This document shows positions 1 to 64,000 of a stretch of 64,000 nucleotides of DNA, piece after piece. The translations under genes and the position numbers were made by a program. How positions within the stretch are numbered: the first letter of the stretch is position 1; every line of letters begins with the position of its first letter. The notes under the pieces were generated by a model. That model was not told where the DNA came from. It did no database searches and saw nothing but the letters and a program-made list of their open reading frames with translations. The DNA lies in assembly GCA_029233925.1 (NCBI GenBank), contig JARGOX010000009.1, positions 124,001 to 188,000 of the forward strand. The letters run 5' to 3'. This stretch comes from Rhizobiaceae bacterium. GTDB lineage: Bacteria > Pseudomonadota > Alphaproteobacteria > Rhizobiales > Rhizobiaceae.

Positions 1-2085
1 TGCAAAATCCGGTTCGATACCGGTGGTGTCGCAGTCCATGACCAGACCGATGGTTCCGGTTGGCGCGATGACAGTTGCCTGGGCGTTGCGATAACCGTGT
101 TTCTCGCCCAGCTCGACGGCCTTGTCCCAGGCAGCCTTCGCGTGGTCGATCAGGTCATGATCGGGGCAATGATCGTGGATCAGGGCAACCGGCTTGGTGG
201 AAAGGTCTTCATAGCCCGATGCCTCGCCATAGGCAGCGCGGCGGTGGTTGCGCATGACCCGCAGCATATTGTCCCTGTTGGGCTCAAAGCCTTCGAAGGG
301 ACCCAGTTCACCGGCCATTTCAGCCGAGGTTGCATAGGCAACGCCGGTCATGACAGCGGTGATCGCGCCACAGATGGCACGGCCTGAATCGGAGTCGTAA
401 GGAATGCCGGATGTCATCAGAAGGCCGCCGATATTGGCATAGCCAAGGCCGAGCGTGCGGTATTTGTAGGACCGTTCGGCAATCTGCCTTGACGGGAACT
501 GGGCCATCATGACCGAGACTTCCAGCACGATGGTCCAAAGACGAACGGAATGTTCGAATTCGTCGATGCGGAAAGCATTGGTCTTGTTTTCAGTGAACTG
601 AAGCAGGTTCAGCGATGCAAGATTGCAGGCCGTGTCGTCCAGGAACATATATTCCGAGCAGGGGTTGGAGGCCCGGATGGGGCCGGCTGCCGGGCAGGTG
701 TGCCAATCGTTCATGGTGGTGTTGAAATGCAGGCCGGGATCGGCTGATGCCCAGGCTGCATGTCCGATGCTGTCCCAAAGGTCGGTCGCTTTCAGCGTTT
801 TTAAAACTTTGCCATCCTTGCGACCGATCAGGTCCCAGTCACCATCGCTCTCGACGGCCTTGAGGAAGTCATCCTTGATCGATACGGAATTGTTGGAGTT
901 CTGTCCGGAGACGGTCAGATAGGCCTCTGAATCCCAATCGGTGTCATAGGTGGCGAATTCGATATCCTTGTGGCCCTGACGGGCGAACTGGATCACGCGT
1001 TTGACATAGTTTTCCGGAACCTGTGACTTCTTGGCGGCGCGGACTTCGCGCTTGAGAGCCGGGTTCTTGTTCGGATCGAAGCAATCGCCATCGGGACCTT
1101 CACAATTAACGCAGGCCTTCATGATGGCCTTCAGGTGGTCGGCAACAACCTTCGAGCCGGTGACCAGCGCGGCCACTTTCTGCTCTTCCTTGACCTTCCA
1201 GTTGATATAGGCCTCGATATCGGGATGGTCGATGTCGACCACGACCATCTTGGCCGCGCGGCGGGTCGTGCCGCCGGATTTGATCGCACCGGCAGCGCGG
1301 TCACCGATTTTCAGAAAGGACATGAGGCCGGAGGAACGGCCGCCGCCGGAAAGGGTTTCGCCTTCACCGCGCAGATAGGAGAAATTGGAGCCGGTTCCCG
1401 AGCCGTATTTGAACAGCCGGGCTTCACGCACCCAAAGGTCCATGATGCCGTTTTCATTGACGAGATCGTCTTCAACCGACTGAATGAAACAGGCATGCGG
1501 CTGTGGATGCTCGTAGGAGGATTTTGATTTGACGAGTTTGGTCGTGAACGGATCGACGTAGAAATGGCCCTGGCCGGGACCATCTATGCCATAGGCCCAG
1601 TAAAGGCCGGTGTTGAACCATTGCGGGCTATTGGGTGCGACGCGCTGTGTGGCGAGCATATAGGCAAGTTCATCGAAGAAGGCGAGGGCGTCTTCCTCGG
1701 TGTCGAAATAGCCGCCTTTCCAACCCCAATAGGTCCAGGTACCCGCCAGGCGGGAGAAGACCTGCCGTGCATCGATTTCCGATCCATATCGTTCATCTTC
1801 GGGCAATTTTTCGAGGGCTTTGGTATCTGCAGCTGAACGCCAGAGCCATGAGGGAACGTCATTTTCTTCAACCTTGCGCAGGCTGGCCGGAATGCCCGCC
1901 TTGCGAAAATATTTCTGCGCCAGAATATCGCTGGCAACCTGTGAGAACTGGGCGGGTACGTCAATATTTTCCAGGCGGAAAACGATCGAACCGTCGGGAT
2001 TTTTGATTTCGCTTGTGGCTTTGCGGAACTTGATTTCCGCATAGGGGGATTTTCCGGCTTTCGTGAATTGACGCTCGATGCGCAT
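1..2085 (-). CDS. nrdJ: Vitamin B12-dependent ribonucleotide reductase, N-terminal part (cut by window edge)
   Basis: This is a class II ribonucleotide reductase, which makes deoxyribonucleotides using adenosylcobalamin and needs no oxygen. The reading frame runs 695 codons from the ATG at 2085 to the left edge without a stop, so the C-terminal part lies outside. The start is MRIERQFTKAG, with GAGGAA just upstream. Recognisable class II blocks follow: NSPQWFNTG near residue 155, the FKYGSGTGSNFS loop near residue 230, SGGGRSSG soon after, and NPCSEYMFLDD around residues 475-485, which contains one of the active-site cysteines. The residue order matches alphaproteobacterial NrdJ. A tandem pair of NrdR boxes lies upstream, so repression by NrdR is likely. 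Identification is secure; the missing end cannot be assessed. Confidence 0.96.
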   Translation of the reverse strand, partial: MRIERQFTKAGKSPYAEIKFRKATSEIKNPDGSIVFRLENIDVPAQFSQVASDILAQKYFRKAGIPASLRKVEENDVPSWLWRSAADTKALEKLPEDERYGSEIDARQVFSRLAGTWTYWGWKGGYFDTEEDALAFFDELAYMLATQRVAPNSPQWFNTGLYWAYGIDGPGQGHFYVDPFTTKLVKSKSSYEHPQPHACFIQSVEDDLVNENGIMDLWVREARLFKYGSGTGSNFSYLRGEGETLSGGGRSSGLMSFLKIGDRAAGAIKSGGTTRRAAKMVVVDIDHPDIEAYINWKVKEEQKVAALVTGSKVVADHLKAIMKACVNCEGPDGDCFDPNKNPALKREVRAAKKSQVPENYVKRVIQFARQGHKDIEFATYDTDWDSEAYLTVSGQNSNNSVSIKDDFLKAVESDGDWDLIGRKDGKVLKTLKATDLWDSIGHAAWASADPGLHFNTTMNDWHTCPAAGPIRASNPCSEYMFLDDTACNLASLNLLQFTENKTNAFRIDEFEHSVRLWTIVLEVSVMMAQFPSRQIAERSYKYRTLGLGYANIGGLLMTSGIPYDSDSGRAICGAITAVMTGVAYATSAEMAGELGPFEGFEPNRDNMLRVMRNHRRAAYGEASGYEDLSTKPVALIHDHCPDHDLIDHAKAAWDKAVELGEKHGYRNAQATVIAPTGTIGLVMDCDTTGIEPDFA

Positions 2086-2218
2086 GCTATTTCCTCGTTG
2101 GTGTTAACCCTGCCGCTGCCCAGTGTCAGCAAGGCGCAAATATGTATTCCCACTACAAAACTTTGCAGCAAGTCGATGGTTGTGTTCGCGTGTTTGCGAT
2201 TATTTCGCCGCCAGAAAC

Positions 2219-2265
2219 GCGCTATATATGGTGCTCAGTTTTGTCGCAAATACTAAATATAGTAT
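2219..2265. promoter_or_regulatory. Tandem NrdR boxes upstream of nrdJ
   Basis: Two 16-bp near-palindromes sit at 2219-2234 (GCGCTATATATGGTGC) and 2250-2265 (ATACTAAATATAGTAT). By eye they match the NrdR-box consensus acaCwAtATaTwGtgt at 12 and 13 of 16 positions. Their centres are 31 bp apart, three helical turns, which is the usual phasing of paired NrdR boxes. They lie about 135-180 bp upstream of the nrdJ ATG. NrdR represses ribonucleotide reductase genes when dATP/ATP levels are high, so this is the expected operator. The nrdR gene itself is not in the window. Confidence 0.85.
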
Positions 2266-2790
2266 TAACAACTTCTTTACGCCAATCACTTTTTTTAGTC
2301 GCCCAGATTGCAAAAGTGTAAAAGACCTCCACCTCCCGACAAGTTGAAACTTGTCCGGGACGTCTTGTCGGTACACTCTACAAGTGATGATGATCTGCCA
2401 GAAACGCACAGATCGCGCCGTTTAAACAACGTTCCTATACTAGAACGCGACTCGGTTTCCATCGTCAAGAGCTAGTTTGTAACGGAAATATGCACACCAT
2501 ATGTTGTGGGTACAGCATGTGGAAACTGCACTGCACACAAGCCATTGAAAACTTTACGATCAAGGGTGGGTCAAGACGGAAAATACAAAAAACCTGTGTG
2601 TCAAAAAAAATATATATGCACCCGGTGCCATTTCCCGATTGACCTTTGTGTCCTGTGCAGAACCTGATTCGCCAGCTGTGAAAATAGCGACATGCAACCC
2701 TGAGTATCTCTCAAGGCGCAACCGTGGTGTGGGCAGGGCACAACAGGGATGCAGGGCGATTTTCCAGATTGGATTTCTCCAAATTGGCTG
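2266..2790. other. Intergenic region, no gene seen; contains a hairpin
   Basis: About 525 bp with no convincing coding frame, between the NrdR boxes and the end of the dehalogenase gene. The strongest structure is an inverted repeat at 2338-2355 (GACAAGTT/AACTTGTC with a 2-nt loop), extended outward by CCC at 2335-2337 and CGGG at 2356-2359. No run of T follows on either strand, so it is not a typical terminator. A 16-bp palindrome of form GTTC-N8-GAAC lies at 2431-2446. The AT-rich part around 2590-2620 may hold a promoter, but no clear -35/-10 pair could be assigned. I saw no conserved cobalamin-riboswitch core. Confidence 0.5.
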
Positions 2791-3705
2791 TCAGCCGGCC
2801 CTGATGAAGGCGATCATTTTTTCAGCAAGGAGCGGCCCGGCATCTTCCTGCAGGAAATGCGCGGCGTTCTCGGTAATGAAGTGATTCTGTCCGGCAGCGC
2901 CCGGCACCAGTTTCTTGAAAATGACCTCGCCACCGCGCATGATCATGTCCTTGTCTGAAAAACAGGTGAGAAACGGTTTGTCAAAGGCCATGAGGCTTTT
3001 CCAGGCGGCGCGCTGGTCGTTGGCCGCAGGATCGTCTGGGCTGGCTGGAACCAGGTTGGGAAAGATCCGTGCGCCAGCCTTGTAGGACTCGTCCGGGAAG
3101 GGCGCGTCATAGGCAGCAACCTCGTCATCGCCAAGGCCGCGCGCCGTGCCGCGCTTGACGATCCCGCCAATATTGAACTGCGGTGTGGTCTGGCTGAATT
3201 CACGCCATTGCTTGAATGCCTCGCCGAGATTCTGGTCTCCCGTCGGCAGCCCTGTATTGCCAACCATCACGCGGGCAAACAGATCGGGCATTTCCGCCAC
3301 CAGCCGCAAGCCGATCAGTCCGCCCCAGTCCTGACCGAAATAGGTGATGTCCGCCAGTTTCAGGGCATCGATGAATTGCTTCATCCAGTCAACATGGCTG
3401 CGATAGGAATAGGCATTTCTGTCTACCGGCTTGTCGGACTTGCCAAAACCGATGAAATCGGGCGCCAAAACCCGGTAACCGGCTTCGGCCAGGGGGGGAA
3501 TCATTTTTCTGTAGAGAAAGGACCATGTGGGTTCGCCATGCAGCAGAAGGACAATGGGGCCGTTTGCCGGCCCCTCGTCCACATAGTGCATGCGCAGCGC
3601 ATCAAACCTGGCATCATTCAGATCAAGATAATGGGGCGCGAAAGGATAATCGGGAATATTGTCAAAACGCTCATCGGGCGTGCGCAATACGAGTTTCTTG
3701 TCCAT
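2791..3705 (-). CDS. Haloalkane dehalogenase, DhlA-like (subfamily I)
   Basis: A 304-residue alpha/beta-hydrolase that hydrolyses carbon-halogen bonds of haloalkanes to alcohol, halide and proton. It carries HGEPTWSFLYRKM (oxyanion-hole HGEPTW), then FGQDWGG, in which D is the nucleophile and the following W is the first halide-binding tryptophan. A Cys-Phe-Ser-Asp-Lys-Asp segment supplies the likely acid, and the C-terminal ENAAHFLQED holds the catalytic histidine. The pattern PFPDxSYxAG in the cap region also resembles DhlA. The ATG at 3705 is chosen because GGAGAAAG lies just before it; an in-frame ATG 18 nt upstream lacks a ribosome site. It is monocistronic with no dehalogenation partners nearby. 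The family is sure; the natural substrate is unknown. Confidence 0.9.
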   Translation of the reverse strand: MDKKLVLRTPDERFDNIPDYPFAPHYLDLNDARFDALRMHYVDEGPANGPIVLLLHGEPTWSFLYRKMIPPLAEAGYRVLAPDFIGFGKSDKPVDRNAYSYRSHVDWMKQFIDALKLADITYFGQDWGGLIGLRLVAEMPDLFARVMVGNTGLPTGDQNLGEAFKQWREFSQTTPQFNIGGIVKRGTARGLGDDEVAAYDAPFPDESYKAGARIFPNLVPASPDDPAANDQRAAWKSLMAFDKPFLTCFSDKDMIMRGGEVIFKKLVPGAAGQNHFITENAAHFLQEDAGPLLAEKMIAFIRAG

Positions 3706-3784
3706 GACTTTCTCCCCATCCAAAACGCACCATCACACGGAGGCGATGGTTACGTGTCACCTTATTTGAAAAAACTGCGTCTTG

Positions 3785-5014
3785 TCACGCTGCCACGCGC
3801 CGCGAAGCGACGATAAGTGCAATGAGAAACAGCAGCGAGCCGAAAATAAACCAGATGCCCGGCAGGTTGAACAGCGGGGAATCCCCGGCCACATGCGACA
3901 GCATCATCGATGCGGAAAGCGGGCCGACAATGATGGCCACCGAGCCAATGCTGCCAAAGACGCCCTGCAACAGGCCCTGGCGGTCATCGGGCACGGAACG
4001 CGAGCATATGGCCTTGAGAGCCGGCTCGGCCAGCGCTGCGCCAAAGATATAAAGCGCGGAAAAGGGAAACAGCATCCAGCCCTGATCGGCAATGCCGAAG
4101 CAAAACAGTGCAACAATGGCGATGACATAGCCGATGATCACCACGCGGCGCTCACCCAGAATGCGCACAGAGGGCCCCACGAGCAATCCCTGGACAAGGA
4201 TGAACATCACGCCGACAAAGGCCAGCGACAGCGCCGAATCGCGCAAAGTCCAGCCAAATCGGAAATCTGTATAAAGCACCCATATGTTTTCCAGGCCGCG
4301 ACCGGCGACGGCGGTCAGAAACAATGCCGTAAACAAGGGCAGCAAGATGGGGAATTCGGCCATGCCGCGCAGGGCCGACAGGGGATTGCTGTTCCAGACG
4401 CGGCCCAGCGGCCGGCGTTTTTCCACCGGCAGTGATTCGGGCAAGATGAAATATCCGTAGAGGAAGTTCACCGCTGTCAGTGCGGCGGCTGCATAAAAGG
4501 GCAGGCGAATATTGATTTCACCCAACAGGCCGCCAACGGCAGGGCCTGCAATGAAGCCGATGCCGAATGCGACCCCCAGAAAGCCAAAATTGCGGGCGCG
4601 ATTTTCCGGTGTGGAAATATCCGCAAGATAGGCATTTGCCGTGGTGATGGTTGCACCGAACATGCCGGAGATCATGCGTGCGGCAAACAGCCACCAATAA
4701 TCGGGCGCGATGGCCAGGAACACATAATCAATTGCCAGGCCTGCCTGTGAAATCAGCAGAATTGGTCGACGGCCGAAGGCGTCCGACAGATTGCCCATCA
4801 GCGGCGAGAAGAGGAATTGGGCCAGCGCGTAAACGGTTGCAATCAGTCCGAAGTGAAAGGCGGCGCTGGAAATATCGCCGCCCTCAAAGGACTGAATCAG
4901 TTTTGGCAAAATCGGCCAGGCCAGCCCGACACCAAGCATATTGATGACGATCACGATGAAGATGAAGGCGACGGATGTCTTTTGACGCTTCAGGCTGGTT
5001 GCTGGTGAAGGCAC
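3785..5014 (-). CDS. MFS transporter, TetA/TCR-like multidrug or tetracycline-type exporter
   Basis: A 409-residue inner-membrane protein with about 12 hydrophobic segments. The loop between helices 2 and 3 carries the MFS signature GNLSDAFGRRPIL, and helix 5 contains a glycine/proline-rich antiporter-type motif (GIGFIAGPAVGG). The overall pattern matches the TCR/Tet subfamily of proton-coupled exporters. Substrate cannot be assigned, and tetracycline itself should not be assumed. Translation starts at a GTG that shares its first G with the TAG stop of the upstream phosphoribosyltransferase gene (TAGTG), so the two are probably translationally coupled. Confidence 0.85.
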   Translation of the reverse strand: MPSPATSLKRQKTSVAFIFIVIVINMLGVGLAWPILPKLIQSFEGGDISSAAFHFGLIATVYALAQFLFSPLMGNLSDAFGRRPILLISQAGLAIDYVFLAIAPDYWWLFAARMISGMFGATITTANAYLADISTPENRARNFGFLGVAFGIGFIAGPAVGGLLGEINIRLPFYAAAALTAVNFLYGYFILPESLPVEKRRPLGRVWNSNPLSALRGMAEFPILLPLFTALFLTAVAGRGLENIWVLYTDFRFGWTLRDSALSLAFVGVMFILVQGLLVGPSVRILGERRVVIIGYVIAIVALFCFGIADQGWMLFPFSALYIFGAALAEPALKAICSRSVPDDRQGLLQGVFGSIGSVAIIVGPLSASMMLSHVAGDSPLFNLPGIWFIFGSLLFLIALIVASRRVAA

Positions 5015-5511
5015 TACCCGGCCGCGTCTTTTGCAATGGGTTCCTGAAACGTCAGCCCCATGTCCCAGGGGAAATAGATCCAGGTATCCTGGCTGACTTC
5101 GGTGACGAATGTATCGACGAGCGGCCGTCCCTTGGGTTTTGCGTAGACAGTGGCAAAATGCGCCTTGGGCAGCATCTCGCGAACGATCGCTGCGGTCTTG
5201 CCGGTATCCGTCAGATCATCAATGATCAGGATGTCCTGACCCTCGGACTTCAGCAGTTCTTCGCTGACTTCCTTGATGATATGCATGTCTCCCTGATCGT
5301 TATAGGTGTGATAGGAGGCCACACAGACAGTCTCGATCAGGCGAATATTGAGTTCGCGCGCAATGATTGCAGCGGGAACGAGCCCGCCGCGCGTGATGCA
5401 CACAATGCCGCGCCACTGGTTTTCAGGGCGCGAGATTCGCCAGGCCAGTGCCCGTGCATCACGGTGGAATTGATCCCAGGAAACCGGGAATGCCTTATCG
5501 GGAAGGGACAT
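5014..5511 (-). CDS. gpt: Xanthine(-guanine) phosphoribosyltransferase
   Basis: A 165-residue type I phosphoribosyltransferase that converts xanthine or guanine plus PRPP to the nucleotide in purine salvage. The PRPP-binding loop reads [13 protein letters not shown] around residues 90-102. An upstream [13 protein letters not shown] segment forms the pyrophosphate loop, and the C-terminal WIYFPWDMG is typical of bacterial Gpt. The ATG at 5511 is chosen because the homologous region begins there and AGGAG lies about 10 nt upstream; the open frame continues upstream without similarity. It overlaps the MFS gene by one base, so a two-gene operon is likely. Confidence 0.92.
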
Positions 5512-5658
5512 GGATACAACGCTCCTCACGACTGATCCTGCCCGATTCTCAATATACGGGCATGGCGAAGTGTGCGCTGAATTAGCCGAAAAACCGTCCC
5601 TGATGCAAGGGGTGCGTGTAGATTGTTGCGCGGACACGGACAAAAAATGCAGTGACGA

Positions 5659-6504
5659 TCAACTCGACATCAAGGTCAGATTCGTCATCGACTGGAATAT
5701 GGTGCGGGTGACACCACCGAACAGATATTCGCGCAACCGGGAGCGGCTATAGGCGCCCATGACGAGAAGATCCGCTCCTGTATCGGACAATCTGTTCTCG
5801 ATTGCCGAGGCCGGTGCCAATCCATCGGTCTGTTCCGTATGGGCGGTCACATTGATCCCGTGGCGTGTCAGCGTTGCTGCAAGTTCGGCGCCTGCCATGG
5901 CCGGTGTCTGTTCGGCATTATCTTCCGGATCGACACAGAAGATCTCCACCGTATCGGCACGCATCAGAAACGGCATGGCGTCAAAGGCGGCGCGGGCCGA
6001 TTGGCGGGTTCCGTTCCATGCGATGATCGCATGTTTTATGGGGCGTGTTTCCCTGCCAATATAGGGTACAAAAAGAACCGGCCTGCCGCTCTCCAGCACC
6101 AATGCATCAAGATCGGCATAATCATTGAGTTTTTCCGGATGTTGTTGACGCACCACAACCAGATCGGCGCAACGGGCGCTTGGCAGGGCCGATAATGCAC
6201 TGTCACCGGAAGACGAATGGACCGTTCGCCATTCCCCCGAAATGTCTTCACGTTCGCATCGCGCAGAAAACAGGGCATGGATGGCCTCCATCTTCTCCTT
6301 GCTTTCCTGCTGGTCGATCTTGAACGCCGTAGCATCGGGAATCTCGATCGGAGCGGCATAGGCGATCCTGACGGCCGCCTCGGCGTTGAACCCGATCAGA
6401 TGTGCGTCGAACTGGCGGGTCAGCTGAACTGCCGTATCAAGCACTTGCTCACAATCGTCCTGGCTGCGCAGGATTGCCAAAATTGTCTTGTAGCTCATTG
6501 TCAT
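5659..6504 (-). CDS. Universal stress protein, tandem UspA domains
   Basis: A 281-residue cytoplasmic protein with two UspA domains (about residues 3-145 and 150-280). The second domain begins HAIIAWNGT and ends with the ATP-binding-type pattern GADLLVMGAYSRSRLREYLFGGVT, seen here as GAYSRS near residue 250 followed by GGVTR. The first domain is degenerate in that loop. Such tandem Usp proteins accompany stress and stationary-phase responses; the client is not known. The ATG at 6504 follows GAGAAGGA; a second ATG two codons later is also possible. Confidence 0.88.
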   Translation of the reverse strand: MTMSYKTILAILRSQDDCEQVLDTAVQLTRQFDAHLIGFNAEAAVRIAYAAPIEIPDATAFKIDQQESKEKMEAIHALFSARCEREDISGEWRTVHSSSGDSALSALPSARCADLVVVRQQHPEKLNDYADLDALVLESGRPVLFVPYIGRETRPIKHAIIAWNGTRQSARAAFDAMPFLMRADTVEIFCVDPEDNAEQTPAMAGAELAATLTRHGINVTAHTEQTDGLAPASAIENRLSDTGADLLVMGAYSRSRLREYLFGGVTRTIFQSMTNLTLMSS

Positions 6505-6767
6505 GTCCGTCAGGTCCTTCTCATCTCGGGGCGCGCCATCATCTTGCAAGGAGGCATGCACGAATCTGCAGTCTGTCCTGATCATGTCAATACGTTCAGC
6601 TTTGAATTGATGCCAACCGACATTGGGTCAGGACAGGTGACACTCTGCATGTTCCTGAGCGGACTGCGTTGATTTCGGTCAATCGGGAATGCACATCGCG
6701 ACGTGGTGGCGACAAACAGAGCGCCAACAATGAGCGTTTTAACGGGCTGGGACCCTGGCAGATTTAC

Positions 6768-7706
6768 TCAGGCGTCAAGGGTACGGCGAAACCAGGCGAT
6801 GGTTTCCTTCAGACCGTCTTCCAATTGGACCTTGGGTTGCCAGTCCAGTTGTTTTTTGGCCAGGGAGATGTCGGGGCAGCGCTGCAGCGGATCGTCCTGG
6901 GGCAGGGGGCGAAATTCGAGTTTCGATTTGCTGCCGACAAGGCGCAAAATGCGTTCTGCCAGCTCGATCATGCTGCACTCGAAGGGATTGCCGATATTGA
7001 CAGGCCCGGTGAAACCGGCGGGACTGTCCATCAGGGCCAGCATGCCGGCAATCAGATCATCGACATAACAAAAGCTGCGGGTCTGCGAGCCGTCGCCGTA
7101 AATTGTCAGTGACTCACCGCGCAAAGCCTGAACAACGAAATTGCTGACGACACGGCCATCATCGGGGTTCATTCTCGGTCCATAGGTGTTGAATATCCGC
7201 ATCACCTTGATGTCGAGATCGCTTTGCCTGTGGTAATCGAAAAACAGTGTTTCGGCGCAACGTTTTCCCTCATCGTAACAACTGCGCGGACCAATGGGAT
7301 TGACCCGGCCCCAATATTCCTCCGTCTGCGGATGCACTTCTGGATCACCATAGACCTCCGACGTGGACGCCTGCAGGATGCGTACATTGAGCCTTTTTGC
7401 CAATCCCAGCATGTTGATCGCGCCAAGAACATTGGTCTTTGTCGTCTGGATCGGGTCATGCTGATAATGAACGGGTGAGGCCGGGCACGCCAGATTGTAG
7501 ATGGCATCCACTTCAACATGCAAAGGCAGGGTGATGTCATGGCGCATCAGTTCGAAATTCGGCCGGCTGAGAAGATGTTTTATGTTGCGCTTCGGACCGG
7601 TGAAAAAATTGTCCACGCATAGAACGCCCTGATCACGGGCAAGAAGTGCGTCGCACAGATGGGACCCGAGAAAGCCGGAGCCGCCAGTCACCAATATATC
7701 ACCCAT
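6768..7706 (-). CDS. UDP-glucuronate decarboxylase (UDP-xylose synthase) family
   Basis: A 312-residue extended short-chain dehydrogenase/reductase. The N-terminal Rossmann motif is [11 protein letters not shown] at residues 6-16. The catalytic set is S/T in [10 protein letters not shown] near residue 110 and YDEGK near residues 140-144. [25 protein letters not shown] and the C-terminal RxxDI-type segment match Uxs, which oxidatively decarboxylates UDP-glucuronate to UDP-xylose with bound NAD. The ATG at 7706 follows GGAGAATTCG. It faces away from an exostosin-like glycosyltransferase gene across a 228-bp gap, which suggests nucleotide-sugar supply for glycan assembly. A different UDP-sugar product cannot be excluded. 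Confidence 0.88.
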
Positions 7707-7934
7707 CGAATTCTCCAGTATCAGAGCAACAAAATCCACTACACCTGCTCAGCCTGTGGAGCTATATTCAATTGTCGGGTTTTCATCAACCGCGCTTGAG
7801 GGGCAATCATCAATGTTTGCAGGCCGATTCTCTGTCGTTGCCGGCAAATCGTGATTGTGTTAGCGAAGTCGGCACCTTCCGCATGGTGTGAAAACCGCGG
7901 ATAAGACAACCAACGGGATCCGGGGCGGACTGCT

Positions 7935-8969
7935 TTGTCTTTTGCAAAATATAAAAAACGCGCGTCAGAACAAATCGACGCGGCATACAGGTATGGCAGT
8001 TACAGGCTGCATAACGGTGAGAGCAATTCATTGAATTGCCGGTTCATTTCCAGTGACGGCCTGAGAAAATCCTGTGATGAAGGCTTTAAAGCCGGACATC
8101 CATTTGGACCAATCGAGCGGCCCGGCAAATTTTCACCACACCGTGATAATTGCCTCTATGTCAAAACCGATTTTTTAAGTGAATTTGCCGACCGAGCGCT
8201 CAACAAGATCGACCAGCCTTTTGTTTTGGCAACAGGCAACAGTGATTTCGGCCTGGCCTCGGATTTCGTCAAGACGGACACGGTCGAACAGATTTTGGCG
8301 CATCCGCAGTTGACGGCCTGGTATGCACAGAACTGTGACTATACGCATCCACGGCTCCATCCCATGCCGATCGGTTTGGACTATCACACACTTTCATCGC
8401 GGTTTCGCTATCAGTCGTGGGGCTATTTTTCCACCCCGCAGCAGCAAGAGGCAGCGCTCAATCGTGTGCGGCTTGAAGCGCCGGACCTGACGGACAAGTC
8501 TGTATCAGCCTATTGCAATTGGCATCACGTGCTCAACCGAGGTGACAGGCTTGCCTGCATCAATGGGGTAGAGCTCGAAACCATCAAGCTGGAAGAACCT
8601 GCCGTGCGCCGGGATCGCAGTTGGAAGAACAATGCGCAACATTTTTACACACTCAGCCCATTGGGCAACGGGTTGGATTGTCATCGCACCTGGGAAGCGC
8701 TGCTTTTAGGCTCGGTGCCCATTGTCGGTGCATCCGCCCTATCCGGATTGTTCGCAGACCTTCCCGTTTGTGTGGTCGATGACTGGCGCCTTGTCACGCG
8801 CGCATATCTCGAAGAGACCCGGCAGCGCATATTGCAGTCCGAATTTGATTTCGCACCGCTTTATCTTTCCTACTGGCAGAGCCTGTTTCGTGGTGAGGAA
8901 ACACAGCCCACCCGGGTGCAATCATTTCAGACATTCATCAGGACAGCGCATGACAAGCCGGCTGTTTGA
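7935..8969 (+). CDS. Exostosin/GT47-like glycosyltransferase
   Basis: A 344-residue soluble protein without signal peptide or membrane segment. Its best-conserved part is near residues 245-270: SPLGNGLDCHRTWEALLLG followed by SVPIV. This matches the nucleotide-sugar binding region of exostosin-like glycosyltransferases. No ATG lies near the 5' end; the only reasonable start is TTG at 7935, because an in-frame TAA occurs at 7902 and the first internal ATG would remove about 137 residues. The ribosome site is weak (GGGGCGG). It is divergent from the UDP-xylose synthase gene and may use that sugar donor, which is inference. Donor and acceptor are unknown. Confidence 0.7.
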   Translation: MSFAKYKKRASEQIDAAYRYGSYRLHNGESNSLNCRFISSDGLRKSCDEGFKAGHPFGPIERPGKFSPHRDNCLYVKTDFLSEFADRALNKIDQPFVLATGNSDFGLASDFVKTDTVEQILAHPQLTAWYAQNCDYTHPRLHPMPIGLDYHTLSSRFRYQSWGYFSTPQQQEAALNRVRLEAPDLTDKSVSAYCNWHHVLNRGDRLACINGVELETIKLEEPAVRRDRSWKNNAQHFYTLSPLGNGLDCHRTWEALLLGSVPIVGASALSGLFADLPVCVVDDWRLVTRAYLEETRQRILQSEFDFAPLYLSYWQSLFRGEETQPTRVQSFQTFIRTAHDKPAV

Positions 8970-9008
8970 GGTCAAATCCTGATCAATTGGTCGGAGCTGC
9001 CGCAGGAC

Positions 9009-9761
9009 TCATGATCCTGCCCGCTGCAGGCGAGTGCGCTCCAGCATGTCTTCGACTTCTCGTGCCGCTTCGGAAATCCGTGCCGGTTCGCGACCCCGCA
9101 CGACAATTTGGGTCGAATAGTTCCTGCCATCAAATTTCGGGTAGGAACCGATGACCGTGTCCATGTGACGGTTCTGAATATCGGAGAGTTCTTCACCGAT
9201 TGTCCCCTCGCCATAGGGACATTCAACAATGGTCGATTGAATAACGGTGCCAGTCTCGAGGGTCGGCAGCAAACCATCCAGCATTGCCTGGAAAATCGAT
9301 GGTACACCCGCCATCACATGGACATTGCCAATGGTGAAACCCGGTGCAGTCGATACCGGATTGGTGATGTGGGTCGCGCCGCGCGGCATGCGCGCCATGC
9401 GCTTGCGGGCGTCGGTGAATTCGAGGTCGCGTGCCTTGTAGACGGAGCCGAGCAGATCCATGGCCTTTTGATCATGCTCACAGGGCAGGTCAAAAGCCTT
9501 GGAGATGGCTTCTGCCGTGATGTCATCATGGGTGGGCCCAATGCCTCCCGATGTGAAGACATAGGTAAAACGGGCTCGCAATTCGTTGACCGCGGCGACG
9601 ATGGTCTGCTCCTCATCGCCGATGATACGCACCTCTTTCAGATCAATGCCGGCTGTCGTCAGCATGTCCGCCAGATGGGAAATATTCTTGTCTTTTGTAC
9701 GCCCCGAAAGCAGCTCGTCGCCGATGGCAATCATTGCTGCCGTTATGATTTTTTCTGACAT
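9009..9761 (-). CDS. CinA-type molybdopterin-binding domain protein
   Basis: A 250-residue protein of the MoaB/Mog-like fold family (COG1058, the N-terminal domain of CinA). Diagnostic segments are AAMIAIGDELLSGRTKDKN at residues 8-26, TSGGIGPTHDD around residue 70, and the NPVSTAPGF and MAGVPSIF blocks around residues 135-160. Full CinA proteins carry an extra C-terminal nicotinamide-nucleotide amidase domain, which is absent here. Related single-domain proteins are linked to ADP-ribose or nicotinamide nucleotide hydrolysis, but the activity of this one cannot be stated. It starts with ATG at 9761. Confidence 0.88.
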   Translation of the reverse strand: MSEKIITAAMIAIGDELLSGRTKDKNISHLADMLTTAGIDLKEVRIIGDEEQTIVAAVNELRARFTYVFTSGGIGPTHDDITAEAISKAFDLPCEHDQKAMDLLGSVYKARDLEFTDARKRMARMPRGATHITNPVSTAPGFTIGNVHVMAGVPSIFQAMLDGLLPTLETGTVIQSTIVECPYGEGTIGEELSDIQNRHMDTVIGSYPKFDGRNYSTQIVVRGREPARISEAAREVEDMLERTRLQRAGS

Positions 9762-9968
9762 GACCTATCCTCACAGCGGTTTTGATGTGACAGGTAGCGC
9801 GCATCCCTGTCGCTCGCAAGAGACTGACTGCCTTGCGTGCGCAAATGACCATTTTGCGCTGATGGATCAGGGGTACGGTGCGCGCTTTCATTGTGGCATT
9901 TGCCAGATCGCAGGTGGGGCAAGAATACAGGTGGGATCAATCTTCGGTCTATGTCAGAAAGACTTTCA

Positions 9969-10316
9969 ATGACAATGTTCTCATCCCTGGAGCCCATTAT
10001 CCTTGCTTTGGCATTTCTGGTCGTCATCAATCTGACAGGCTTCCTGTTGTTTGCCTGGGACAAACATTGCGCGCGGCAGGGAAGGTGGCGGGTAAAGGAG
10101 CGCACGCTTTTGCTGCTGGCAGCCCTGGGTGGAAGCATCGGGATTATCGCCGGTCAGAAAATACTGCGCCACAAAACCCGAAAACAACCTTTCAGGTCCT
10201 ATCTGGCCGCCATTGTCATCATGCAGATTGTCTTGTTGGCTGGCGTGATCTTTCCTGCGGGTCGTGATTGTATCCGGGCTGCCTTCACTGTTTTGGTTGG
10301 TGCGGCAGGGCAATAA
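9969..10316 (+). CDS. DUF1294 membrane protein
   Basis: A 115-residue inner-membrane protein with about three to four hydrophobic helices. The family signature is plain: FAWDKHCARQGRWRVKERTLLL around residues 28-49, then ALGGSIG, and RHKTRKQPF around residue 68. These basic loops are characteristic of DUF1294, whose function is unknown. The ATG at 9969 is chosen because the first helix starts just after it; the open frame upstream shows no similarity. The 295 bp after it (10317-10611) contain no gene and must hold the promoter of the following secreted-protein cluster. Confidence 0.85.
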   Translation: MTMFSSLEPIILALAFLVVINLTGFLLFAWDKHCARQGRWRVKERTLLLLAALGGSIGIIAGQKILRHKTRKQPFRSYLAAIVIMQIVLLAGVIFPAGRDCIRAAFTVLVGAAGQ

Positions 10317-10611
10317 TTGCAATGACAGTCTGCCAGGAACGTAAAGCTGAAGGTTGCCGAATGAAAATGAAAGTCTCTAGCCGGTTTGGCTAACGGATCG
10401 ACCAGGCGGGTTCGCTTTCGCCGTTGGATCTGCTGTTGGGCAGAAAGGTCAACCCATGAAATCAATGAGAAGAAGGTATTTCGTTCGGTAAAGTTTACGC
10501 ATGGCTATTGCTATTGCAATAATCCCATGGTCTTTTCAGATGGTGATTTTCAAACCACAATGATGAAGAAAATAGTACTTGTTATTATATTTCGAATGGG
10601 AATGAAAAATC

Positions 10612-13362
10612 GTGATTTATAAAAATTTCATGGGCTTTGTTGCTTGCGGATTGATGTCCGTGATATTCACTTTTCAAGCAAACGCACAAAACGCACGCAA
10701 TCAGAATTACAGTCTTTCTGATGCAAATTATGTCGTGCAATCCAGCGACAGGAGCGCGCTTGCTTATGTTGTCTGTCTGGAGGGCGCCTTTAATCGGCAG
10801 CCACGCAGGCTATCCAAACAAAGAGCCCTCGATAATGCGGTTGCGGAATGCGGAAATGTGGCTTTGCGCATACGCAGAGGGCAGCGCCAAAGGACCATCG
10901 AAAACATACGGTTGAGTGTGCTGGAATGTGGTTTCCGACCGGAGGATGCCACTCCGGGAATGGGTTGCGGCGAGGGCTATGGCGGTGATGACGACCGCTG
11001 GGTGGCCGATGTTGTCTATCCTGGCCCAAGGGTTGTCGAGGTGGGCAAGTGGCTCGAGGGTATTTCCTACGACGGCGGTTTCTTGTGGGCAACGGAGAGT
11101 GGCCAGCGCACGACAGCCAAAATTGATTTCCAAACAGGCAGACTTGTCGAGCGCTACCGGGTCGGACGCCTGCCGGTTCAGGTTGTGGCCAATGCAAACG
11201 GCTCAGCCCATGCCCTGGTTTCCACTGACAGGAAAATTGTGCGTCTCAGGCGCAATGGCTCGATCAGGGAACTTGCCCGATTGAATGGTTGTCCGGAGGA
11301 GATGGTGTCCAGCGATCCGCGCACCTTGTGGGTTCTGGCGAGCCCTGATTGCAGTTCGGGCACCAGCAATGTGATTCGTATCGACACGCGATCCGGCCGC
11401 CAGATTGTCACCGGCGATCTAGGCGAATGGGCACTGGATATCATCGACTTCGGGCCGGATGTGTGGGTCTCCCACGCGCGCGCACTGCCAATCAACATTG
11501 TCAATAAGGCAACGATGGACAGCCAGCCCTTCTACCTTGCAAATGCGGAACTTTGGGCGTTGGCGAAAGACGATGATTTCATCTATGGCGGTGGTCGTCC
11601 CAAGGGGACATCCAAAGATGGCGTTGTCGTCAAGATCAATCCGCTGAACACCTCTGAAGTGGCGAGAACCATTCTGCCGGAAATGGTCGTGCAGATCGCG
11701 TCGGATGGAAAGATTGTCTATGCCCTGTCGCAAAGCGGCAAGATCTGGCTTCTGTCTGCCAGGGATTTGACCTTGCTGCGCTCGGCGGTACCGGCGACCG
11801 GAACCTACCAGCCGACGGACGCCATTGTTGTGAATGGCAGACTTGTTGTTTCGTCCCAGCAATACAGGGGCGAAGATGGTGCGGTCTTGATCTTTGATGA
11901 CCTGGTGCCAGCAGACTGGGATGTCGCATCCAAACCTGGTGCCTTGCCACCAGCAACCACAGGGCCCAAACGTCCAAAACCAGCGCTGCCACCGGCGCAT
12001 GGTTCCGCAAACACGGTATTTCCGATGAATGCGATTTCGCGTGGAGGAACGGTGCGGCGCGCGCCAAGCGTCAGCGCCGCACGAATTGGCTCGTCAGTGA
12101 ATGGCGGGTCGATCACGCTGCTTGCCAACGCGGGCGGCAACTACCAGGGGTATCCGTGGTTCTCCATCAGATTGCCCAATGGTCTGCAGGGCTATCAATG
12201 GGGTGGAGCAATCTGCACAAGCGGCAATGCCATTGAGGGAATCAGGAGCGCCTGCAAGTCACTTGGCAATCCAACGCAAACGAACAATGGGCGACCTGCG
12301 GGTAACCCGGGTGGTACTTTGGACGCGAATGATGTCGTCGTCGGCGTTCTGGACATTTTTTCAAAACTTCTGGATAAAAATCTGCAGGATAAAAACGCCG
12401 GTTCAACCGACACGCAAATCGTGGAAACGCCGCTGCGGGTTTTCGCTGGAAAAAATGCAGTCCAGACCTCCGGTGCGCTGGCGCGAAACCAGTTGACCGT
12501 TTACGCAGTGAACGGAAAAGCAGGGCAGACGCTGCAGGTAGACCTGACAGCCACGCGCGGGTCCCCGACGTTTGAAATCTATGTCAATGAGGCCAGGAAC
12601 GGCGGCACGACGCTCGCTGGAGCCGGGCCCGACAGCAACGCAACATCCTTCAGGGGGCAATTGCCCAGCGATGGCGTTTTCAAGATTGTTGTTGGATCGA
12701 TGCGAGGGGCATCGGCTTTTCAACTTTCTGTAAAGCTGGAAAAGGTGGTCACCGGCAATGGAAACAATTCCGGAAACGCGCGCTATATCGGAACCTATGA
12801 AAGCCGCACCGCGCCCACTGGCAATATTGAACGCAATGGCAATGGCCTGATGTGGACTGATTTTGATGGACGTTCATTCGCACTGACCGTGGACAGGCGC
12901 AATCGTCAGTTGGTTACCGATACGAGGCGGCCGCGTACATTCGATCTCGACATGCGCAATGGGAAAGTCGTCGGTTTCAAGTTTGGTCGCCACACATATA
13001 CGCGCATGAAGCAAACCATCCTGCCATCGACCGGCAATGCAAACCCTCGTCGTCGTCCGAAAAATTCCTGTGATCTGCGCGGAAAGATCGTCTCGACATC
13101 TGTGCGCGAGGGCGCTGTTGCGACTTTTGCGAACTCGCGCGACAGCGATATCCATATCTATTGGATCAGCTACCAGGGCAAGGAGGTTGACTACAGTGGC
13201 AAGGCAAATCCGTTTTTCTCCCTCGTGCCAGACCAATTTCACCAGGTTGATACCCGTGTCGGATTTGCCTTTGTCGTTGTTGATGGCCGGGGAAACTGTA
13301 TTGATGTGGTTCAAACCGACAAAATGGATAATACCTTCGAGTTTCTGGAGCCTCCTTATTAG
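10612..13362 (+). CDS. Secreted multidomain protein: propeller-like, SH3-like, PPC-like and VHL-like beta domains
   Basis: A 916-residue exported protein starting at GTG (GGGAATG about 8 nt upstream). Its N-terminus is a signal peptide ending near AQA (residue 26). Residues 45-105 form a small cysteine-containing helical region. Residues 135-435 show repeated short strands with WATESG, YALSQSG and VWVSHA, like an NHL/YVTN-type beta-propeller. A proline-rich linker precedes an SH3-like domain at about 467-535 (RRAPSVSAARIG, then YPWFSIRL). A long linker leads to a PPC-like beta-sandwich at about 608-712. The last domain, about 818-905, begins CDLRG and contains YWISYQGKEVDYSG and RVGFAFVVVD: the VHL-beta pattern repeated four times in the next gene. 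Export is likely; the function is unknown. The gene is 88 bp from the 1606-aa gene and on the same strand. Confidence 0.8.
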   Translation: MIYKNFMGFVACGLMSVIFTFQANAQNARNQNYSLSDANYVVQSSDRSALAYVVCLEGAFNRQPRRLSKQRALDNAVAECGNVALRIRRGQRQRTIENIRLSVLECGFRPEDATPGMGCGEGYGGDDDRWVADVVYPGPRVVEVGKWLEGISYDGGFLWATESGQRTTAKIDFQTGRLVERYRVGRLPVQVVANANGSAHALVSTDRKIVRLRRNGSIRELARLNGCPEEMVSSDPRTLWVLASPDCSSGTSNVIRIDTRSGRQIVTGDLGEWALDIIDFGPDVWVSHARALPINIVNKATMDSQPFYLANAELWALAKDDDFIYGGGRPKGTSKDGVVVKINPLNTSEVARTILPEMVVQIASDGKIVYALSQSGKIWLLSARDLTLLRSAVPATGTYQPTDAIVVNGRLVVSSQQYRGEDGAVLIFDDLVPADWDVASKPGALPPATTGPKRPKPALPPAHGSANTVFPMNAISRGGTVRRAPSVSAARIGSSVNGGSITLLANAGGNYQGYPWFSIRLPNGLQGYQWGGAICTSGNAIEGIRSACKSLGNPTQTNNGRPAGNPGGTLDANDVVVGVLDIFSKLLDKNLQDKNAGSTDTQIVETPLRVFAGKNAVQTSGALARNQLTVYAVNGKAGQTLQVDLTATRGSPTFEIYVNEARNGGTTLAGAGPDSNATSFRGQLPSDGVFKIVVGSMRGASAFQLSVKLEKVVTGNGNNSGNARYIGTYESRTAPTGNIERNGNGLMWTDFDGRSFALTVDRRNRQLVTDTRRPRTFDLDMRNGKVVGFKFGRHTYTRMKQTILPSTGNANPRRRPKNSCDLRGKIVSTSVREGAVATFANSRDSDIHIYWISYQGKEVDYSGKANPFFSLVPDQFHQVDTRVGFAFVVVDGRGNCIDVVQTDKMDNTFEFLEPPY

Positions 13363-13450
13363 GGTTCAGTAGCCTTGAGATACAATCTTAAGTGCTTGTA
13401 ACATTTCCAAATGCGGCTTTCCGACAAGTTGATTTTGGCGGGAGTCAGAT

Positions 13451-16400
13451 ATGTTGAATGTGATCATTGTGAAATCGCTCCGGTTCCTGTCGGCATTTCT
13501 GTGTTGCTGGAGCTTGTCACAGAATGCGTTTGCGGATCACGCGCCGGGCGACAGCGCTCGCGCCGGCGACGACTTTGCAGCCTACCTGCACATGGACGGG
13601 CAAATCCTGACGCTCAGAAACGAAGGTTCCGGAGGGTTTTTACGCCAAGGCTACGGCGCCAGACGCGATGACAAACGCAATGTGGAAGCAGACAGAGGTC
13701 TGATCACAGCACCGCGGGGCAAGGGGTTTGATTGGGTTTTGAGGCCTGCTGGTGATGGCTACTGGTACATCGTCAATTTGAAGACAGTTCTTTTCCTCAC
13801 ATTGTCGGGCGACAGCGGCAAATCGCGCAATGTTGTCAATTGGGGATGGCATATTGGTGAAGATGATGACTTCAAATGGAAGATTGTCCCAGGGCCGATC
13901 AGATCCAGAATGCCCGGCTTCACCGAGCAGTTTCATATCGTCAACAAGGCCACGGGCTCCTATTTGAGAACGTTTGGAGGCAATGTGACGTCCATGCCCC
14001 ACGAAGGAAAATCCTTTGGGCACGAAAGTTTTCAATGGCGTGCACGCGGTTCTGAACTGACGGATTTCGAGCGGGACATTCGCGCAAAGACAAGCACAAC
14101 CAGATTGAGCCTGCCATCAGATGATCTTTCCAGTCTGTTGAAACTGACCATCACATCGGTGAAAGCCATCAAGACGTCCACGGGTCAGGACGGGGCGACC
14201 AAGGTGTTGTTCAGTGGCATTGATCTGGCCGTGGATATTGGTATGGGCGTTGCCAGCGGCGGCGCCAGTGCGGCTGGCAAGGCCGGCGCCAAAGCGGGCC
14301 TCAAAGCCATTTCGAAAAAGGCGAGCCGCGCGGTTACGAGAGAGGCCGTGCAAGCGGCAGCAGAAGCTGCATTGCGCCAGCAGGGCGAGAGAATCGTCAA
14401 GAAAGCCATCAGAAAAGGCGTACAGGAGGCCACCAACCGCGCATTGGGCGACCCAAAAACAAAAGTCAAGAATCGCGCCAAGCAGGCAATGGGTTTTGAG
14501 GGAGCGGCGGCGGCGGCTGCTAACGTTTCGAACGATGTGTTGAATGCGTTATCCAGCGAGGCAATCTTCAACAAGGTCTACGGCGACAGTGATGATGATC
14601 TGGAAATTGGCGTGAACGGCAGTTCGATTTTTCCAAACGGCGGTCGCTCGAAGGGGCGCAAAATCAGTTCGCAAGAGACCTTGTCCGTCAACAAGGTCGC
14701 GATATTTGAAGCTGATCGCGGCCTGGATATCCATTTGATCGAGTATGATTATGGCAGTGATGACGACTCCCTGGGCTGGTCTGAATGGCGTATGCCGGAT
14801 GAGCCCGGTTGGTTGGATCACTTCATCAAGACAAATGGGGTTCTCGAATACAATGGCGTTCTGATATCCAGTAAGTCGGAAGGCAGCCTCTACGAATTGA
14901 ATTACAGAATTGAACCGTTTCGACCCTATTTCCTCACCAGGGGCAAGTTGGGCAGAGCATCTCTGGAGCGTGAATACGCAAACCTTGGGTGCGTATCGGA
15001 TGATCCGGCGATTTGCGCAAGATATGTCAAGGAATTGATGGGTTTTGACAATTGGGTCAATCGTCCGCACATTCGCGATCAAGTGCTGGCAACATACCAA
15101 AAGCATTGCGAACATAAGGGCGGGGCGAGAAAAATCGAATGTCGCGAAACAGATGATCCGTTGCGCGCCACGTGCAATGCGGGACTCAAAGAGAGCTGCG
15201 AGAGAAAAGATGCCATCAACAAAGCCGCATCCCTTTTTGTCAACCTGAGGATTTGGGAGGGCAATTGCAGACAGAGCCAGGATCGTGAAGAAAACTGCAT
15301 CAAACTGGCAACAGCTTTCCTGGAGGGCGCCCCCTATGAAGGGCCTCCCTCAATCCAATTCAGATGGCAATCCACGGCACAATACCTGTACGAATTCTGT
15401 GAATCCGGTAGCGAATCCTCCTGCAGAATGAGCAGGGCTTTCAGTCAAAAGCTGTGTGCATATTTCGACGATGCCGGATGTTTCTACAGAGGCCGGCTGG
15501 ATGAAATGGGTATGGCCGGTCCTCTCGACACCGATGCCGCATCCAAATGGTACAAAACAGGTTGTCAGTTCAATGGTGGCACTTCCTGCGCCGCGATCGC
15601 GCAGATGAAACAGGACACGGCGAAGCAGGTATCTCTTTCACTCAGCAATCGCCAAACGGTTCCGCTCTACGCGCTTGCCCTCGCAGAGGCGGCTCGGGGC
15701 TGCGGGTATGGCAGTGAATTCAGTTGCTCCATTGCTTCGGACATTGAAGCCGAAATCACGGCCGAGAAAGAAAAGAACTACTACAAATGCGAGATCGCGA
15801 ACGACCATGCATTCTGCGCAGCAGCAGGCAGGGAGTTTGAGGAATCGCAACAATACGGTAGGGCGCGCAATGCCTATCAATCAGGCTGCGTGCGTGCCTA
15901 CAATGAAACCGCAGACGGCGCCGCTTGCTATGCATACGCCAAGATATTCCTGAACCATTCAGCAGAGTTGGCTCCGCAAACCGACCCGAACACTGATCCA
16001 AAGACGGATCCCGTGGATGTGCTGAAAGAATCTCTGCCGTTTTTCAAGATGGGCTGTGAAGTCAACCATCTTGAAAGCTGCATTGAGACTTCCAGAATAC
16101 TCACATCTGATACATTTGCAGACAGGGATCCGGATCAGGCCTATGCGCTGATACAAAAAATATGCGAAAATGCACTGCTAAATGGTGGCGAAGGGGCAGG
16201 AACGGCCTGCGACGAGCGCAATCGCGTATACGACCTTCTTCCGGTAACCATTCATGACAAGGGGTGCAAATCCGGCGATGCCGCTGCCTGTATCGCACTG
16301 GGCAATCATCGCATGAAGCCCTATGCAACCGGTCCTTTTCTACAGATCCCTGCCGAAGTCACTTGGGCACGGCATGATTATTTTGAGGCCTGCGCGCTGA

Positions 16401-18271
16401 ACAACGCGACAGGTTGCAAATTGCTGGGTGACCTCGATGTCCGATTGGCTCTCAGGGATGTTGATGTTCAGGCGGTTCTGCAGTTGGGAGAAAATGTCCT
16501 GGACGCGCGGGGCGAGTTTGTTTACGGGGCGCAAACGGCTTACGACAAAGCCTGCAAATTGCAAAACGCAGAGGCATGTTCCAGCCTGGAGGGCATGCTG
16601 GCCAATCCGATTTTCGGTCTTGGTGTCGGCGGCAACGGGAATTCGCCCGGGCAGACGCAAAACACACAAGCGTCGGGGAACCCGTCCACTGGCAATCCAG
16701 CGCCGCACAACGAGGCACCGAACAGCAATGGTGGCGCGGCCCGGTTGATCATCCAATCGGGCGACGGCTGCGCTCGTAGAGGTACGTTGGTATCTGACAC
16801 ATCAGGCGTTGGAGCCAATGTTACGCTGAACAATGTCGGCAAACATCAGCTCTTTGTTTACTGGCTGGACGAGAGCGGCAAGGATACGGATTACGATCGG
16901 TCCGGCAAGCCGCTGGCGGTGCTGCAGCCGGGAGAAACGCAGAAGATACGTTCAGCCACCGGCCTTGCCTATTCGATCTTCTCAGTTGACAATGGACAGA
17001 CCGAATGTGTTGGCGTTGCGGAAGTCACCGCCATTGAAACAACCATTCTCATGAGCCGCTATGTCGTTCCCACCAACAATGTGGCCAATGAAAACGTGCA
17101 ACAGCCGCCAATCGGCGATGTCGCAAATTCAACGGCCCTGGACGATCAGGACAATTTGGAACTGTTTGCCGGGGCAGGGTGTGACTTGCGCGGTTCTGTG
17201 ACGTCCTATCGCTCGGGTCAGCAAGCGGCGGTGTCTTTTATAAATACCGGTTCGGATCCGCTATATGTCTATTGGTTGGACGAGAACGGGTCTGACAACA
17301 ACTACGACTATACCGGAAGCGCCCTGGCTCTGGTCGAAGCCGGCCAAACGCAGGAGTTCGTCGGCGAAGTCGGTTTCGCCTATTCCGTGTTCTCCACCGC
17401 GGATCATCAATTGCAGTGTTTTGGCGTTGCGCAAATCAAGAGCGCCAACACTTTTATCTCCATGGCAAACGGCAGGGGCTCCGTGGATGACGATAGTGCG
17501 AACACCGCGAACGATCCGGTTTATCAGGATAGCATTTCCGTACCGACTGAAGTCGTTCTAGAAAGCGGATATGGCTGCGAAATGCGCGGCAATGTGGCAT
17601 CCGGCAATTCCGGCGCCGGCGCCAGAGTTTCCTTTGCAAATCACGGGTCCGACGCCTTGTTTGTCTATTGGATCGATGAAGGTGGATCCGATACGGATTA
17701 CAGCCATTCCGGAAGTCCACTGGCGCGCATTGCGGCAGGCGAAACCCGGGAACTGGATGGACGTGTCGGATTTTACTTTTCGGTGTTTTCTATGAGGGAT
17801 GGTCAAACCCAATGCGTCGGCATGACTGAAATCACGTCGCCTTCCGTGCGTGTCCAAATGTCGGGTGACAGCCTTGTCAGGAATTCGGACTATGCCAACG
17901 ACAATCAGACGGGTGATCAGGACATTGAAGATTACGACCAAGGCAACCAGGCTGGACAGGCCGGGCCGGGGTGTGAACTTCGTGGTCAACTGGCCTCATA
18001 CAACTCCGGCGAGGCTGCGACGGCGTCTTTCTACAATGCCGGCAGCGACATTCTTTACGTATATTGGCTGGATGAGAATGGGCAGGAGAACGACTATTCG
18101 GGATCGGGTGGGCCGCTTCTGGTTATCAACGCTGGAGATACCCAGGCAGTCGATGCCTATATCGGCTTCGCCTATGCCATGTTTTCAACCTCAAACGGCG
18201 AAACCGTGTGTGTCGGACTGACCGAAATTACGGAAAGCGATAGCGTTTTTGATGTCTCCAGCCTGTATTGA
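13451..18271 (+). CDS. Giant secreted mosaic protein: beta-trefoil, Cys-rich Sel1-like repeats, four VHL-like domains
   Basis: A 1606-residue exported protein starting at ATG 13451 with GGGAG upstream and a signal peptide ending near residue 28 (NAFA). Residues 37-198 look like a ricin-type beta-trefoil, with three spaced FxW motifs (FDWVL, FKWKI, FQWRA). Residues 215-380 are alanine/lysine-rich, helical and low in hydrophobic content. Residues 400-500 look like a beta-rich module. Residues 510-1065 contain many paired cysteines in a Sel1-like pattern (GCEVNHLESC, GCKSGDAAAC, ACKLQNAEAC), resembling disulfide-stabilised Hcp-type repeats. A Gly/Asn/Pro linker follows. Residues 1105-1600 hold four tandem VHL-like beta domains with their first cysteines at 1107, 1244, 1376 and 1508. 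I recognise no enzyme motif. The architecture suggests extracellular binding, possibly of glycans and proteins. Confidence 0.85.
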   Translation: MLNVIIVKSLRFLSAFLCCWSLSQNAFADHAPGDSARAGDDFAAYLHMDGQILTLRNEGSGGFLRQGYGARRDDKRNVEADRGLITAPRGKGFDWVLRPAGDGYWYIVNLKTVLFLTLSGDSGKSRNVVNWGWHIGEDDDFKWKIVPGPIRSRMPGFTEQFHIVNKATGSYLRTFGGNVTSMPHEGKSFGHESFQWRARGSELTDFERDIRAKTSTTRLSLPSDDLSSLLKLTITSVKAIKTSTGQDGATKVLFSGIDLAVDIGMGVASGGASAAGKAGAKAGLKAISKKASRAVTREAVQAAAEAALRQQGERIVKKAIRKGVQEATNRALGDPKTKVKNRAKQAMGFEGAAAAAANVSNDVLNALSSEAIFNKVYGDSDDDLEIGVNGSSIFPNGGRSKGRKISSQETLSVNKVAIFEADRGLDIHLIEYDYGSDDDSLGWSEWRMPDEPGWLDHFIKTNGVLEYNGVLISSKSEGSLYELNYRIEPFRPYFLTRGKLGRASLEREYANLGCVSDDPAICARYVKELMGFDNWVNRPHIRDQVLATYQKHCEHKGGARKIECRETDDPLRATCNAGLKESCERKDAINKAASLFVNLRIWEGNCRQSQDREENCIKLATAFLEGAPYEGPPSIQFRWQSTAQYLYEFCESGSESSCRMSRAFSQKLCAYFDDAGCFYRGRLDEMGMAGPLDTDAASKWYKTGCQFNGGTSCAAIAQMKQDTAKQVSLSLSNRQTVPLYALALAEAARGCGYGSEFSCSIASDIEAEITAEKEKNYYKCEIANDHAFCAAAGREFEESQQYGRARNAYQSGCVRAYNETADGAACYAYAKIFLNHSAELAPQTDPNTDPKTDPVDVLKESLPFFKMGCEVNHLESCIETSRILTSDTFADRDPDQAYALIQKICENALLNGGEGAGTACDERNRVYDLLPVTIHDKGCKSGDAAACIALGNHRMKPYATGPFLQIPAEVTWARHDYFEACALNNATGCKLLGDLDVRLALRDVDVQAVLQLGENVLDARGEFVYGAQTAYDKACKLQNAEACSSLEGMLANPIFGLGVGGNGNSPGQTQNTQASGNPSTGNPAPHNEAPNSNGGAARLIIQSGDGCARRGTLVSDTSGVGANVTLNNVGKHQLFVYWLDESGKDTDYDRSGKPLAVLQPGETQKIRSATGLAYSIFSVDNGQTECVGVAEVTAIETTILMSRYVVPTNNVANENVQQPPIGDVANSTALDDQDNLELFAGAGCDLRGSVTSYRSGQQAAVSFINTGSDPLYVYWLDENGSDNNYDYTGSALALVEAGQTQEFVGEVGFAYSVFSTADHQLQCFGVAQIKSANTFISMANGRGSVDDDSANTANDPVYQDSISVPTEVVLESGYGCEMRGNVASGNSGAGARVSFANHGSDALFVYWIDEGGSDTDYSHSGSPLARIAAGETRELDGRVGFYFSVFSMRDGQTQCVGMTEITSPSVRVQMSGDSLVRNSDYANDNQTGDQDIEDYDQGNQAGQAGPGCELRGQLASYNSGEAATASFYNAGSDILYVYWLDENGQENDYSGSGGPLLVINAGDTQAVDAYIGFAYAMFSTSNGETVCVGLTEITESDSVFDVSSLY
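16763..18238 (+). repeat. Four tandem VHL-like beta-domain coding repeats
   Basis: Within the 1606-aa gene, four copies of an approximately 90-codon domain lie near 16763-17035, 17174-17445, 17570-17840 and 17966-18238, separated by acidic, Asn/Asp-rich linkers of about 40-50 codons. The first cysteines recur at intervals of 137, 132 and 132 residues. Every copy has GxGC near its start, YW(L/I)D, a glycine five residues after the W, a tyrosine ten after the W, a glycine exactly ten residues before a second glycine that precedes an aromatic F/Y-rich strand, and a second cysteine near the end (CVG or CFG). The nucleotide copies are clearly divergent, so this is an old protein-level duplication. 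Confidence 0.85.
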
Positions 18272-18287
18272 ACAAGTGGAAACCGAA

Positions 18288-18842
18288 ATGAAAATACCAA
18301 TATTCGCCAGCCTTTCGATTGCGCTGCTTGGCGCCGCCCTGATGGCAACCATGGGGGCGTTGCCGGCAAAGGGCGCCAATACGCCTCCGCCTCCGCCCGT
18401 GTTGCCCAAAATGGGGAAAATACCCAATCCACCGTCTGTGGGGACTGCGCTGCCAAAGCCATTAAAACCGGGCGCTCTTCCTTCACTCCCAAAGATGGCA
18501 CCAGGACCGTCGATTCCAACCGCAGTGCCCGAATCGCCAATGGCAGGCTGGCGAGTCATCAGCTCGAAAGCGCTTGGTGTGAGTACCCTGTTGCAATTGG
18601 ACGGAGCCGTTGTATGCCTCGCTGATACAGGGGCCGGTGAATCTGGCGCTGTGATGGATTTCTTCTCGAAAAACAATATGACCGTGGAGCTTCTTCCGGG
18701 CGCAAGTGTCGATGAACTTCTATCCCCGTTTCAGAAGGGAAGGTGCGATGTTTTGGTCGTGAAAGCCTCACAGGCCAAGCGCCAACTGGCTGCAATGAAT
18801 GCGGCTGATGCCTATCTTCTATTGTCAGGAGCAATCGAATAA
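18288..18842 (+). CDS. Secreted protein with a single lobe of an amino-acid binding protein
   Basis: A 184-residue protein with a signal peptide (MKIPIFASLSIALLGAALMA, cleaved near residue 30). A proline-rich linker of about 60 residues follows (PPPPPVLPKMGKIPNPP and similar). The C-terminal part, about residues 85-175, reads LDGAVVCLADTG, VMDFFSKNNM and FQKGRCDVLVVKAS. These match the second lobe of AapJ-type general amino-acid binding proteins (family SBP_bac_3), in the same order and spacing. The first lobe and the hinge return are missing, so it is unlikely to bind ligand as a normal clamshell. ATG 18288 follows AAGTGGAAACCGAA, 16 bp after the 1606-aa gene, so co-transcription is likely. 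Confidence 0.65.
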   Translation: MKIPIFASLSIALLGAALMATMGALPAKGANTPPPPPVLPKMGKIPNPPSVGTALPKPLKPGALPSLPKMAPGPSIPTAVPESPMAGWRVISSKALGVSTLLQLDGAVVCLADTGAGESGAVMDFFSKNNMTVELLPGASVDELLSPFQKGRCDVLVVKASQAKRQLAAMNAADAYLLLSGAIE

Positions 18843-18907
18843 TCGTCACAAACCCGGGAAGGGGTGAACGGATACCAGGTCAGTCGGTAATTTGTTCCAT
18901 AGATTCA

Positions 18908-19318
18908 ATGATTTTGAAAAAGAGCACACATTCAAGTCGCTTGATTTTCGTGCGTTCAGTGGCTGCAGCAGTGGCCATGCTTGCTTTTGGTGGCGCGCAT
19001 GCTGCAGCCCAGGATGCTATCTATACGGACCATGCATCAGAAAAAGGCAGTTGCGCCGTCGCTCCCGACATGCTGATCAGCCATGCGGAAGACGCTGTTT
19101 GCGGCCCGGGCTTTTCCTGTGAGCGGTCCAATTTTGCGCCAGCGGGCTCTGGCCTGTGCAACCACGACGGGGCGTGCATCATTGATGGGCAAGAGGCTTC
19201 GGGCTATGTCACATTTGATCTCGGCAACTACTCAGATCATTTTGAAGTTGCATTGCCGACACGCGAGGGATGGTTATCCATGTATCCCTGCACACCCGTG
19301 GCACAATTGGAAAACTGA
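18908..19318 (+). CDS. Small secreted cysteine-containing protein, unknown function
   Basis: A 136-residue protein that I do not recognise. Residues 1-34 form a signal peptide (RSVAAAVAMLAFGGAHAAAQ). The mature part has six cysteines, consistent with disulfides outside the cytoplasm, and a run of Asp/Gly-containing strands. The start is uncertain: ATG 18908 has no good ribosome site and a GTG at 18950 is possible. It lies 65 bp after the truncated binding-protein gene on the same strand, and probably belongs to the same secreted-protein cluster. Confidence 0.6.
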   Translation: MILKKSTHSSRLIFVRSVAAAVAMLAFGGAHAAAQDAIYTDHASEKGSCAVAPDMLISHAEDAVCGPGFSCERSNFAPAGSGLCNHDGACIIDGQEASGYVTFDLGNYSDHFEVALPTREGWLSMYPCTPVAQLEN

Positions 19319-19401
19319 TTTTGCACGCGCGCCCATCCCATCAAACGAATCTGGATGATGGGTAACGACCTGAAAATGGTCAGAACCGGTGGAGAAAAAA
19401 T

Positions 19402-20259
19402 TTGGAAAAAATTCGCAACGCATTGGTTCTGGTCAAAGCCAGTTGGCGCGTGCTGATGCTGGACAAGGAACTTCTTGTATTCCCTGTCCTGTCGTTGACC
19501 ATTCTGGCTGCTTTGCTCATGGCGGCTCTTGGCCCGATCGGCATGTTCAGCAATCCGGAAACAGCGATTGATACCATATCCGACACGCTTGCCAACCAGC
19601 AGGAATGGGTGTTGCTGGCATGCTCCTTCGTCGCTTATTTTATCGCCTATTTCGTGATGATTTTCTTTAACGCCGCGATGATCGCCTGCGTCAAGATCCG
19701 CTTCGCCGGCGGTGATCCCACGGTGATGGACGGGTTGCGCTTTTCCACGGGGCGTCTTCCTCAGATACTGGCCTGGGCCCTGGTCGCCTCTTCGGTCGGC
19801 TTTGTGCTTGGTCAGTTGGAAAAGAAAAGTGACGGGATCACCCGGTTTCTCCTTGGTTTTCTTGGAAGCGCCTGGGCTGTTTCCAGCTATTTTGTTGTGC
19901 CTGTACTGGTATCGGAACACATCGGCCCCATCAGTGCGGTCAAACGTTCCGTTGCGATCGTCAGGAAAACCTGGGGGGAGTCACTGGTCTCGGTTGTCGG
20001 ATTGTCCGTGTTGTCAGGGATTTCCATGGTGCTCATCGTTGGGGTGTTTATGATCGCTATGGTGATCGCTGATTCATCACCCTATCTGGCGATCTCTCTT
20101 GGCCTGGTTGCGATTGCCCTTGGTATTCTGAGCGGCCTGATTTTCTCGACGCTTGGATCAATCCTGAAAGCTGCGCTCTATGTTTATGCCGTGGAGGGAA
20201 AAATCCCGGATCAATTTGATGACAATTTGATCAAAGGCGCTTTTTCCTCCAAAAAATAA
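19402..20259 (+). CDS. Polytopic membrane protein, DUF6159-like
   Basis: A 285-residue inner-membrane protein with about six hydrophobic segments. It opens with SWRVLMLDKELLVFPVLS, a pattern typical of DUF6159-type proteins (start near 'dkeLlvFP'). A mid-protein SSYFVVPVLVSEHIGP and AVKRSVAIVRKTWGE also fit this membrane family. The start is TTG 19402, preceded by GGAG with good spacing (19391-19394). It may close the secreted-protein cluster transcriptionally (84 bp gap), but no functional link can be shown. Its function is unknown. Confidence 0.7.
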   Translation: MEKIRNALVLVKASWRVLMLDKELLVFPVLSLTILAALLMAALGPIGMFSNPETAIDTISDTLANQQEWVLLACSFVAYFIAYFVMIFFNAAMIACVKIRFAGGDPTVMDGLRFSTGRLPQILAWALVASSVGFVLGQLEKKSDGITRFLLGFLGSAWAVSSYFVVPVLVSEHIGPISAVKRSVAIVRKTWGESLVSVVGLSVLSGISMVLIVGVFMIAMVIADSSPYLAISLGLVAIALGILSGLIFSTLGSILKAALYVYAVEGKIPDQFDDNLIKGAFSSKK

Positions 20260-20428
20260 GGCTGAAGCCATGTTCCATGGGGGAATTATGCCAACAGCCC
20301 TTGATCCGCAGCCTTATTGACAGCTCTGGGCTGTGTATATGGTGTGAAAATCATAGGCTGGAACAGGTCCGTGAAACAGCGTTATCGCAGGCACGGACGC
20401 AGGCCTTCTTCCCCAGTCCAAATTTCTG

Positions 20429-21748
20429 TCAGCGACCTGTGCGCATATAGATCCCTAGATCTTTGGCAGTCGCAGTGTTGAACCTGTCCCGCAGCGCAAG
20501 CAATTGGCCGACGTCCGTTGACAACAGGGCATGCGCTTTGGCTTGAAGGCGCGTGGTCAAAGCCTCGATCGATGGCTGTTTGGCCAAGTCATGCGCAAAA
20601 GGCTGGATGGCACCAGAGGTTGTCCGAAGCGTGCCAAAAGCCTGCTGGTCACCCACTTCGCCATCTCCCACCACGGTGACTTTGCTTGCAGTGCCCCTGA
20701 GTGAGTGATCGCTGGCCAGTGCATCGTCATAGACGCGATCATCTGCCGTGGGAATCTCGTGAAACACCATTGCCGCCAGCCAGGCATAGCTGAATTTGAC
20801 TTCAAGGCCCGTGCGCGGCGCTGCGATATTGCAGACCGAGAGCCAACGGGGATTGGTTCTCAGCTCAATAGCGGAAACCTCCTGTGGATTTATTGGGTGA
20901 TCCTGACGCAGGGTGGACAGTGCTTCGATCATCGCATGCGTTCCGTGGCAACAGGCATGGAACTTGTAGCTGTTGCGCAGGAAGCGGAATTGTTCCGGCG
21001 GCGCATCCGCCCAGGCTGAGATTTCATCAATTTCATCGGTATGAGTCGGTACAAATCCCTGTGCACCCATGATTCCATCATCCGCCGAGGTCAGACCGAG
21101 AACGGCAAGGGCAGTGGCCTCAACGCCGTTCGCTGCGGACAAGCCGGCATTGAGTGGCTTGCCCATCGTCCCGAACTGCGACTTGAGGCCGGATGCCCTG
21201 CTGGCGCAAAGGCCAAGGGCGTTCCGCAGCTGGTTCGGAGTAAGTTTGCGCAGGCGCGCTGCGGTGATGGTTGCACCGAATGCACCGGCCGTAGCGGTCT
21301 GATGAAAACCGCGGTTGTAATGGGCCGCTCCGAGAATGCAGCCGATCCGGATCGCCGCTTCCGCGCCGATCAGAAAGGCGTCGGCGACCTCAGTCACACT
21401 GGCATTGACCTCCTCGCCAACGGCCAGCGCAGCCGGATAAATGCCCACCGACAAATGACCAACATGATCAAAATGCGTATCGTCGTAGTCAAGGGCATGA
21501 CTGGTTGCGCCATTGACCATGGCGGCCATCCGCGGTGGCGCCATGCCGCCGCCAAAGAGCGAACACGGTCCGGACAGCCCCTCGGCAGCCGCAAAGGCTC
21601 GCATATTGGTGGCAACCGGTTCGTTGATACCCGCCCGCCCGCAGAGCAGCCAGTCGAAGAGGGAGAGCAGCGCCAGTGCCCGCGCTTTGTCGGGCAGGGT
21701 TTCAGCGGGTTGGGGTGCGAGTGCGAGCAGATGGTCCATTGTGTTCAT
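20429..21748 (-). CDS. MmgE/PrpD family protein
   Basis: A 439-residue protein of the MmgE/PrpD family, which includes 2-methylcitrate dehydratase and cis-aconitate decarboxylase-like enzymes. Clear family blocks are NGATSHALDYDDTHFDHVGH around residues 75-95, GFHQTATAGAFGA near 140, and YKFHACCHGTHAMIEAL near 260. The ATG at 21748 begins the conserved region; upstream codons show no similarity and no strong ribosome site. There is no prpB/prpC partner nearby, so assignment to the methylcitrate cycle is not supported. Substrate is unknown. Confidence 0.88.
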   Translation of the reverse strand: MNTMDHLLALAPQPAETLPDKARALALLSLFDWLLCGRAGINEPVATNMRAFAAAEGLSGPCSLFGGGMAPPRMAAMVNGATSHALDYDDTHFDHVGHLSVGIYPAALAVGEEVNASVTEVADAFLIGAEAAIRIGCILGAAHYNRGFHQTATAGAFGATITAARLRKLTPNQLRNALGLCASRASGLKSQFGTMGKPLNAGLSAANGVEATALAVLGLTSADDGIMGAQGFVPTHTDEIDEISAWADAPPEQFRFLRNSYKFHACCHGTHAMIEALSTLRQDHPINPQEVSAIELRTNPRWLSVCNIAAPRTGLEVKFSYAWLAAMVFHEIPTADDRVYDDALASDHSLRGTASKVTVVGDGEVGDQQAFGTLRTTSGAIQPFAHDLAKQPSIEALTTRLQAKAHALLSTDVGQLLALRDRFNTATAKDLGIYMRTGR

Positions 21749-22031
21749 GATTGGCCTGTCGAGTGGGATTCGATCCGGAGACGATGTGCGTTCCAAAAGA
21801 TCGCATGGAGGAGGGGGCCTGTGCAATTGCGCTTTTCATCAAAACGCTGATCCATATTGCGTATATTGTTGTTTTGATACCCGGTAGGGAATTCCAAGGA
21901 ATCATCATTCAATGAAACGATCCATGCATTCAAGGGGCAAATTCAAGGGGAGAAAATGGCAGCGGCTTCGTGATCTGCATGATGTTTGTCATTGGTTTTT
22001 TGTAACCTGAATGGCGCCCGCCACCCCATTT

Positions 22032-25028
22032 CTATGATCTGCTCTTGCCTGTACATTTCGGATAGGTGACGCAACCCAGGAACCGACCGTAGCGACCGGA
22101 TCGCTCGACAAGCCAGCCATCGTCGCATGCCGGACAGATCGGAAAGGAGGCGCCACAGGAACAATAGGCTTCACTGGAGGAGGTCTGCCGCTCAGGCAGT
22201 CCCACGCCACAGGTTGGACATGCCGACAGGGAATGGCCACAGAGTTCCGCGTGCTCACATCGATACCAGGTTCGCCCGTCTTTCGTCGGGAATGCCAGAA
22301 GGTGGCCACCGCATTGGCCGCAGGTCTTGTCAGGTGGCTGATCTTCATTGCAATTGGCAATTTCGTATTCCGCGTCATCCAGCAACTCGCTGACAAAGGC
22401 AGACTGTTTGGTGACTGATCCCATCAGCGTCAGGGTGTGGCGCGCGCGGGTCATGGCGACATACATGACCCGGCGTTCTTCAGCATTCTCAAAAGGCTCT
22501 GCATCCGGGGAGACCAGGTTCAAAAGCGGATCGTCGACGATCTCCGATGGAAACCCGGTGCGCCCTCTATGGAGGTTCAGCAGAACCACATGGTCCGCTT
22601 CCAAACCTTTGGACGCGTGAATGGTTCGAAACGAAACATCGAGATTGGGGAATTTTTTCCGCAAATCGTTCAAGCCAATGGGAGCGAGATATCTATACCT
22701 GCCAAGGAGTAGGATGCTTGCCTTCTTGCCCTCCGATTTGGCCTGTTGCGATAGCCCTCGAAGCACATTCTCAAGCTTGGTGTCGGCATTGTGACGGAAT
22801 GTCGACACGACTCTGACAGCAGGTGCCGCAGCCTTTCCCGCTGGTATGACTGTTTTTTCTATCTGCGCGGGGTTCTTCAAGACAAATTTACGGGCCGCAT
22901 AGGCGATTTTGTCAACAGAACGAAAGGTTCTGCCCAGATCTACGGTTCGGTGAACAGCGGTCTGACCATCGAAATGGCCACCGAATTCAGCGCCGAAATT
23001 GCGCATGAGATTGATATCGGATCCGGCAAACCGATAGATCGACTGCCAATCATCCCCAACCGCGAAAACGCGGGCGTCCTGATGCTGTGCTTTTAACGCC
23101 TGAACAAGACGGCCACGGCTGCGGGAAATATCCTGAAATTCGTCCACCAGAATATGCCGAAAGGTGCTGCGGTATTGTCCTGATTCAACATATTGTGACG
23201 CCCGCAGGATCATATCTTCGAAGTCGATACGGTCACCAAGGCGCTTTTGATACGCGCCATAGACCGGTTCGAAGATCGATAGAAACGCCTTCGCGCGGCG
23301 TCCGATTTTCAGCGTCCGATTCTTGGCCTCGCAGTCTGCCATACTGTAGCCGCCGCCTTTGTAGTGTCGAAGGAAAGTCCCGAGCAACTGAATGAAACTG
23401 TCGAGTTGATTCAGATCGGCGACCTGATCAAAAAGCGTTTCGCGCGAGCGTGGTTCGAGCGTCTCAAAGGGAGATATTTTTTCCACCAGCGCTTCCAGCA
23501 GGCAATTCTCCTGGCGTTCATAGCTGAAAGTTTCAATCAATGTGGTTTCATTGGCTTCGTGGACGTCACGCTTCCAGGCCATGTCCGCCAAATAGTCTTC
23601 GCGGTCAATGTATGGCGCGGTTGAAAGTTGGTACGATCCGTCGGGTGTCATGGTGCGTCTTACGCCGAAGTGTTCGATGTAGACGCCACTTTTCGTAAGG
23701 CGGAAATCGGGGCAGTAGTTGCGACGACCGGCATCGGAGATGTCGTGTTCGTAGTCTGGCTCGTATTCGTATTCGATTCCGTTTTCATAGAGCCAGTTGG
23801 CGATTACAAGCTCCTCGAAACTTTTGACTCGTTCGCCTTGCAGAGTCCGAAGGTCGGCCTTTTCGATGTATGTGTAGAATTCGTGCTTTTTCTTGAAATC
23901 CCATTCACTTTTCTCATCCAGCCTGACGTATGAGAACCATCCGATTATTGCCCTCGATACCTCTGAAACCGATGCTACCAGGCTCCTTAGAATTTCCTTG
24001 AGCAGTGCCAGAAAGGCCTTGTCATCACTGGCGTGCGCAGCCAGTGCTGGCTTGCTGCCTTCGACTACGCCAATGATGTCATAGGCCAATGCGTGAAATG
24101 TTCGCGCTTCCAAAGGCTCGCCACAGGACAGCTTGATACGCTCTGACATCTCATTGGCGGCGTTTCTGGCGAAGGCGAGCAGGAGAATTTCCTCCGACTT
24201 TCGTCTGCCTGACTTGAGCAAATAGGCCGCCTTGGCTGTGATGACGCTTGTCTTTCCCGAGCCTGCGCCGGCAAGCACCAGGGTCGCATCTTCATCGGCG
24301 ATGATGGAAAGCCTTTGCTCTGGAGTCAGTGGGTTTTTGTCGAATGTGTCGAAAAAAGCCTGCCAATGGGCAAGTTCTGCCTTCTCGAAGCGCGCAATGG
24401 CCTGATTGCGCAGAGAACCTGGGTTCCCGATGAAGTCACGGATCTTTTGCACCTGCTGGGAATGCGCTTTGCCTAATGCTTCGGAAGGAAGTTTTGAAAA
24501 CAGCATTGTGTCGAGCGCCCGGGCCTGGTCAAGAATTGGTGCAAGAACACAGGCGGCGGGATAGCGGGTTGGCAGGTCAAGGGCTTCCAATGCGCTCAAA
24601 ATCGCATCAATCTCACTGCGCTTTTCCTCCAATAGTTCCACATTGAAAGCGATCCAGTCTTCCTGGACATGCCGCACAAAGATGTGTGCATTCTGTTGAT
24701 CCACGCCCTTGAGAGCGATGTTGCTGCCGTCGTCAATCTGGATGTTGATCGTCGTTGCCAGCACGCCATTTGTTGTGGCGGGAGAGGCTGCAAGGTTGCT
24801 CAGCTGAATCTTCAGAATTCGCCGGGCATCGATGAGCAGTTCACGGTCACGGTATTCCATTCCCCGGGCATGCATCCCGAATGGATTGAAAAGAAGCGAC
24901 AGGAACGGTTTTGGTCTTATGCGCATCAGATGAGTCAACTCGCTTGGAGGAACACCGCCATAAGGCGCTTGTATAGCGCATCGTTCTTTAGGGTTGATAA
25001 AGCTTTCATCATCGAGAATATAAGGCAA
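22032..25028 (-). CDS. HelD-like superfamily 1 DNA helicase with nuclease-like insert and zinc ribbons
   Basis: A 998-residue UvrD/Rep-type helicase resembling E. coli helicase IV. Residues 35-200 match the HelD N-terminal region. Walker A is LVLAGAGSGKTS near residue 250. The DEFQD Walker B motif is near 628, with GDDWQSIYRFAGSD and TIHASKGLEADHV (motifs III and V-like) and VMYVAMTRA (motif VI) after it. Around residues 410-450, ANWLYENGIEYEYEP, YCPDF and YIEHFG form a PD-(D/E)xK nuclease-like insertion typical of HelD. The last 95 residues hold several CxxC pairs, including a topoisomerase-type zinc ribbon ending GRFLGCVTYPKC. The TTG start (AAGG upstream) is tentative; ATG 24926 is an alternative. 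It probably unwinds DNA in repair. Confidence 0.85.
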   Translation of the reverse strand: MPYILDDESFINPKERCAIQAPYGGVPPSELTHLMRIRPKPFLSLLFNPFGMHARGMEYRDRELLIDARRILKIQLSNLAASPATTNGVLATTINIQIDDGSNIALKGVDQQNAHIFVRHVQEDWIAFNVELLEEKRSEIDAILSALEALDLPTRYPAACVLAPILDQARALDTMLFSKLPSEALGKAHSQQVQKIRDFIGNPGSLRNQAIARFEKAELAHWQAFFDTFDKNPLTPEQRLSIIADEDATLVLAGAGSGKTSVITAKAAYLLKSGRRKSEEILLLAFARNAANEMSERIKLSCGEPLEARTFHALAYDIIGVVEGSKPALAAHASDDKAFLALLKEILRSLVASVSEVSRAIIGWFSYVRLDEKSEWDFKKKHEFYTYIEKADLRTLQGERVKSFEELVIANWLYENGIEYEYEPDYEHDISDAGRRNYCPDFRLTKSGVYIEHFGVRRTMTPDGSYQLSTAPYIDREDYLADMAWKRDVHEANETTLIETFSYERQENCLLEALVEKISPFETLEPRSRETLFDQVADLNQLDSFIQLLGTFLRHYKGGGYSMADCEAKNRTLKIGRRAKAFLSIFEPVYGAYQKRLGDRIDFEDMILRASQYVESGQYRSTFRHILVDEFQDISRSRGRLVQALKAQHQDARVFAVGDDWQSIYRFAGSDINLMRNFGAEFGGHFDGQTAVHRTVDLGRTFRSVDKIAYAARKFVLKNPAQIEKTVIPAGKAAAPAVRVVSTFRHNADTKLENVLRGLSQQAKSEGKKASILLLGRYRYLAPIGLNDLRKKFPNLDVSFRTIHASKGLEADHVVLLNLHRGRTGFPSEIVDDPLLNLVSPDAEPFENAEERRVMYVAMTRARHTLTLMGSVTKQSAFVSELLDDAEYEIANCNEDQPPDKTCGQCGGHLLAFPTKDGRTWYRCEHAELCGHSLSACPTCGVGLPERQTSSSEAYCSCGASFPICPACDDGWLVERSGRYGRFLGCVTYPKCTGKSRS

Positions 25029-25156
25029 ATCGCCTTAAGCACCGCGCTTGCCGCGCGTTCCGACCGGATTAAAATTGTATCGGCGTTTTCAGTCATGCGA
25101 AGGGCTGCAGAGCAATTACCATAGGAAAAGTTGCTTGCAGGTCGGTTACGAAAAAA

Positions 25157-25244
25157 TGGTGCCCCCTGCCGGACTTGAACCGGCAAACCCATTCGGGTGA
25201 CAGATTTTAAGTCTGTTGCGTATACCAATTTCGCCAAGGGGGCA
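25157..25244 (-). tRNA. tRNA-Leu (anticodon UAA)
   Basis: Reading the reverse strand gives an 88-nt tRNA with acceptor stem TGCCCCC/GGGGGCA and an encoded CCA at 25157-25159. The anticodon stem-loop reads CAGACTTAAAATCTG (anticodon TAA). A long variable arm follows, as expected for tRNA-Leu, and the T-arm is GCCGGTTCAAGTCCGGC. It sits 128 bp upstream of the helicase gene on the same strand. Confidence 0.95.
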
Positions 25245-25563
25245 CGCGTGCCTACTGGTAATTATCCATCACAGGATTGCAACCCCTGTTGTCTTTCACC
25301 GGCATTTTTCATTGAATTTCCAGCCGACCATTGTTGCAAGGGGCAAAATGTGCAAATCCCATCGCAGGATAAAGGACCTGACGATGAAACGGTCTCCGGT
25401 CAATAATTTGCAGGATAATTCAGCCGGCGCAAAGCAATGGGGGCCGATCCCGCTCTGGAGATGTTGCGGTTGCTGTGATTCGCGATTGTCTGCCCCAGCG
25501 GATATGCGCCGGATACGACGGCTTTTGCATCGCTGCACAGGTAACTGATATGGAAAACATGAC
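25245..25563. other. Intergenic region before ilvA, no gene seen
   Basis: About 319 bp between tRNA-Leu and ilvA. I see no coding frame with family similarity, no strong hairpin and no leader-peptide/attenuator arrangement rich in branched-chain or threonine codons. It must contain the promoters of the tRNA (reverse) and ilvA (forward). Confidence 0.4.
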
Positions 25564-26811
25564 ATGAAAAATGCCGTTGACGATGCCAAAGAGGCCATGC
25601 GCGAATTGTTTGCGCCGACGCCGCTGCAATTCAATGATTTTCTCAGCGGCAAATATGATGCGCAAATCTATCTCAAACGCGAAGACCTGACCCTGGTGCG
25701 TTCCTACAAGATTCGCGGAGCATTCAATTTTTTTCGCAAGGCGCTGCGGGTGGATCAGCCGCCGGAGCGCTTCGTCTGCGCATCGGCCGGCAATCACGCA
25801 CAGGGTTTTGCCTATGTGTGCCGTCACTTCGAAAAATCCGGCGTGGTCTATATGCCGGTGACGACACCGCCGCAAAAGATTGCGAAAACCAAGGCCTTTG
25901 GTGGCGCCTTCATCGAGGTGCGGCTGGTCGGCGACATTTTTGACGAGTGTTATGACGCTGCGAAGGCCTACGCAGAAAGCGATGGGGCCATGATGGTGCC
26001 ACCCTTCGATCACGCGGATATCATTGAAGGGCAGGCCACAGTTGCTTCGGAAATCGTCGCTCAATTGCCAAAGGGCATCCATGCGGATCTGATGATCATT
26101 CCCGTCGGCGGCGGCGGACTGTCGGCCGGCATGACCACCTATCTGCGCGATCAATATTCCAGTCAGGCCTTCCTGTTTTGTGAGCCGGCGGGTGCGCCGA
26201 GCCTGAAGGAAAGCCTCAAGGCCGGGCACCGGATAAAACTGAAGCAGGTCGACAATTTTGTCGATGGCGCTGCCGTTGCCGAGATCGGTGAGCAGAATTT
26301 TGAAGCCCTGAAGCAATTTGGTGCAGATCAGGTCATGCTCATTGCGGAAAATGCCGTTTGTGTGACCATCTCGGAATTGCTCAATATCGAAGGCATTGTG
26401 CTCGAGCCGGCCGGGGCATTGGCCATAGCAGCGCTTGAGGACATCGGTAAAAAGGTGCTGGCTGGCAAGACCGTCGTGGTGATCGTTTCGGGTGGAAATT
26501 TCGACTTCGAAAGGCTGCCTGACGTCAAGGAACGGGCCATGCGCCATCTCGGCCTGAAGAAATATTTCGTTTTGAGACTCGCGCAACGGCCGGGTGCATT
26601 GAAGGATTTCCTCAACATGCTCGGGCCGGAGGATGATATTGCACGGTTTGAATATCTGAAGAAGTCGGCGCGCAATTTTGGCTCCATCCTGATTGGCATC
26701 GAGACCCGGAATTCCGAAAATTTTGATCGCCTGACAAAGGCATTCGATGATGCGGGTTTGCGTTATGAGGATATTACCGATAATGAGATTCTTGCCAGTC
26801 TGATTATCTGA
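25564..26811 (+). CDS. ilvA: Threonine ammonia-lyase (threonine dehydratase)
   Basis: A 415-residue PLP enzyme that converts threonine to 2-oxobutanoate, the first step of isoleucine synthesis. The PLP lysine lies in VRSYKIRGAFNF near residue 56. SAGNHAQGFA near 79 and the glycine loop PVGGGGLSAG near 180 bind the cofactor phosphate. The C-terminal 85 residues (FVLRLAQRPGALKDFL onward) form an ACT-like regulatory domain with the RPGAL motif, so feedback control by isoleucine is plausible. The length is that of the single-ACT form. ilvD, a later step in the same pathway, is in the window but 24 kb away. Confidence 0.95.
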   Translation: MKNAVDDAKEAMRELFAPTPLQFNDFLSGKYDAQIYLKREDLTLVRSYKIRGAFNFFRKALRVDQPPERFVCASAGNHAQGFAYVCRHFEKSGVVYMPVTTPPQKIAKTKAFGGAFIEVRLVGDIFDECYDAAKAYAESDGAMMVPPFDHADIIEGQATVASEIVAQLPKGIHADLMIIPVGGGGLSAGMTTYLRDQYSSQAFLFCEPAGAPSLKESLKAGHRIKLKQVDNFVDGAAVAEIGEQNFEALKQFGADQVMLIAENAVCVTISELLNIEGIVLEPAGALAIAALEDIGKKVLAGKTVVVIVSGGNFDFERLPDVKERAMRHLGLKKYFVLRLAQRPGALKDFLNMLGPEDDIARFEYLKKSARNFGSILIGIETRNSENFDRLTKAFDDAGLRYEDITDNEILASLII

Positions 26812-26814
26812 ATG

Positions 26815-26836
26815 CCCAAAATTTCATCATTTTGGG
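26815..26836 (+). terminator. Candidate hairpin after ilvA
   Basis: A perfect 8-bp inverted repeat, CCCAAAAT and ATTTTGGG, with a 6-nt loop begins a few bases after the ilvA stop codon. No T-run follows on the + strand, so intrinsic termination is doubtful. It may instead protect the transcript end. Confidence 0.4.
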
Positions 26837-26874
26837 TGACGATATTCAATCGGCGTGGATTTAGGGGGATGGGT

Positions 26875-26979
26875 ATGTCTGGTGTTGAAAAAACAATGTC
26901 TCGTCTGACCTCGGGCGCAGTCTCACACTTTCGGATCTATCGCGGATGGGCAACCCGAATGACGAAAGACGGTGTCTAA
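26875..26979 (+). other. In-frame 34-codon ORF directly abutting the MFS gene (leader or nonsense-interrupted 5' end)
   Basis: An ATG at 26875, preceded by a strong AGGGGG site at 26863-26868, opens 34 codons and ends at TAA 26977-26979. The next triplet is the ATG of the MFS transporter, in the same frame. A second in-frame ATG lies at 26869. The peptide is basic and not hydrophobic (it includes FRIYRGWATRM). The MFS ATG at 26980 has only a weak ribosome site. Either the peptide is a translated leader that delivers ribosomes to the transporter, or the TAA interrupts an originally longer N-terminus. The sequence alone does not decide. Confidence 0.55.
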
Positions 26980-28173
26980 ATGGCCGGAATTGCAGCGCTT
27001 GTCACAGCCTATATTTTTTCTCAGTTCTACCGGTCTTTTCTGGCTGTACTGACGCCGATACTGGGCTCGGAGCTGGGGGCGGACAAGGCGGATCTTTCGC
27101 TGGCCTCCGGTGCGTGGTTCCTGACATTTGCATTGATGCAATTTGTCGTTGGCGTTGCGCTCGACCGGTTTGGTCCCAAAAGAACTGCGACCATCATATT
27201 CGGTCTTGGTGCCGGTGGCGGTGCCTTTCTGTTTGCAGCAGCCACCACACCAACAGCAATCATCATCGCCATGGGTTTGATCGGCATTGGCTGTTCGCCT
27301 GTCTTGATGGCAGCTTTTTTCCTCTTTGCGCGGCGTTTTGCCTCAGCGCGTTTCGCCATTCTCTCGTCGTGGTTTGTGGCCCTGGGAACGGCCGGGAATG
27401 TTATCGGCGCCAAGCCGCTGGCGATCGCTGTCGAACTTGTCGGTTGGCGCGAAACCATGACCGGTCTCGGCGTTATCACCTTACTGACGGCTGTGGCCAT
27501 TTACTTGCTGGTCAAGGATCCCCCGGTTGAAAAAAGCGCGGGGAAAGATGCGGGTTTTTCCGGCTATTTCGCCCTGCTGAAAATCCCGGCCCTGTGGTTC
27601 GTCATACCGCTGATTGCCATCAATTATGCGCCCGCGGCGGGCATACGTGGTCTGTGGGTCGGTCCCTATCTGTCTGATGTCTACGGCGCATCAACGCAGA
27701 TCATCGGCAATGTTTCGCTGTTCATGGCCATCTCAATGATTATAGGAGCCTTCCTCTACGGGCCGATGGATACGCTGTTCGGCACCCGCAAATGGGTGGC
27801 GTTTGTCGGTAATCTGTGTGGCATGATCGCGCTTGTTGTGCTTGCCGCCTTCCCGATGCAGCCGCTCTGGCAGGTGACCATCCTGTTGTTTGCCATTGGC
27901 CTGTTCGGTTCGAGCTACGGCGTTCTGGCGGCCCATGCCCGCTCGTTCTTTCCCGTGCATCTGACCGGCAGGGGCGTGACCCTGATGAATTTTTTCACCA
28001 TAGGCGGGGTCGGGCTCGTTCAATTCGTGATGGGGCAGGCCGCCGATGCCAGTTTCAATCCGGTGCAACCGGAGCAGACGTTTTCCATCCTGTTTTATGT
28101 TTATGCTGCAATGATGGGTGCAGCACTGGTGGTCTATTATTTCTCATCGGACAGCAAGCCTGAAGCGCGATAA
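26980..28173 (+). CDS. MFS transporter, unknown substrate
   Basis: A 397-residue inner-membrane protein with about 12 hydrophobic helices. Helix 1 begins almost at the initiator (MAGIAALVTAYIFSQFYRSF), so the usual short cytosolic N-terminal tail is absent. The loop after helix 2 has the MFS A-like signature ALDRFGPKRT. The second half begins around residue 200 (KIPALWFVIP). Homologues of this type (YRSFLAVLTP at helix 1) are commonly general MFS permeases; no substrate can be inferred. The start is ATG 26980, immediately after a TAA that ends an in-frame 34-codon ORF with a better ribosome site. Confidence 0.8.
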   Translation: MAGIAALVTAYIFSQFYRSFLAVLTPILGSELGADKADLSLASGAWFLTFALMQFVVGVALDRFGPKRTATIIFGLGAGGGAFLFAAATTPTAIIIAMGLIGIGCSPVLMAAFFLFARRFASARFAILSSWFVALGTAGNVIGAKPLAIAVELVGWRETMTGLGVITLLTAVAIYLLVKDPPVEKSAGKDAGFSGYFALLKIPALWFVIPLIAINYAPAAGIRGLWVGPYLSDVYGASTQIIGNVSLFMAISMIIGAFLYGPMDTLFGTRKWVAFVGNLCGMIALVVLAAFPMQPLWQVTILLFAIGLFGSSYGVLAAHARSFFPVHLTGRGVTLMNFFTIGGVGLVQFVMGQAADASFNPVQPEQTFSILFYVYAAMMGAALVVYYFSSDSKPEAR

Positions 28174-28211
28174 TTCCACCTTTTGATGGCGCAAACCGGA
28201 GCGCATTTTTT

Positions 28212-29195
28212 CTAAAGCCGGTTGATCCAGCCGGTGATGACTGTTGCCATTTCCTGCGTTGTGGAGGGTGACAAGGCATCGCCGGCGATCACGTGTTGGT
28301 TGGGATCATCGCTGTTTTCAATCAGCACGGTCTCGGTCTTCGCACCCCATTTTTCCGCGATCAATTTGGTGATGTCAGGGCGCACGATCGCGTCTTTTTC
28401 CGAATAGATAAAGAGGGCAGGTATCTGGATATTGTGGATTTCGGCCTTGTTTGACAGTTTCACCAATTCGGCCATCGGCAGCAATGCGCTGCTGGGGTAT
28501 TCATAGGTCCAATTGTGCCGATGCAGATCATTGGCCGGTTCAAACGCGTATCGTTTTCCAGCGATCAGTTCGACGAGTTGCCTGGCCCAGGGCATCGTCA
28601 GCATTGAGGCTCCGAACCCCTGCACACCGTAATTCGGCGAAATGTTCACGACACCAACCACATCGGCGGCCAGTCTTGGTTTGGCTGCAGCCCAGGTTGT
28701 GAGTGTCCCGCCCGTGGAGGTGCCGATGAGGATGACCTTCTCACCAATCCTTCGTCCGATTTCGATGGCCTCAGTGACATCGTTGAGCCAGCCCTGAACT
28801 GTTGCCTCGCCCATGGCGTCGCCGGTTCGCCCATGGCCTTGAAGCCGGGTGTAGTAGAGATTGGCGCCGAGGTCAGCGGCAATGATGTCCGGAAGTGGGC
28901 GCACTTCGCCCGAAGAGGCTGAAAAGCCGTGCACATAGACGATGGACAGCGGGGTTTTTGCCTTGGAGTTCGGATAGGCCCAGACAATCTGTTTTTGCAG
29001 TCCCGATCGAAGGTCGCCGAACTTCTCTTCCTCACGGGCGAGATAGGCGTCGATATCCTCGCCGATTGCTTCGGAATTGAAGAGGATTTCTGTATTCACC
29101 GGCGTACGAGGTCCCATGAAAAACACAACGGCCCCTGCAATGATCAGGGCAACAAGAGCATAGAAAACGAGGGTCATCTTGGATCGTCTGGCCAT
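28212..29195 (-). CDS. Membrane-anchored alpha/beta hydrolase
   Basis: A 327-residue protein with an N-terminal membrane anchor (residues 8-28), the rest probably in the periplasm. YVHGFSASSGEVRPLPD near residue 87 is the oxyanion region. GTSTGGTL near 158 has the nucleophilic serine. YSEKDAIV near 265 supplies the acid and DPNQHVIAGD near 298 the histidine. It resembles serine lipases/esterases related to monoacylglycerol lipase. ATG 29195 follows GGAGAAAATC. Substrate is unknown. Confidence 0.85.
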   Translation of the reverse strand: MARRSKMTLVFYALVALIIAGAVVFFMGPRTPVNTEILFNSEAIGEDIDAYLAREEEKFGDLRSGLQKQIVWAYPNSKAKTPLSIVYVHGFSASSGEVRPLPDIIAADLGANLYYTRLQGHGRTGDAMGEATVQGWLNDVTEAIEIGRRIGEKVILIGTSTGGTLTTWAAAKPRLAADVVGVVNISPNYGVQGFGASMLTMPWARQLVELIAGKRYAFEPANDLHRHNWTYEYPSSALLPMAELVKLSNKAEIHNIQIPALFIYSEKDAIVRPDITKLIAEKWGAKTETVLIENSDDPNQHVIAGDALSPSTTQEMATVITGWINRL

Positions 29196-29247
29196 GATTT
29201 TCTCCGGGGTTTGTTACAGCAGTCAACAGCGCGAATGAGGCCAACCG

Positions 29248-29718
29248 TCAATGCAGGTCCACAGCAATATTCGGGCGGTCTATTACCTCACGCAGGGCAA
29301 AGGATGAATTGATTCGCACCACATGGGGCAGGGCGGAAAGCCACTCCTTGTGGATACGTTCATAATCCTGCAGGTCCCGGGCTGCAATACGCAGCAGGTA
29401 ATCATACTCGCCCGACATGAGGTAGCATACCATCACATTCGGACAGCGTTTGACGGCGGCCTCAAATTCTCGGAGTATTTTTTCATACTGCCCGGAAAGG
29501 GAAATGTGGACGACTGCCGTCATGGAATAGTTCAGGGCCCGATTTGACAGCCGGGCATGATAGCCCTTTACGATACCGGATTTCTCCAGAATATCGAGCC
29601 TTCGTGAACAGGCTGAGGCTGACAGTCCAACCCGCTCCGCCAGGTTGGCATTGGATATCCGACCGTCCTCCTGAAGGGTGTTTAAAATGGCGATATCAAT
29701 GGCATCAAGCTTGTCCAT
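29248..29718 (-). CDS. Lrp/AsnC family transcriptional regulator, probable regulator of ald
   Basis: A 156-residue regulator. Residues 5-60 form the AsnC-type winged helix (DAIDIAILNTLQEDGRISNANLAE, then SASACSRRLDILEKSGIV). Residues 65-145 form the RAM/Lrp effector-binding domain, with MSGEYDYLLRIAARD. It is transcribed divergently from alanine dehydrogenase across 156 bp, the standard arrangement for an alanine-responsive Lrp-type activator (AldR) in alphaproteobacteria. Probable operator half-sites lie in the shared gap. Its role as regulator of ald is inferred from context. Confidence 0.92.
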   Translation of the reverse strand: MDKLDAIDIAILNTLQEDGRISNANLAERVGLSASACSRRLDILEKSGIVKGYHARLSNRALNYSMTAVVHISLSGQYEKILREFEAAVKRCPNVMVCYLMSGEYDYLLRIAARDLQDYERIHKEWLSALPHVVRINSSFALREVIDRPNIAVDLH

Positions 29719-29730
29719 TGGTGGTTTCTT

Positions 29731-29827
29731 CCAATATTTTATATTTCACGCAAGGATAGTTGAAAAAACCTATCGATGCAAACAGCCTTCGCAAGGACAT
29801 TTCATGTCTGCTGTGGTGAAATATTGG
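29731..29827. promoter_or_regulatory. Candidate Lrp-type operator arms between the regulator and ald
   Basis: CCAATATTTTATATTTCAC at 29731-29749 and GTGAAATATTGG at 29816-29827 form an inverted pair: the reverse complement of the second is CCAATATTTCAC, and its two halves both occur in the first. The arms are about 75 bp apart, compatible with binding of an Lrp-type multimer that wraps DNA. They occupy most of the intergenic space between the divergent genes. Confidence 0.5.
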
Positions 29828-29874
29828 TCGATGAGAGCGCCTGTCGGTGCGACGAACCCAATGAAGGAACGCAG

Positions 29875-30993
29875 ATGCGAGTTGGTTGCCCAAAGGAAAT
29901 CAAGAACAATGAATATCGTGTCGGGCTGACACCGGGTTCGGTGCGCGAATATGTTGCGCATGGTCATGACGTCATTATTGAAACCAATGCAGGTCTCGGC
30001 ATTGATGCCGATGACGGTGCCTATCAGGCAGCCGGGGCAAAGGTTGTCGGCAGCGCAAGGGACGTTTTTGAACAGTCGGACATGATCGTCAAGGTCAAGG
30101 AACCGCAGCCGTCGGAGTGGGCGATGTTGCGGGAAGGCCAGTTGCTCTACACCTATCTGCATCTGGCTCCCGATCCAGCCCAGACCAAGGGTCTGATTGA
30201 ATCGGGTTGCACAGCGATCGCCTATGAAACGGTAAGCGATGAGCATGGCGGTTTGCCGCTGCTTGCGCCAATGTCGGAAGTGGCCGGACGTCTGGCCATT
30301 CAGGCCGGAGCGACAGCATTGCAGAAGATCAATGGCGGGCGCGGCGTTCTGCTGGGCGGTGTGCCCGGCGTTCTGCCAGGCAAGGTAACGATCATCGGTG
30401 GCGGTGTTGTTGGTCTGAATGCCGCCAAGATGGCCGTTGGACTTGGCGCGGATGTGACAATCCTTGATCGTTCCATTCCACGGCTTCGTCAGCTGGATGA
30501 TATTTTTAACGGACGTATTCATACGCGGTTTTCCACCATCGAAGCGCTTGAGGATGAGGTTTTCTCCGCTGATGTGGTGGTTGGCGCCGTTCTGATCGCG
30601 GGTGCTGCGGCACCCAAGCTGGTCACCCGTGAAATGCTTACCGGCATGAAAAAAGGGTCCGTCATTGTCGATGTTGCCATCGATCAGGGCGGTTGCTTTG
30701 AAACGTCACACGCGACAACCCATTCCGATCCGACCTTTGAGGTCGAAGGCATCATCCATTATTGTGTGGCCAATATGCCGGGCGCCGTTCCGGTGACGTC
30801 AGCCCATGCGCTGAACAATGCAACGCTTTATTACGGCCTGCAACTGGCGGACAAGGGGCTGAAAGCCATTGCCGAGAATCGTCATCTTCGCGCCGGCCTG
30901 AATGTGCACCGTGGCCGTATCACCAGCAAACCGGTGGCGGACGCTCTGGGCTATGAATTGGCCGAACCGCTTGCCGTTCTCAAGTCTGCCTGA
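29875..30993 (+). CDS. ald: Alanine dehydrogenase
   Basis: A 372-residue NAD-dependent enzyme that interconverts L-alanine and pyruvate plus ammonia. It begins [26 protein letters not shown] near residue 75 holds the substrate-binding lysine and YLHLAPD near 95 the catalytic histidine. [15 protein letters not shown] near 172 is the Rossmann fold, and [12 protein letters not shown] near 268 carries the second catalytic aspartate. The length equals the family norm. ATG 29875 is chosen because AAGGA precedes it and homology begins there. It is divergent from an Lrp-type regulator and followed by a strong terminator. Confidence 0.96.
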
Positions 30994-31025
30994 TTGGGCT
31001 GACTTGAGCCAATATCTTGCACCTG

Positions 31026-31060
31026 AAAAACCGCGCTGCAGCAAAGGCAGCGCGGTTTTT
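31026..31060. terminator. Strong bidirectional intrinsic terminator between ald and the OmpA-like gene
   Basis: The segment AAAAACCGCGCTGC, a 7-nt loop, then GCAGCGCGGTTTTT makes a 9-bp GC-rich stem flanked by A- and T-runs. The flanks extend the pairing and act as the U-tract on either strand. It can stop both ald (+) and the converging OmpA-like gene (-). Confidence 0.92.
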
Positions 31061-31064
31061 CATT

Positions 31065-31694
31065 TTAGCGGTATGCAATATCGGTAATACGGCGCAGCGT
31101 GACCCGGCGATTGCGCCAGTCCTCATAGGGGGTGGGCACAAGCAGATCTTCCTCACCATAGCCGACGGTTTCAAGCGCATGATGGGGAACGCCGTAGTAA
31201 CCCACGAGGACTGCGCGCAGCGAATTTGCCCGCTGCTCGGAAAGTAGCATATTGTTCCAATCGGATCCCACGGCATCCGTATGACCTTCAATCAGAAACA
31301 GTTCGCCACGGTTGCGGCGCAGAATACGCTTCATGGCATCGGCAATCTGCTCCACCTTCCAAAGTTCTCCGTCAGGTATGCGGGCTGATGCAAAGGCAAA
31401 GTTCAACGATTGTATTTCGATGGACGGTGCATTGTGGCGCAGGGATTTGCGGCGCTTGATTTCCTGAATGCTGTTTTTCTGTGACGGCTTGATGCGTTTG
31501 ATTGTCGGTGCGCTCAGGCTTTTTTCGATCGAAAGCGCTGATGGTGCATTCTTGCTGAACTTGTCGGTTGCAGCGTGTATCGCTTTTGGCATGTGCTTCT
31601 TTTGAGGAGCCCATTTTTCAATCTGTTCAGCCTTGGCCGCGACGGGCAGGGTTAAAGCGGCGGCAATGGCTGTCAGAAAAGTGCGGCGGTGCAT
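31065..31694 (-). CDS. OmpA-like peptidoglycan-binding protein with a possible Tat signal
   Basis: A 209-residue exported protein. The N-terminus MHRRTFLTAIAAALTLPVAAKA is a signal peptide with a twin-arginine-like RRTFL motif. A basic, low-complexity linker rich in Lys and Ser follows (residues 25-95). The C-terminal 110 residues are an OmpA/MotB domain, with IEGHTDAVGSDWNN, LSEQRANSLRAVL and VGYGEEDLLVPT; the conserved D and R contact diaminopimelate. There is no transmembrane barrel, so it probably tethers peptidoglycan from the periplasm. ATG 31694 has AAGGGA upstream; ATGs slightly upstream (MMKGKQ) are possible. Confidence 0.82.
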   Translation of the reverse strand: MHRRTFLTAIAAALTLPVAAKAEQIEKWAPQKKHMPKAIHAATDKFSKNAPSALSIEKSLSAPTIKRIKPSQKNSIQEIKRRKSLRHNAPSIEIQSLNFAFASARIPDGELWKVEQIADAMKRILRRNRGELFLIEGHTDAVGSDWNNMLLSEQRANSLRAVLVGYYGVPHHALETVGYGEEDLLVPTPYEDWRNRRVTLRRITDIAYR

Positions 31695-31818
31695 GGTCTG
31701 TTTCCCTTTCATCATCGAACCGGCGCAATGGCGGGTCCCTTGGTCGATGGGGAAACGATAGACGGGTGCGGCTGAAGCGGGGATGAACGGCCTATTCATC
31801 CAAACAAGAGTTTCGGGC

Positions 31819-32379
31819 TCAGCACATTTTTATCAGCCGCAGCAGGTCTGCATCGCTGAGCGGGTGGATGAAGGTCTCGCTTTGGCCGATCGGGGAAAAT
31901 CCAAATTTCTGATAAAGCGGCAGGGCAGCGCTGTGGTCCAAGGTGCAGGTATTGACCGTTACCCGTAGCGGGTCGCTATCCCAGGCCGCGTCCAGTGCCT
32001 GCGCCAGGAACCAGCGGCCTAATCCGCGTCCCTTGGCATGGTCCATCAAGCCGAAATATTCCAGATTGACCGTTTTGGAGTCTGTTTTGCACAATTCGAA
32101 AAAGCCGGCCGGGGCACCATTGAGGTAGAGCACGTGGACGGAGGCCTCAGGCGCATGGACGACCTTTTCCAGTGCATTGTCATCCAGGCGAAGGCGGGCG
32201 ACCCAGTGCAATTCCCTGCCGGTGCGAATTTGCAGGTAGCGGTAAAAGTGCAGCGGTATTTTTGAAACGCGCATCAGGGCGGCATGCTGATTGACCGGCA
32301 TTGGATAGAACAGCTTCGGACGGTGCAATTGCTCCAGATAGGTGACCACGGTTTTGATGGGAGGGGGCGCTTTGGCCAT
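31819..32379 (-). CDS. GNAT family N-acetyltransferase
   Basis: A 186-residue acetyl-CoA-dependent acetyltransferase. The A motif LEYFGLMDHAKGRGLGRWFL (Q/RxxGxG/A variant) lies near residues 108-127, and a B-like region ALPLYQKFGFSPIG near 155. It is the last gene of the cysK-alaX-sseA operon. Its start (ATGATG) overlaps the TGA of sseA, so it is translationally coupled. The acceptor substrate is unknown. Confidence 0.85.
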   Translation of the reverse strand: MAKAPPPIKTVVTYLEQLHRPKLFYPMPVNQHAALMRVSKIPLHFYRYLQIRTGRELHWVARLRLDDNALEKVVHAPEASVHVLYLNGAPAGFFELCKTDSKTVNLEYFGLMDHAKGRGLGRWFLAQALDAAWDSDPLRVTVNTCTLDHSAALPLYQKFGFSPIGQSETFIHPLSDADLLRLIKMC

Positions 32380-33230
32380 CATGCTTCACCGGTTGCTACG
32401 GGTGTGTCGTCCCTCGAACCCCATTCCGACCATGAGCCATCATAGAGTTGAAGTTCCTGGTGGCCGAGTGATTCCAGCGCAAGCGTGATGACTGCGGCGG
32501 TAACACCCGAACCGCAGGTGGTCACGACTGGCTTCGACAGATCAATCCCGGCTTGCGTGATGACATTGCGCAGCGCATCCAGGGCAAGCAATTGCCCGTC
32601 GCTCGAAAGGCTGAAAACCGGCACATTGCGGGCGCCCGGCATATGGCCGGATCGCATGCCTTCCCGTGGCTCCGCGTCGGCACCGCTAAACCGCCCGGCA
32701 CTGCGGGCATCGGCAATCTGCATGGAGCCGGTGTCAACGGTTGAGCGCATATCAGCCAGGGTGGCAACCGCCTGCCTGTTGAAGACAGCCTGAAAGGTCC
32801 CTCTGACAGTTTGTGGAATGTCATCCGTGACCGGCAGACCGGCCTCTTTCCATCGGTCAAAACCGCCATCAAGAACGAAGACATTCGGCGCGCCCATGGT
32901 CCGCAGCATCCACCATACGCGTGGTGCGGTGAACATGCCCGGACCATCATAGACGATGATCGTATCACTGTTTGACAGCCCGAGATCGCTCACCAGTGCG
33001 CCAAAGGCCTCCGGCGAGGGAATTGTATGCGGCAGATCCGAAGCGGTGTCCACGACAAGGTCCTGGTCGAAAAATACGGCACCGGGAATATGCCTGTTGC
33101 GATATTCTTCCTGCGCATTGCGGTTTTGCATCGGCAAATACCAGGAGGCATCGACAATCTTCAGGTCCGATTGTCCGAGCCGCTGCTCAAGCCATTGTGC
33201 AGACACGACAAATTTGCTTCTTTCGACCAT
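32379..33230 (-). CDS. sseA: 3-mercaptopyruvate sulfurtransferase
   Basis: A 283-residue two-domain rhodanese. The C-terminal domain carries the active-site loop TTCGSGVTAAV, with the catalytic cysteine near residue 237; CGSGVT is typical of mercaptopyruvate rather than thiosulfate sulfurtransferases. The N-terminal domain has IVYDGPGMFTAPRVWWMLR, where the cysteine is replaced, as is usual. It moves sulfur from 3-mercaptopyruvate to thiol acceptors or cyanide. Context (cysteine synthase upstream in the same operon) fits cysteine and sulfur metabolism. ATG 33230 follows GGACGAGAAC. Confidence 0.92.
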   Translation of the reverse strand: MVERSKFVVSAQWLEQRLGQSDLKIVDASWYLPMQNRNAQEEYRNRHIPGAVFFDQDLVVDTASDLPHTIPSPEAFGALVSDLGLSNSDTIIVYDGPGMFTAPRVWWMLRTMGAPNVFVLDGGFDRWKEAGLPVTDDIPQTVRGTFQAVFNRQAVATLADMRSTVDTGSMQIADARSAGRFSGADAEPREGMRSGHMPGARNVPVFSLSSDGQLLALDALRNVITQAGIDLSKPVVTTCGSGVTAAVITLALESLGHQELQLYDGSWSEWGSRDDTPVATGEA

Positions 33231-33250
33231 GATGTTCTCGTCCTGCCTGT

Positions 33251-33985
33251 TCAACCCGGTATGTCACCGAAGCGAATTCTGAAGCGGCGGTTTTCGCGCC
33301 CCTTTTTCTCGATCTTGCCGATGTGGATTGCACCGACCTCTTTCGTCTCTGATACATGTGTGCCACCACAGGGCTGGCTGTCAATTGCCGCATTATCTCC
33401 GATGCATACAAGCCTGATGCGACCGGTGCCGCGTGGAGGGCGGACATTCTTGGATTTGACAAGACCGGGATTGGCTTCAAGCTCGGCTTCGTCGATCCAC
33501 CTTGTGAATATTGGATGGTTGGCCGAGACCAGTGCCATCAGTTGTTCACTGATGGCGTTTTTGTCAACCGCTTCGCTCATGTCGAAATCAATCCGACTTT
33601 CATCCTCGCCGACGGATGCGCCGGTGATGGGGAAAGGACAAACAACGGTCAGCAGGTGGCAGGCCGTATGCATGCGCATGAGCTTGTAGCGCCGGTCCCA
33701 GTTTATATGTTGAACCAGCTTTTCTCCCGCCAGCGCCAGGGGCTGGCCATTGGCGGGGAGGTGGACGATTTCAGCCTTTGACTGACCGTTGACGGTTGCA
33801 GCGATTTCGATTCGTGAACCGTCTGCCCGTTCAAGAAAACCGATATCGCCTGGTTGGCCGCCGGATGTGGCATAAAAACACGTCTGGTCAAGCAGAATGC
33901 CGCCACGATCATTAATGGCCACAACCGTGCCTTCCGCGGTGGAAAGATAGGAATCTTCTAAAAACAGGGGATTTGTCTCGATCAT
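33251..33985 (-). CDS. Alanyl-tRNA editing protein AlaX
   Basis: A 244-residue trans-editing hydrolase related to the AlaRS editing domain. It removes serine or glycine mischarged on tRNA-Ala. Zinc ligands are visible: MHTACHLL near residue 105 (HxxxH) and QPCGGTHV near 204 (CxxxH). An N-terminal FYATSGGQPGD near 40 is the conserved substrate loop. It starts 2 nt after the cysK stop and ends 20 nt before sseA, so it is in the operon. Pairing AlaX with cysteine synthesis recurs in Hyphomicrobiales as I recall them, but why is unclear. Confidence 0.92.
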   Translation of the reverse strand: MIETNPLFLEDSYLSTAEGTVVAINDRGGILLDQTCFYATSGGQPGDIGFLERADGSRIEIAATVNGQSKAEIVHLPANGQPLALAGEKLVQHINWDRRYKLMRMHTACHLLTVVCPFPITGASVGEDESRIDFDMSEAVDKNAISEQLMALVSANHPIFTRWIDEAELEANPGLVKSKNVRPPRGTGRIRLVCIGDNAAIDSQPCGGTHVSETKEVGAIHIGKIEKKGRENRRFRIRFGDIPG

Positions 33986-33987
33986 GT

Positions 33988-35025
33988 TCAAACCGCCTCA
34001 TAGGGAACAGAGATGTCGCTCGTCTGCTCCATCCAACCAGGCACTGGCAGTTGTTTTTCTCGCAGAAATTGTGGATTGAACATTTTGGTCTGGTAGCGGT
34101 TGCCATAGTCACACAGCACGGTGACAATGGTGTGTCCCGGTCCCATTTCCCGCGCCATATGCATGGCGCCGGCGATGTTGATGCCTGACGAGCCGCCGAG
34201 GCACAGACCTTCTTCTTCAATCAAGTCATAGACAATGGACAGGGCTTCCGCGTCCGCAATTCGATAGGCCAGATCAGGCGTGAAACCTTCCAGGTTTGCC
34301 GTGATCCGTCCCTGACCAATACCTTCGGTGATTGAATTTCCCTCTGATTTCATCACACCACTCGTGTAGTGACTGTAAAGGGCTGCGCCATGCGGGTCTG
34401 CAAGGGCGATCTTGATATCAGCGTTGAATTCCTTCAGGCCAAGGCTGACTCCGGCAAGCGTACCGCCAGAGCCAACCGCACAGACAAAACCGTCCACTTT
34501 GCCATCGGTATCGCGCCAGATTTCCGGCGCCGTCGTTTCCACATGGGCCTGCCGGTTGACGATATTGTCAAATTGATTGGCCCAGATGGCGCCGTTGGGA
34601 TCGTCAGCGTTGATCTGCTGGGCAAGACGTCCGGACAGGCGCACATAATTGTTGGGGTTTTTATAGGGTGCCGCAGGGACCTCGATCAGTTCTGCGCCCA
34701 GAAGGCGAAGCGCGTCTTTCTTTTCCTGACTTTGTGTCTCGGGAATCACGATGACGGTGCGATATCCTAGCGCCCTTGCCACCATGGAAAGTCCGATGCC
34801 GGTATTGCCTGCCGTTCCTTCAACGATAACCCCGCCCGGTCGCAGGAGGCCCTTGCGTTCTGCGTCTCGAATGATGAACAGTGCGGCGCGATCCTTGACC
34901 GACTGGCCCGGATTGAGAAATTCGGCTTTGCCCAAAATGGTGCAACCTGTCAGTTCGGATGCTTTCTTGAGTCGGATCAACGGCGTATTGCCGATAGCAT
35001 CCAGTACAGATTGTAATACGGTCAT
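33988..35025 (-). CDS. cysK: Cysteine synthase family protein (O-acetylserine sulfhydrylase-like)
   Basis: A 345-residue PLP enzyme that makes cysteine from O-acetylserine and sulfide. The start is MTVLQSVLDAIGNTPLIRL. The PLP lysine lies in NPGQSVKDRAA near residue 42. EGTAGNTGIGLS near 72 is the substrate loop, and VGSGGTLAGVS near 185 the phosphate-binding loop. The C-terminal tail is slightly longer than in housekeeping CysK. It is first in a tight four-gene operon (2-nt, 20-nt and overlapping junctions) with alaX, sseA and a GNAT gene. The ATG at 35025 begins the homology. Confidence 0.9.
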   Translation of the reverse strand: MTVLQSVLDAIGNTPLIRLKKASELTGCTILGKAEFLNPGQSVKDRAALFIIRDAERKGLLRPGGVIVEGTAGNTGIGLSMVARALGYRTVIVIPETQSQEKKDALRLLGAELIEVPAAPYKNPNNYVRLSGRLAQQINADDPNGAIWANQFDNIVNRQAHVETTAPEIWRDTDGKVDGFVCAVGSGGTLAGVSLGLKEFNADIKIALADPHGAALYSHYTSGVMKSEGNSITEGIGQGRITANLEGFTPDLAYRIADAEALSIVYDLIEEEGLCLGGSSGINIAGAMHMAREMGPGHTIVTVLCDYGNRYQTKMFNPQFLREKQLPVPGWMEQTSDISVPYEAV

Positions 35026-35176
35026 GATCGAATCCCGGTTGAATTGATGCAACACTATTTGGCCCCTTGTGGATTATCAACAAGGGGCTGGACAAGAAAT
35101 GGTGTTTGTTCGGGCCGCGCAGATCGGGAAAAAAATTTCAAAACAGCAGAGCAATTGCCGTTTAGGAGAAGAGAGA

Positions 35177-36433
35177 TCAATTCCTCTCGTAAATGACCTG
35201 GCGGACATTGATGTTTTCAGCGCGAAAACCGGCTTCGCAATAATGCAGGTAGAATTCCCACAGTCGTTTGAACCGTTCATCGAAACCCAGAGGGCTGATG
35301 GTTGGCCATGCATCCCAAAATCGGTCGCACCAGTCTGACAAGGTTCTGGCATAGTCCTGAGCAAAGGCCCGATGCCCGGACAGGTGCAAATTGGCCTTGT
35401 GCGCCAGATCTTCGAGGATTTCCATCGTGGGCAGCATGCCGCCGGGAAAAACGTAGCGCTGGATGAAGTCCGGGTTCCTGCGGTAATTCTCATAGGCGTC
35501 TTCGTGGATTGTGATGATCTGCAAGCCGGCGCGACCGCCCGGTTTCAGGCATTCATTGAGCTTGGAGAAATAACCCTGCCAGTATTTTTCACCAACCGCT
35601 TCAAACATTTCGATCGATGCGATGTGGTCATAAACCTGCTGCTCTTCACGATAGTCCTGGAACTTCAGCTCGACCCGGTCTGACAGGCCAGCCTTGTGGA
35701 TACGCGCTCTGGCATAATCCAACTGCTCGCGGCTGATCGTCAGTCCGGTGACGCGGGCGCCGATTTCGCCAGCCGCATATTCGGCAAAACCGCCCCAGCC
35801 ACAGCCGATCTCCAGCACATGACTGTCCGGTGTGATGCCGATGGCTTCGGCCAGCGCCTTGTATTTGGCTTTCTGGGCGCTTTGCAGGTCATTGGCGCCG
35901 GTCTGGAACAGGCCCGAAGAATAGGTCATGCTGGGGTCGAGCCATTTTTCATAGAAGGCGTTGCCCAGATCATAATGGGCCGCAATGTTCTTTTTCGCCC
36001 GGGTTTTGGTATTGGAGCGGAACAGGTGACGCAGGCGCTCTATCAGGCTGGCGATCCCGCGCGCGCCGCTGGCCACGTAATTGCCGACTTCGACATTGAC
36101 CAGAAACAGCTCCAGAAAGGTCGGGATGTCGGGGCTTTCCCAGTCACCATCCATATAGGTTTCTGCCACACCAATGGTGCCGCGCTGGAAGGCGCTGTAG
36201 GGCAGGTTCCAATTATGCAGAACCAGTTCAGCTTCCGGACCTGGCTGCTGTCCTTCAAAACGCAACCGTCGTCCGTCCGGTGTCCGCAGTTTCAAAATGC
36301 CGCGCTGCATACTGGCCAGCGAGCGAAGAACAAGTTGCGCCTTCCAGGGAAGTCCCTTGAGATGGCTGCCAATACTATCCGTTGAAACGACTTCGATCCG
36401 GTCGTTTGTTGGTGCTTCGGAACCGATCATCAT
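35177..36433 (-). CDS. cfa: Cyclopropane-fatty-acyl-phospholipid synthase
   Basis: A 418-residue S-adenosylmethionine-dependent enzyme that adds a methylene bridge to unsaturated acyl chains in membrane phospholipids. The SAM motif VLEIGCGWGGFAEYA is near residue 205. Family blocks AHYDLGNAFYEKWLDPSMTYSSG precede it, and IASIEMFEAVGEKYW and FIQRYVFPGGMLP follow. The length equals the family norm. The start ATGATG at 36433 follows GGAGAACGCAGG. Such genes often respond to stationary phase or acid; no regulatory site is evident here. Confidence 0.94.
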   Translation of the reverse strand: MMIGSEAPTNDRIEVVSTDSIGSHLKGLPWKAQLVLRSLASMQRGILKLRTPDGRRLRFEGQQPGPEAELVLHNWNLPYSAFQRGTIGVAETYMDGDWESPDIPTFLELFLVNVEVGNYVASGARGIASLIERLRHLFRSNTKTRAKKNIAAHYDLGNAFYEKWLDPSMTYSSGLFQTGANDLQSAQKAKYKALAEAIGITPDSHVLEIGCGWGGFAEYAAGEIGARVTGLTISREQLDYARARIHKAGLSDRVELKFQDYREEQQVYDHIASIEMFEAVGEKYWQGYFSKLNECLKPGGRAGLQIITIHEDAYENYRRNPDFIQRYVFPGGMLPTMEILEDLAHKANLHLSGHRAFAQDYARTLSDWCDRFWDAWPTISPLGFDERFKRLWEFYLHYCEAGFRAENINVRQVIYERN

Positions 36434-37042
36434 CCTGCGTTCTCCCGTATGCATATTATCAAGCGCATCCTCTTGTATCCAAACGGGATGCTTTACTCTC
36501 TTCAGCCGGTTACAAGCGATGCCGGTTTCAAGACTGACACATACATGCCCGAGATACGCTTGCCTGACCCTGCCAGTTCCATATAGGGCGGGATCAGAAA
36601 ACCTCCATATTCTGTATTGTTCATATAGAAATGCGTTTTAGCAAGAGGCATGTGTGCCAGCCGTACACAAATGGATGGCCCATTGTGTTCCAAATGCAGC
36701 AGTCAGCGGGGCTTTGTCTGCGCAACTTCTGGAAGGCAAGTCAAAGCAAGCCCTGCTGGAATAGTTTTCAAAGGCTGTGGGCAAGCAGCAGCCATTGTCG
36801 GTAGGATGCAGGATGAAAAGTCTTGTCGGCAAAGGATGGGTAAAGGCGCAGCAAGCCCTATGTGCCCAGAGCAAGCACAGCAGTGATAACATCAATCTGC
36901 GCAATGGTTCCGATCATTGCTGTTGCTGGTACTTTCCCGAAAATCAGCCTGGCCAGATGTCGCCAAGCGTTCGGCGGCTTTGCCATGAGTGGCATTTTTC
37001 ATTCGCCTGGCTCAATCAATCTGGCTCAATCAATCTGCCCAA
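36434..37042. other. Intergenic region, no gene seen; short tandem repeat at its right end
   Basis: About 609 bp between cfa and the DUF1993 gene without a convincing frame on either strand. A 14-bp unit CTGGCTCAATCAAT is repeated exactly at 37007-37020 and 37021-37034, with a partial third copy. The promoter for cfa must lie in the left part. No terminator or ncRNA pattern was recognised. Confidence 0.4.
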
Positions 37043-37537
37043 TCACTCGGGTTTGCCGAGGAAGTCGCGTTTGCCGACCTCCACGCCATTATGGCGCAAG
37101 ATATTGTAGGCAGTGGTCATGTGAAAATAGAACTGCGGCGTGACGAAGCTGGACAAATATTGCGATCCGTTGAATTGAATTTCACCGGAACGCAGTTTCA
37201 GCGTGACAGTGCGATCCTCTGCCCCCTGGAAAGAGGCTTCAGGAACGCTTTTCATGAAATCCAGTGTTTTTTCAATGCGCGCGTGCAGTTCGGCGAAGGT
37301 GGTCTCAACGTCTTCATGGCTGGGGACGTCGCTCTGCGAAAGCCGCGCCGCGGCGCCTTTTGCCGTGTCACAGGCAACCTGAACATTTCTGACAAATGTG
37401 AACATGTCCGGGAACAGGCGGGCTGTAAGCAGGGCTGCCGGATCAATATTGCGTTTCTCGCAATGCGCCTCTGCCTTGGACAATATTGCCGCAAGGGCGT
37501 CAAGCGAATGCGAAAGAGCTGGAACGGGAGATTGCAT
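37043..37537 (-). CDS. DUF1993 family protein (DinB-like)
   Basis: A 164-residue helical cytoplasmic protein. It matches DUF1993, with TARLFPDMFTFVRNVQVACDTAKGAAARL around residues 38-66 and TAYNILRHNGVEVGKRDFLG at the C-terminus. The fold is a four-helix bundle related to DinB, and the function is not established. ATG 37537 follows AGGAATTC, the only good site. The 305 bp upstream (37538-37842) hold no further gene, only a 9-bp tandem AAGGCAACG around 37714-37731. Confidence 0.85.
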   Translation of the reverse strand: MQSPVPALSHSLDALAAILSKAEAHCEKRNIDPAALLTARLFPDMFTFVRNVQVACDTAKGAAARLSQSDVPSHEDVETTFAELHARIEKTLDFMKSVPEASFQGAEDRTVTLKLRSGEIQFNGSQYLSSFVTPQFYFHMTTAYNILRHNGVEVGKRDFLGKPE

Positions 37538-37842
37538 GGCTGAATTCCTGTCGTGCAACGCGATAATGCGCATTTGAAACATGAAAGCAGCAATAGCAAG
37601 GTTGTATGTTTTAGCAATGGCCATGGTCGCCAAAGCGACGGATATGAAATCGATCCATGAAAATACCGGGATCGATCATCGAACAGCACGATGCAGTGCG
37701 GCGGGCAAGCAAGGCAACGAAGGCAACGAAGGCAATTTCGATACCAAGGACAAGCCGTATTCAATGTCGACTTCAGTCGCATCAATGATTTTCGGCAACC
37801 TGAAATGCAAAACGGCATTTTCTGCGACGGCACAAGTCTGGT

Positions 37843-38319
37843 TCAGAAGCGTCCGGACGGGCGCTCCATGAAATAGTGGATGTCACTTTGGCCGACCTGC
37901 GCGAACCCATGTCGCCGGTACAGGTTTCCGACGGGGTTCCATTTCAGATACTCAAGTTTGACGGGCAAACCTTTTTCGTCGGCAATTGACAGACAGTGCC
38001 TTAAAATTCGGGTTCCCAATCCATTGCCGCGATATTGATCCAGCAAGTAGAATTCTCCAAATCGAACATGATCCTTTGCAGTGAGAAATGAGACAACGCC
38101 GACACACTCACCTTTGCGGTTGATGTTGTAAAATGGCTTGGTTTCAAAATGCCTTTTGTGGATTTGAGTTTGGACATCATCATCCCAACCCCATTGCTTG
38201 ATGATATGCTGTTCCATGGCATTGCGCTTGATTTCAAATATTGCACGCAATGCATCCTCTGTTTTCGGCAGAAGATCGAATTGTATTTCCGGCAGGAGTG
38301 GTGGCAGATAGGTGTCCAT
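37843..38319 (-). CDS. GNAT family N-acetyltransferase
   Basis: A 158-residue acetyltransferase. VRFGEFYLLDQYRGNGLGTRIL near residues 83-104 is the acetyl-CoA A motif (QYRGNGLG), and NLYRRHGFAQVG near 138 the B motif. The ATG at 38319 begins the homologous part (MDTYLPPLLPE); the upstream TTG has no ribosome site. Substrate is unknown. Confidence 0.82.
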   Translation of the reverse strand: MDTYLPPLLPEIQFDLLPKTEDALRAIFEIKRNAMEQHIIKQWGWDDDVQTQIHKRHFETKPFYNINRKGECVGVVSFLTAKDHVRFGEFYLLDQYRGNGLGTRILRHCLSIADEKGLPVKLEYLKWNPVGNLYRRHGFAQVGQSDIHYFMERPSGRF

Positions 38320-39157
38320 GAACGACAGTATAGCGCCCAATGAGCCAATCGATAGTCAGCACTGAAAATCTGTCCTTCCCCAGACCCTTCATAGAAGGTT
38401 TTGAGTCGGGCAGGCGGTATCGCCAATGTGAAGTTGTTCGCCGTGATCACAAGCGCAACTGCCAATGGCACGACTGCTAAGTTCAGCAGCATTCTCCATG
38501 GTCTGAAAATCCGTTTAAACATGTTGGCGTGCCACAGGCCCCTACAGCACATTTCGTCCGAAATTCTCGCAGATTGCCAGACGAGCGGCAGGCTTTGTCG
38601 AATTCCCGGTTCTCTGCAACAATTCTGTTTTTAATTATTTTTGGAAAACATCGCCGTTCTTGCGCGAAAAACCGGACTTGCGACGCATTCCTTGGGGGCA
38701 GCAGAAGCCAGCCTTGGGGGCAGCAGAAGCCAGGTGGTCGAATGAGGCGGCAGGTCAAATCTCCGCGTGCAAGCCGGACCCTGGGTGGCCTTGGGTTAAC
38801 CAGCGGCTGCGACCGGAAGGCAAGGGAGCCGAATTGAGTTTATCGGTCTGTATCAGGCTGACAGGACAGATGCTGTCGATGTTCTTGTCGAAGGTGTGTA
38901 ACGAGGTTTGAACAGATCTGCGAAAGTCGAACCAACGGGCATGTTTCAAGACGGCGACGCAGATCGTACCATATTCCGCCGCCGTGCTGTTCAGGCACCG
39001 CACGGGTCGCCTTCGGCGGGAATTCTGTGATTCCAACACAATTGTGCGGGAAGCAAAGTTGCTGTCGTGTGTATTGTGCTGACAAACCAGTCGGCAAAGT
39101 CATATAGCGCCGGTCAAACGCGCGATAATGAGGAAAAATAACAGTTTAAGTGAAAAA
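38320..39157. other. Intergenic region, 22-bp tandem duplication and possible gene remnant
   Basis: About 840 bp with no solid gene. A perfect tandem duplication of a 22-bp unit (CCTTGGGGGCAGCAGAAGCC plus AG) lies at 38690-38711 and 38712-38733. On the reverse strand a frame beginning at ATG 38522 encodes a basic start followed by a hydrophobic stretch (LLNLAVVPLAVALVITANNF) like a membrane segment. It then runs into the acetyltransferase gene in another frame, so it may be a remnant of a degraded gene. The rest shows nothing recognisable. Confidence 0.4.
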
Positions 39158-39232
39158 TGGCTCCCCGGGCCGGATTCGAACCAGCGACCAATTGATTAAC
39201 AGTCAACTGCTCTACCACTGAGCTACCGGGGA
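39158..39232 (-). tRNA. tRNA-Asn (anticodon GUU)
   Basis: The reverse strand gives a 75-nt tRNA with acceptor TCCCCGG/CCGGGGA, discriminator G, and encoded CCA at 39158-39160. The D-arm is AGCTCAGTGGTAGAGC, the anticodon stem-loop TTGACTGTTAATCAA (anticodon GTT), and the T-arm GCTGGTTCGAATCCGGC. Confidence 0.96.
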
Positions 39233-39442
39233 ACGGTCCACATGTGTGGTGTGGGTGGCCGTATAACAAAAGAATTTCGTTGTTGCCAAGCCTTTTATCA
39301 AAATAAATTGCAGTGAACCGAGAATATGGCCCAGAAAGCTTAAAAGTGACATGTTTACACCTATATGAAATCGTCGATTCAACGAACGCAGGCTCCTCCC
39401 ATGGACCTGTTCCTTCCCGACCAATGTTCCATGGAGAAGCAG

Positions 39443-39679
39443 ATGAGCAACCGGATTCGTTTTGGTTCCCGGCATATTCATCTGCCGAAGAGTCGCCTGT
39501 TGCGAATCGCGCTGGGTGTTGTGCTGCTGGTTGGCGGCATTTTCGGGTTTTTGCCGATTGTCGGCTTCTGGATGATTCCCCTTGGGTTTATCGTGCTCTC
39601 TCATGATCTGCTATCGGTGCGGCGTTGGCGCAGAAGGATGACTGTGCGCTGGGGAGCCCGCTGGCGCAGACGAAGCTGA
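39443..39679 (+). CDS. Small membrane protein, unknown function
   Basis: A 78-residue protein with one long hydrophobic region (residues 20-55, ALGVVLLVGGIFGFLPIVGFWMIPLGFIVLS), probably two short helices joined by a Gly-Phe turn, flanked by strongly basic ends (SVRRWRRRMTVRWGARWRRRS). Similar short proteins with GFLPIxGFW recur in Hyphomicrobiales, as I recall them. ATG 39443 follows GGAGAAGCAG; codons further upstream show no similarity. Function is unknown. Confidence 0.75.
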   Translation: MSNRIRFGSRHIHLPKSRLLRIALGVVLLVGGIFGFLPIVGFWMIPLGFIVLSHDLLSVRRWRRRMTVRWGARWRRRS

Positions 39680-39792
39680 CCTGGCAAAACCGAATTGCGG
39701 CAGGGTAATTGCCAAAATTACCGTCCCACCTCTTGCCATTGTGCACAATTCAATTTATGTGCTGGCGGCTGCCCTTTGACGGGTGGCATTGG

Positions 39793-39866
39793 GGCCTCGT
39801 GGCGGAATGGTTACGCAGAGGATTGCAAATCCTTGCATCCCGGTTCGATTCCGGGCGAGGCCTCCA
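39793..39866 (+). tRNA. tRNA-Cys (anticodon GCA)
   Basis: A 74-nt tRNA with acceptor GGCCTCG/CGAGGCC, discriminator T and encoded CCA ending at 39866. The D-arm is GGCGGAATGGTTACGC, the anticodon stem-loop AGGATTGCAAATCCT (anticodon GCA), and the T-arm CCCGGTTCGATTCCGGG. Confidence 0.96.
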
Positions 39867-40099
39867 AAACTCTTTTGATCTTGCGCAGTGCGCTGCGGAT
39901 TCGCTCTCCCGAGAAAAGCGATATTGTGCGTGCACCTGATCAATTGTATGCTGTGAACATATACGCAATTTGCATAATATTGCGCAAAATTTATTCATAA
40001 TGTGTAAAACATGTGGACAGATAGACTGCGCACGCGTCTTGTCTTTGGCCGAATTGCTGTGAAAACTGGCGTCTCATATATCGATGAGAGGCGAATTTC

Positions 40100-40837
40100 A
40101 TGCTCGAATTTTTGGACCAGATGAACCGGGTTGCAGGTCACTACCGTTCCCTGATTGAACGACAGGGGTTGGAGGTGCGCCATTCTTCCGACTTTGTTCT
40201 GCTGGCGGATGAAGCCACCAATATGGGCTTTGCAGTGACCCCGCATTTCTGCCCGATGTTCAACGCGTTTTACCGCGATGAGGCATTCTGGATTGGCGTT
40301 TATGATGGCGAACAATGTGTGGCAATGCTTGCCTTCAAGCGCCAACCGCTGGGCAGCGAATCACTTGCAAGTTACATGAAACGTTCCTGGGTCAGGTATT
40401 ATGCCCGGGATTCGGAAAATCCCGTCGTCTTTGCAAATGAGCAAAAGCCATTCATGGATTTGACGAGTGGTAATATGGCCTATTGCGGTGAGTTCCGGGT
40501 GATGCCGAAATACCAGCAAAAAGGAATAGGCCAGTTGTTGGCTGCCTACGCCAAACCGGCGGCATGGACCTTCTGGCCTGACACTGACATGCTCTATATC
40601 TTTATGGAGAACAAGGACGTACGCCGCGGCCTCATGGCTGCCATAGAATTGTCTATGCAGATAAAGAATGCCTTGCAATGGGTTCAGCATCCGAGCCAAG
40701 CAAAACGTGACTATTGGATGGGCGCAAGCCCACAACGCGATTTTGTAGGCTGGCTAAGGGATGAGGTTCGCAACCTAGCCGTTCCTGTGCTGAAAACGTT
40801 GCCAAAAAGGGAAAGCCTTTTGGAGTCCGTATCATGA
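40100..40837 (+). CDS. GNAT-like acyltransferase domain protein
   Basis: A 245-residue cytoplasmic protein. Around residues 130-150, GEFRVMPKYQQKGIGQLLAAYA matches the GNAT A motif (QxxGIG), preceded by the strand AYCGEFRV. The flanking regions are not familiar, so the acceptor is unknown. Its last 185 bp overlap, antisense, the 3' end of the PAS-domain gene. Start ATG 40100 lies in gcgaatttcATG without a strong ribosome site. Confidence 0.65.
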   Translation: MLEFLDQMNRVAGHYRSLIERQGLEVRHSSDFVLLADEATNMGFAVTPHFCPMFNAFYRDEAFWIGVYDGEQCVAMLAFKRQPLGSESLASYMKRSWVRYYARDSENPVVFANEQKPFMDLTSGNMAYCGEFRVMPKYQQKGIGQLLAAYAKPAAWTFWPDTDMLYIFMENKDVRRGLMAAIELSMQIKNALQWVQHPSQAKRDYWMGASPQRDFVGWLRDEVRNLAVPVLKTLPKRESLLESVS

Positions 40838-41231
40838 GAACCAGCCGTTTGTATTCGAGTACAAACAGTTTGCCGTGACGCGTGGTTGTAAATTTGACCT
40901 GTTCCAGGGTGGGTTCGCCCTGGCAGGCTCTTCGGTAGGCTGCAGCCACCGCGTCGTCATTGCCGAGGCTCTTCAGTTCGGTTCGCCATCCGGAGCCCAT
41001 GACCTTGCCGGCCAGTGACTTCCGGCCCACATGGGTTATGGCCGGTATGTCGGAATGGATTGGCATTCCGAACAGCACCAGATCATCGGTTAGACGCAGC
41101 AGGTATTGATGCAGATTCTCATTGATCAGGCCGCCAGTGCGTTCCCATTGTTGAAACAGATGGCGCTGAATACTGGATGTGCCTTCATCCTCAAGTGCAG
41201 AATCATTGAGAAGCTCAGTGTGGACGTCCAT
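40653..41231 (-). CDS. PAS-like domain protein (PAS_5 type)
   Basis: A 192-residue protein. Residues 20-125 follow the alphaproteobacterial PAS_5-type pattern: HQYLLRLTDDLVLFGMP, IPAITHVGRKSLAGKVMGSGW, AYRRACQGEPTLEQVKF and LFVLEYKRLVL. No output domain follows. The last 60 residues lack similarity to the family tail and are encoded antisense to the GNAT-like gene, so a frameshift or read-through near residue 130 is possible. ATG 41231 overlaps the stop of the upstream 86-aa gene by 17 bp, so the two are co-transcribed. Confidence 0.65.
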   Translation of the reverse strand: MDVHTELLNDSALEDEGTSSIQRHLFQQWERTGGLINENLHQYLLRLTDDLVLFGMPIHSDIPAITHVGRKSLAGKVMGSGWRTELKSLGNDDAVAAAYRRACQGEPTLEQVKFTTTRHGKLFVLEYKRLVLMIRTPKGFPFLATFSAQERLGCEPHPLASLQNRVVGLRPSNSHVLLGSDAEPIARHSLSA

Positions 41232-41475
41232 ATATCGTTTCTTCCGCCGCCAGAAATTGCGCAATAACCCTGCCGAAAAGAGCCACGAACTGGTCCCATT
41301 CGTTAGCTGTAAATAGTTCCAGATTGGTATGGCTGGATACTGTTACTGCGATGATATCACGGGACAAATGGCAACCAAAATGTTCACACATGGCGTTCAG
41401 ATAGTCATGATCATTTCGATATTTGTCCGGCTCGGAAATGATCTCGTCGACAGAATGAAACTCGATTTCGTTCAT
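41215..41475 (-). CDS. Small acidic protein, unknown function
   Basis: An 86-residue acidic protein that I do not recognise. It is soluble, with no signal peptide, and contains CEHFGCHLSRDIIAVTVSS near the middle. ATG 41475 follows AGGAAATCC. It lies 74 bp after the XRE-type regulator on the same strand and overlaps the start of the PAS-like gene, so a three-gene operon is possible. Confidence 0.6.
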   Translation of the reverse strand: MNEIEFHSVDEIISEPDKYRNDHDYLNAMCEHFGCHLSRDIIAVTVSSHTNLELFTANEWDQFVALFGRVIAQFLAAEETIYGRPH

Positions 41476-41549
41476 GCGAGGATTTCCTGAGGAAAGCATT
41501 GTGGCGGTTCCCTTTGCGAATATCAGTGAGTTTGGTTTAGCTGAAAACT

Positions 41550-41987
41550 CTAGTCTTTGTCCATAACCAGATTCTTGGAACGCAGGTTTTGCAGGCTTCG
41601 ATACTGTTGCTGTATCAACCGGTGCCGTTTCTCCAGTGAAATTTTCTTGCCGAAATTTTCAATGATCATGTCCGCCGTATGGGTTGCCTGATCAAAAAGT
41701 TCCAGATCAAGTTCGCTCTGCGGTCCCCGGTCGGAAACCAGAGTTGTGTTCGGATATCCGCTGTCAGATTGCATCGGTCCATCACCTTTCCCAGTCAGGA
41801 GCCAATCAGTGGTGATCTTGAAACGACTGGCGTATCTCGCCAGCAGTTCCCGGCGAACGCCGCGTGATCCATTTTCATGTGCCGCGTAGGTCGAATAGGG
41901 AACACCCATGGCTTCTGCAGCAAGTGCTGCCGTTGTATATCCTGCAGCTTTCCTTGCCGCCAACAATCTGCCGTTCAATTGTTCCAT
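41550..41987 (-). CDS. XRE-family HTH regulator
   Basis: A 145-residue regulator. Residues 4-60 form a Cro/C1-type HTH (LNGRLLAARKAAGYTTAALAAEAMG, then YSTYAAHENGSRG and RYASRFKITTDWLLTGKG). The second half is helical with no known motif. This pattern (DWLLTGKG) recurs in phage-repressor-like stand-alone regulators. ATG 41987 begins the HTH homology, though the ribosome site is weak; longer versions with upstream starts cannot be excluded. A strong palindrome lies about 180-205 bp upstream. Confidence 0.8.
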   Translation of the reverse strand: MEQLNGRLLAARKAAGYTTAALAAEAMGVPYSTYAAHENGSRGVRRELLARYASRFKITTDWLLTGKGDGPMQSDSGYPNTTLVSDRGPQSELDLELFDQATHTADMIIENFGKKISLEKRHRLIQQQYRSLQNLRSKNLVMDKD

Positions 41988-42162
41988 GCGTCTATTATGC
42001 GACCATTTCATAAGCATTGGGCGTAGAATTTTCTCGTATTCAAGCCCGGGTTCTTCAAAATGCATATTTTTGAGAGCTTGCCAAGCCCGCAACGGCGTCA
42101 TTGACCATTGCAATGCTCAAAAGGGGCGGAGCATGGGGGTCCCGGGTAGGTCCATTGAACAG

Positions 42163-42193
42163 TTGAAGTGATCTGCTGGGCAGATCACTTCAA
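42163..42193. repeat. Perfect 14-bp inverted repeat between two XRE regulators
   Basis: The arms TTGAAGTGATCTGC (42163-42176) and GCAGATCACTTCAA (42180-42193) are perfect reverse complements around a 3-nt TGG loop. No T-run follows on either strand. It may be an operator for an XRE-type repressor or a transcript-end hairpin of the upstream HTH gene. Confidence 0.75.
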
Positions 42194-42332
42194 ATCGGCA
42201 GGTAGGTTGTGAGCATTGGGATTCAAACAGGCAATCGCGGACATATATTCCATTGGCTCGGGTGAAAGTCCGGGGTGGCATATGCCGACAATCAACCGAC
42301 CACTTCATTGCAGTTTGTGACCTGCGTGCGTT

Positions 42333-42731
42333 CTATTCAATGATAAGGTCGTCAACTCTGACTTCGAGTGCTTTTGCTATGGCGCATATGGCTCTGAGCG
42401 ATGCTGATTTTGCACCGTTCTCGATACCAAGCAGGTGGTGCTCGGAAATTTCTGTCCGGTCAGCCAGATCCGTTAGGCTCATCCGACGGTATTCCCGAAA
42501 TACCCCAATGGGTCGGCGTCCGCTGCGTATGGCTGCAAGCACCTCGTCAGGAAAAACTTCTCGCTTCTTTTCAGCTTTTTCGTCGGCAAGATTCAGTGCG
42601 TCCTGCAGCACTCTTTGCAATGCAGTGAATTCACTTTCCGGCAAGATCACATAGCGCTCATCACTCGTCGGCAACGTAAACGTGCTGGCGTTGGCAGCTA
42701 TTGTGTCTATCATGCTCATATGCAGGTTCAT
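42333..42731 (-). CDS. XRE-family HTH regulator with Phd-like N-terminal part
   Basis: A 132-residue regulator. Residues 75-130 form a Cro/C1-type HTH (MSLTDLADRTEISEHHLLGIENG, then AKALEVRVDDLI). The N-terminal part (ERYVILPESEFTALQRVLQDALNL) resembles the Phd/YefM-type antitoxin start. Such fusions occur as antitoxins, but no toxin could be recognised next to it, so this stays open. ATG 42731 follows GAGGGAAGC. Confidence 0.75.
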   Translation of the reverse strand: MNLHMSMIDTIAANASTFTLPTSDERYVILPESEFTALQRVLQDALNLADEKAEKKREVFPDEVLAAIRSGRRPIGVFREYRRMSLTDLADRTEISEHHLLGIENGAKSASLRAICAIAKALEVRVDDLIIE

Positions 42732-43470
42732 TTGCTTCCCTCAAGCCGCATCTGAAGCCTTGCCGAAAATGTTCAATGGTCAAAACCATTTTGACATCGC
42801 CCATATCGGGTGCCGTTGATGCTTTGTATATCCCCTGAAACAGCGCACTTTGCGGTACGCCATTTCCATTATTCTCCCGCTCCATCAAGCCACCGGAAAA
42901 CTGTCCATGGCCGACTTTCGCTGGCATTCAAACCGTGCGCTTACGCTGGCAATTCGTGGCATGCGCATTGCAGGTCCGGACACGAATAGGCAGGTCTCAC
43001 CTGAAATCGCATTATGTCCCAAAATGGGTTGGCTCCCACAAGCCAATACAATTTTACGGTGCTGCACACAGATTACGCTTTTAGCATACTCCTTTCTGCC
43101 GTGGATGATCAAGTAATCCTGACAAAAAATACGCGCCTCACAGATCAGGCTCCGCAGGCCTTTCAATGCAACTGGCGGGAAATGGTTTTAGTAGATAGGA
43201 TCAGCAATTCTGCAGCCCGGCCAACGGGTTGCCAACAGGCATTGAGCAGATCGCCGGATAGGTGATCGCTCATGGTCTCGGGTATTGTCAGGTATTGCCT
43301 GATTCTTTCAGAATGTTTTAACGGACCCTTATGCTCTGCTAACCGCAAAAACCGGCCCAAATGGAAAATTTCGGGGTATAATGGGAGAAAGGCATTCTAC
43401 CGGGCTTTGATTGCTTGAATACTGGTGTTGTCGCGATTAAGACGCATGGCAGATAAAACGGAGAGTTTGC
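42732..43470. other. Intergenic region before pcm, no firm gene
   Basis: About 740 bp between the HTH gene and pcm. A reverse-strand frame from ATG 42885 (preceded by GGAGCGGGAG) gives a 75-residue peptide that overlaps the HTH gene start by about 70 bp. It might be a small upstream partner, but I recognise no toxin family. The rest shows no convincing frame, tRNA or terminator. The pcm promoter must lie at its right end. Confidence 0.35.
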
Positions 43471-44145
43471 ATGACCATCGATTTCAAGCTGGCGCGTCTC
43501 AAAATGGTGGACAATCAGATCCGCACCACGGATGTGACATCCCATGTGGTGCTGGATGCCTTTCTGTCGGTTGAGCGGGAAAAATTTGTCCCGACCAAAC
43601 TCAAGCCACTTGCCTATATTGACGATGATCTGCGGATTTCCGGTCATCGGGAAGGGGAGGTGGACCGTTACCTCATGGAGCCATCGCCTCTGGCCAAGCT
43701 TCTCCAACTGGCGGATGTAAAGCCTGACGATGTCGTCCTCGAAGTTGGCTGCGGCTGTGGCTATGTGTCTGCATTGCTCTCCGAAATGGCCGGTTCCGTC
43801 GTGGCGCTTGAAACAGACGAAGCACTTGCGACGAATGCTGCTGACACACTTTCGCTTCTTGGGTATGACAATGTTGCCGTTGTCACCGGGCCTCTGAACG
43901 AGGGCTACAAGCCGGAAGCGCCCTATGACGTCATTTTCATTGGTGGTTCGGTGGAGCAGGTGCCGCAAAAGGTTCTGGAGCAACTCAGGGACGGCGGACG
44001 TCTTGTCGTTGTCGAAGGCCAGGGCAATGCATCAAAAGCCAATCTCTATGTGCGGGAAAATGGCCACACAGCGGCAAGGCGTGGTTTCAACACCTCCGTC
44101 AAACCGCTGCCTGGTTTTTCGAAAACGCAGGTATTTGAATTTTAG
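43471..44145 (+). CDS. pcm: Protein-L-isoaspartate O-methyltransferase
   Basis: A 224-residue SAM-dependent repair methyltransferase that methylates isoaspartyl residues of damaged proteins. The start MTIDFKLARLKMVDNQIRT is typical of alphaproteobacterial Pcm. The SAM motif is VLEVGCGCGYVSALLSE near residue 90, and the conserved post-II block YDVIFIGGSVEQVP near 153. GGRLVVVEG follows. ATG 43471 follows CGGAGAG. It is the first gene of the pcm-tolC-popZ-valS block characteristic of the order. Confidence 0.93.
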   Translation: MTIDFKLARLKMVDNQIRTTDVTSHVVLDAFLSVEREKFVPTKLKPLAYIDDDLRISGHREGEVDRYLMEPSPLAKLLQLADVKPDDVVLEVGCGCGYVSALLSEMAGSVVALETDEALATNAADTLSLLGYDNVAVVTGPLNEGYKPEAPYDVIFIGGSVEQVPQKVLEQLRDGGRLVVVEGQGNASKANLYVRENGHTAARRGFNTSVKPLPGFSKTQVFEF

Positions 44146-44312
44146 GTACGACCTGTTAAGGATTGTCGTGTTTTATGGTTAACAATACTTATGTTTGCAG
44201 GCGTTGCAGCGTAGTGTTGCCGTTTGCGCCATTCGTCATGAAAATTGAGTCAAATGCGGATAGGTTTGCCATCAGCGCGTGTTGAACAGCTGTTTTTCGA
44301 GGGAATTGGGTT

Positions 44313-45665
44313 TTGTCAAGTTTGAGTCGTCGTCTGTTGTTTTCCGTCGCACTGAGCGTCGCAGCATTTGCTCCCCTGTCTGCCAGTGCCGAGACAATTC
44401 TCGGAGCAATGGCTGAAGCCTACACCAACAATCCGGACCTGAATGCCGCCAGAGCGGGATTGCGGGCAACGGATGAGGGCGTCGCGATCGCCAAATCCGG
44501 TTATCGTCCAACAATTTCAGCAACAGCGAATGCCACGAGGACCTCCACGCATCTGGGTGGTACGAATGTCGATATACAATCAAATTCTGCTTCTGTCGGT
44601 GTTTCGTTTACGCAATCATTGTTCGACGGCTTTCAGACCAAGAACAATGTGCGGGCAGCCGAAGCAAATGTGTTCGGTGGTCGGCAAGACCTGATTAACA
44701 CGGAAATGTCAATTCTTCTGTCTGCTGCACAGATCTACGCCAATGTCGTGCGCGATCAGAAAATCGTCCAGGTCCGCAAGCAGAACCTGCAATTCCTTCA
44801 GGAACAAAGGAATGCGTCACAGGCCCGTTTCGATGTGGGGGAAGGAACGCGAACGGACATTTCACTTGCGCAGGCGCAACTTGAATTTGCCCGTGCGTCA
44901 TTGCTTGCCGCGCAGGCACAGTACAAGTCGAGCATTGCAGTCTATGTGCAGATCGTCGGGAAAGCGCCAAAGAATCTCAAGGCACCAACTGCGGCGCGGA
45001 ACATTCTGCCGTCATCCGCTGCGGCAGCCGTGCAGATCGGTTTGCGCGAGCATCCCAGCATATTGAGTGCACAATATGCAGTGGATGCGGCTGGGTTCAC
45101 TGTTAGATCATTTGAGGGAACTCTGCTGCCGAGTGTTTCGTTGAACGGTTCAGTGAACCATTTTGACGGAGGCTCCTCCGAAGGCAAGGTTTCGGCCAAT
45201 CTTAATGTACCCATTTATCAGGGGGGCGCTGCATCGGCACGGGTCCGCCAGTCAAAGGAAACGCTTGGGCAGGCAAGAATCCTGGTGGATTCAGCGCGTC
45301 GGCAAGTCGAGCAGAGCATTTTGACCGACTGGGCGCAACTGGAAGCCTCTAATGCCTCGATTTCGGCCAACCGGGCACAGGTCAGTGCTGCGCAATTGGC
45401 GCTGGAGGGCGTCGGTGAAGAGCGTAAAGTGGGTCAAAGCACAACACTTGACGTTCTGGAAACGCAGTCGAATGTCCTGTCCGCACAGGAAGATCTTGCC
45501 CAGTCACAACGCGATGCCGTGGTTGCCAGCTATTCTCTGTTGAATTCAATGGGACGGCTGACCGTGCAGCGTCTGGGGCTGCGTGTTGCAGGTTACAAGC
45601 CGGAACAGCATTACAAGGCTGTCAAAGACAAATGGTTTGGCCTTCGCACGGTAGACGGCCGTTAG
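44313..45665 (+). CDS. tolC: TolC family outer membrane efflux protein
   Basis: A 450-residue outer-membrane channel for type I secretion and multidrug efflux. A signal peptide (ending PLSASA, residue 26) is followed by two repeats of the TolC beta-barrel and alpha-helical pattern. Marks are EAYTNNPDLNAARAGLRATDEGVAIAKSGYRP near residue 35, SLFDGFQTKNNVRAAEA near 105, and VGEERKVGQSTTLDVLETQSN near 375. It starts at TTG 44313 with GAGGGA upstream. It could pair with the ABC and RND systems at the right end of the window, which have no outer-membrane gene of their own in view. Confidence 0.93.
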   Translation: MSSLSRRLLFSVALSVAAFAPLSASAETILGAMAEAYTNNPDLNAARAGLRATDEGVAIAKSGYRPTISATANATRTSTHLGGTNVDIQSNSASVGVSFTQSLFDGFQTKNNVRAAEANVFGGRQDLINTEMSILLSAAQIYANVVRDQKIVQVRKQNLQFLQEQRNASQARFDVGEGTRTDISLAQAQLEFARASLLAAQAQYKSSIAVYVQIVGKAPKNLKAPTAARNILPSSAAAAVQIGLREHPSILSAQYAVDAAGFTVRSFEGTLLPSVSLNGSVNHFDGGSSEGKVSANLNVPIYQGGAASARVRQSKETLGQARILVDSARRQVEQSILTDWAQLEASNASISANRAQVSAAQLALEGVGEERKVGQSTTLDVLETQSNVLSAQEDLAQSQRDAVVASYSLLNSMGRLTVQRLGLRVAGYKPEQHYKAVKDKWFGLRTVDGR

Positions 45666-45971
45666 AAACATACGGCTATTCTGACTTGACTCGATCCGCT
45701 GGCGACATAGCGGGCATTTGCCGAGGGCCTGCAACTGTTGACATTATTTGTCTTCTGGCCTTCTGCCAACCCTCAGGCCCGACGGGAAAACGTTTTACGC
45801 TCCCACCAAGTGCTTGGGCGTCACAGGCTCATCATTAAACTGTGTACCGTGAATGGCATTTTGCCGCTTGGGATTCTTTTCTGCATTTCAATAGCATAGA
45901 CTTGTGTATGTGATTCGGGTTTCGCCTTGCGGCGGCGCCCGAGCGAAAAGCGGCAAATCTCGAGGAACGAT
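45666..45971. other. Gap between tolC and popZ, no gene seen
   Basis: 306 bp without coding potential on either strand. No clear terminator hairpin with a T-run was found after tolC, so read-through into popZ is possible. Confidence 0.4.
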
Positions 45972-46913
45972 ATGGCACAGGCAAATGTGGCGCGTGAGCC
46001 AAGTATGGAAGAAATACTTGCTTCCATTCGCAAGATCATTGAAAGCAATGAGGATACGGCGGAGACTGCACCCGAGGCGATTGCCTCTGACCGACCTGCC
46101 GCAGGTTCATCAATATTCGGTGCGCGTGAAGCTGAGCCACCCCTTAGCGTTATCAATGCTGCACCGGCGTTTCGCGCCCCTTCATTGGGTGAGCCATCGC
46201 GCACGACTTTTTCCGGGGCCACGACGCCAAAAACCAGTGTGCCAACAGCGACTCCGCCAACAACGTCATCGGTAACATCGACTTCGGCATCATCAATTCC
46301 GGCAACCGCTGCTTCAGCGCCATCTGCGCCGGCAGTTACCAGAAGTTACTTTACTGCAGAAGACAAGAAGACCGGTCCGACAGGAACTGATCGTCCGCTT
46401 GGCGATAAAAGCACCTTTGTGGCCAATAGCGCCGCAGCGAGGTCCATTGTCTCGTCAAAGGTGTCGCCCGCAGCAGCGCCTGATGTAGAAGCTTCAACAC
46501 CCTATAAAAGCAGACAGTCTGACGGATTGGTAAGCGGTGACAAGATTTCGGCTACCGCTTCCGCTGTTGCAGCCGCTCCACCAGCGCCGGAAATCGCGAA
46601 AACAGATCCCGTCGCAACAGTGAGAAAAGAACAGATGCCCACCAATACATCTGCCCAGGCGACGCCCCGTCGTGAAGACGCGCTCATCTCGGATGAGGGG
46701 CGTGCCCTGATCTCAGCTGAAGCGGGCGCCAAGGTGGCTGCGTCCTTCGGCAACCTCAATCATGCCGTTTCGCATGGACCGACGCGTTCCTTTGACGAAA
46801 TTGCCGAAGAAATGCTTCAGCCGATGTTGCAGGAGTGGCTGGATGACAATCTGCCTACCCTGGTCGAACGTCTTGTCCGTGAAGAGATCGAACGGGTTGC
46901 GCGCGGACGCTGA
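45972..46913 (+). CDS. popZ: DUF2497/PopZ-like polar organizing protein
   Basis: A 313-residue cytoplasmic protein. Two conserved ends flank a low-complexity middle. The N-terminal helix is MAQANVAREPSMEEILASIR plus KIIE, which is diagnostic. The C-terminus is LQPMLQEWLDDNLPTLVERL then VREEIERVARGR. The middle 200 residues are Ala/Ser/Thr/Pro-rich and disordered, longer than in Caulobacter PopZ. PopZ assembles a matrix at the cell pole that anchors the chromosome origin. ATG 45972 follows GAGGAACGAT. Its place before valS is conserved in the order. Confidence 0.9.
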   Translation: MAQANVAREPSMEEILASIRKIIESNEDTAETAPEAIASDRPAAGSSIFGAREAEPPLSVINAAPAFRAPSLGEPSRTTFSGATTPKTSVPTATPPTTSSVTSTSASSIPATAASAPSAPAVTRSYFTAEDKKTGPTGTDRPLGDKSTFVANSAAARSIVSSKVSPAAAPDVEASTPYKSRQSDGLVSGDKISATASAVAAAPPAPEIAKTDPVATVRKEQMPTNTSAQATPRREDALISDEGRALISAEAGAKVAASFGNLNHAVSHGPTRSFDEIAEEMLQPMLQEWLDDNLPTLVERLVREEIERVARGR

Positions 46914-47174
46914 TTTTTTTGATCTTGCGACACATCACCATTGTCCTGATACGCAATGGCCCATTGCGCATTTGACCTGTGCGGAGTTTGATCTGCAGGT
47001 CATTTGGCTTTTTGGATGCGCGGCAATGCTGCCGTCACCATGATTTTCTCGAAATGACATTTTCTGTCGGTCACTCCATATCGAGCGTTGGCGGGCCAAT
47101 CGGGGATTTGGCTTGAATGGTGTTGTCGGTGCGGGTACACCAACTTCAACACTCCCTTATTGATGGCTGAACAC

Positions 47175-49949
47175 ATGCTCGAAAAAAACTATAATGCTGC
47201 CGAAAGCGAACCTGAAATCGCCAAGCGCTGGGAAGATGCCGGTGCTTTCAAGGCCGGTGCGGGCGCCAAAGAAGGCGCAGAGACCTTCAGCATTGTCATT
47301 CCGCCACCCAATGTAACGGGCTCGCTGCATATGGGCCATGCTCTGAACAATACGCTGCAGGATATACTGGTTCGCTTTGAGCGGATGCGCGGCAAGGATG
47401 TCCTGTGGCAACCGGGCATGGACCACGCAGGCATTGCGACACAAATGGTTGTCGAACGCCAGCTGATGAAAGTCCAACAGCACCGTCGCGACATGGGTCG
47501 GGAAAAATTCATTGAAAAGATCTGGGAGTGGAAGGCCGAATCGGGTGGCACGATTTTCAATCAGCTTCGCCGTCTTGGCGCCTCCTGTGACTGGTCGCGC
47601 GAGCGGTTCACAATGGACGAGGGCCTGTCAAAAGCTGTTCTGCAAGTGTTTGTCACGCTCTTCAGGCAGGGGCTGATCTACAAAGACAAAAGACTGGTCA
47701 ATTGGGACCCCAAGCTGCTGACCGCCATTTCGGATCTTGAAGTCGAGCAGGTCGATACCAATGGGCATTTGTGGCATTTGCGCTATCCATTGGAGGAGGG
47801 GGTTACCTACGAACACCCGATCGCTTTTGACGATGATGGTAACCCAAGTTCCTGGGAGACCAGAGATTATCTGGTGGTCGCCACAACCCGTCCTGAAACC
47901 ATGTTGGGCGATTCCGGAATTGCCGTTCATCCCGACGATGCGCGCTATGCGGCGATTGTCGGCAAACATGTCGTGCTGCCACTGGTCGGCCGACGCATTC
48001 CGATTGTCGCGGATGACTATCCGAACCCCGACGAGGGGACGGGCGCAGTGAAGATGACGCCGGCGCATGATTTCAATGATTTTGAAGTCGGAAAGCGTAC
48101 AGGTCTGCGCGCCATCAATATCATGACGCGTGATGCGCATATCACGCTCAAGGACAATGAAGACTTTCTGGAAGGGCTCGACAGTTCGGATGAGCTGACG
48201 CGGACATTGGAAGACTATGAAGGCGGTGAGCGTTTTGCCGTGCGCAAAGCCATTGTCGAACGCCTGGAAGCGCTTGGCCTGCTGGAGAGGATCGAAGACC
48301 ACAAGCATATGGTGCCGCATGGTGACCGTGGCGGTGTTCCCATCGAACCGTTCCTGACGGATCAATGGTATGTCAACGCCGCCGTTCTGGCTGAGCCGGC
48401 CATTGCCTCGGTTCGCGAGGGACGCACCAATTTTGTTCCCAAGACCTGGGAAAAAACCTATTTCGAGTGGATGGAGAATATCCAGCCCTGGTGTATTTCC
48501 CGCCAGCTGTGGTGGGGACACCAGATTCCTGCCTGGTATGGACCCGACGGCCATATATTTGTCGAGTATTCCGAGGCTGAAGCCGAGGCTGCGGCGCAAG
48601 CCCATTACGGCGAGCCGACTGTCTTGGTGCGTGATGAAGACGTGCTTGATACATGGTTTTCGTCAGCCCTCTGGCCGTTTTCGGCTCTGGGCTGGCCTGA
48701 CCAGACGGCAGAACTGGAAAAATACTATCAGACCGACGTTCTGGTCACCGGTTTTGACATCATATTCTTCTGGGTTGCCAGGATGATGATGATGGGTCTG
48801 CATTTCATGAAAGATGATGAGGGCGTGCCGATCGAGCCCTTTCACACCGTTTATGTGCACGCGCTGGTGCGCGACAAAACGGGCGCCAAAATGTCCAAGT
48901 CCAAGGGCAATGTCATCGATCCTGTGGAACTGATGGATGAATATGGCGCCGATGCACTGCGCTTTTCGCTGGCGATCATGGCAGCCCAGGGGCGTGACGT
49001 AAAACTGGATACCCAGCGTATTGCCGGGTATCGCAATTTTGGCACCAAACTTTGGAACGCTACCCGTTTTGCCGAGATGAATGGTGTTGCCATACAAAGT
49101 GATTTTGATCCGCTCAAGGTCAATTTGACAATCAACCGCTGGATTTTGACCGAATTGTCGCGCGCGGTGCACGATGTAACGGTTGGAATTGAAACCTACC
49201 GCTTCAATGAAGCCGCATCAGCGGCCTACCGCTTTGTGTGGAATCAGTTCTGCGACTGGTATCTCGAATTGTTGAAACCGGTGTTCAGCGGTGAAGACGA
49301 GGTTGCAAAGCGCGAGGCACAGGGGTGTGCTGCCTATGTTCTGGAGGAGATCTACAAGCTCCTTCATCCCTTCATGCCATTCATGACCGAGGAACTGTGG
49401 GGGCAAAGATCCGGTCAGGATACGCTGCTGTGTCATTCTGAATGGCCAACCCCGGGACACCTGGACGAAGCTGCGGCTGATGAAATCAACTGGCTGATCG
49501 ACCTCGTATCCGGGCTTCGTTCGGTGCGGTCGGAAATGAATGTGCCGCCTTCGGCGACGTCGCCGCTGATTGCGGTTGGCGCAGATGATGAAACCTGTGC
49601 GAGACTGTTGCGGCACGATCCGGCCATCAAACGTTTGGCGCGGGTGGAGGATATTGTTCTCGAAAGCGAAGCGCCCAGAGGATGTGCCCAGATCGTGGTT
49701 GGTGATGTTACCTATAGTTTGCCGCTTGGAGCCCTCATTGATCTGGCGGCAGAAACAGCGCGGCTGGAAAAGGCCTTGGCAAAGATTTCGGCTGATTACG
49801 AGAAGATTGGCAAGAAGTTGCAGAACGAAAAGTTCGTCGCCAATGCACGCCCGGAGATTGTCGCAGCGGAACGCGAGAAATTGACGGAACTGGAAGGTCA
49901 GATGGAGAAGTTCACCACCGCTTTGAAACGCGTTGAGGATGCCGGCTAA
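47175..49949 (+). CDS. valS: Valyl-tRNA synthetase
   Basis: A 924-residue class I aminoacyl-tRNA synthetase that charges tRNA-Val. The HIGH motif is in PPPNVTGSLHMGHALN near residue 55. The editing (CP1) domain lies in about residues 195-350 (TTRPETMLGD, DEGTGAVKMTPAHD). KMSKSKGNVIDP near 571 is the ATP loop, and DTWFSSALWPFS near 490 is typical of ValS. The C-terminus is a coiled coil (about 862-924) that binds tRNA. MLEKNYNA at 47175 matches the usual start; ATG 47163 is the alternative. A terminator follows. Confidence 0.96.
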   Translation: MLEKNYNAAESEPEIAKRWEDAGAFKAGAGAKEGAETFSIVIPPPNVTGSLHMGHALNNTLQDILVRFERMRGKDVLWQPGMDHAGIATQMVVERQLMKVQQHRRDMGREKFIEKIWEWKAESGGTIFNQLRRLGASCDWSRERFTMDEGLSKAVLQVFVTLFRQGLIYKDKRLVNWDPKLLTAISDLEVEQVDTNGHLWHLRYPLEEGVTYEHPIAFDDDGNPSSWETRDYLVVATTRPETMLGDSGIAVHPDDARYAAIVGKHVVLPLVGRRIPIVADDYPNPDEGTGAVKMTPAHDFNDFEVGKRTGLRAINIMTRDAHITLKDNEDFLEGLDSSDELTRTLEDYEGGERFAVRKAIVERLEALGLLERIEDHKHMVPHGDRGGVPIEPFLTDQWYVNAAVLAEPAIASVREGRTNFVPKTWEKTYFEWMENIQPWCISRQLWWGHQIPAWYGPDGHIFVEYSEAEAEAAAQAHYGEPTVLVRDEDVLDTWFSSALWPFSALGWPDQTAELEKYYQTDVLVTGFDIIFFWVARMMMMGLHFMKDDEGVPIEPFHTVYVHALVRDKTGAKMSKSKGNVIDPVELMDEYGADALRFSLAIMAAQGRDVKLDTQRIAGYRNFGTKLWNATRFAEMNGVAIQSDFDPLKVNLTINRWILTELSRAVHDVTVGIETYRFNEAASAAYRFVWNQFCDWYLELLKPVFSGEDEVAKREAQGCAAYVLEEIYKLLHPFMPFMTEELWGQRSGQDTLLCHSEWPTPGHLDEAAADEINWLIDLVSGLRSVRSEMNVPPSATSPLIAVGADDETCARLLRHDPAIKRLARVEDIVLESEAPRGCAQIVVGDVTYSLPLGALIDLAAETARLEKALAKISADYEKIGKKLQNEKFVANARPEIVAAEREKLTELEGQMEKFTTALKRVEDAG

Positions 49950-49983
49950 CGCGCAACCATATGGCGAAGTTGAATAATTGAAG

Positions 49984-50012
49984 GGAGCAGATTTCATTCT
50001 GTTCCTTTTTTT
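49984..50012 (+). terminator. Intrinsic terminator after valS
   Basis: GGAGCAGA and TCTGTTCC pair over 8 bp (one G-T) around a 6-nt loop, followed by seven T at 50006-50012. It starts 35 bp after the valS stop codon. Confidence 0.85.
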
Positions 50013-50186
50013 ATGTCTTGAAACGGACTCTGATCGCGAGTTGTGACGATTTCGCAACACTTTTTCAGTAAAGATTTGCTAAGACCGCTGTTCAACCCTG
50101 TTGCCAATTTCCCGCCACAAACCGGGCGCATCCGTTTGTCTGTGAACGGGTCTGGACGATTTACTCTTTACCTTCCGAGGATTCAA

Positions 50187-51911
50187 ATGGACGTTAAAAC
50201 CATCGATAAATCAAAGCTGCCCAGCCGCTACACCACTGTAGGTCCTGCACGTGCGCCGCACCGTTCATACCTTTATGCGATGGGGCTTACCTCCGAAGAA
50301 ATCAATCAGCCCTTGGTCGGTGTTGCCAGTTGCTGGAATGAGGCGGCGCCGTGCAATATCTCCCTGATGCGTCAGGCGCAGGTGGTTAAAAAGGGCGTGG
50401 CCGCGGCCAAAGGCACCCCACGCGAATTCTGTACAATTACAGTGACCGACGGGATCGCCATGGGGCACCAGGGGATGAAATCCTCACTGGTTTCTCGAGA
50501 TGTGATTGCTGATTCGGTCGAACTGACCATGCGTGGCCATTGTTATGATGCGCTCATCGGGCTGGCTGGATGTGACAAATCTCTTCCCGGCATGATGATG
50601 TCCATGGTGCGCCTCAATGTGCCATCGATCTTCATTTATGGTGGCTCGATCCTGCCCGGCACTTTCCGCGGTCGCCAGATCACCGTGCAGGACGTATTCG
50701 AGGCTGTTGGCCAACATTCGGTTGGTGATATGTCCGATGAAGACCTTGCGGAAATTGAGCAGGTTGCATGCCCGTCCGCCGGTTCCTGCGGCGCCCAGTT
50801 CACGGCCAATACAATGGCAACCGTTGCCGAGGCCATTGGTCTGGCTTTGCCCTATTCCTGCGGTGCCCCGGCCCCTTACGAGTTTCGCGACCGTTTCAGT
50901 TTCGCCTCGGGCGAAAAGATCATGGAACTGATCGCACGCAATATCCGACCGCGCGATATTGTTACGCGCAAAGCGCTGGAAAATGCAGCAACGGTTGTTT
51001 CGGCCACTGGTGGGTCAACCAATGCAGCGCTGCATCTGCCGGCTATCGCTCATGAATGCGGCATTGAATTCGATCTGTTCGATGTGGCCGAGATCTTTCG
51101 CAAGACACCCTATATCGCCGATCTCAAGCCGGGTGGCCGCTATGTTGCCAAGGACATGTTTGAAGCCGGTGGCATTCCACTCCTGATGAAGACCCTGCTG
51201 GAACATGGCTATCTTCACGGTGATTGCATGACGGTTACCGGTCGTACCATCGCCGAGAATATGGAATTTGTGAAATGGAACGATGAGCAGGATGTTGTGC
51301 GGGCCGCAAACAATCCCATTACACCGACGGGCGGTGTTGTCGGGCTGCGCGGCAATCTTGCTCCGGAAGGGGCGATTGTGAAAGTCGCAGGAATGGTCAA
51401 GCAGACATTTACCGGCCCGGCGCGCTGTTTTGATTCCGAAGAAGAATGTTTCGAAGCGGTTTCGGCACGCAGCTACAAAGAAGGTGAAGTCATTGTCATT
51501 CGCTATGAGGGACCAAAGGGTGGTCCTGGCATGCGCGAGATGCTCTCGACAACGGCAGCGTTGTACGGACAGGGCGTTGGCGACAAGGTCGCTTTGATAA
51601 CGGATGGACGCTTTTCCGGCGCGACACGTGGATTCTGTGTGGGCCATGTGGGTCCTGAGGCTGCGGTTGGTGGTCCCATCGGACTTATCCAGGATGGCGA
51701 CATCATTGAAATTGATGCAATCAAGGGCACCATTGAGGTGCGCCTCACCGATGACGAACTTGCAGAACGACGCAAGGCCTGGCAGCCGCGCGAGACGGAT
51801 TATACCTCCGGTGTTCTTTGGAAGTACGCTCAGACGGTTGGTACGGCCCGGTTGGGTGCGGTGACGCATCCGGGTGGAGCGAAAGAAAAACAGTGTTATG
51901 CGGATATCTGA
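50187..51911 (+). CDS. ilvD: Dihydroxy-acid dehydratase
   Basis: A 574-residue Fe-S dehydratase that makes 2-oxo acids of valine and isoleucine from 2,3-dihydroxy acids. Three conserved cysteines are seen in [23 protein letters not shown] and [43 protein letters not shown] and [12 protein letters not shown] are family blocks. ATG 50187 follows GAGGATTCAA; homology begins at [15 protein letters not shown]. It ends 1 nt before exoR. The related sugar-acid dehydratases are an alternative, but the pattern fits IlvD best. Confidence 0.92.
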
Positions 51912-51912
51912 T

Positions 51913-52695
51913 ATGATGTTTGGGCGCGTCTTTGCCTGCTTTTTATATGTAACGCTTGGAGCGTCCGGGTCAGCTTATGCCTTTGACCTGGACGCTGGCG
52001 TAACCGAGAAATCCGGTCCGCTTGTCTTGTTCAAGTTCGGATTTTTCTCCTATAAAAGCGGCAAGAAGGATGATGCGGTCGAAGCCTATCGACATGCTGC
52101 ACAGCAGGGCCATCGCGGCGCGCGCTGGGCTCTGGCCAATATGTATGCCGCTGGCGATGGCGTTGTTGAAGATGATTTTGAAGCCTTCAAGATCTATGAC
52201 AAGATTGCCCGTGACGGCATAGAGCCCGGCTCCAATGAATCCGGCTATTTTGCAAATGCCCTGGTTTCTCTGGCCTCCTACTATCGGCGTGGCATTCCCA
52301 ACTCTCCAGTTCAACCAGATCTTGCCCAGGCCCGGCAATTGTATTTTCAGGCGGCTTCCGTTTTCGGTATTCCGGAAGCCCAGTTTCAGTTGGGCCGCAT
52401 GACACTGGTAGGAGAGGGTGGCAGACCCAATCCTCGTCAGGCCAAGAAATGGCTTAACCGGGCCCGCAAATCCGGTCACCCGGGTGCTGCGGCGCTGTTC
52501 GGTGACACGATCTTCCAGGAAGGCCACACAGTGCGTGGACTTGCCTATATGACAGTGGCACTGGAGCGTTCCAGATCCGGTGATCGCGACTGGATCAGAT
52601 CAATCCAGGAAGAAGCCTTTTCCATTGCCGACGAGGCCGATCGGCGCACCGCCATGGCGCTGGCGGAAAATATGCTGACCAAAGGTGGCAACTGA
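51913..52695 (+). CDS. exoR: ExoR-like periplasmic Sel1-repeat regulator
   Basis: A 260-residue periplasmic protein with a signal peptide (MMFGRVFACFLYVTLGASG, then SAYA). Sel1-like repeats follow. SGPLVLFKFGFFSYKSGKKDDAVEAY, split here as KSGKKDDAVEAYRHAA and WALANMYAAGDGV, DDFEAFKIYDKIARDG and DLAQARQLYFQAAS agree closely with Sinorhizobium ExoR. ExoR inhibits the ExoS/ChvI two-component system and so represses succinoglycan and promotes motility. ExoS and ChvI are not in the window. The ATGATG at 51913 lies 1 nt after the ilvD stop; ATG 51898 is an alternative. Confidence 0.9.
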   Translation: MMFGRVFACFLYVTLGASGSAYAFDLDAGVTEKSGPLVLFKFGFFSYKSGKKDDAVEAYRHAAQQGHRGARWALANMYAAGDGVVEDDFEAFKIYDKIARDGIEPGSNESGYFANALVSLASYYRRGIPNSPVQPDLAQARQLYFQAASVFGIPEAQFQLGRMTLVGEGGRPNPRQAKKWLNRARKSGHPGAAALFGDTIFQEGHTVRGLAYMTVALERSRSGDRDWIRSIQEEAFSIADEADRRTAMALAENMLTKGGN

Positions 52696-52914
52696 GCAAT
52701 CCGCGCAAAATGTTTGCTTGTCCGTGAATAACTTGGTTGTGTCGTCTATGACCACTTCGTTTTATGGAATGGTTAGATCATCCGATCCTATAATTGCCAT
52801 TCAGCGTTTTTTGTTACAGATTATCGTCTTCGAATAGAACTATCTGGTGACAATCCGGTTTAGCGCCATCAGAAAGCCGCCCCACTTTTTTCGTGTGAGT
52901 CCAGGCTAGTCATT

Positions 52915-54039
52915 TCAATTACTGAGCGCCATTGAGCGTCGAAACAGTGCGAGGCTCGCTGCAAAGAACGCTGCACCCAAGCCCAACATTGTAAATAATT
53001 GTGGCCAGACCGCACCTATGCCCGCGCCACGAAACGCGACGGCCTTGGCGAAGGTCAGAAAATGACGCGAAGGCAGGGCCAACGTCAGTGTCTGCACGAT
53101 ATCCGGCTGGCTTTCGACAGCTCCCATGCCCCCCGACAACATGATTACCGGAATGATGACCATGATCACCAACAATGCGAACTGCGCCATGCTGCGCGCC
53201 AATGTGCCCAAGAGCATTCCGATTGCAGCGGCAGCCCAAAGGTAAACTGCTGCACCTGCCACCAAAAGCGGCAGCGATCCTGCAACTGGAACCTGCAGTA
53301 TCCCCTGCACGACAAACAGCAGAGAGCCGATGAAGGCCACCAGCACCACGACGATGGTTGCCAGAACCTTGGAAATAGCCACTTCAACCGGCGTCAGTGG
53401 CATGACCATGAGATGTTCTATTGTCCCATGTTCGCGTTCGCGCAGCATCGCGGCCCCGGTTAGCGCAATGGTGAGCAGCGACAATTGGTTGAGCAGCGAT
53501 GACATTGCCTTGAACCAGACCGGATTGCCGTTGGGGTTGAATGCGCGGCGCAACTCCAACCTGAGTTGCGGCGTGGTGCTGTCCGGTCTGCCCGTTAGAA
53601 ACGCGCGTGCTTCGGATAGCACGATGTTGCGGAGGTAATCGGAGCCAAGCTGGGCCTGTGACACCGCCGTTGCATCGACCAGAAGTTGCGCTACCGGGGT
53701 CTTTCCAGTGATCGTACCCGCAGCAAAGTCCGGCGGGAAGTCCAGCGCGAACATGATCTCTCCACGGTCCATCGCGGCACTGGCCTGATTGGCGGTCATG
53801 GCGACAGGGGCCTGGAACCAAGGGGGCAACAATGCCGCTTCGATCTGTCTTGTTAGGGGAGAGCGGTCCTCGTCCACGATGGCTATGGCCGCGTTGCGCA
53901 CCGTATCACCTGCACCGCTGGCCTCGAGCATCACTGCCGCGACGAAAGACCAAAGTATCAGGATAATCATCACCGGGTCGCCCAGAACGCTTTTCAGCTC
54001 TTTGCCGACGAGCCAGAAGATGTTTTCCACGCGCTGCAT
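52915..54039 (-). CDS. ABC transporter permease (ABC-2 type, YhhJ-like)
   Basis: A 374-residue inner-membrane permease with one N-terminal helix, a large periplasmic loop (residues 40-170) and five C-terminal helices. The C-terminal block EREHGTIEHLMVMPLTPVEV near residue 205 is the ABC-2 signature. It starts 1 nt after the TGA of the fused ATPase-permease gene, with GGAG inside that gene. Together with HlyD and RbbA-type genes it makes a YhiI-RbbA-YhhJ-like exporter. Exported substrate is unknown. Confidence 0.88.
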   Translation of the reverse strand: MQRVENIFWLVGKELKSVLGDPVMIILILWSFVAAVMLEASGAGDTVRNAAIAIVDEDRSPLTRQIEAALLPPWFQAPVAMTANQASAAMDRGEIMFALDFPPDFAAGTITGKTPVAQLLVDATAVSQAQLGSDYLRNIVLSEARAFLTGRPDSTTPQLRLELRRAFNPNGNPVWFKAMSSLLNQLSLLTIALTGAAMLREREHGTIEHLMVMPLTPVEVAISKVLATIVVVLVAFIGSLLFVVQGILQVPVAGSLPLLVAGAAVYLWAAAAIGMLLGTLARSMAQFALLVIMVIIPVIMLSGGMGAVESQPDIVQTLTLALPSRHFLTFAKAVAFRGAGIGAVWPQLFTMLGLGAAFFAASLALFRRSMALSN

Positions 54040-54040
54040 T

Positions 54041-56839
54041 TCACTTCTCCTGTTTGCGCAGGAGCAGGATGGCCAATCCGGTAAACACAGGTCCAAAGAC
54101 CGCCAGTCGAATCAACGCCCCCGAAAGATCCGCCAGCCCCAATCCCTTGGTGAAGGTGCCGACGCTGACCGCCATGTACCAGGTGGTCGGCCAAAGGCTG
54201 CCCAGTATCCGTGCTGGTCCCTCCAGCGACGAAACCGGAGTCATCATGCCGGAAAACTGCAATGTCGGCATCACTGACAGGATGGTGCTGGCAAAAACAG
54301 CCGTGACTTGCGTGGAGGACATCATCGAGACCAGAAGACCAAACCCGGTCGCCGCAACGGAATACATCAGTGCGGCAAGGAGCAAAACCAGCGGATTGCC
54401 TTGCAATGGTACTCCCAGCACCAGCACCACCAGTGCCGTCAGGATTGCAAAGTTCAAAAGTGTGATGCCGATGTAAACCAATTGCTTGCCGATCAGGAAT
54501 TCTGCACGTCCTGTCGGGGTGACATAGAAATTGGTGATTGTTCCGATCTCTTTCTCGCGTGCCACGCTGACAGCCATCAGGATGGCAGGGAACAGGAGCA
54601 ACAATAGCGGTGGGATCGAAGGACCGATGGAGGGCAGGCTTTCCATAGCCGGATTGTAGCGAAAGCGCGGGATCACCTGCACGGGTCCCGAGTTGTCCTG
54701 CGCCAGCATGGCCAGTGCGGGTGCAGCACCTCCTGCATCTGCCAGAACCGACTCGTGATTGCCCTGTACATAACTTTCCACGGTGCCGGCCCGCGTGGTA
54801 TCGGCGCCATCAATCCGTGCGGCAACCTCGGTCCCGACACCGCGCCGCAAATCCGCGCCAAAACCGGGCGGGATCTGCAACGCCAGCGTCAGTTCGCCAC
54901 TGGCCATCCGCTGTTCCAGCGCATTTGAATCGAGGATCGGCGCTCTGGTCAAAAACCAATGGGAGTCTTCAAATGCAGAAAGATAGGCCCGGCTTTCAGC
55001 GCTGCGGTCCTGATCCAGGGCTGCGAAGGGGATATTGCGCACCTCCTGCGAAATGCCGAATGACATGATCAACAACAGCATGGCGGTGCCCAGAAAGGCA
55101 AAGGCAAGCCGCACCGGATCGCGCCGGACCTGCATCGCCTCGCGCGTGGTGTAGGCCCACAAGCGGCGCAGACTGAAGCCACTCGCATTGTCGAGACTAT
55201 TGGATGTGGAAACGAGCGAAGTGGCGCTGGCAGGTTCAGTCGGAATTTTCGCCGAAATATAGGCGATGAATGCTTCTTCCAGCGACGTTGCTTTGCGTGA
55301 GGCGATGATTGCGTCAGGACTGTCCGTAACAAGCACCTTTCCCGCATGCATCAGCGAAATTCGATCGCAGCGCATTGCCTCGTCCATGAAATGGGTTGAG
55401 ACAAAGATCGTGACCTGATCGTTTCGCGACAGATCGAGCAAAAGCTTCCAGAAATCATCACGCGCCTGCGGATCGACGCCGGATGTCGGTTCATCGAGGA
55501 TCAGGATTTCGGGCGCATGAATTACCGCCACCGCCAATGAAAGCCGTTGGCGCAGGCCCAGAGGCAAAGCATCGGCTCGCTGTTCGAGATATTCTTCAAG
55601 TTCAAAACGTGGCACCAGATCCAACATGCGTTGATTTGTAAGTGCCCGTCCCAAGTGAAACAGTCTTGCGTGTAACAACAGGTTTTCACGAACGCTTAAC
55701 TCGCCATAAAGAGAAAACGCCTGCGACATAAAACCGACGCGGCGGCGGGCTTGCGGGTCCTGAGCGTCGACAGGGCGGCCGAATATCCATGCCTCGCCTT
55801 CGGTAGCTGGCAAAAGCCCAGTCAGTATTTTCATTGTGGTGGTTTTGCCGCAGCCATTGGAGCCGAGAAAGCCGAATATCTCGCCGCGGGCGATGTCGAA
55901 ATTGACGCTGTCAACGGCGGTGAAGTCGCCAAAGCGTCGGGTCAGGTTCCGTGCCCGTATTGCAGGTTCCTCGGGTGGGGGTAGGGGAGTAGGTTTATCT
56001 GTCGGTGCGGCTGTTTCCGCTCTGGATGGGACGGCATGGGCATTGGCGGGGCTGTCGGACACTGCGTCCACATCCGCCTGCAACAGCGCAACATATGCCG
56101 CGCCGACTGAAGTAGTCGCGGTCTGTAGCATCAGATCGGCGGGGCTGGCCTTGGCCAGAACGCGGCCGCCGTTCATCGCAACCAGATGATCAAATCGCGC
56201 GGCTTCCTCCATATAGGCGGTGGAAACCAATACGCTCATCTGAGGTCGATCGACGCGGATTGCGTCGATCAGGTCCCAGAACTGACGTCGCGACAGTGGA
56301 TCGACTCCTGTCGTTGGCTCATCCAGAAGCAGGAAATCGGGATCGTGGATCAATGCCGAACATAGGCCGAGCTTCTGTTTCATGCCCCCGGAAAGCTTGC
56401 CTGCCGGGCGCTCCAAAAAGGGGTGCAGCCCAGTGGCTCGAGTGAGACGGTCGATGCGCCGGGTGCGTTCGACCCGGTTCAATCCAAAGAGCTTGCCGAA
56501 AAATTCCAGATTCTCGCGTAACGACAGGTCATGGTAGAGGTTGCGCCCCAGCCCTTGTGGCATGTAGGCGATGCGTCCACCAATGGCATTGCGGTGACGC
56601 GTATCGGCCATGCTCCCGCCCAGAGTCCTGACTGTGCCTTCTTGAATCCGTTTTGCGCCGGCGATCAGCCCCATGAGCGTCGATTTGCCTACGCCATCGG
56701 GACCGATCAACCCGATCATCCGCCCAGCCGGGACGACAAGGTTCAGGCCGTCCAGCGCCTTCACTTTGCCGAACTGGTGACCGACCTGCTCAAGCCGAGC
56801 GACGGGATCGGTCTGTCCAGGCTTGCTTTGAGTGGTCAT
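54041..56839 (-). CDS. Fused ABC exporter with two ATPases and one permease (RbbA-like)
   Basis: A 932-residue protein. ATPase 1 (residues 10-235) has GPDGVGKST as Walker A, LSGGMKQKL as signature and LLLDEPTTG as Walker B. ATPase 2 (about 295-510) has GSNGCGKTT, then LGLRQRLSL in place of the canonical LSGGQ, and LILDEPTSG. Residues 560-932 form an ABC-2 permease with helices and a periplasmic loop; EKEIGTITNFYVTP is its signature. The first ATPase is orthodox, the second has a degenerate signature. ATG 56839 overlaps the hlyD stop (ATGA). It would export a drug or other hydrophobic compound, which cannot be named. Confidence 0.9.
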   Translation of the reverse strand: MTTQSKPGQTDPVARLEQVGHQFGKVKALDGLNLVVPAGRMIGLIGPDGVGKSTLMGLIAGAKRIQEGTVRTLGGSMADTRHRNAIGGRIAYMPQGLGRNLYHDLSLRENLEFFGKLFGLNRVERTRRIDRLTRATGLHPFLERPAGKLSGGMKQKLGLCSALIHDPDFLLLDEPTTGVDPLSRRQFWDLIDAIRVDRPQMSVLVSTAYMEEAARFDHLVAMNGGRVLAKASPADLMLQTATTSVGAAYVALLQADVDAVSDSPANAHAVPSRAETAAPTDKPTPLPPPEEPAIRARNLTRRFGDFTAVDSVNFDIARGEIFGFLGSNGCGKTTTMKILTGLLPATEGEAWIFGRPVDAQDPQARRRVGFMSQAFSLYGELSVRENLLLHARLFHLGRALTNQRMLDLVPRFELEEYLEQRADALPLGLRQRLSLAVAVIHAPEILILDEPTSGVDPQARDDFWKLLLDLSRNDQVTIFVSTHFMDEAMRCDRISLMHAGKVLVTDSPDAIIASRKATSLEEAFIAYISAKIPTEPASATSLVSTSNSLDNASGFSLRRLWAYTTREAMQVRRDPVRLAFAFLGTAMLLLIMSFGISQEVRNIPFAALDQDRSAESRAYLSAFEDSHWFLTRAPILDSNALEQRMASGELTLALQIPPGFGADLRRGVGTEVAARIDGADTTRAGTVESYVQGNHESVLADAGGAAPALAMLAQDNSGPVQVIPRFRYNPAMESLPSIGPSIPPLLLLLFPAILMAVSVAREKEIGTITNFYVTPTGRAEFLIGKQLVYIGITLLNFAILTALVVLVLGVPLQGNPLVLLLAALMYSVAATGFGLLVSMMSSTQVTAVFASTILSVMPTLQFSGMMTPVSSLEGPARILGSLWPTTWYMAVSVGTFTKGLGLADLSGALIRLAVFGPVFTGLAILLLRKQEK

Positions 56840-57870
56840 GGCGTTTTCCGTGGTTCTGGAGACGCGGGCAACGTCGTGGCAAGCGGCGGGGTCAAGCCGG
56901 CGGGCCATTCAGGCAGACTGCCGTCTGCCCGCGCCAGCCGGACCCAGGCGAGACCGCGCACTCCGGTTTTCACCTGATCGATGCGCGAGGCCACCCATTC
57001 GGGCGGAATTCGCACGCGTAGACGAAACATCAGATTTTCGCGCTCAGTCAGGGTTTCCACCTGTTTGGGTGTGAACTGAGCCTGCGGCGAGACAAATATC
57101 ACTGTTGCCGGGATTGTCATATCGGGCATGATATCGGCCACGATGCGGGCTTCGTCCCCGAGGCGAACGCGGGGCGCTTCGCTCGCGGGCAGGAAGAATT
57201 CCATATAGACATTTTCGAGGCTGACAAGCGTCAGAATCTTTCCACCACTGCCCAACACCTCGCCCGGTTGCGCCAATCGGTATAGTATCCGCGCAGCACC
57301 ACTTGCATAAAGCGTTGCATCCTCAATGCGCGCCGCAATCTCGGCCCGGGAAGCCGCCTCCGCATCGACTGTGCGTTCCTGTGCGTGTTGGGTTGCCTGA
57401 GCAGCGGTCAATGCAGCTTCAGCCACCTGCGTTTCGGTGCGCCGAATTTCTCGATTCTGGAGCGAGCCGACATTGCGCTCGCTCAGTGTCTCAGCGCGGG
57501 TCTGCTCACTTTGCGCCAGGGCCAGCCGAGCACGGGCTTCGACCACATGGGCTGCAGCGACACCAACGCCGGCTTTTGCGCTGGCTACCGCCGCATCGGA
57601 ACGGGCCAGTTGGGCGCGCAGTTCCGCCGTATCCATAATCGCCAAAACGTCACCATGATGTACCAGATCGCCCTCACGAACCCGAATTTCCGCCACCCGT
57701 CCCGACAACCTCGGCGATATATCGATCAGATCTGCTTCAATCCGGCCGTTGCTGCGTGCAAAGCCTTCGGGTGGCAGGCCAGATGGTTTCAGCAGAACAG
57801 TCCAGGCACCGAAGCTCAGCAGCCCAGCAAGCGCGATTACAATAATCCAGACGGAAATCTTGCGTGACAT
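56836..57870 (-). CDS. HlyD-family periplasmic adaptor protein
   Basis: A 344-residue membrane fusion protein with an N-terminal anchor (residues 6-27). SGRVAEIRVREGDLVHHGDVLA near residue 56 is the lipoyl-like half; the long helical hairpin (80-190) has many Ala/Arg/Glu residues. RILYRLAQPGEVLGSGGKIL near 195 is the second lipoyl half. It resembles YhiI/YbhG, partners of RbbA/YhhJ-type exporters. ATG 57870 follows AGGAGACG. It is the first gene of a three-gene operon with overlapping junctions. Confidence 0.9.
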   Translation of the reverse strand: MSRKISVWIIVIALAGLLSFGAWTVLLKPSGLPPEGFARSNGRIEADLIDISPRLSGRVAEIRVREGDLVHHGDVLAIMDTAELRAQLARSDAAVASAKAGVGVAAAHVVEARARLALAQSEQTRAETLSERNVGSLQNREIRRTETQVAEAALTAAQATQHAQERTVDAEAASRAEIAARIEDATLYASGAARILYRLAQPGEVLGSGGKILTLVSLENVYMEFFLPASEAPRVRLGDEARIVADIMPDMTIPATVIFVSPQAQFTPKQVETLTERENLMFRLRVRIPPEWVASRIDQVKTGVRGLAWVRLARADGSLPEWPAGLTPPLATTLPASPEPRKTP

Positions 57871-58178
57871 CAGTTTCGTCTCCTTGTGAACCTGCTGTGG
57901 TCGCGGTTATCGGAATAGTGCCTGACGACAGCATTCAGGTGGCCGACAGCGATCGTATTCCTGTCGCGCGGTTATCTTTTCCAAGAGTTTCAACGAGGAT
58001 CAGCAAAGCTTTCTCAGCCGTCGAAATCAAACCTTCCTCAATCAAGCCGCAGAAGTTGATTGCCTATTGCCAGAACGTGTCCCCGAGCCATAGGAACGAA
58101 TGCCGGTATGTTGTGACATGCCGCAATCGATGAGAAGGCGTTGATCTCGGTGTTGCCCCAAGGCCGTGCCTCGAACGT
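57871..58178. other. Gap between tetR and hlyD, no gene seen
   Basis: 308 bp between the TetR-type gene and the exporter operon on the same strand. No frame shows family similarity. It may hold a separate operon promoter or only a spacer; no matching operator repeat was identified in it. Confidence 0.35.
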
Positions 58179-58811
58179 TCAGATGCATTTTCTCTCCTCT
58201 GGCTTCGCGGCATCATGCATGAGGCCTGCGCGGTAGATCGCGAAGACCCGCGGCGCGTCGGCCCGCATCTGGTCCTGATCGCCGCTGATGAGCGCCTGCA
58301 CCACCAGGCCCTGGATCATGCCGAGAAAAAGGGTTGCCGCCGCCGCCTCGTCGAGGTCGCTCGGCAGTTTGCCAGAACTTCTGCCTGCCGCCAATATGCG
58401 GCGGAGCCGGGTGGTATAATTCGAGGTCAGGGCATGCGCCGCCTGCTTGGCCGGAGTTGCCCCGGCGCGTTGGAGTTGTCCCATTAAAATTCGCGGCACA
58501 CCCGGGTGTTCGGCCACGAAAGCAATATGCGCCATGAAGGTTGCCTCCAACGCGGCGGCCGGATCAGATTCGCCGCCGGCCACTTTGTCGATGCGTTCAA
58601 ATAGGCGATTTGAAACCCAGTTTATCACATCGCGCCAGATGGCGTCCTTGGTCGGGAAATGTCTGAACAGAGCGCCCTGACTGAGTTTCATCCGCCCCGC
58701 AATGGCTGTTGTGGTGATGTCCTCAGGATTTTTTGCAGCAGCAAGCTCTATGACCGCCTCGACAGCTTCGTTGCGTCGTTCTTTGGTTGGTAGATATTTT
58801 GCGCGGGGCAT
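58179..58811 (-). CDS. TetR family regulator of the efflux operon
   Basis: A 210-residue regulator. The N-terminal HTH (residues 20-60) reads ITTTAIAGRMKLSQGALFRHFPTKDAIW, spanning the TetR pattern with LFRHFP. The C-terminal helical domain binds an inducer, including FVAEHPGVPRILMGQLQRAG. It is upstream of and in line with the hlyD-ABC operon, so local repression is likely. A near-palindrome at 58830-58841 in its own promoter may be its operator. The inducer is unknown. Confidence 0.9.
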   Translation of the reverse strand: MPRAKYLPTKERRNEAVEAVIELAAAKNPEDITTTAIAGRMKLSQGALFRHFPTKDAIWRDVINWVSNRLFERIDKVAGGESDPAAALEATFMAHIAFVAEHPGVPRILMGQLQRAGATPAKQAAHALTSNYTTRLRRILAAGRSSGKLPSDLDEAAAATLFLGMIQGLVVQALISGDQDQMRADAPRVFAIYRAGLMHDAAKPEERKCI

Positions 58812-58829
58812 TGGAGCGACCTATAAAAA

Positions 58830-58841
58830 ATGTGACCACAT
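58830..58841. promoter_or_regulatory. Candidate TetR-type operator
   Basis: The inverted repeat ATGTG-AC-CACAT lies 19-30 bp upstream of the tetR start in a very AT-rich stretch. The position suits autoregulation and control of the divergent genes starting at 58999. It is short, so it is a weak prediction. Confidence 0.4.
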
Positions 58842-58998
58842 ACTTTCTAATTGATTTTTTCAGAAATTTAAACCGTTTTCCTACCGATTATTCAAAAAAT
58901 TGACAATTTATGGAGAAAAACGCGCTTTACAAAGTGAGTAAGCTATTACATATATGGCAAACAGAAAATCCAAATTTGTTTTATTCAGGGATGCCGCA

Positions 58999-59355
58999 AT
59001 GTGCTACGTCGTCAAATTTTCCAGTATTTTGTTACTGACTGTGGGCATGTTTGCTGCTGTTCCAGCCTTGGCCAAAACGTTGACGCAGGCACAGATTGCC
59101 GATCAGATTGTTGACAAAAATCTGATCGGCCACCGTAAAGGTGTGACCGTGCGGCTGCGTTACAATTCCGATGGAAGTGTGGAGATGAAAGCGGCATTTA
59201 TCGCTGGCGCAGGCACTTGGGCTTTTGTGGGTGATGGGCTCTGCATGATGATGACAAAAGGACCGAAGCGCGGAAAAACCTGCACCGGCTTCGAGGATCT
59301 CGGTGACGGCTCTTTCCGCAATTCGGAAGGGATGATTCTGCAGGTCAGCAAGTGA
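58999..59355 (+). CDS. Small secreted protein, unknown function
   Basis: A 118-residue exported protein with a signal peptide (ending PALA, residue 25). The mature part begins with LTQAQIADQIVDKNLIG, followed by GVTVRLRYNSDGSVEM and TWAFVGDGLCMMMTK with two cysteines (GLC and KTC) likely paired. This resembles small alphaproteobacterial periplasmic proteins of the DUF995 type. ATG 58999 is chosen because AGGGA lies 7 nt upstream. An ATG at 58954 would give a longer N-terminus. Confidence 0.65.
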   Translation: MCYVVKFSSILLLTVGMFAAVPALAKTLTQAQIADQIVDKNLIGHRKGVTVRLRYNSDGSVEMKAAFIAGAGTWAFVGDGLCMMMTKGPKRGKTCTGFEDLGDGSFRNSEGMILQVSK

Positions 59356-59460
59356 CGCAGGGCAAAACAAGACCGCGAGCGGCGACGGTGCCGGAAAGTG
59401 GTTTTGTATCGCCGCGTTGACTCTTTCGTATTTTAAACGACGATGTCGGAGGTAACGGAA

Positions 59461-59853
59461 ATGACACGCAATCGACTGATTGGTGCAGTGGCAATCGCAT
59501 TTGGTGCGTTGACACTGTGGTCTGGCGGAATGGTGCTGTTCGGACCTGACGCGGCACGTGTCGCGGCGGGGCGGTTTGTGCCCTTTGTGCTTTGGTTCAA
59601 TTTCCTGTCAGGCGCCGTCTATATCGCCGCTGGAATCGGCATCTTTCAGGGGCGCCGTTTCGGCAAGATGCTGGCCAGCGCTCTGGCCGTCGCATTGGCC
59701 GTGCTGTTCGCGAGCTTTCTTGTAAGCATCGCCGGTGGCCAGGAATGGGAATTGCGAACCATGGTTGCACTCGTGATACGCTTCGCATTCTGGTTCCTGG
59801 CTGCCTGGGCGTGCGTAACCACGAGGCCTGAAAACAGAAGCGTCCAAAGCTGA
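59461..59853 (+). CDS. Four-helix membrane protein, unknown function
   Basis: A 130-residue inner-membrane protein with four hydrophobic segments, short basic loops and no recognisable family motif. ATG 59461 follows a very strong GGAGGTAACGGAA site. It sits between the small secreted gene and the RND adaptor on the same strand, 71 bp before the adaptor start, so it may belong to the efflux operon. Confidence 0.7.
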   Translation: MTRNRLIGAVAIAFGALTLWSGGMVLFGPDAARVAAGRFVPFVLWFNFLSGAVYIAAGIGIFQGRRFGKMLASALAVALAVLFASFLVSIAGGQEWELRTMVALVIRFAFWFLAAWACVTTRPENRSVQS

Positions 59854-59924
59854 AGCCGGACTGCTTCAACCAATGACGCCGGAGGTTTCTGCGCACAGAG
59901 ACCTGATTGAAAAGGAGACCGCTC

Positions 59925-61226
59925 TTGCACCGCAGTTCCGCTTTCTGGTTTCTCCCACCGGTCGTGCTGGGAATAGTCGTTGCCGCCATCTTCATCAGTC
60001 AGGCGGAGGGGCCAGCACGATTGGAAGATTCTTTGGTGGGCCAAACGGTGCGCACGGTTTCGCTCCAACCGGTCGCCATCGCCCCTGTGGCTCGTGGTTG
60101 GGGCGATGTGGACGCGGCAGAATCCTGGTCGGCGGTATCCGAGGTCAAGGGCCAGGTGATCTGGCGCCATCCCGATTTGGACAGCGGCAAAGTGATTGCC
60201 AGCGGCACCAAAGTGCTTGAAATCGATCCGGCCGATTACCGGCTGGCCATCGTTCAGGCGGAAGCAGATCTCGCCGCCTTTGCCTCCGAATCAATGCAGA
60301 TCGACGCGGAAGAACAAAACACAAGCCGAATTCTGAATCTGGAAGAAGCACGACTGGCACTGTCGGAAACGGAACTTTCGCGCAACCGCGATCTTCTTGC
60401 AAAAGGAGTGACGGCGCAGACCCGCGTCGATGAGGCCGAGCGTGCAACGCTTCTGGCCCGGCGCAGTGTCGTTGAACTGAAAAATACGCTTGCCCTGATT
60501 GCACCGCGCCGCGCCGCGCTTGCAGCGCAGATCGACCGCACTAAAGCTGCTTTAGCCCGAAATCAGCGCGACCTGGATCATACCTCCATCATCACACCCT
60601 ATGATGTGCGGGTCACCTCGGTGACCGTCGAACGGTTTCAATATGTCAATGTTGGTCAGATGCTGGTGACGGCGGACGGTGTGGCCCGGGTTGACGTGGT
60701 CGTGCAATTGCCTTTTGCCGTGTTCCGACGCCTGTTATACGGGACCGAACTGGTCGAGGATACGTTGGCAGCGATCCGCAAGGGTCCATCCAGCCGGATA
60801 GAGGTTGTGGTGCGGCTGGTGTCCGACCCCACACAAACGTGGGGTGCCACCCTGACCCGCGTCGAGGGTACACTGGATGCGCGGGCGCGGACAGTACCCA
60901 TTGTGGTTACAGTTGACGATCCCTACGGCGATTCCAATCCGCCGTTACGTCCGCCGCTGTTGCCCAACATGCAGGTCGAGGTCACCCTGACCGGTCGTAC
61001 CATTGCCGGCTCTGTGGTCATCCCGGAAACGGCGCTGCACGGCGATCAGGTCTATCTTGCCGATACCCAGGATCAGCTTGAATTGCGCCCGGTGATCGAG
61101 GCTTTTCGGCAGGATGGTCTCGTGGTGATTTCAGATGGCTTGAGAGCGGGTGACCGTCTGTTGCTTGATGACATTACGCCGGCAATTCCTGGTGCCAAGC
61201 TGTTGCCGATCGAGGAAAAACCATGA
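59925..61226 (+). CDS. RND efflux periplasmic adaptor protein
   Basis: A 433-residue membrane fusion protein anchored by an N-terminal helix (residues 7-25). SEVKGQVIWRHPDLDSGKVIASGTKVLEID near residue 75 is the first lipoyl half. A coiled-coil hairpin spans about 105-210, and SIITPYDVRVTSVTVERFQYVNVGQML follows as the second half. The beta-barrel and C-terminal VVIPETALHGDQVYL end the protein. The start is TTG 59925 with AAGGAG at ideal distance; the TTG at 59907 precedes this site. It overlaps the pump gene by 4 nt (ATGA). Confidence 0.88.
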   Translation: MHRSSAFWFLPPVVLGIVVAAIFISQAEGPARLEDSLVGQTVRTVSLQPVAIAPVARGWGDVDAAESWSAVSEVKGQVIWRHPDLDSGKVIASGTKVLEIDPADYRLAIVQAEADLAAFASESMQIDAEEQNTSRILNLEEARLALSETELSRNRDLLAKGVTAQTRVDEAERATLLARRSVVELKNTLALIAPRRAALAAQIDRTKAALARNQRDLDHTSIITPYDVRVTSVTVERFQYVNVGQMLVTADGVARVDVVVQLPFAVFRRLLYGTELVEDTLAAIRKGPSSRIEVVVRLVSDPTQTWGATLTRVEGTLDARARTVPIVVTVDDPYGDSNPPLRPPLLPNMQVEVTLTGRTIAGSVVIPETALHGDQVYLADTQDQLELRPVIEAFRQDGLVVISDGLRAGDRLLLDDITPAIPGAKLLPIEEKP

Positions 61227-64000
61227 TTCGTTGGTTTGCCGCCCATCCGACGGCCTCGAATCTGCTGCTCCTGCTCTTCATCGCCGCCGGGTTGTTCGCG
61301 TTTCCGACCTTGAAGCGGGAGACTTTTCCAGATTTTCGCCCCGTCGAAGCGGAAATTTCCATCGTCTATCGTGGCGCCACAGCGCAGGACGTGGAAACCG
61401 CGATTTGTCGTCCACTGTGGGACGCGTTGCAGTCCGTCGATGGGCTGGAAGAAGTTGTTTGCATTGCCCAGGACAGCAATGCTCGCGCTGTCGCTACGCT
61501 GATAACAGGGGGCGACGCGCTGCGTTTTGTCAACGAAGTGCGCACGGAAGTTGGCGCCATCGACAGTTTTCCTGCACGCGCCGACCCTGCGGTTGTGCGC
61601 GAACTGCACCGGACCGACCTGGTAACATCGGTTGCGGTTTCGGGCGAACTTCCGGCGCGTGAACTGGAGCTTTTCGCCTCCGCCCTCTCGGATCGGATCT
61701 CGACCCTTCCAGATGTAGCCAGGGTCGTCACGTCGGGTTTCGGAGATCGTCAACTGCGTATTGAAGTGCCGCGTGCTGTAATGGCTCAGCACGGACTGAC
61801 TGCTGAGACCCTGGCCGGCATTCTCGGCACACAAAGTCTTGACCGTCCGCTTGGTACACTTGAAACCTCGGAGGCGGATCTGAGCCTGCGCTTTACCGAA
61901 GAGCGGCGCAGCGCACCGGAGCTTGCAGCGATCCCGGTGCTGACTTTGACCAACGGTGCCACCCTGACACTGGGTGAAATCGCGCAGATAAGCGACCATT
62001 ACAGACCCGCCGAGGAGCGGGCGCAGATCAACGGTACCCGGGCGATGCTGCTGGGCGTGCACAAATCGCTCAATGCTGACGCCCTGCGCGCGCTGGACTC
62101 GGTCAAGGAGATGGTTGGGCAAGAAAATGCCAAACTGCCGCCGACGATACGCGTTGAAGTGGTGCAGGACGTGACCTCGATTATCCGGGATCGGTTGGCG
62201 ATGCTGGTCAGCAACGGTGCCATCGGGCTGGTGCTGGTGATCCTGGTGATGAGCCTGTTCTTCCGTCCAGGCTACGCGATCTGGGTCGCCATGGGATTGC
62301 CCGTGGCATTTCTCGGCGCTTTTGTCTGGATGGCGCTATCTGGGCTTTCGGTGAACATGATAACCTTGGTCGCCTTGCTGATGGCAATCGGCATTGTCAT
62401 GGATGATTCCATTGTGATTTCCGATTCCATTGCCACCGCAGCCGCCGAGACTGGTAACAATCTCGATTCCGTTACAAGCGGTGTGATGGCGGTTACGCCG
62501 GGCGTACTTTCATCCTTCCTGACAACGGTTGCTGTTTTTGCACCGCTCTCGTTCCTTTCCGGCGATCTTGGCAAAGTGCTTGAGGTTCTGCCGGTGGTGT
62601 TGCTTGCTGCGCTGGCGGCCAGTCTGGTAGAGGCCTTCTTGATCTTGCCGCACCATCTCAAGCAGGGACTGTCCGGCAGTGCAAAGCCACCCTCGCGGTT
62701 CCGCCTGAAATTTGATGCCGGATTCAATGTGCTCCGCGACCGATGGGTCGGGCGTATTGCCGATCAGGCGATAGGCTGGCGATATGTGGTGGTCGGGCTT
62801 TCGATCGGTGCTCTGATACTGACAGCTGGCGCGATGGCCGGCGGTTTGGTCAAGCGAGAAGCAATGCCGGAGATCGATGGCGATGTGCTGGAAGCACGTA
62901 TCATGCTCGCCCAGGGCACACCGCTGGCCCGGACAGAAGCCGTGGTGAAAAAGGTCGAAACGGCGTTGGCGCGGGTCAGTGAACGATTCTCGCCGGATCA
63001 GCCGGACGGCCAGGCACTTGTTCAGCGCACGATTTCCCGGTTCAATTACAATGTCTCGGCGTCCGAAAGCGGAGCACATCTGGCCACAGTTTCAGCCGAC
63101 CTGCTGAATGCAGAGATTAGAAACACGACATTGGACGAGATTATTTCAGCCTGGCGCGAAGAGGCTGAACCGCTGCCCGGCGTGATATCGTTGATCGTGG
63201 CCGAACCCGGCATCGGTCCGCAGGGGATCGCCGTCGAATTGCGCTTGTCGCATCCGGATCTGGATGTGTTGCTGGCGGTAGGTGCAATCACGCGGAACGA
63301 GCTGGAAAGCTATGAGGGTGTGCGCAATACAATGGTTGATATGCGCCCCGGAAAGACCGAACTGCGGTTTCAATTGGCACCGGGGGCACGCCCTTTGGGA
63401 TTGACCTCCGCAGATGTCGCCGGTCAGATCAGCGCGGCTTATCTGGGCACTCGGCTTGTCGACGTGCGGCAGGGCGATATCACCCGAGAAATCGAGGTCA
63501 TTCTGTCACAGGAAGACCGTGACAGCCGGACCGATCTGGAAAATTTTACCATTACCTTGCCGGATGGCACGGGAGTCCCATTGGCCACGGTTGCCGATTG
63601 GAAGGAAGCTCGCGGCTGGGGCAGCATCACCCAGGTGGATGGCTTACGCACCGTCACCGTGCAGGCCGATGTCGATGGTCGCTATGGCAATGCCGATGCG
63701 ATCACAGCGCATTTGGTCAAGGGTTTTCTGCCGGATCTGATTGCGGTGACGCCGGGTTTGCGCTTCGAAATTCTCGGTCAGGCCGCCAATTCCGCAGAAA
63801 CCGTCAGTTCGATCATGGTCGGTTTTCTGATCGGCCTTGTCGGCATATATCTCGTTTTGTCGTTTCAGTTCCGCAGCTATGTCGAACCGGTGATTGTCAT
63901 GTTGACCATCCCGCTGGCATTTCTCGGGGTGATCTGGGGCCATGCGATCATGGGGTACAATATTTCGATGCCCTCGCTGGTGGGAGCGGCCTCGCTGGCC
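61223..64000 (+). CDS. RND efflux transporter, AcrB/AcrD/AcrF family (cut by window edge)
   Basis: The frame starts at ATG 61223 (GAGGAAAAACC upstream, overlapping the adaptor stop) and runs 926 codons to the right edge. It begins MIRWFAAHPTASNLLLLLFI, then FPTLKRETFPDF. Transmembrane helices 2-6 lie at about residues 330-480, with the proton-relay region LMAIGIVMDDSIVISDSIA near 390-408 (two adjacent aspartates, DD). Periplasmic domains and a second block of helices (from about 850) follow. It is a proton antiporter that exports drugs or toxic compounds with the adaptor; the outer-membrane partner may be TolC. The C-terminus is outside the window. Confidence 0.92.
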   Translation, partial: MIRWFAAHPTASNLLLLLFIAAGLFAFPTLKRETFPDFRPVEAEISIVYRGATAQDVETAICRPLWDALQSVDGLEEVVCIAQDSNARAVATLITGGDALRFVNEVRTEVGAIDSFPARADPAVVRELHRTDLVTSVAVSGELPARELELFASALSDRISTLPDVARVVTSGFGDRQLRIEVPRAVMAQHGLTAETLAGILGTQSLDRPLGTLETSEADLSLRFTEERRSAPELAAIPVLTLTNGATLTLGEIAQISDHYRPAEERAQINGTRAMLLGVHKSLNADALRALDSVKEMVGQENAKLPPTIRVEVVQDVTSIIRDRLAMLVSNGAIGLVLVILVMSLFFRPGYAIWVAMGLPVAFLGAFVWMALSGLSVNMITLVALLMAIGIVMDDSIVISDSIATAAAETGNNLDSVTSGVMAVTPGVLSSFLTTVAVFAPLSFLSGDLGKVLEVLPVVLLAALAASLVEAFLILPHHLKQGLSGSAKPPSRFRLKFDAGFNVLRDRWVGRIADQAIGWRYVVVGLSIGALILTAGAMAGGLVKREAMPEIDGDVLEARIMLAQGTPLARTEAVVKKVETALARVSERFSPDQPDGQALVQRTISRFNYNVSASESGAHLATVSADLLNAEIRNTTLDEIISAWREEAEPLPGVISLIVAEPGIGPQGIAVELRLSHPDLDVLLAVGAITRNELESYEGVRNTMVDMRPGKTELRFQLAPGARPLGLTSADVAGQISAAYLGTRLVDVRQGDITREIEVILSQEDRDSRTDLENFTITLPDGTGVPLATVADWKEARGWGSITQVDGLRTVTVQADVDGRYGNADAITAHLVKGFLPDLIAVTPGLRFEILGQAANSAETVSSIMVGFLIGLVGIYLVLSFQFRSYVEPVIVMLTIPLAFLGVIWGHAIMGYNISMPSLVGAASLA

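What the first reader, a model, noticed from the sequence alone, without database searches (positions are those of the whole stretch)
16763..18238. Four tandem VHL-like beta domains in a bacterial secreted protein
Seen directly: four copies, plus one in the neighbouring 916-aa protein, share W-x4-G-x4-Y. In human VHL the same positions are W88, G93 and Y98. They also share G-x9-G before an aromatic strand, as human G104 to G114 (the first G is D in the 916-aa copy). Between Y and the first G the bacterial copies have about seven extra residues. W88 and Y98 contact hydroxyproline in human VHL; the bacterial copies keep both but have F and Y where human has H115 and W117. Each copy adds two cysteines, suiting an exported, disulfide-bonded domain. 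VHL was long regarded as eukaryotic; tandem, secreted, cysteine-stabilised forms are to my knowledge not functionally described. Binding of hydroxyproline or prolyl-rich host proteins is speculation.
Basis: partly seen in the sequence, partly recalled or inferred. Interest (0 to 1): 0.88.

Follow-up and report, generated by a model that had tools for sequence, protein, structure and literature searches.

The report
Tandem VHL-fold domains in bacterial protein
A probably exported bacterial protein carries four copies of the fold with which the human tumour suppressor VHL reads hydroxyproline; in these copies the reading pocket has been rebuilt, while simpler relatives in other bacteria keep it almost as in humans.

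Summary

The copies belong to a derived class. All 16 sampled members have 7-8 extra residues after VHL Y98; none has the H115 or W117 equivalent. The other 52 bacterial domains examined lack the insert, and 49 keep W88, S/T111, H115 and W/F117, the human hydroxyproline pocket. So hydroxyproline binding is unlikely for the window copies and plausible for the simpler relatives. Two conserved cysteines are general to the bacterial forms.

Most likely role: a large exported, multivalent binding protein (lectin-like head, solenoid, VHL array). This is inferred; no ligand is known. The gene is patchy: 1 of 8 genomes of its genus. Bacterial VHL domains are already in Pfam and one 2022 paper; I found no account of tandem, pocket-changed arrays. 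New variant of a known kind.

The parts
13451..18271 (+). 1606-aa multidomain protein that carries the VHL-type array
   Evidence: ORF; translation; relatives L021 (39% over 806 columns of the N-terminal half) and L020 (27% over 1198 columns) by BLASTP
13451..13534 (+). signal-peptide-like start (residues 1-28, hydrophobic, ending AFA)
   Evidence: read from the sequence and a simple hydropathy window; no signal-peptide program was run
13526..14065 (+). ricin-type beta-trefoil lectin-like head (outer limits approximate)
   Evidence: PF14200 9.2e-8, 33.1 bits against cut-off 25.6, best stretch residues 95-147
14123..14950 (+). Gly/Ala-rich stretch and acidic, perhaps C2-like segment, shared with other VHL-bearing proteins
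   Evidence: BLASTP: residues 51-492 to L054 32%, 1e-46; 26-500 to L021 49%; two pieces to L069, 6e-14 and 6e-11; none to L020. 'C2-like' is my reading, not a tool result
15182..16441 (+). cysteine-rich helical-repeat solenoid, Sel1/Hcp-like
16742..17056 (+). VHL-type domain, copy 1
   Evidence: A1 profile
17153..17464 (+). VHL-type domain, copy 2
   Evidence: A1 profile
17546..17863 (+). VHL-type domain, copy 3; the copy that was modelled
   Evidence: A1 profile; model and fold searches
17954..18268 (+). VHL-type domain, copy 4, ends the protein
   Evidence: A1 profile
10612..13362 (+). 916-aa neighbour with one C-terminal VHL-type domain
   Evidence: ORF; weak SH3_3 and PPC matches, both below cut-off
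13054..13350 (+). VHL-type domain of the 916-aa protein
   Evidence: groups with the tandem copies
13350..19187 (.). segment without counterpart in the close relative L022, which keeps both flanks; it holds the 1606-aa gene, the 197-aa ORF and most of the 136-aa ORF
   Evidence: blastn blocks 3063-13349 (91%) and 19188-21829 (94%) lie 121 bp apart in L022

Best explanation
The four copies are homologues of the VHL beta domain, repeated on linkers at the end of a long modular protein that has a signal-peptide-like start. Shown: homology and predicted fold, tandem arrangement, two invariant cysteines, a 7-residue insert next to Y98 of the ligand site, and loss of H115, one of the two side chains that hold the hydroxyl of hydroxyproline in human VHL (the other, S111, is S or T in 2 of the 5 window copies). 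Inferred: export, a disulfide in each copy, and function: the array works as a multivalent binding tail of an extracellular protein of adhesin or receptor type, each domain offering a site with W88, Y98 and an aromatic at 117 that binds something other than hydroxyproline, such as an unmodified prolyl stretch or a glycan; the lectin-like head and the solenoid give further contacts. The simpler bacterial VHL domains, which keep the human pocket, probably represent the older state from which this class arose.
Confidence: 0.6

Rival explanations
1. Hydroxyproline readers: the copies bind hydroxyproline-rich host or matrix proteins (collagen, plant or algal cell-wall glycoproteins) as human VHL binds HIF.
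For: W88 is kept in 16 of 16 and Y98 in 14 of 16 (F in 2) class members, and position 117 is aromatic in 15 of 16. The simpler bacterial domains keep W88, S/T111, H115 and W/F117 in 49 of 52.
Against: In human VHL the Hyp hydroxyl is held by Ser111 and His115 (passages of PMC9528729); H115 is kept in 0 of 16 and S/T111 in 6 of 16 class members. The insert follows Y98 directly.
Confidence: 0.08
2. Structural spacer: the copies are rigid beads that hold the lectin-like head and solenoid away from the cell, without a ligand of their own.
For: Beads on Asn/Asp-rich linkers (sequence); copy number varies among relatives: 4 here, 4 plus a weak fifth in L020, 6 in L021.
Against: W88, G93 and G114 are invariant in 16 of 16 and position 98 is Y or F in 16 of 16, more than a bead seems to need. 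Window copy 1 pairs with the first clear Cohaesibacter copy (98/85), so at least that copy has been kept distinct across families; other pairings are weaker.
Confidence: 0.22
3. Another beta-sandwich family (for instance DUF1425) that resembles VHL by chance.
For: The only Pfam match inside the array of the window protein is a sub-threshold DUF1425 hit, 0.0031, 17.8 bits against 28.3.
Against: All 50 structural rows shown in each list are pVHL; profile A5 finds human VHL at 4e-9.
Confidence: 0.03

Closest known systems
VHL beta domain, Pfam PF01847 (human pVHL residues about 61-152)
   Same: Predicted beta-sandwich fold; W88, G93, Y98, G114, N78 and mostly S65 and G104 equivalents
   Different: Seven extra residues after Y98, H115 and W117 replaced, two cysteines, tandem, signal-peptide-like start, no alpha domain
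Simpler bacterial VHL-domain proteins: 51 single-type ORFs here; EMK97_00595 of Litorilituus sediminis (PMC9002001, passages read)
   Same: Same domain family; two conserved cysteines in the ones examined here; the Litorilituus protein is predicted secreted in that paper
   Different: Human-like pocket (49 of 52 domains) and no insert in the ones examined here, mostly one copy; 22 of 51 carry another shared unnamed domain upstream
Cohaesibacter celericrescens 1761-aa protein (L020) and Hyphomicrobiales MAG NORP22 1747-aa protein (L021; the same DNA as G746/L024)
   Same: Related middle region plus an array of the same class; L021 also the related head
   Different: Four or six clear copies; L020 has a Vps62 match (PF06101, 5.5e-7) and no BLASTP match to the window head
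Helicobacter cysteine-rich proteins HcpB/HcpC (Sel1-like repeats)
   Same: Fold type and cysteine-rich repeats of the middle region
   Different: 17-18% identity over the aligned part; no VHL array (recalled)

Membership tests
VHL beta-domain superfamily | VHL beta-sandwich fold | tested here: met
VHL beta-domain superfamily | Sequence match to PF01847 over its cut-off | tested here: inconclusive
   Not reached by the window proteins or copies. Reached by L021 by whole-protein score only, by L054, and by the bridging contig-13 ORF in the genome search (21.8 bits) but not when its protein was scanned alone (19.2 bits against 21)
VHL beta-domain superfamily | Statistically supported link to human VHL through relatives | tested here: met
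   A5 4.3e-9, A4 6.9e-4
Hydroxyproline-reading VHL domain | W88, Y98, S/T111, H115, W117 | tested here: not met
   H115 and W117 in 0 of 5 window copies and 0 of 16 of the class
Hydroxyproline-reading VHL domain | Binds hydroxyprolyl peptide | not testable with these tools
   needs a binding assay
pVHL E3-ligase subunit | Alpha domain with BC box after the beta domain (recalled) | tested here: not met
   Copy 4 ends at the stop codon; other copies are followed by linker and the next copy; no alpha-domain family in the Pfam scan
Sel1/Hcp-type repeat proteins (middle region) | Sel1-like helical hairpins with paired cysteines | tested here: inconclusive
Ricin-type beta-trefoil lectin | PF14200 over cut-off | tested here: met
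   33.1 bits against 25.6

The most novel reading that the evidence does not exclude
Exported bacterial VHL domains are genuine prolyl or hydroxyprolyl readers: the pocket by which animals sense oxygen through HIF is an old extracellular peptide-binding site, kept in simple bacterial proteins, and the tandem class is a branch in which that site was rebuilt for another ligand and multiplied into an avidity array.
Probability: 0.25. Interest if true: 0.85.

Novelty: new variant of a known kind. Interest (0 to 1): 0.62.

Why it matters
VHL is known as the animal oxygen-sensing adaptor that reads hydroxyproline. Finding its pocket conserved in bacterial domains that look exported, and rebuilt in a tandem class, turns the origin of hydroxyproline reading into a question that can be tested at the bench with purified bacterial domains. 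It also gives a natural contrast (pocket kept against pocket changed) for learning what the site can bind, of use to those who design VHL ligands.

Tried and rejected
Direct routes that failed: Pfam on the window proteins and on the five copies found no VHL; NCBIfam none; profiles A1 and A2 against PDB sequences gave only weak hits (best 0.077 delta-endotoxin; 0.28 multicopper oxidase). The first look at minus-strand loci read the wrong strand and was redone.

The second structure job (residues 26-1090, three sequences) was poor outside the solenoid, mean pLDDT 46.3; no claim on the fold of the N-terminal half is made from it. The viral structure library gave two matches at E 1e-3 or better, uncharacterised or unnamed, with poor superposition (TMq 0.52 and 0.50, rmsd 10.6 and 5.8); not pursued.

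Considered: recent transfer of the segment. GC of 13350-19187 is 0.540 against 0.547 for the window, no sign of foreign make-up; loss in L022 is as likely, since L022 keeps a diverged, gapped match to the end of the 136-aa ORF. No match to the 1606-aa protein in 72,556 plasmid records (near records may be left out by the tool). A prolyl hydroxylase partner was sought: one PF13640 match in the genome, on another contig; nothing concluded.

Limits of the counts. 67 loci were scanned; 108 domain matches reduced to 68 distinct sequences from 54 loci. Seven of the 52 simpler domains (L013-L019) were collected with PF01847 itself; without them 42 of 45 keep the pattern W.[ST]H[WF], and 25 of 45 the exact W-Y-[ST]-H-W. 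The three that do not are L008, L060 and L009, whose ORF ends before position 117. 'Tandem class' is labelled by source protein and includes the single copies of the 916-aa protein and its L022 orthologue. Searches gave at most 30 loci each, so weaker matches without a locus did not enter; copies of L069, L070 and L073-L077, fetched later, are not in the counts either. The first-look step of the genome searches scored at most 12-13 candidates per genome in many rows, so those tallies are lower bounds. Flanks of 1500 bases may cut off companion domains. Relative entropy favours rare letters; by plain identity among the 52 the order is G93 52, H115 50, W88 50, N78 48, S65 47, W117 46.

Full report
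What is there. The ORF 13451-18271 encodes 1606 residues; its last 510 or so hold four copies of a domain of about 105 residues, and the upstream 916-aa ORF (10612-13362) ends in a fifth. The pattern W-x4-G-x4-Y occurs four times in the 1606-aa protein, against a mean of 0.067 and a maximum of 2 in 2000 shuffles. Two cysteines, W, G, Y and a later G are among the 12 invariant columns of the five copies.

Two classes. I aligned 68 distinct domain sequences, from 67 loci scanned, with human VHL 63-122. Sixteen come from the tandem proteins and the 916-aa orthologues; 52 from other proteins. The 16 have 9 (15 of them) or 10 letters between VHL Y98 and L101, where human VHL and all 52 others have 2. 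In human VHL the hydroxyproline site is lined by W88, Y98, H110, S111, H115 and W117, and S111 and H115 bind the hydroxyl (passages of PMC9528729). At W88, Y98, S111, H115 and W117 the 52 read W.[ST]H[WF] in 49 cases and exactly W-Y-[ST]-H-W in 32; the 16 never do. Without the seven rows that PF01847 itself collected the figures are 42 and 25 of 45. In the 16, W88 is kept in 16, Y98 in 14 (F in 2), S or T111 in 6, H115 in none, W117 in none, with Y or F at 117 in 15 and at 115 in 10. A tree of the 68 rows and human VHL puts the 16 and one divergent row (L008) on one branch with support 96/92; the 16 alone form a group in 19% of 200 bootstrap trees. It pairs window copy 1 with a Cohaesibacter copy (98/85), so the array is not wholly a recent local duplication. 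With about 100 columns many forks are unresolved, and human VHL is on a long branch of unsure place.

Distribution. A1 matched 5 of 199 genomes of the family; PF01847 7 of 385 of the class; A4 68 of 397 of the order, 10 of 398 of the phylum, 1 of 78 of the class of G1149, 2 of 8 of the genus. The samples overlap, all but include the home genome, and many are lower bounds. PF01847 rang in 0 of 14 control genomes. In the genus only the home genome has the tandem gene; G1285 has a 916-aa type and a contig-13 type copy, and six have no match at 1e-3. The close relative L022 (a Rhizobiaceae MAG) has both flanks at 91-94% and lacks 13350-19187. Small stand-alone VHL proteins with W-Y-T-H-W lie on plasmids of Nostoc and Calothrix, annotated as hypothetical, so the simple form is not confined to Pseudomonadota.

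What it does. Shown: predicted fold, homology, classes, arrangement. Inferred: export, disulfide, binding. I think a multivalent extracellular binding tail most likely (0.6). Hydroxyproline is an unlikely ligand for the window copies (0.08), because H115 is gone from all five and S/T111 from three of five. It remains a fair guess for the simpler class, in which those positions are among the most conserved; that is the more interesting outcome of this check.

What is known. Bacterial VHL domains are within reach of Pfam, and one was described in silico in Litorilituus sediminis as a predicted secreted protein (PMC9002001, passages read). Six searches of the paper library were made; five bear on bacterial VHL, the sixth on residue roles. 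They showed me no account of tandem bacterial VHL domains or of the pocket's conservation in bacteria; one search listed 20 of 22 papers and only 15 of 1,417, the library lacks most subscription journals, and I saw listings only apart from passages of two papers. The pVHL alpha domain is recalled.

Noticed in passing
   Followed up: partly
L073:2899-3261 and L074:2875-3225 (Nostoc and Calothrix plasmids): About 116-120 aa stand-alone VHL-domain proteins with a human-like W-Y-T-H-W pocket, annotated as hypothetical; beside the Nostoc one is an integrase gene, with nuclease genes near by.
   Followed up: partly
51 single-type ORFs, e.g. L027:763-1782: 22 of 51 carry a shared domain of about 130 residues upstream of the VHL domain that Pfam did not name in L027; in a Jannaschia plasmid (L075) what looks like it is a separate gene beside the VHL gene.
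   Followed up: partly
window 18249-18842: 197-aa ORF, proline-rich start and a tail that looks like a truncated periplasmic solute-binding protein (my reading; no Pfam match).
   Followed up: no
window 18908-19318: 136-aa cysteine-containing ORF with a signal-like start; L022 keeps only a diverged, gapped match to its end.
   Followed up: partly
window 21830-25153: A second stretch, mostly the 998-aa helicase-like ORF, has no blastn match in L022, which has about 1.8 kb of other DNA there: the neighbourhood is variable.
   Followed up: no
G000:C24, L008:1198-1767: Divergent single-domain relative in the same genome that falls with the tandem class on a long branch and lacks W88 and H115.
   Followed up: partly
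L020:5465-10747: The Cohaesibacter tandem protein has a Vps62 match (PF06101, 5.5e-7), a family that I recall mainly from eukaryotes.
   Followed up: no
L041:802-1770: 323-aa ORF with two simpler VHL domains in tandem that both keep T111 and H115: tandem arrangement also occurs with the human-like pocket.
   Followed up: no
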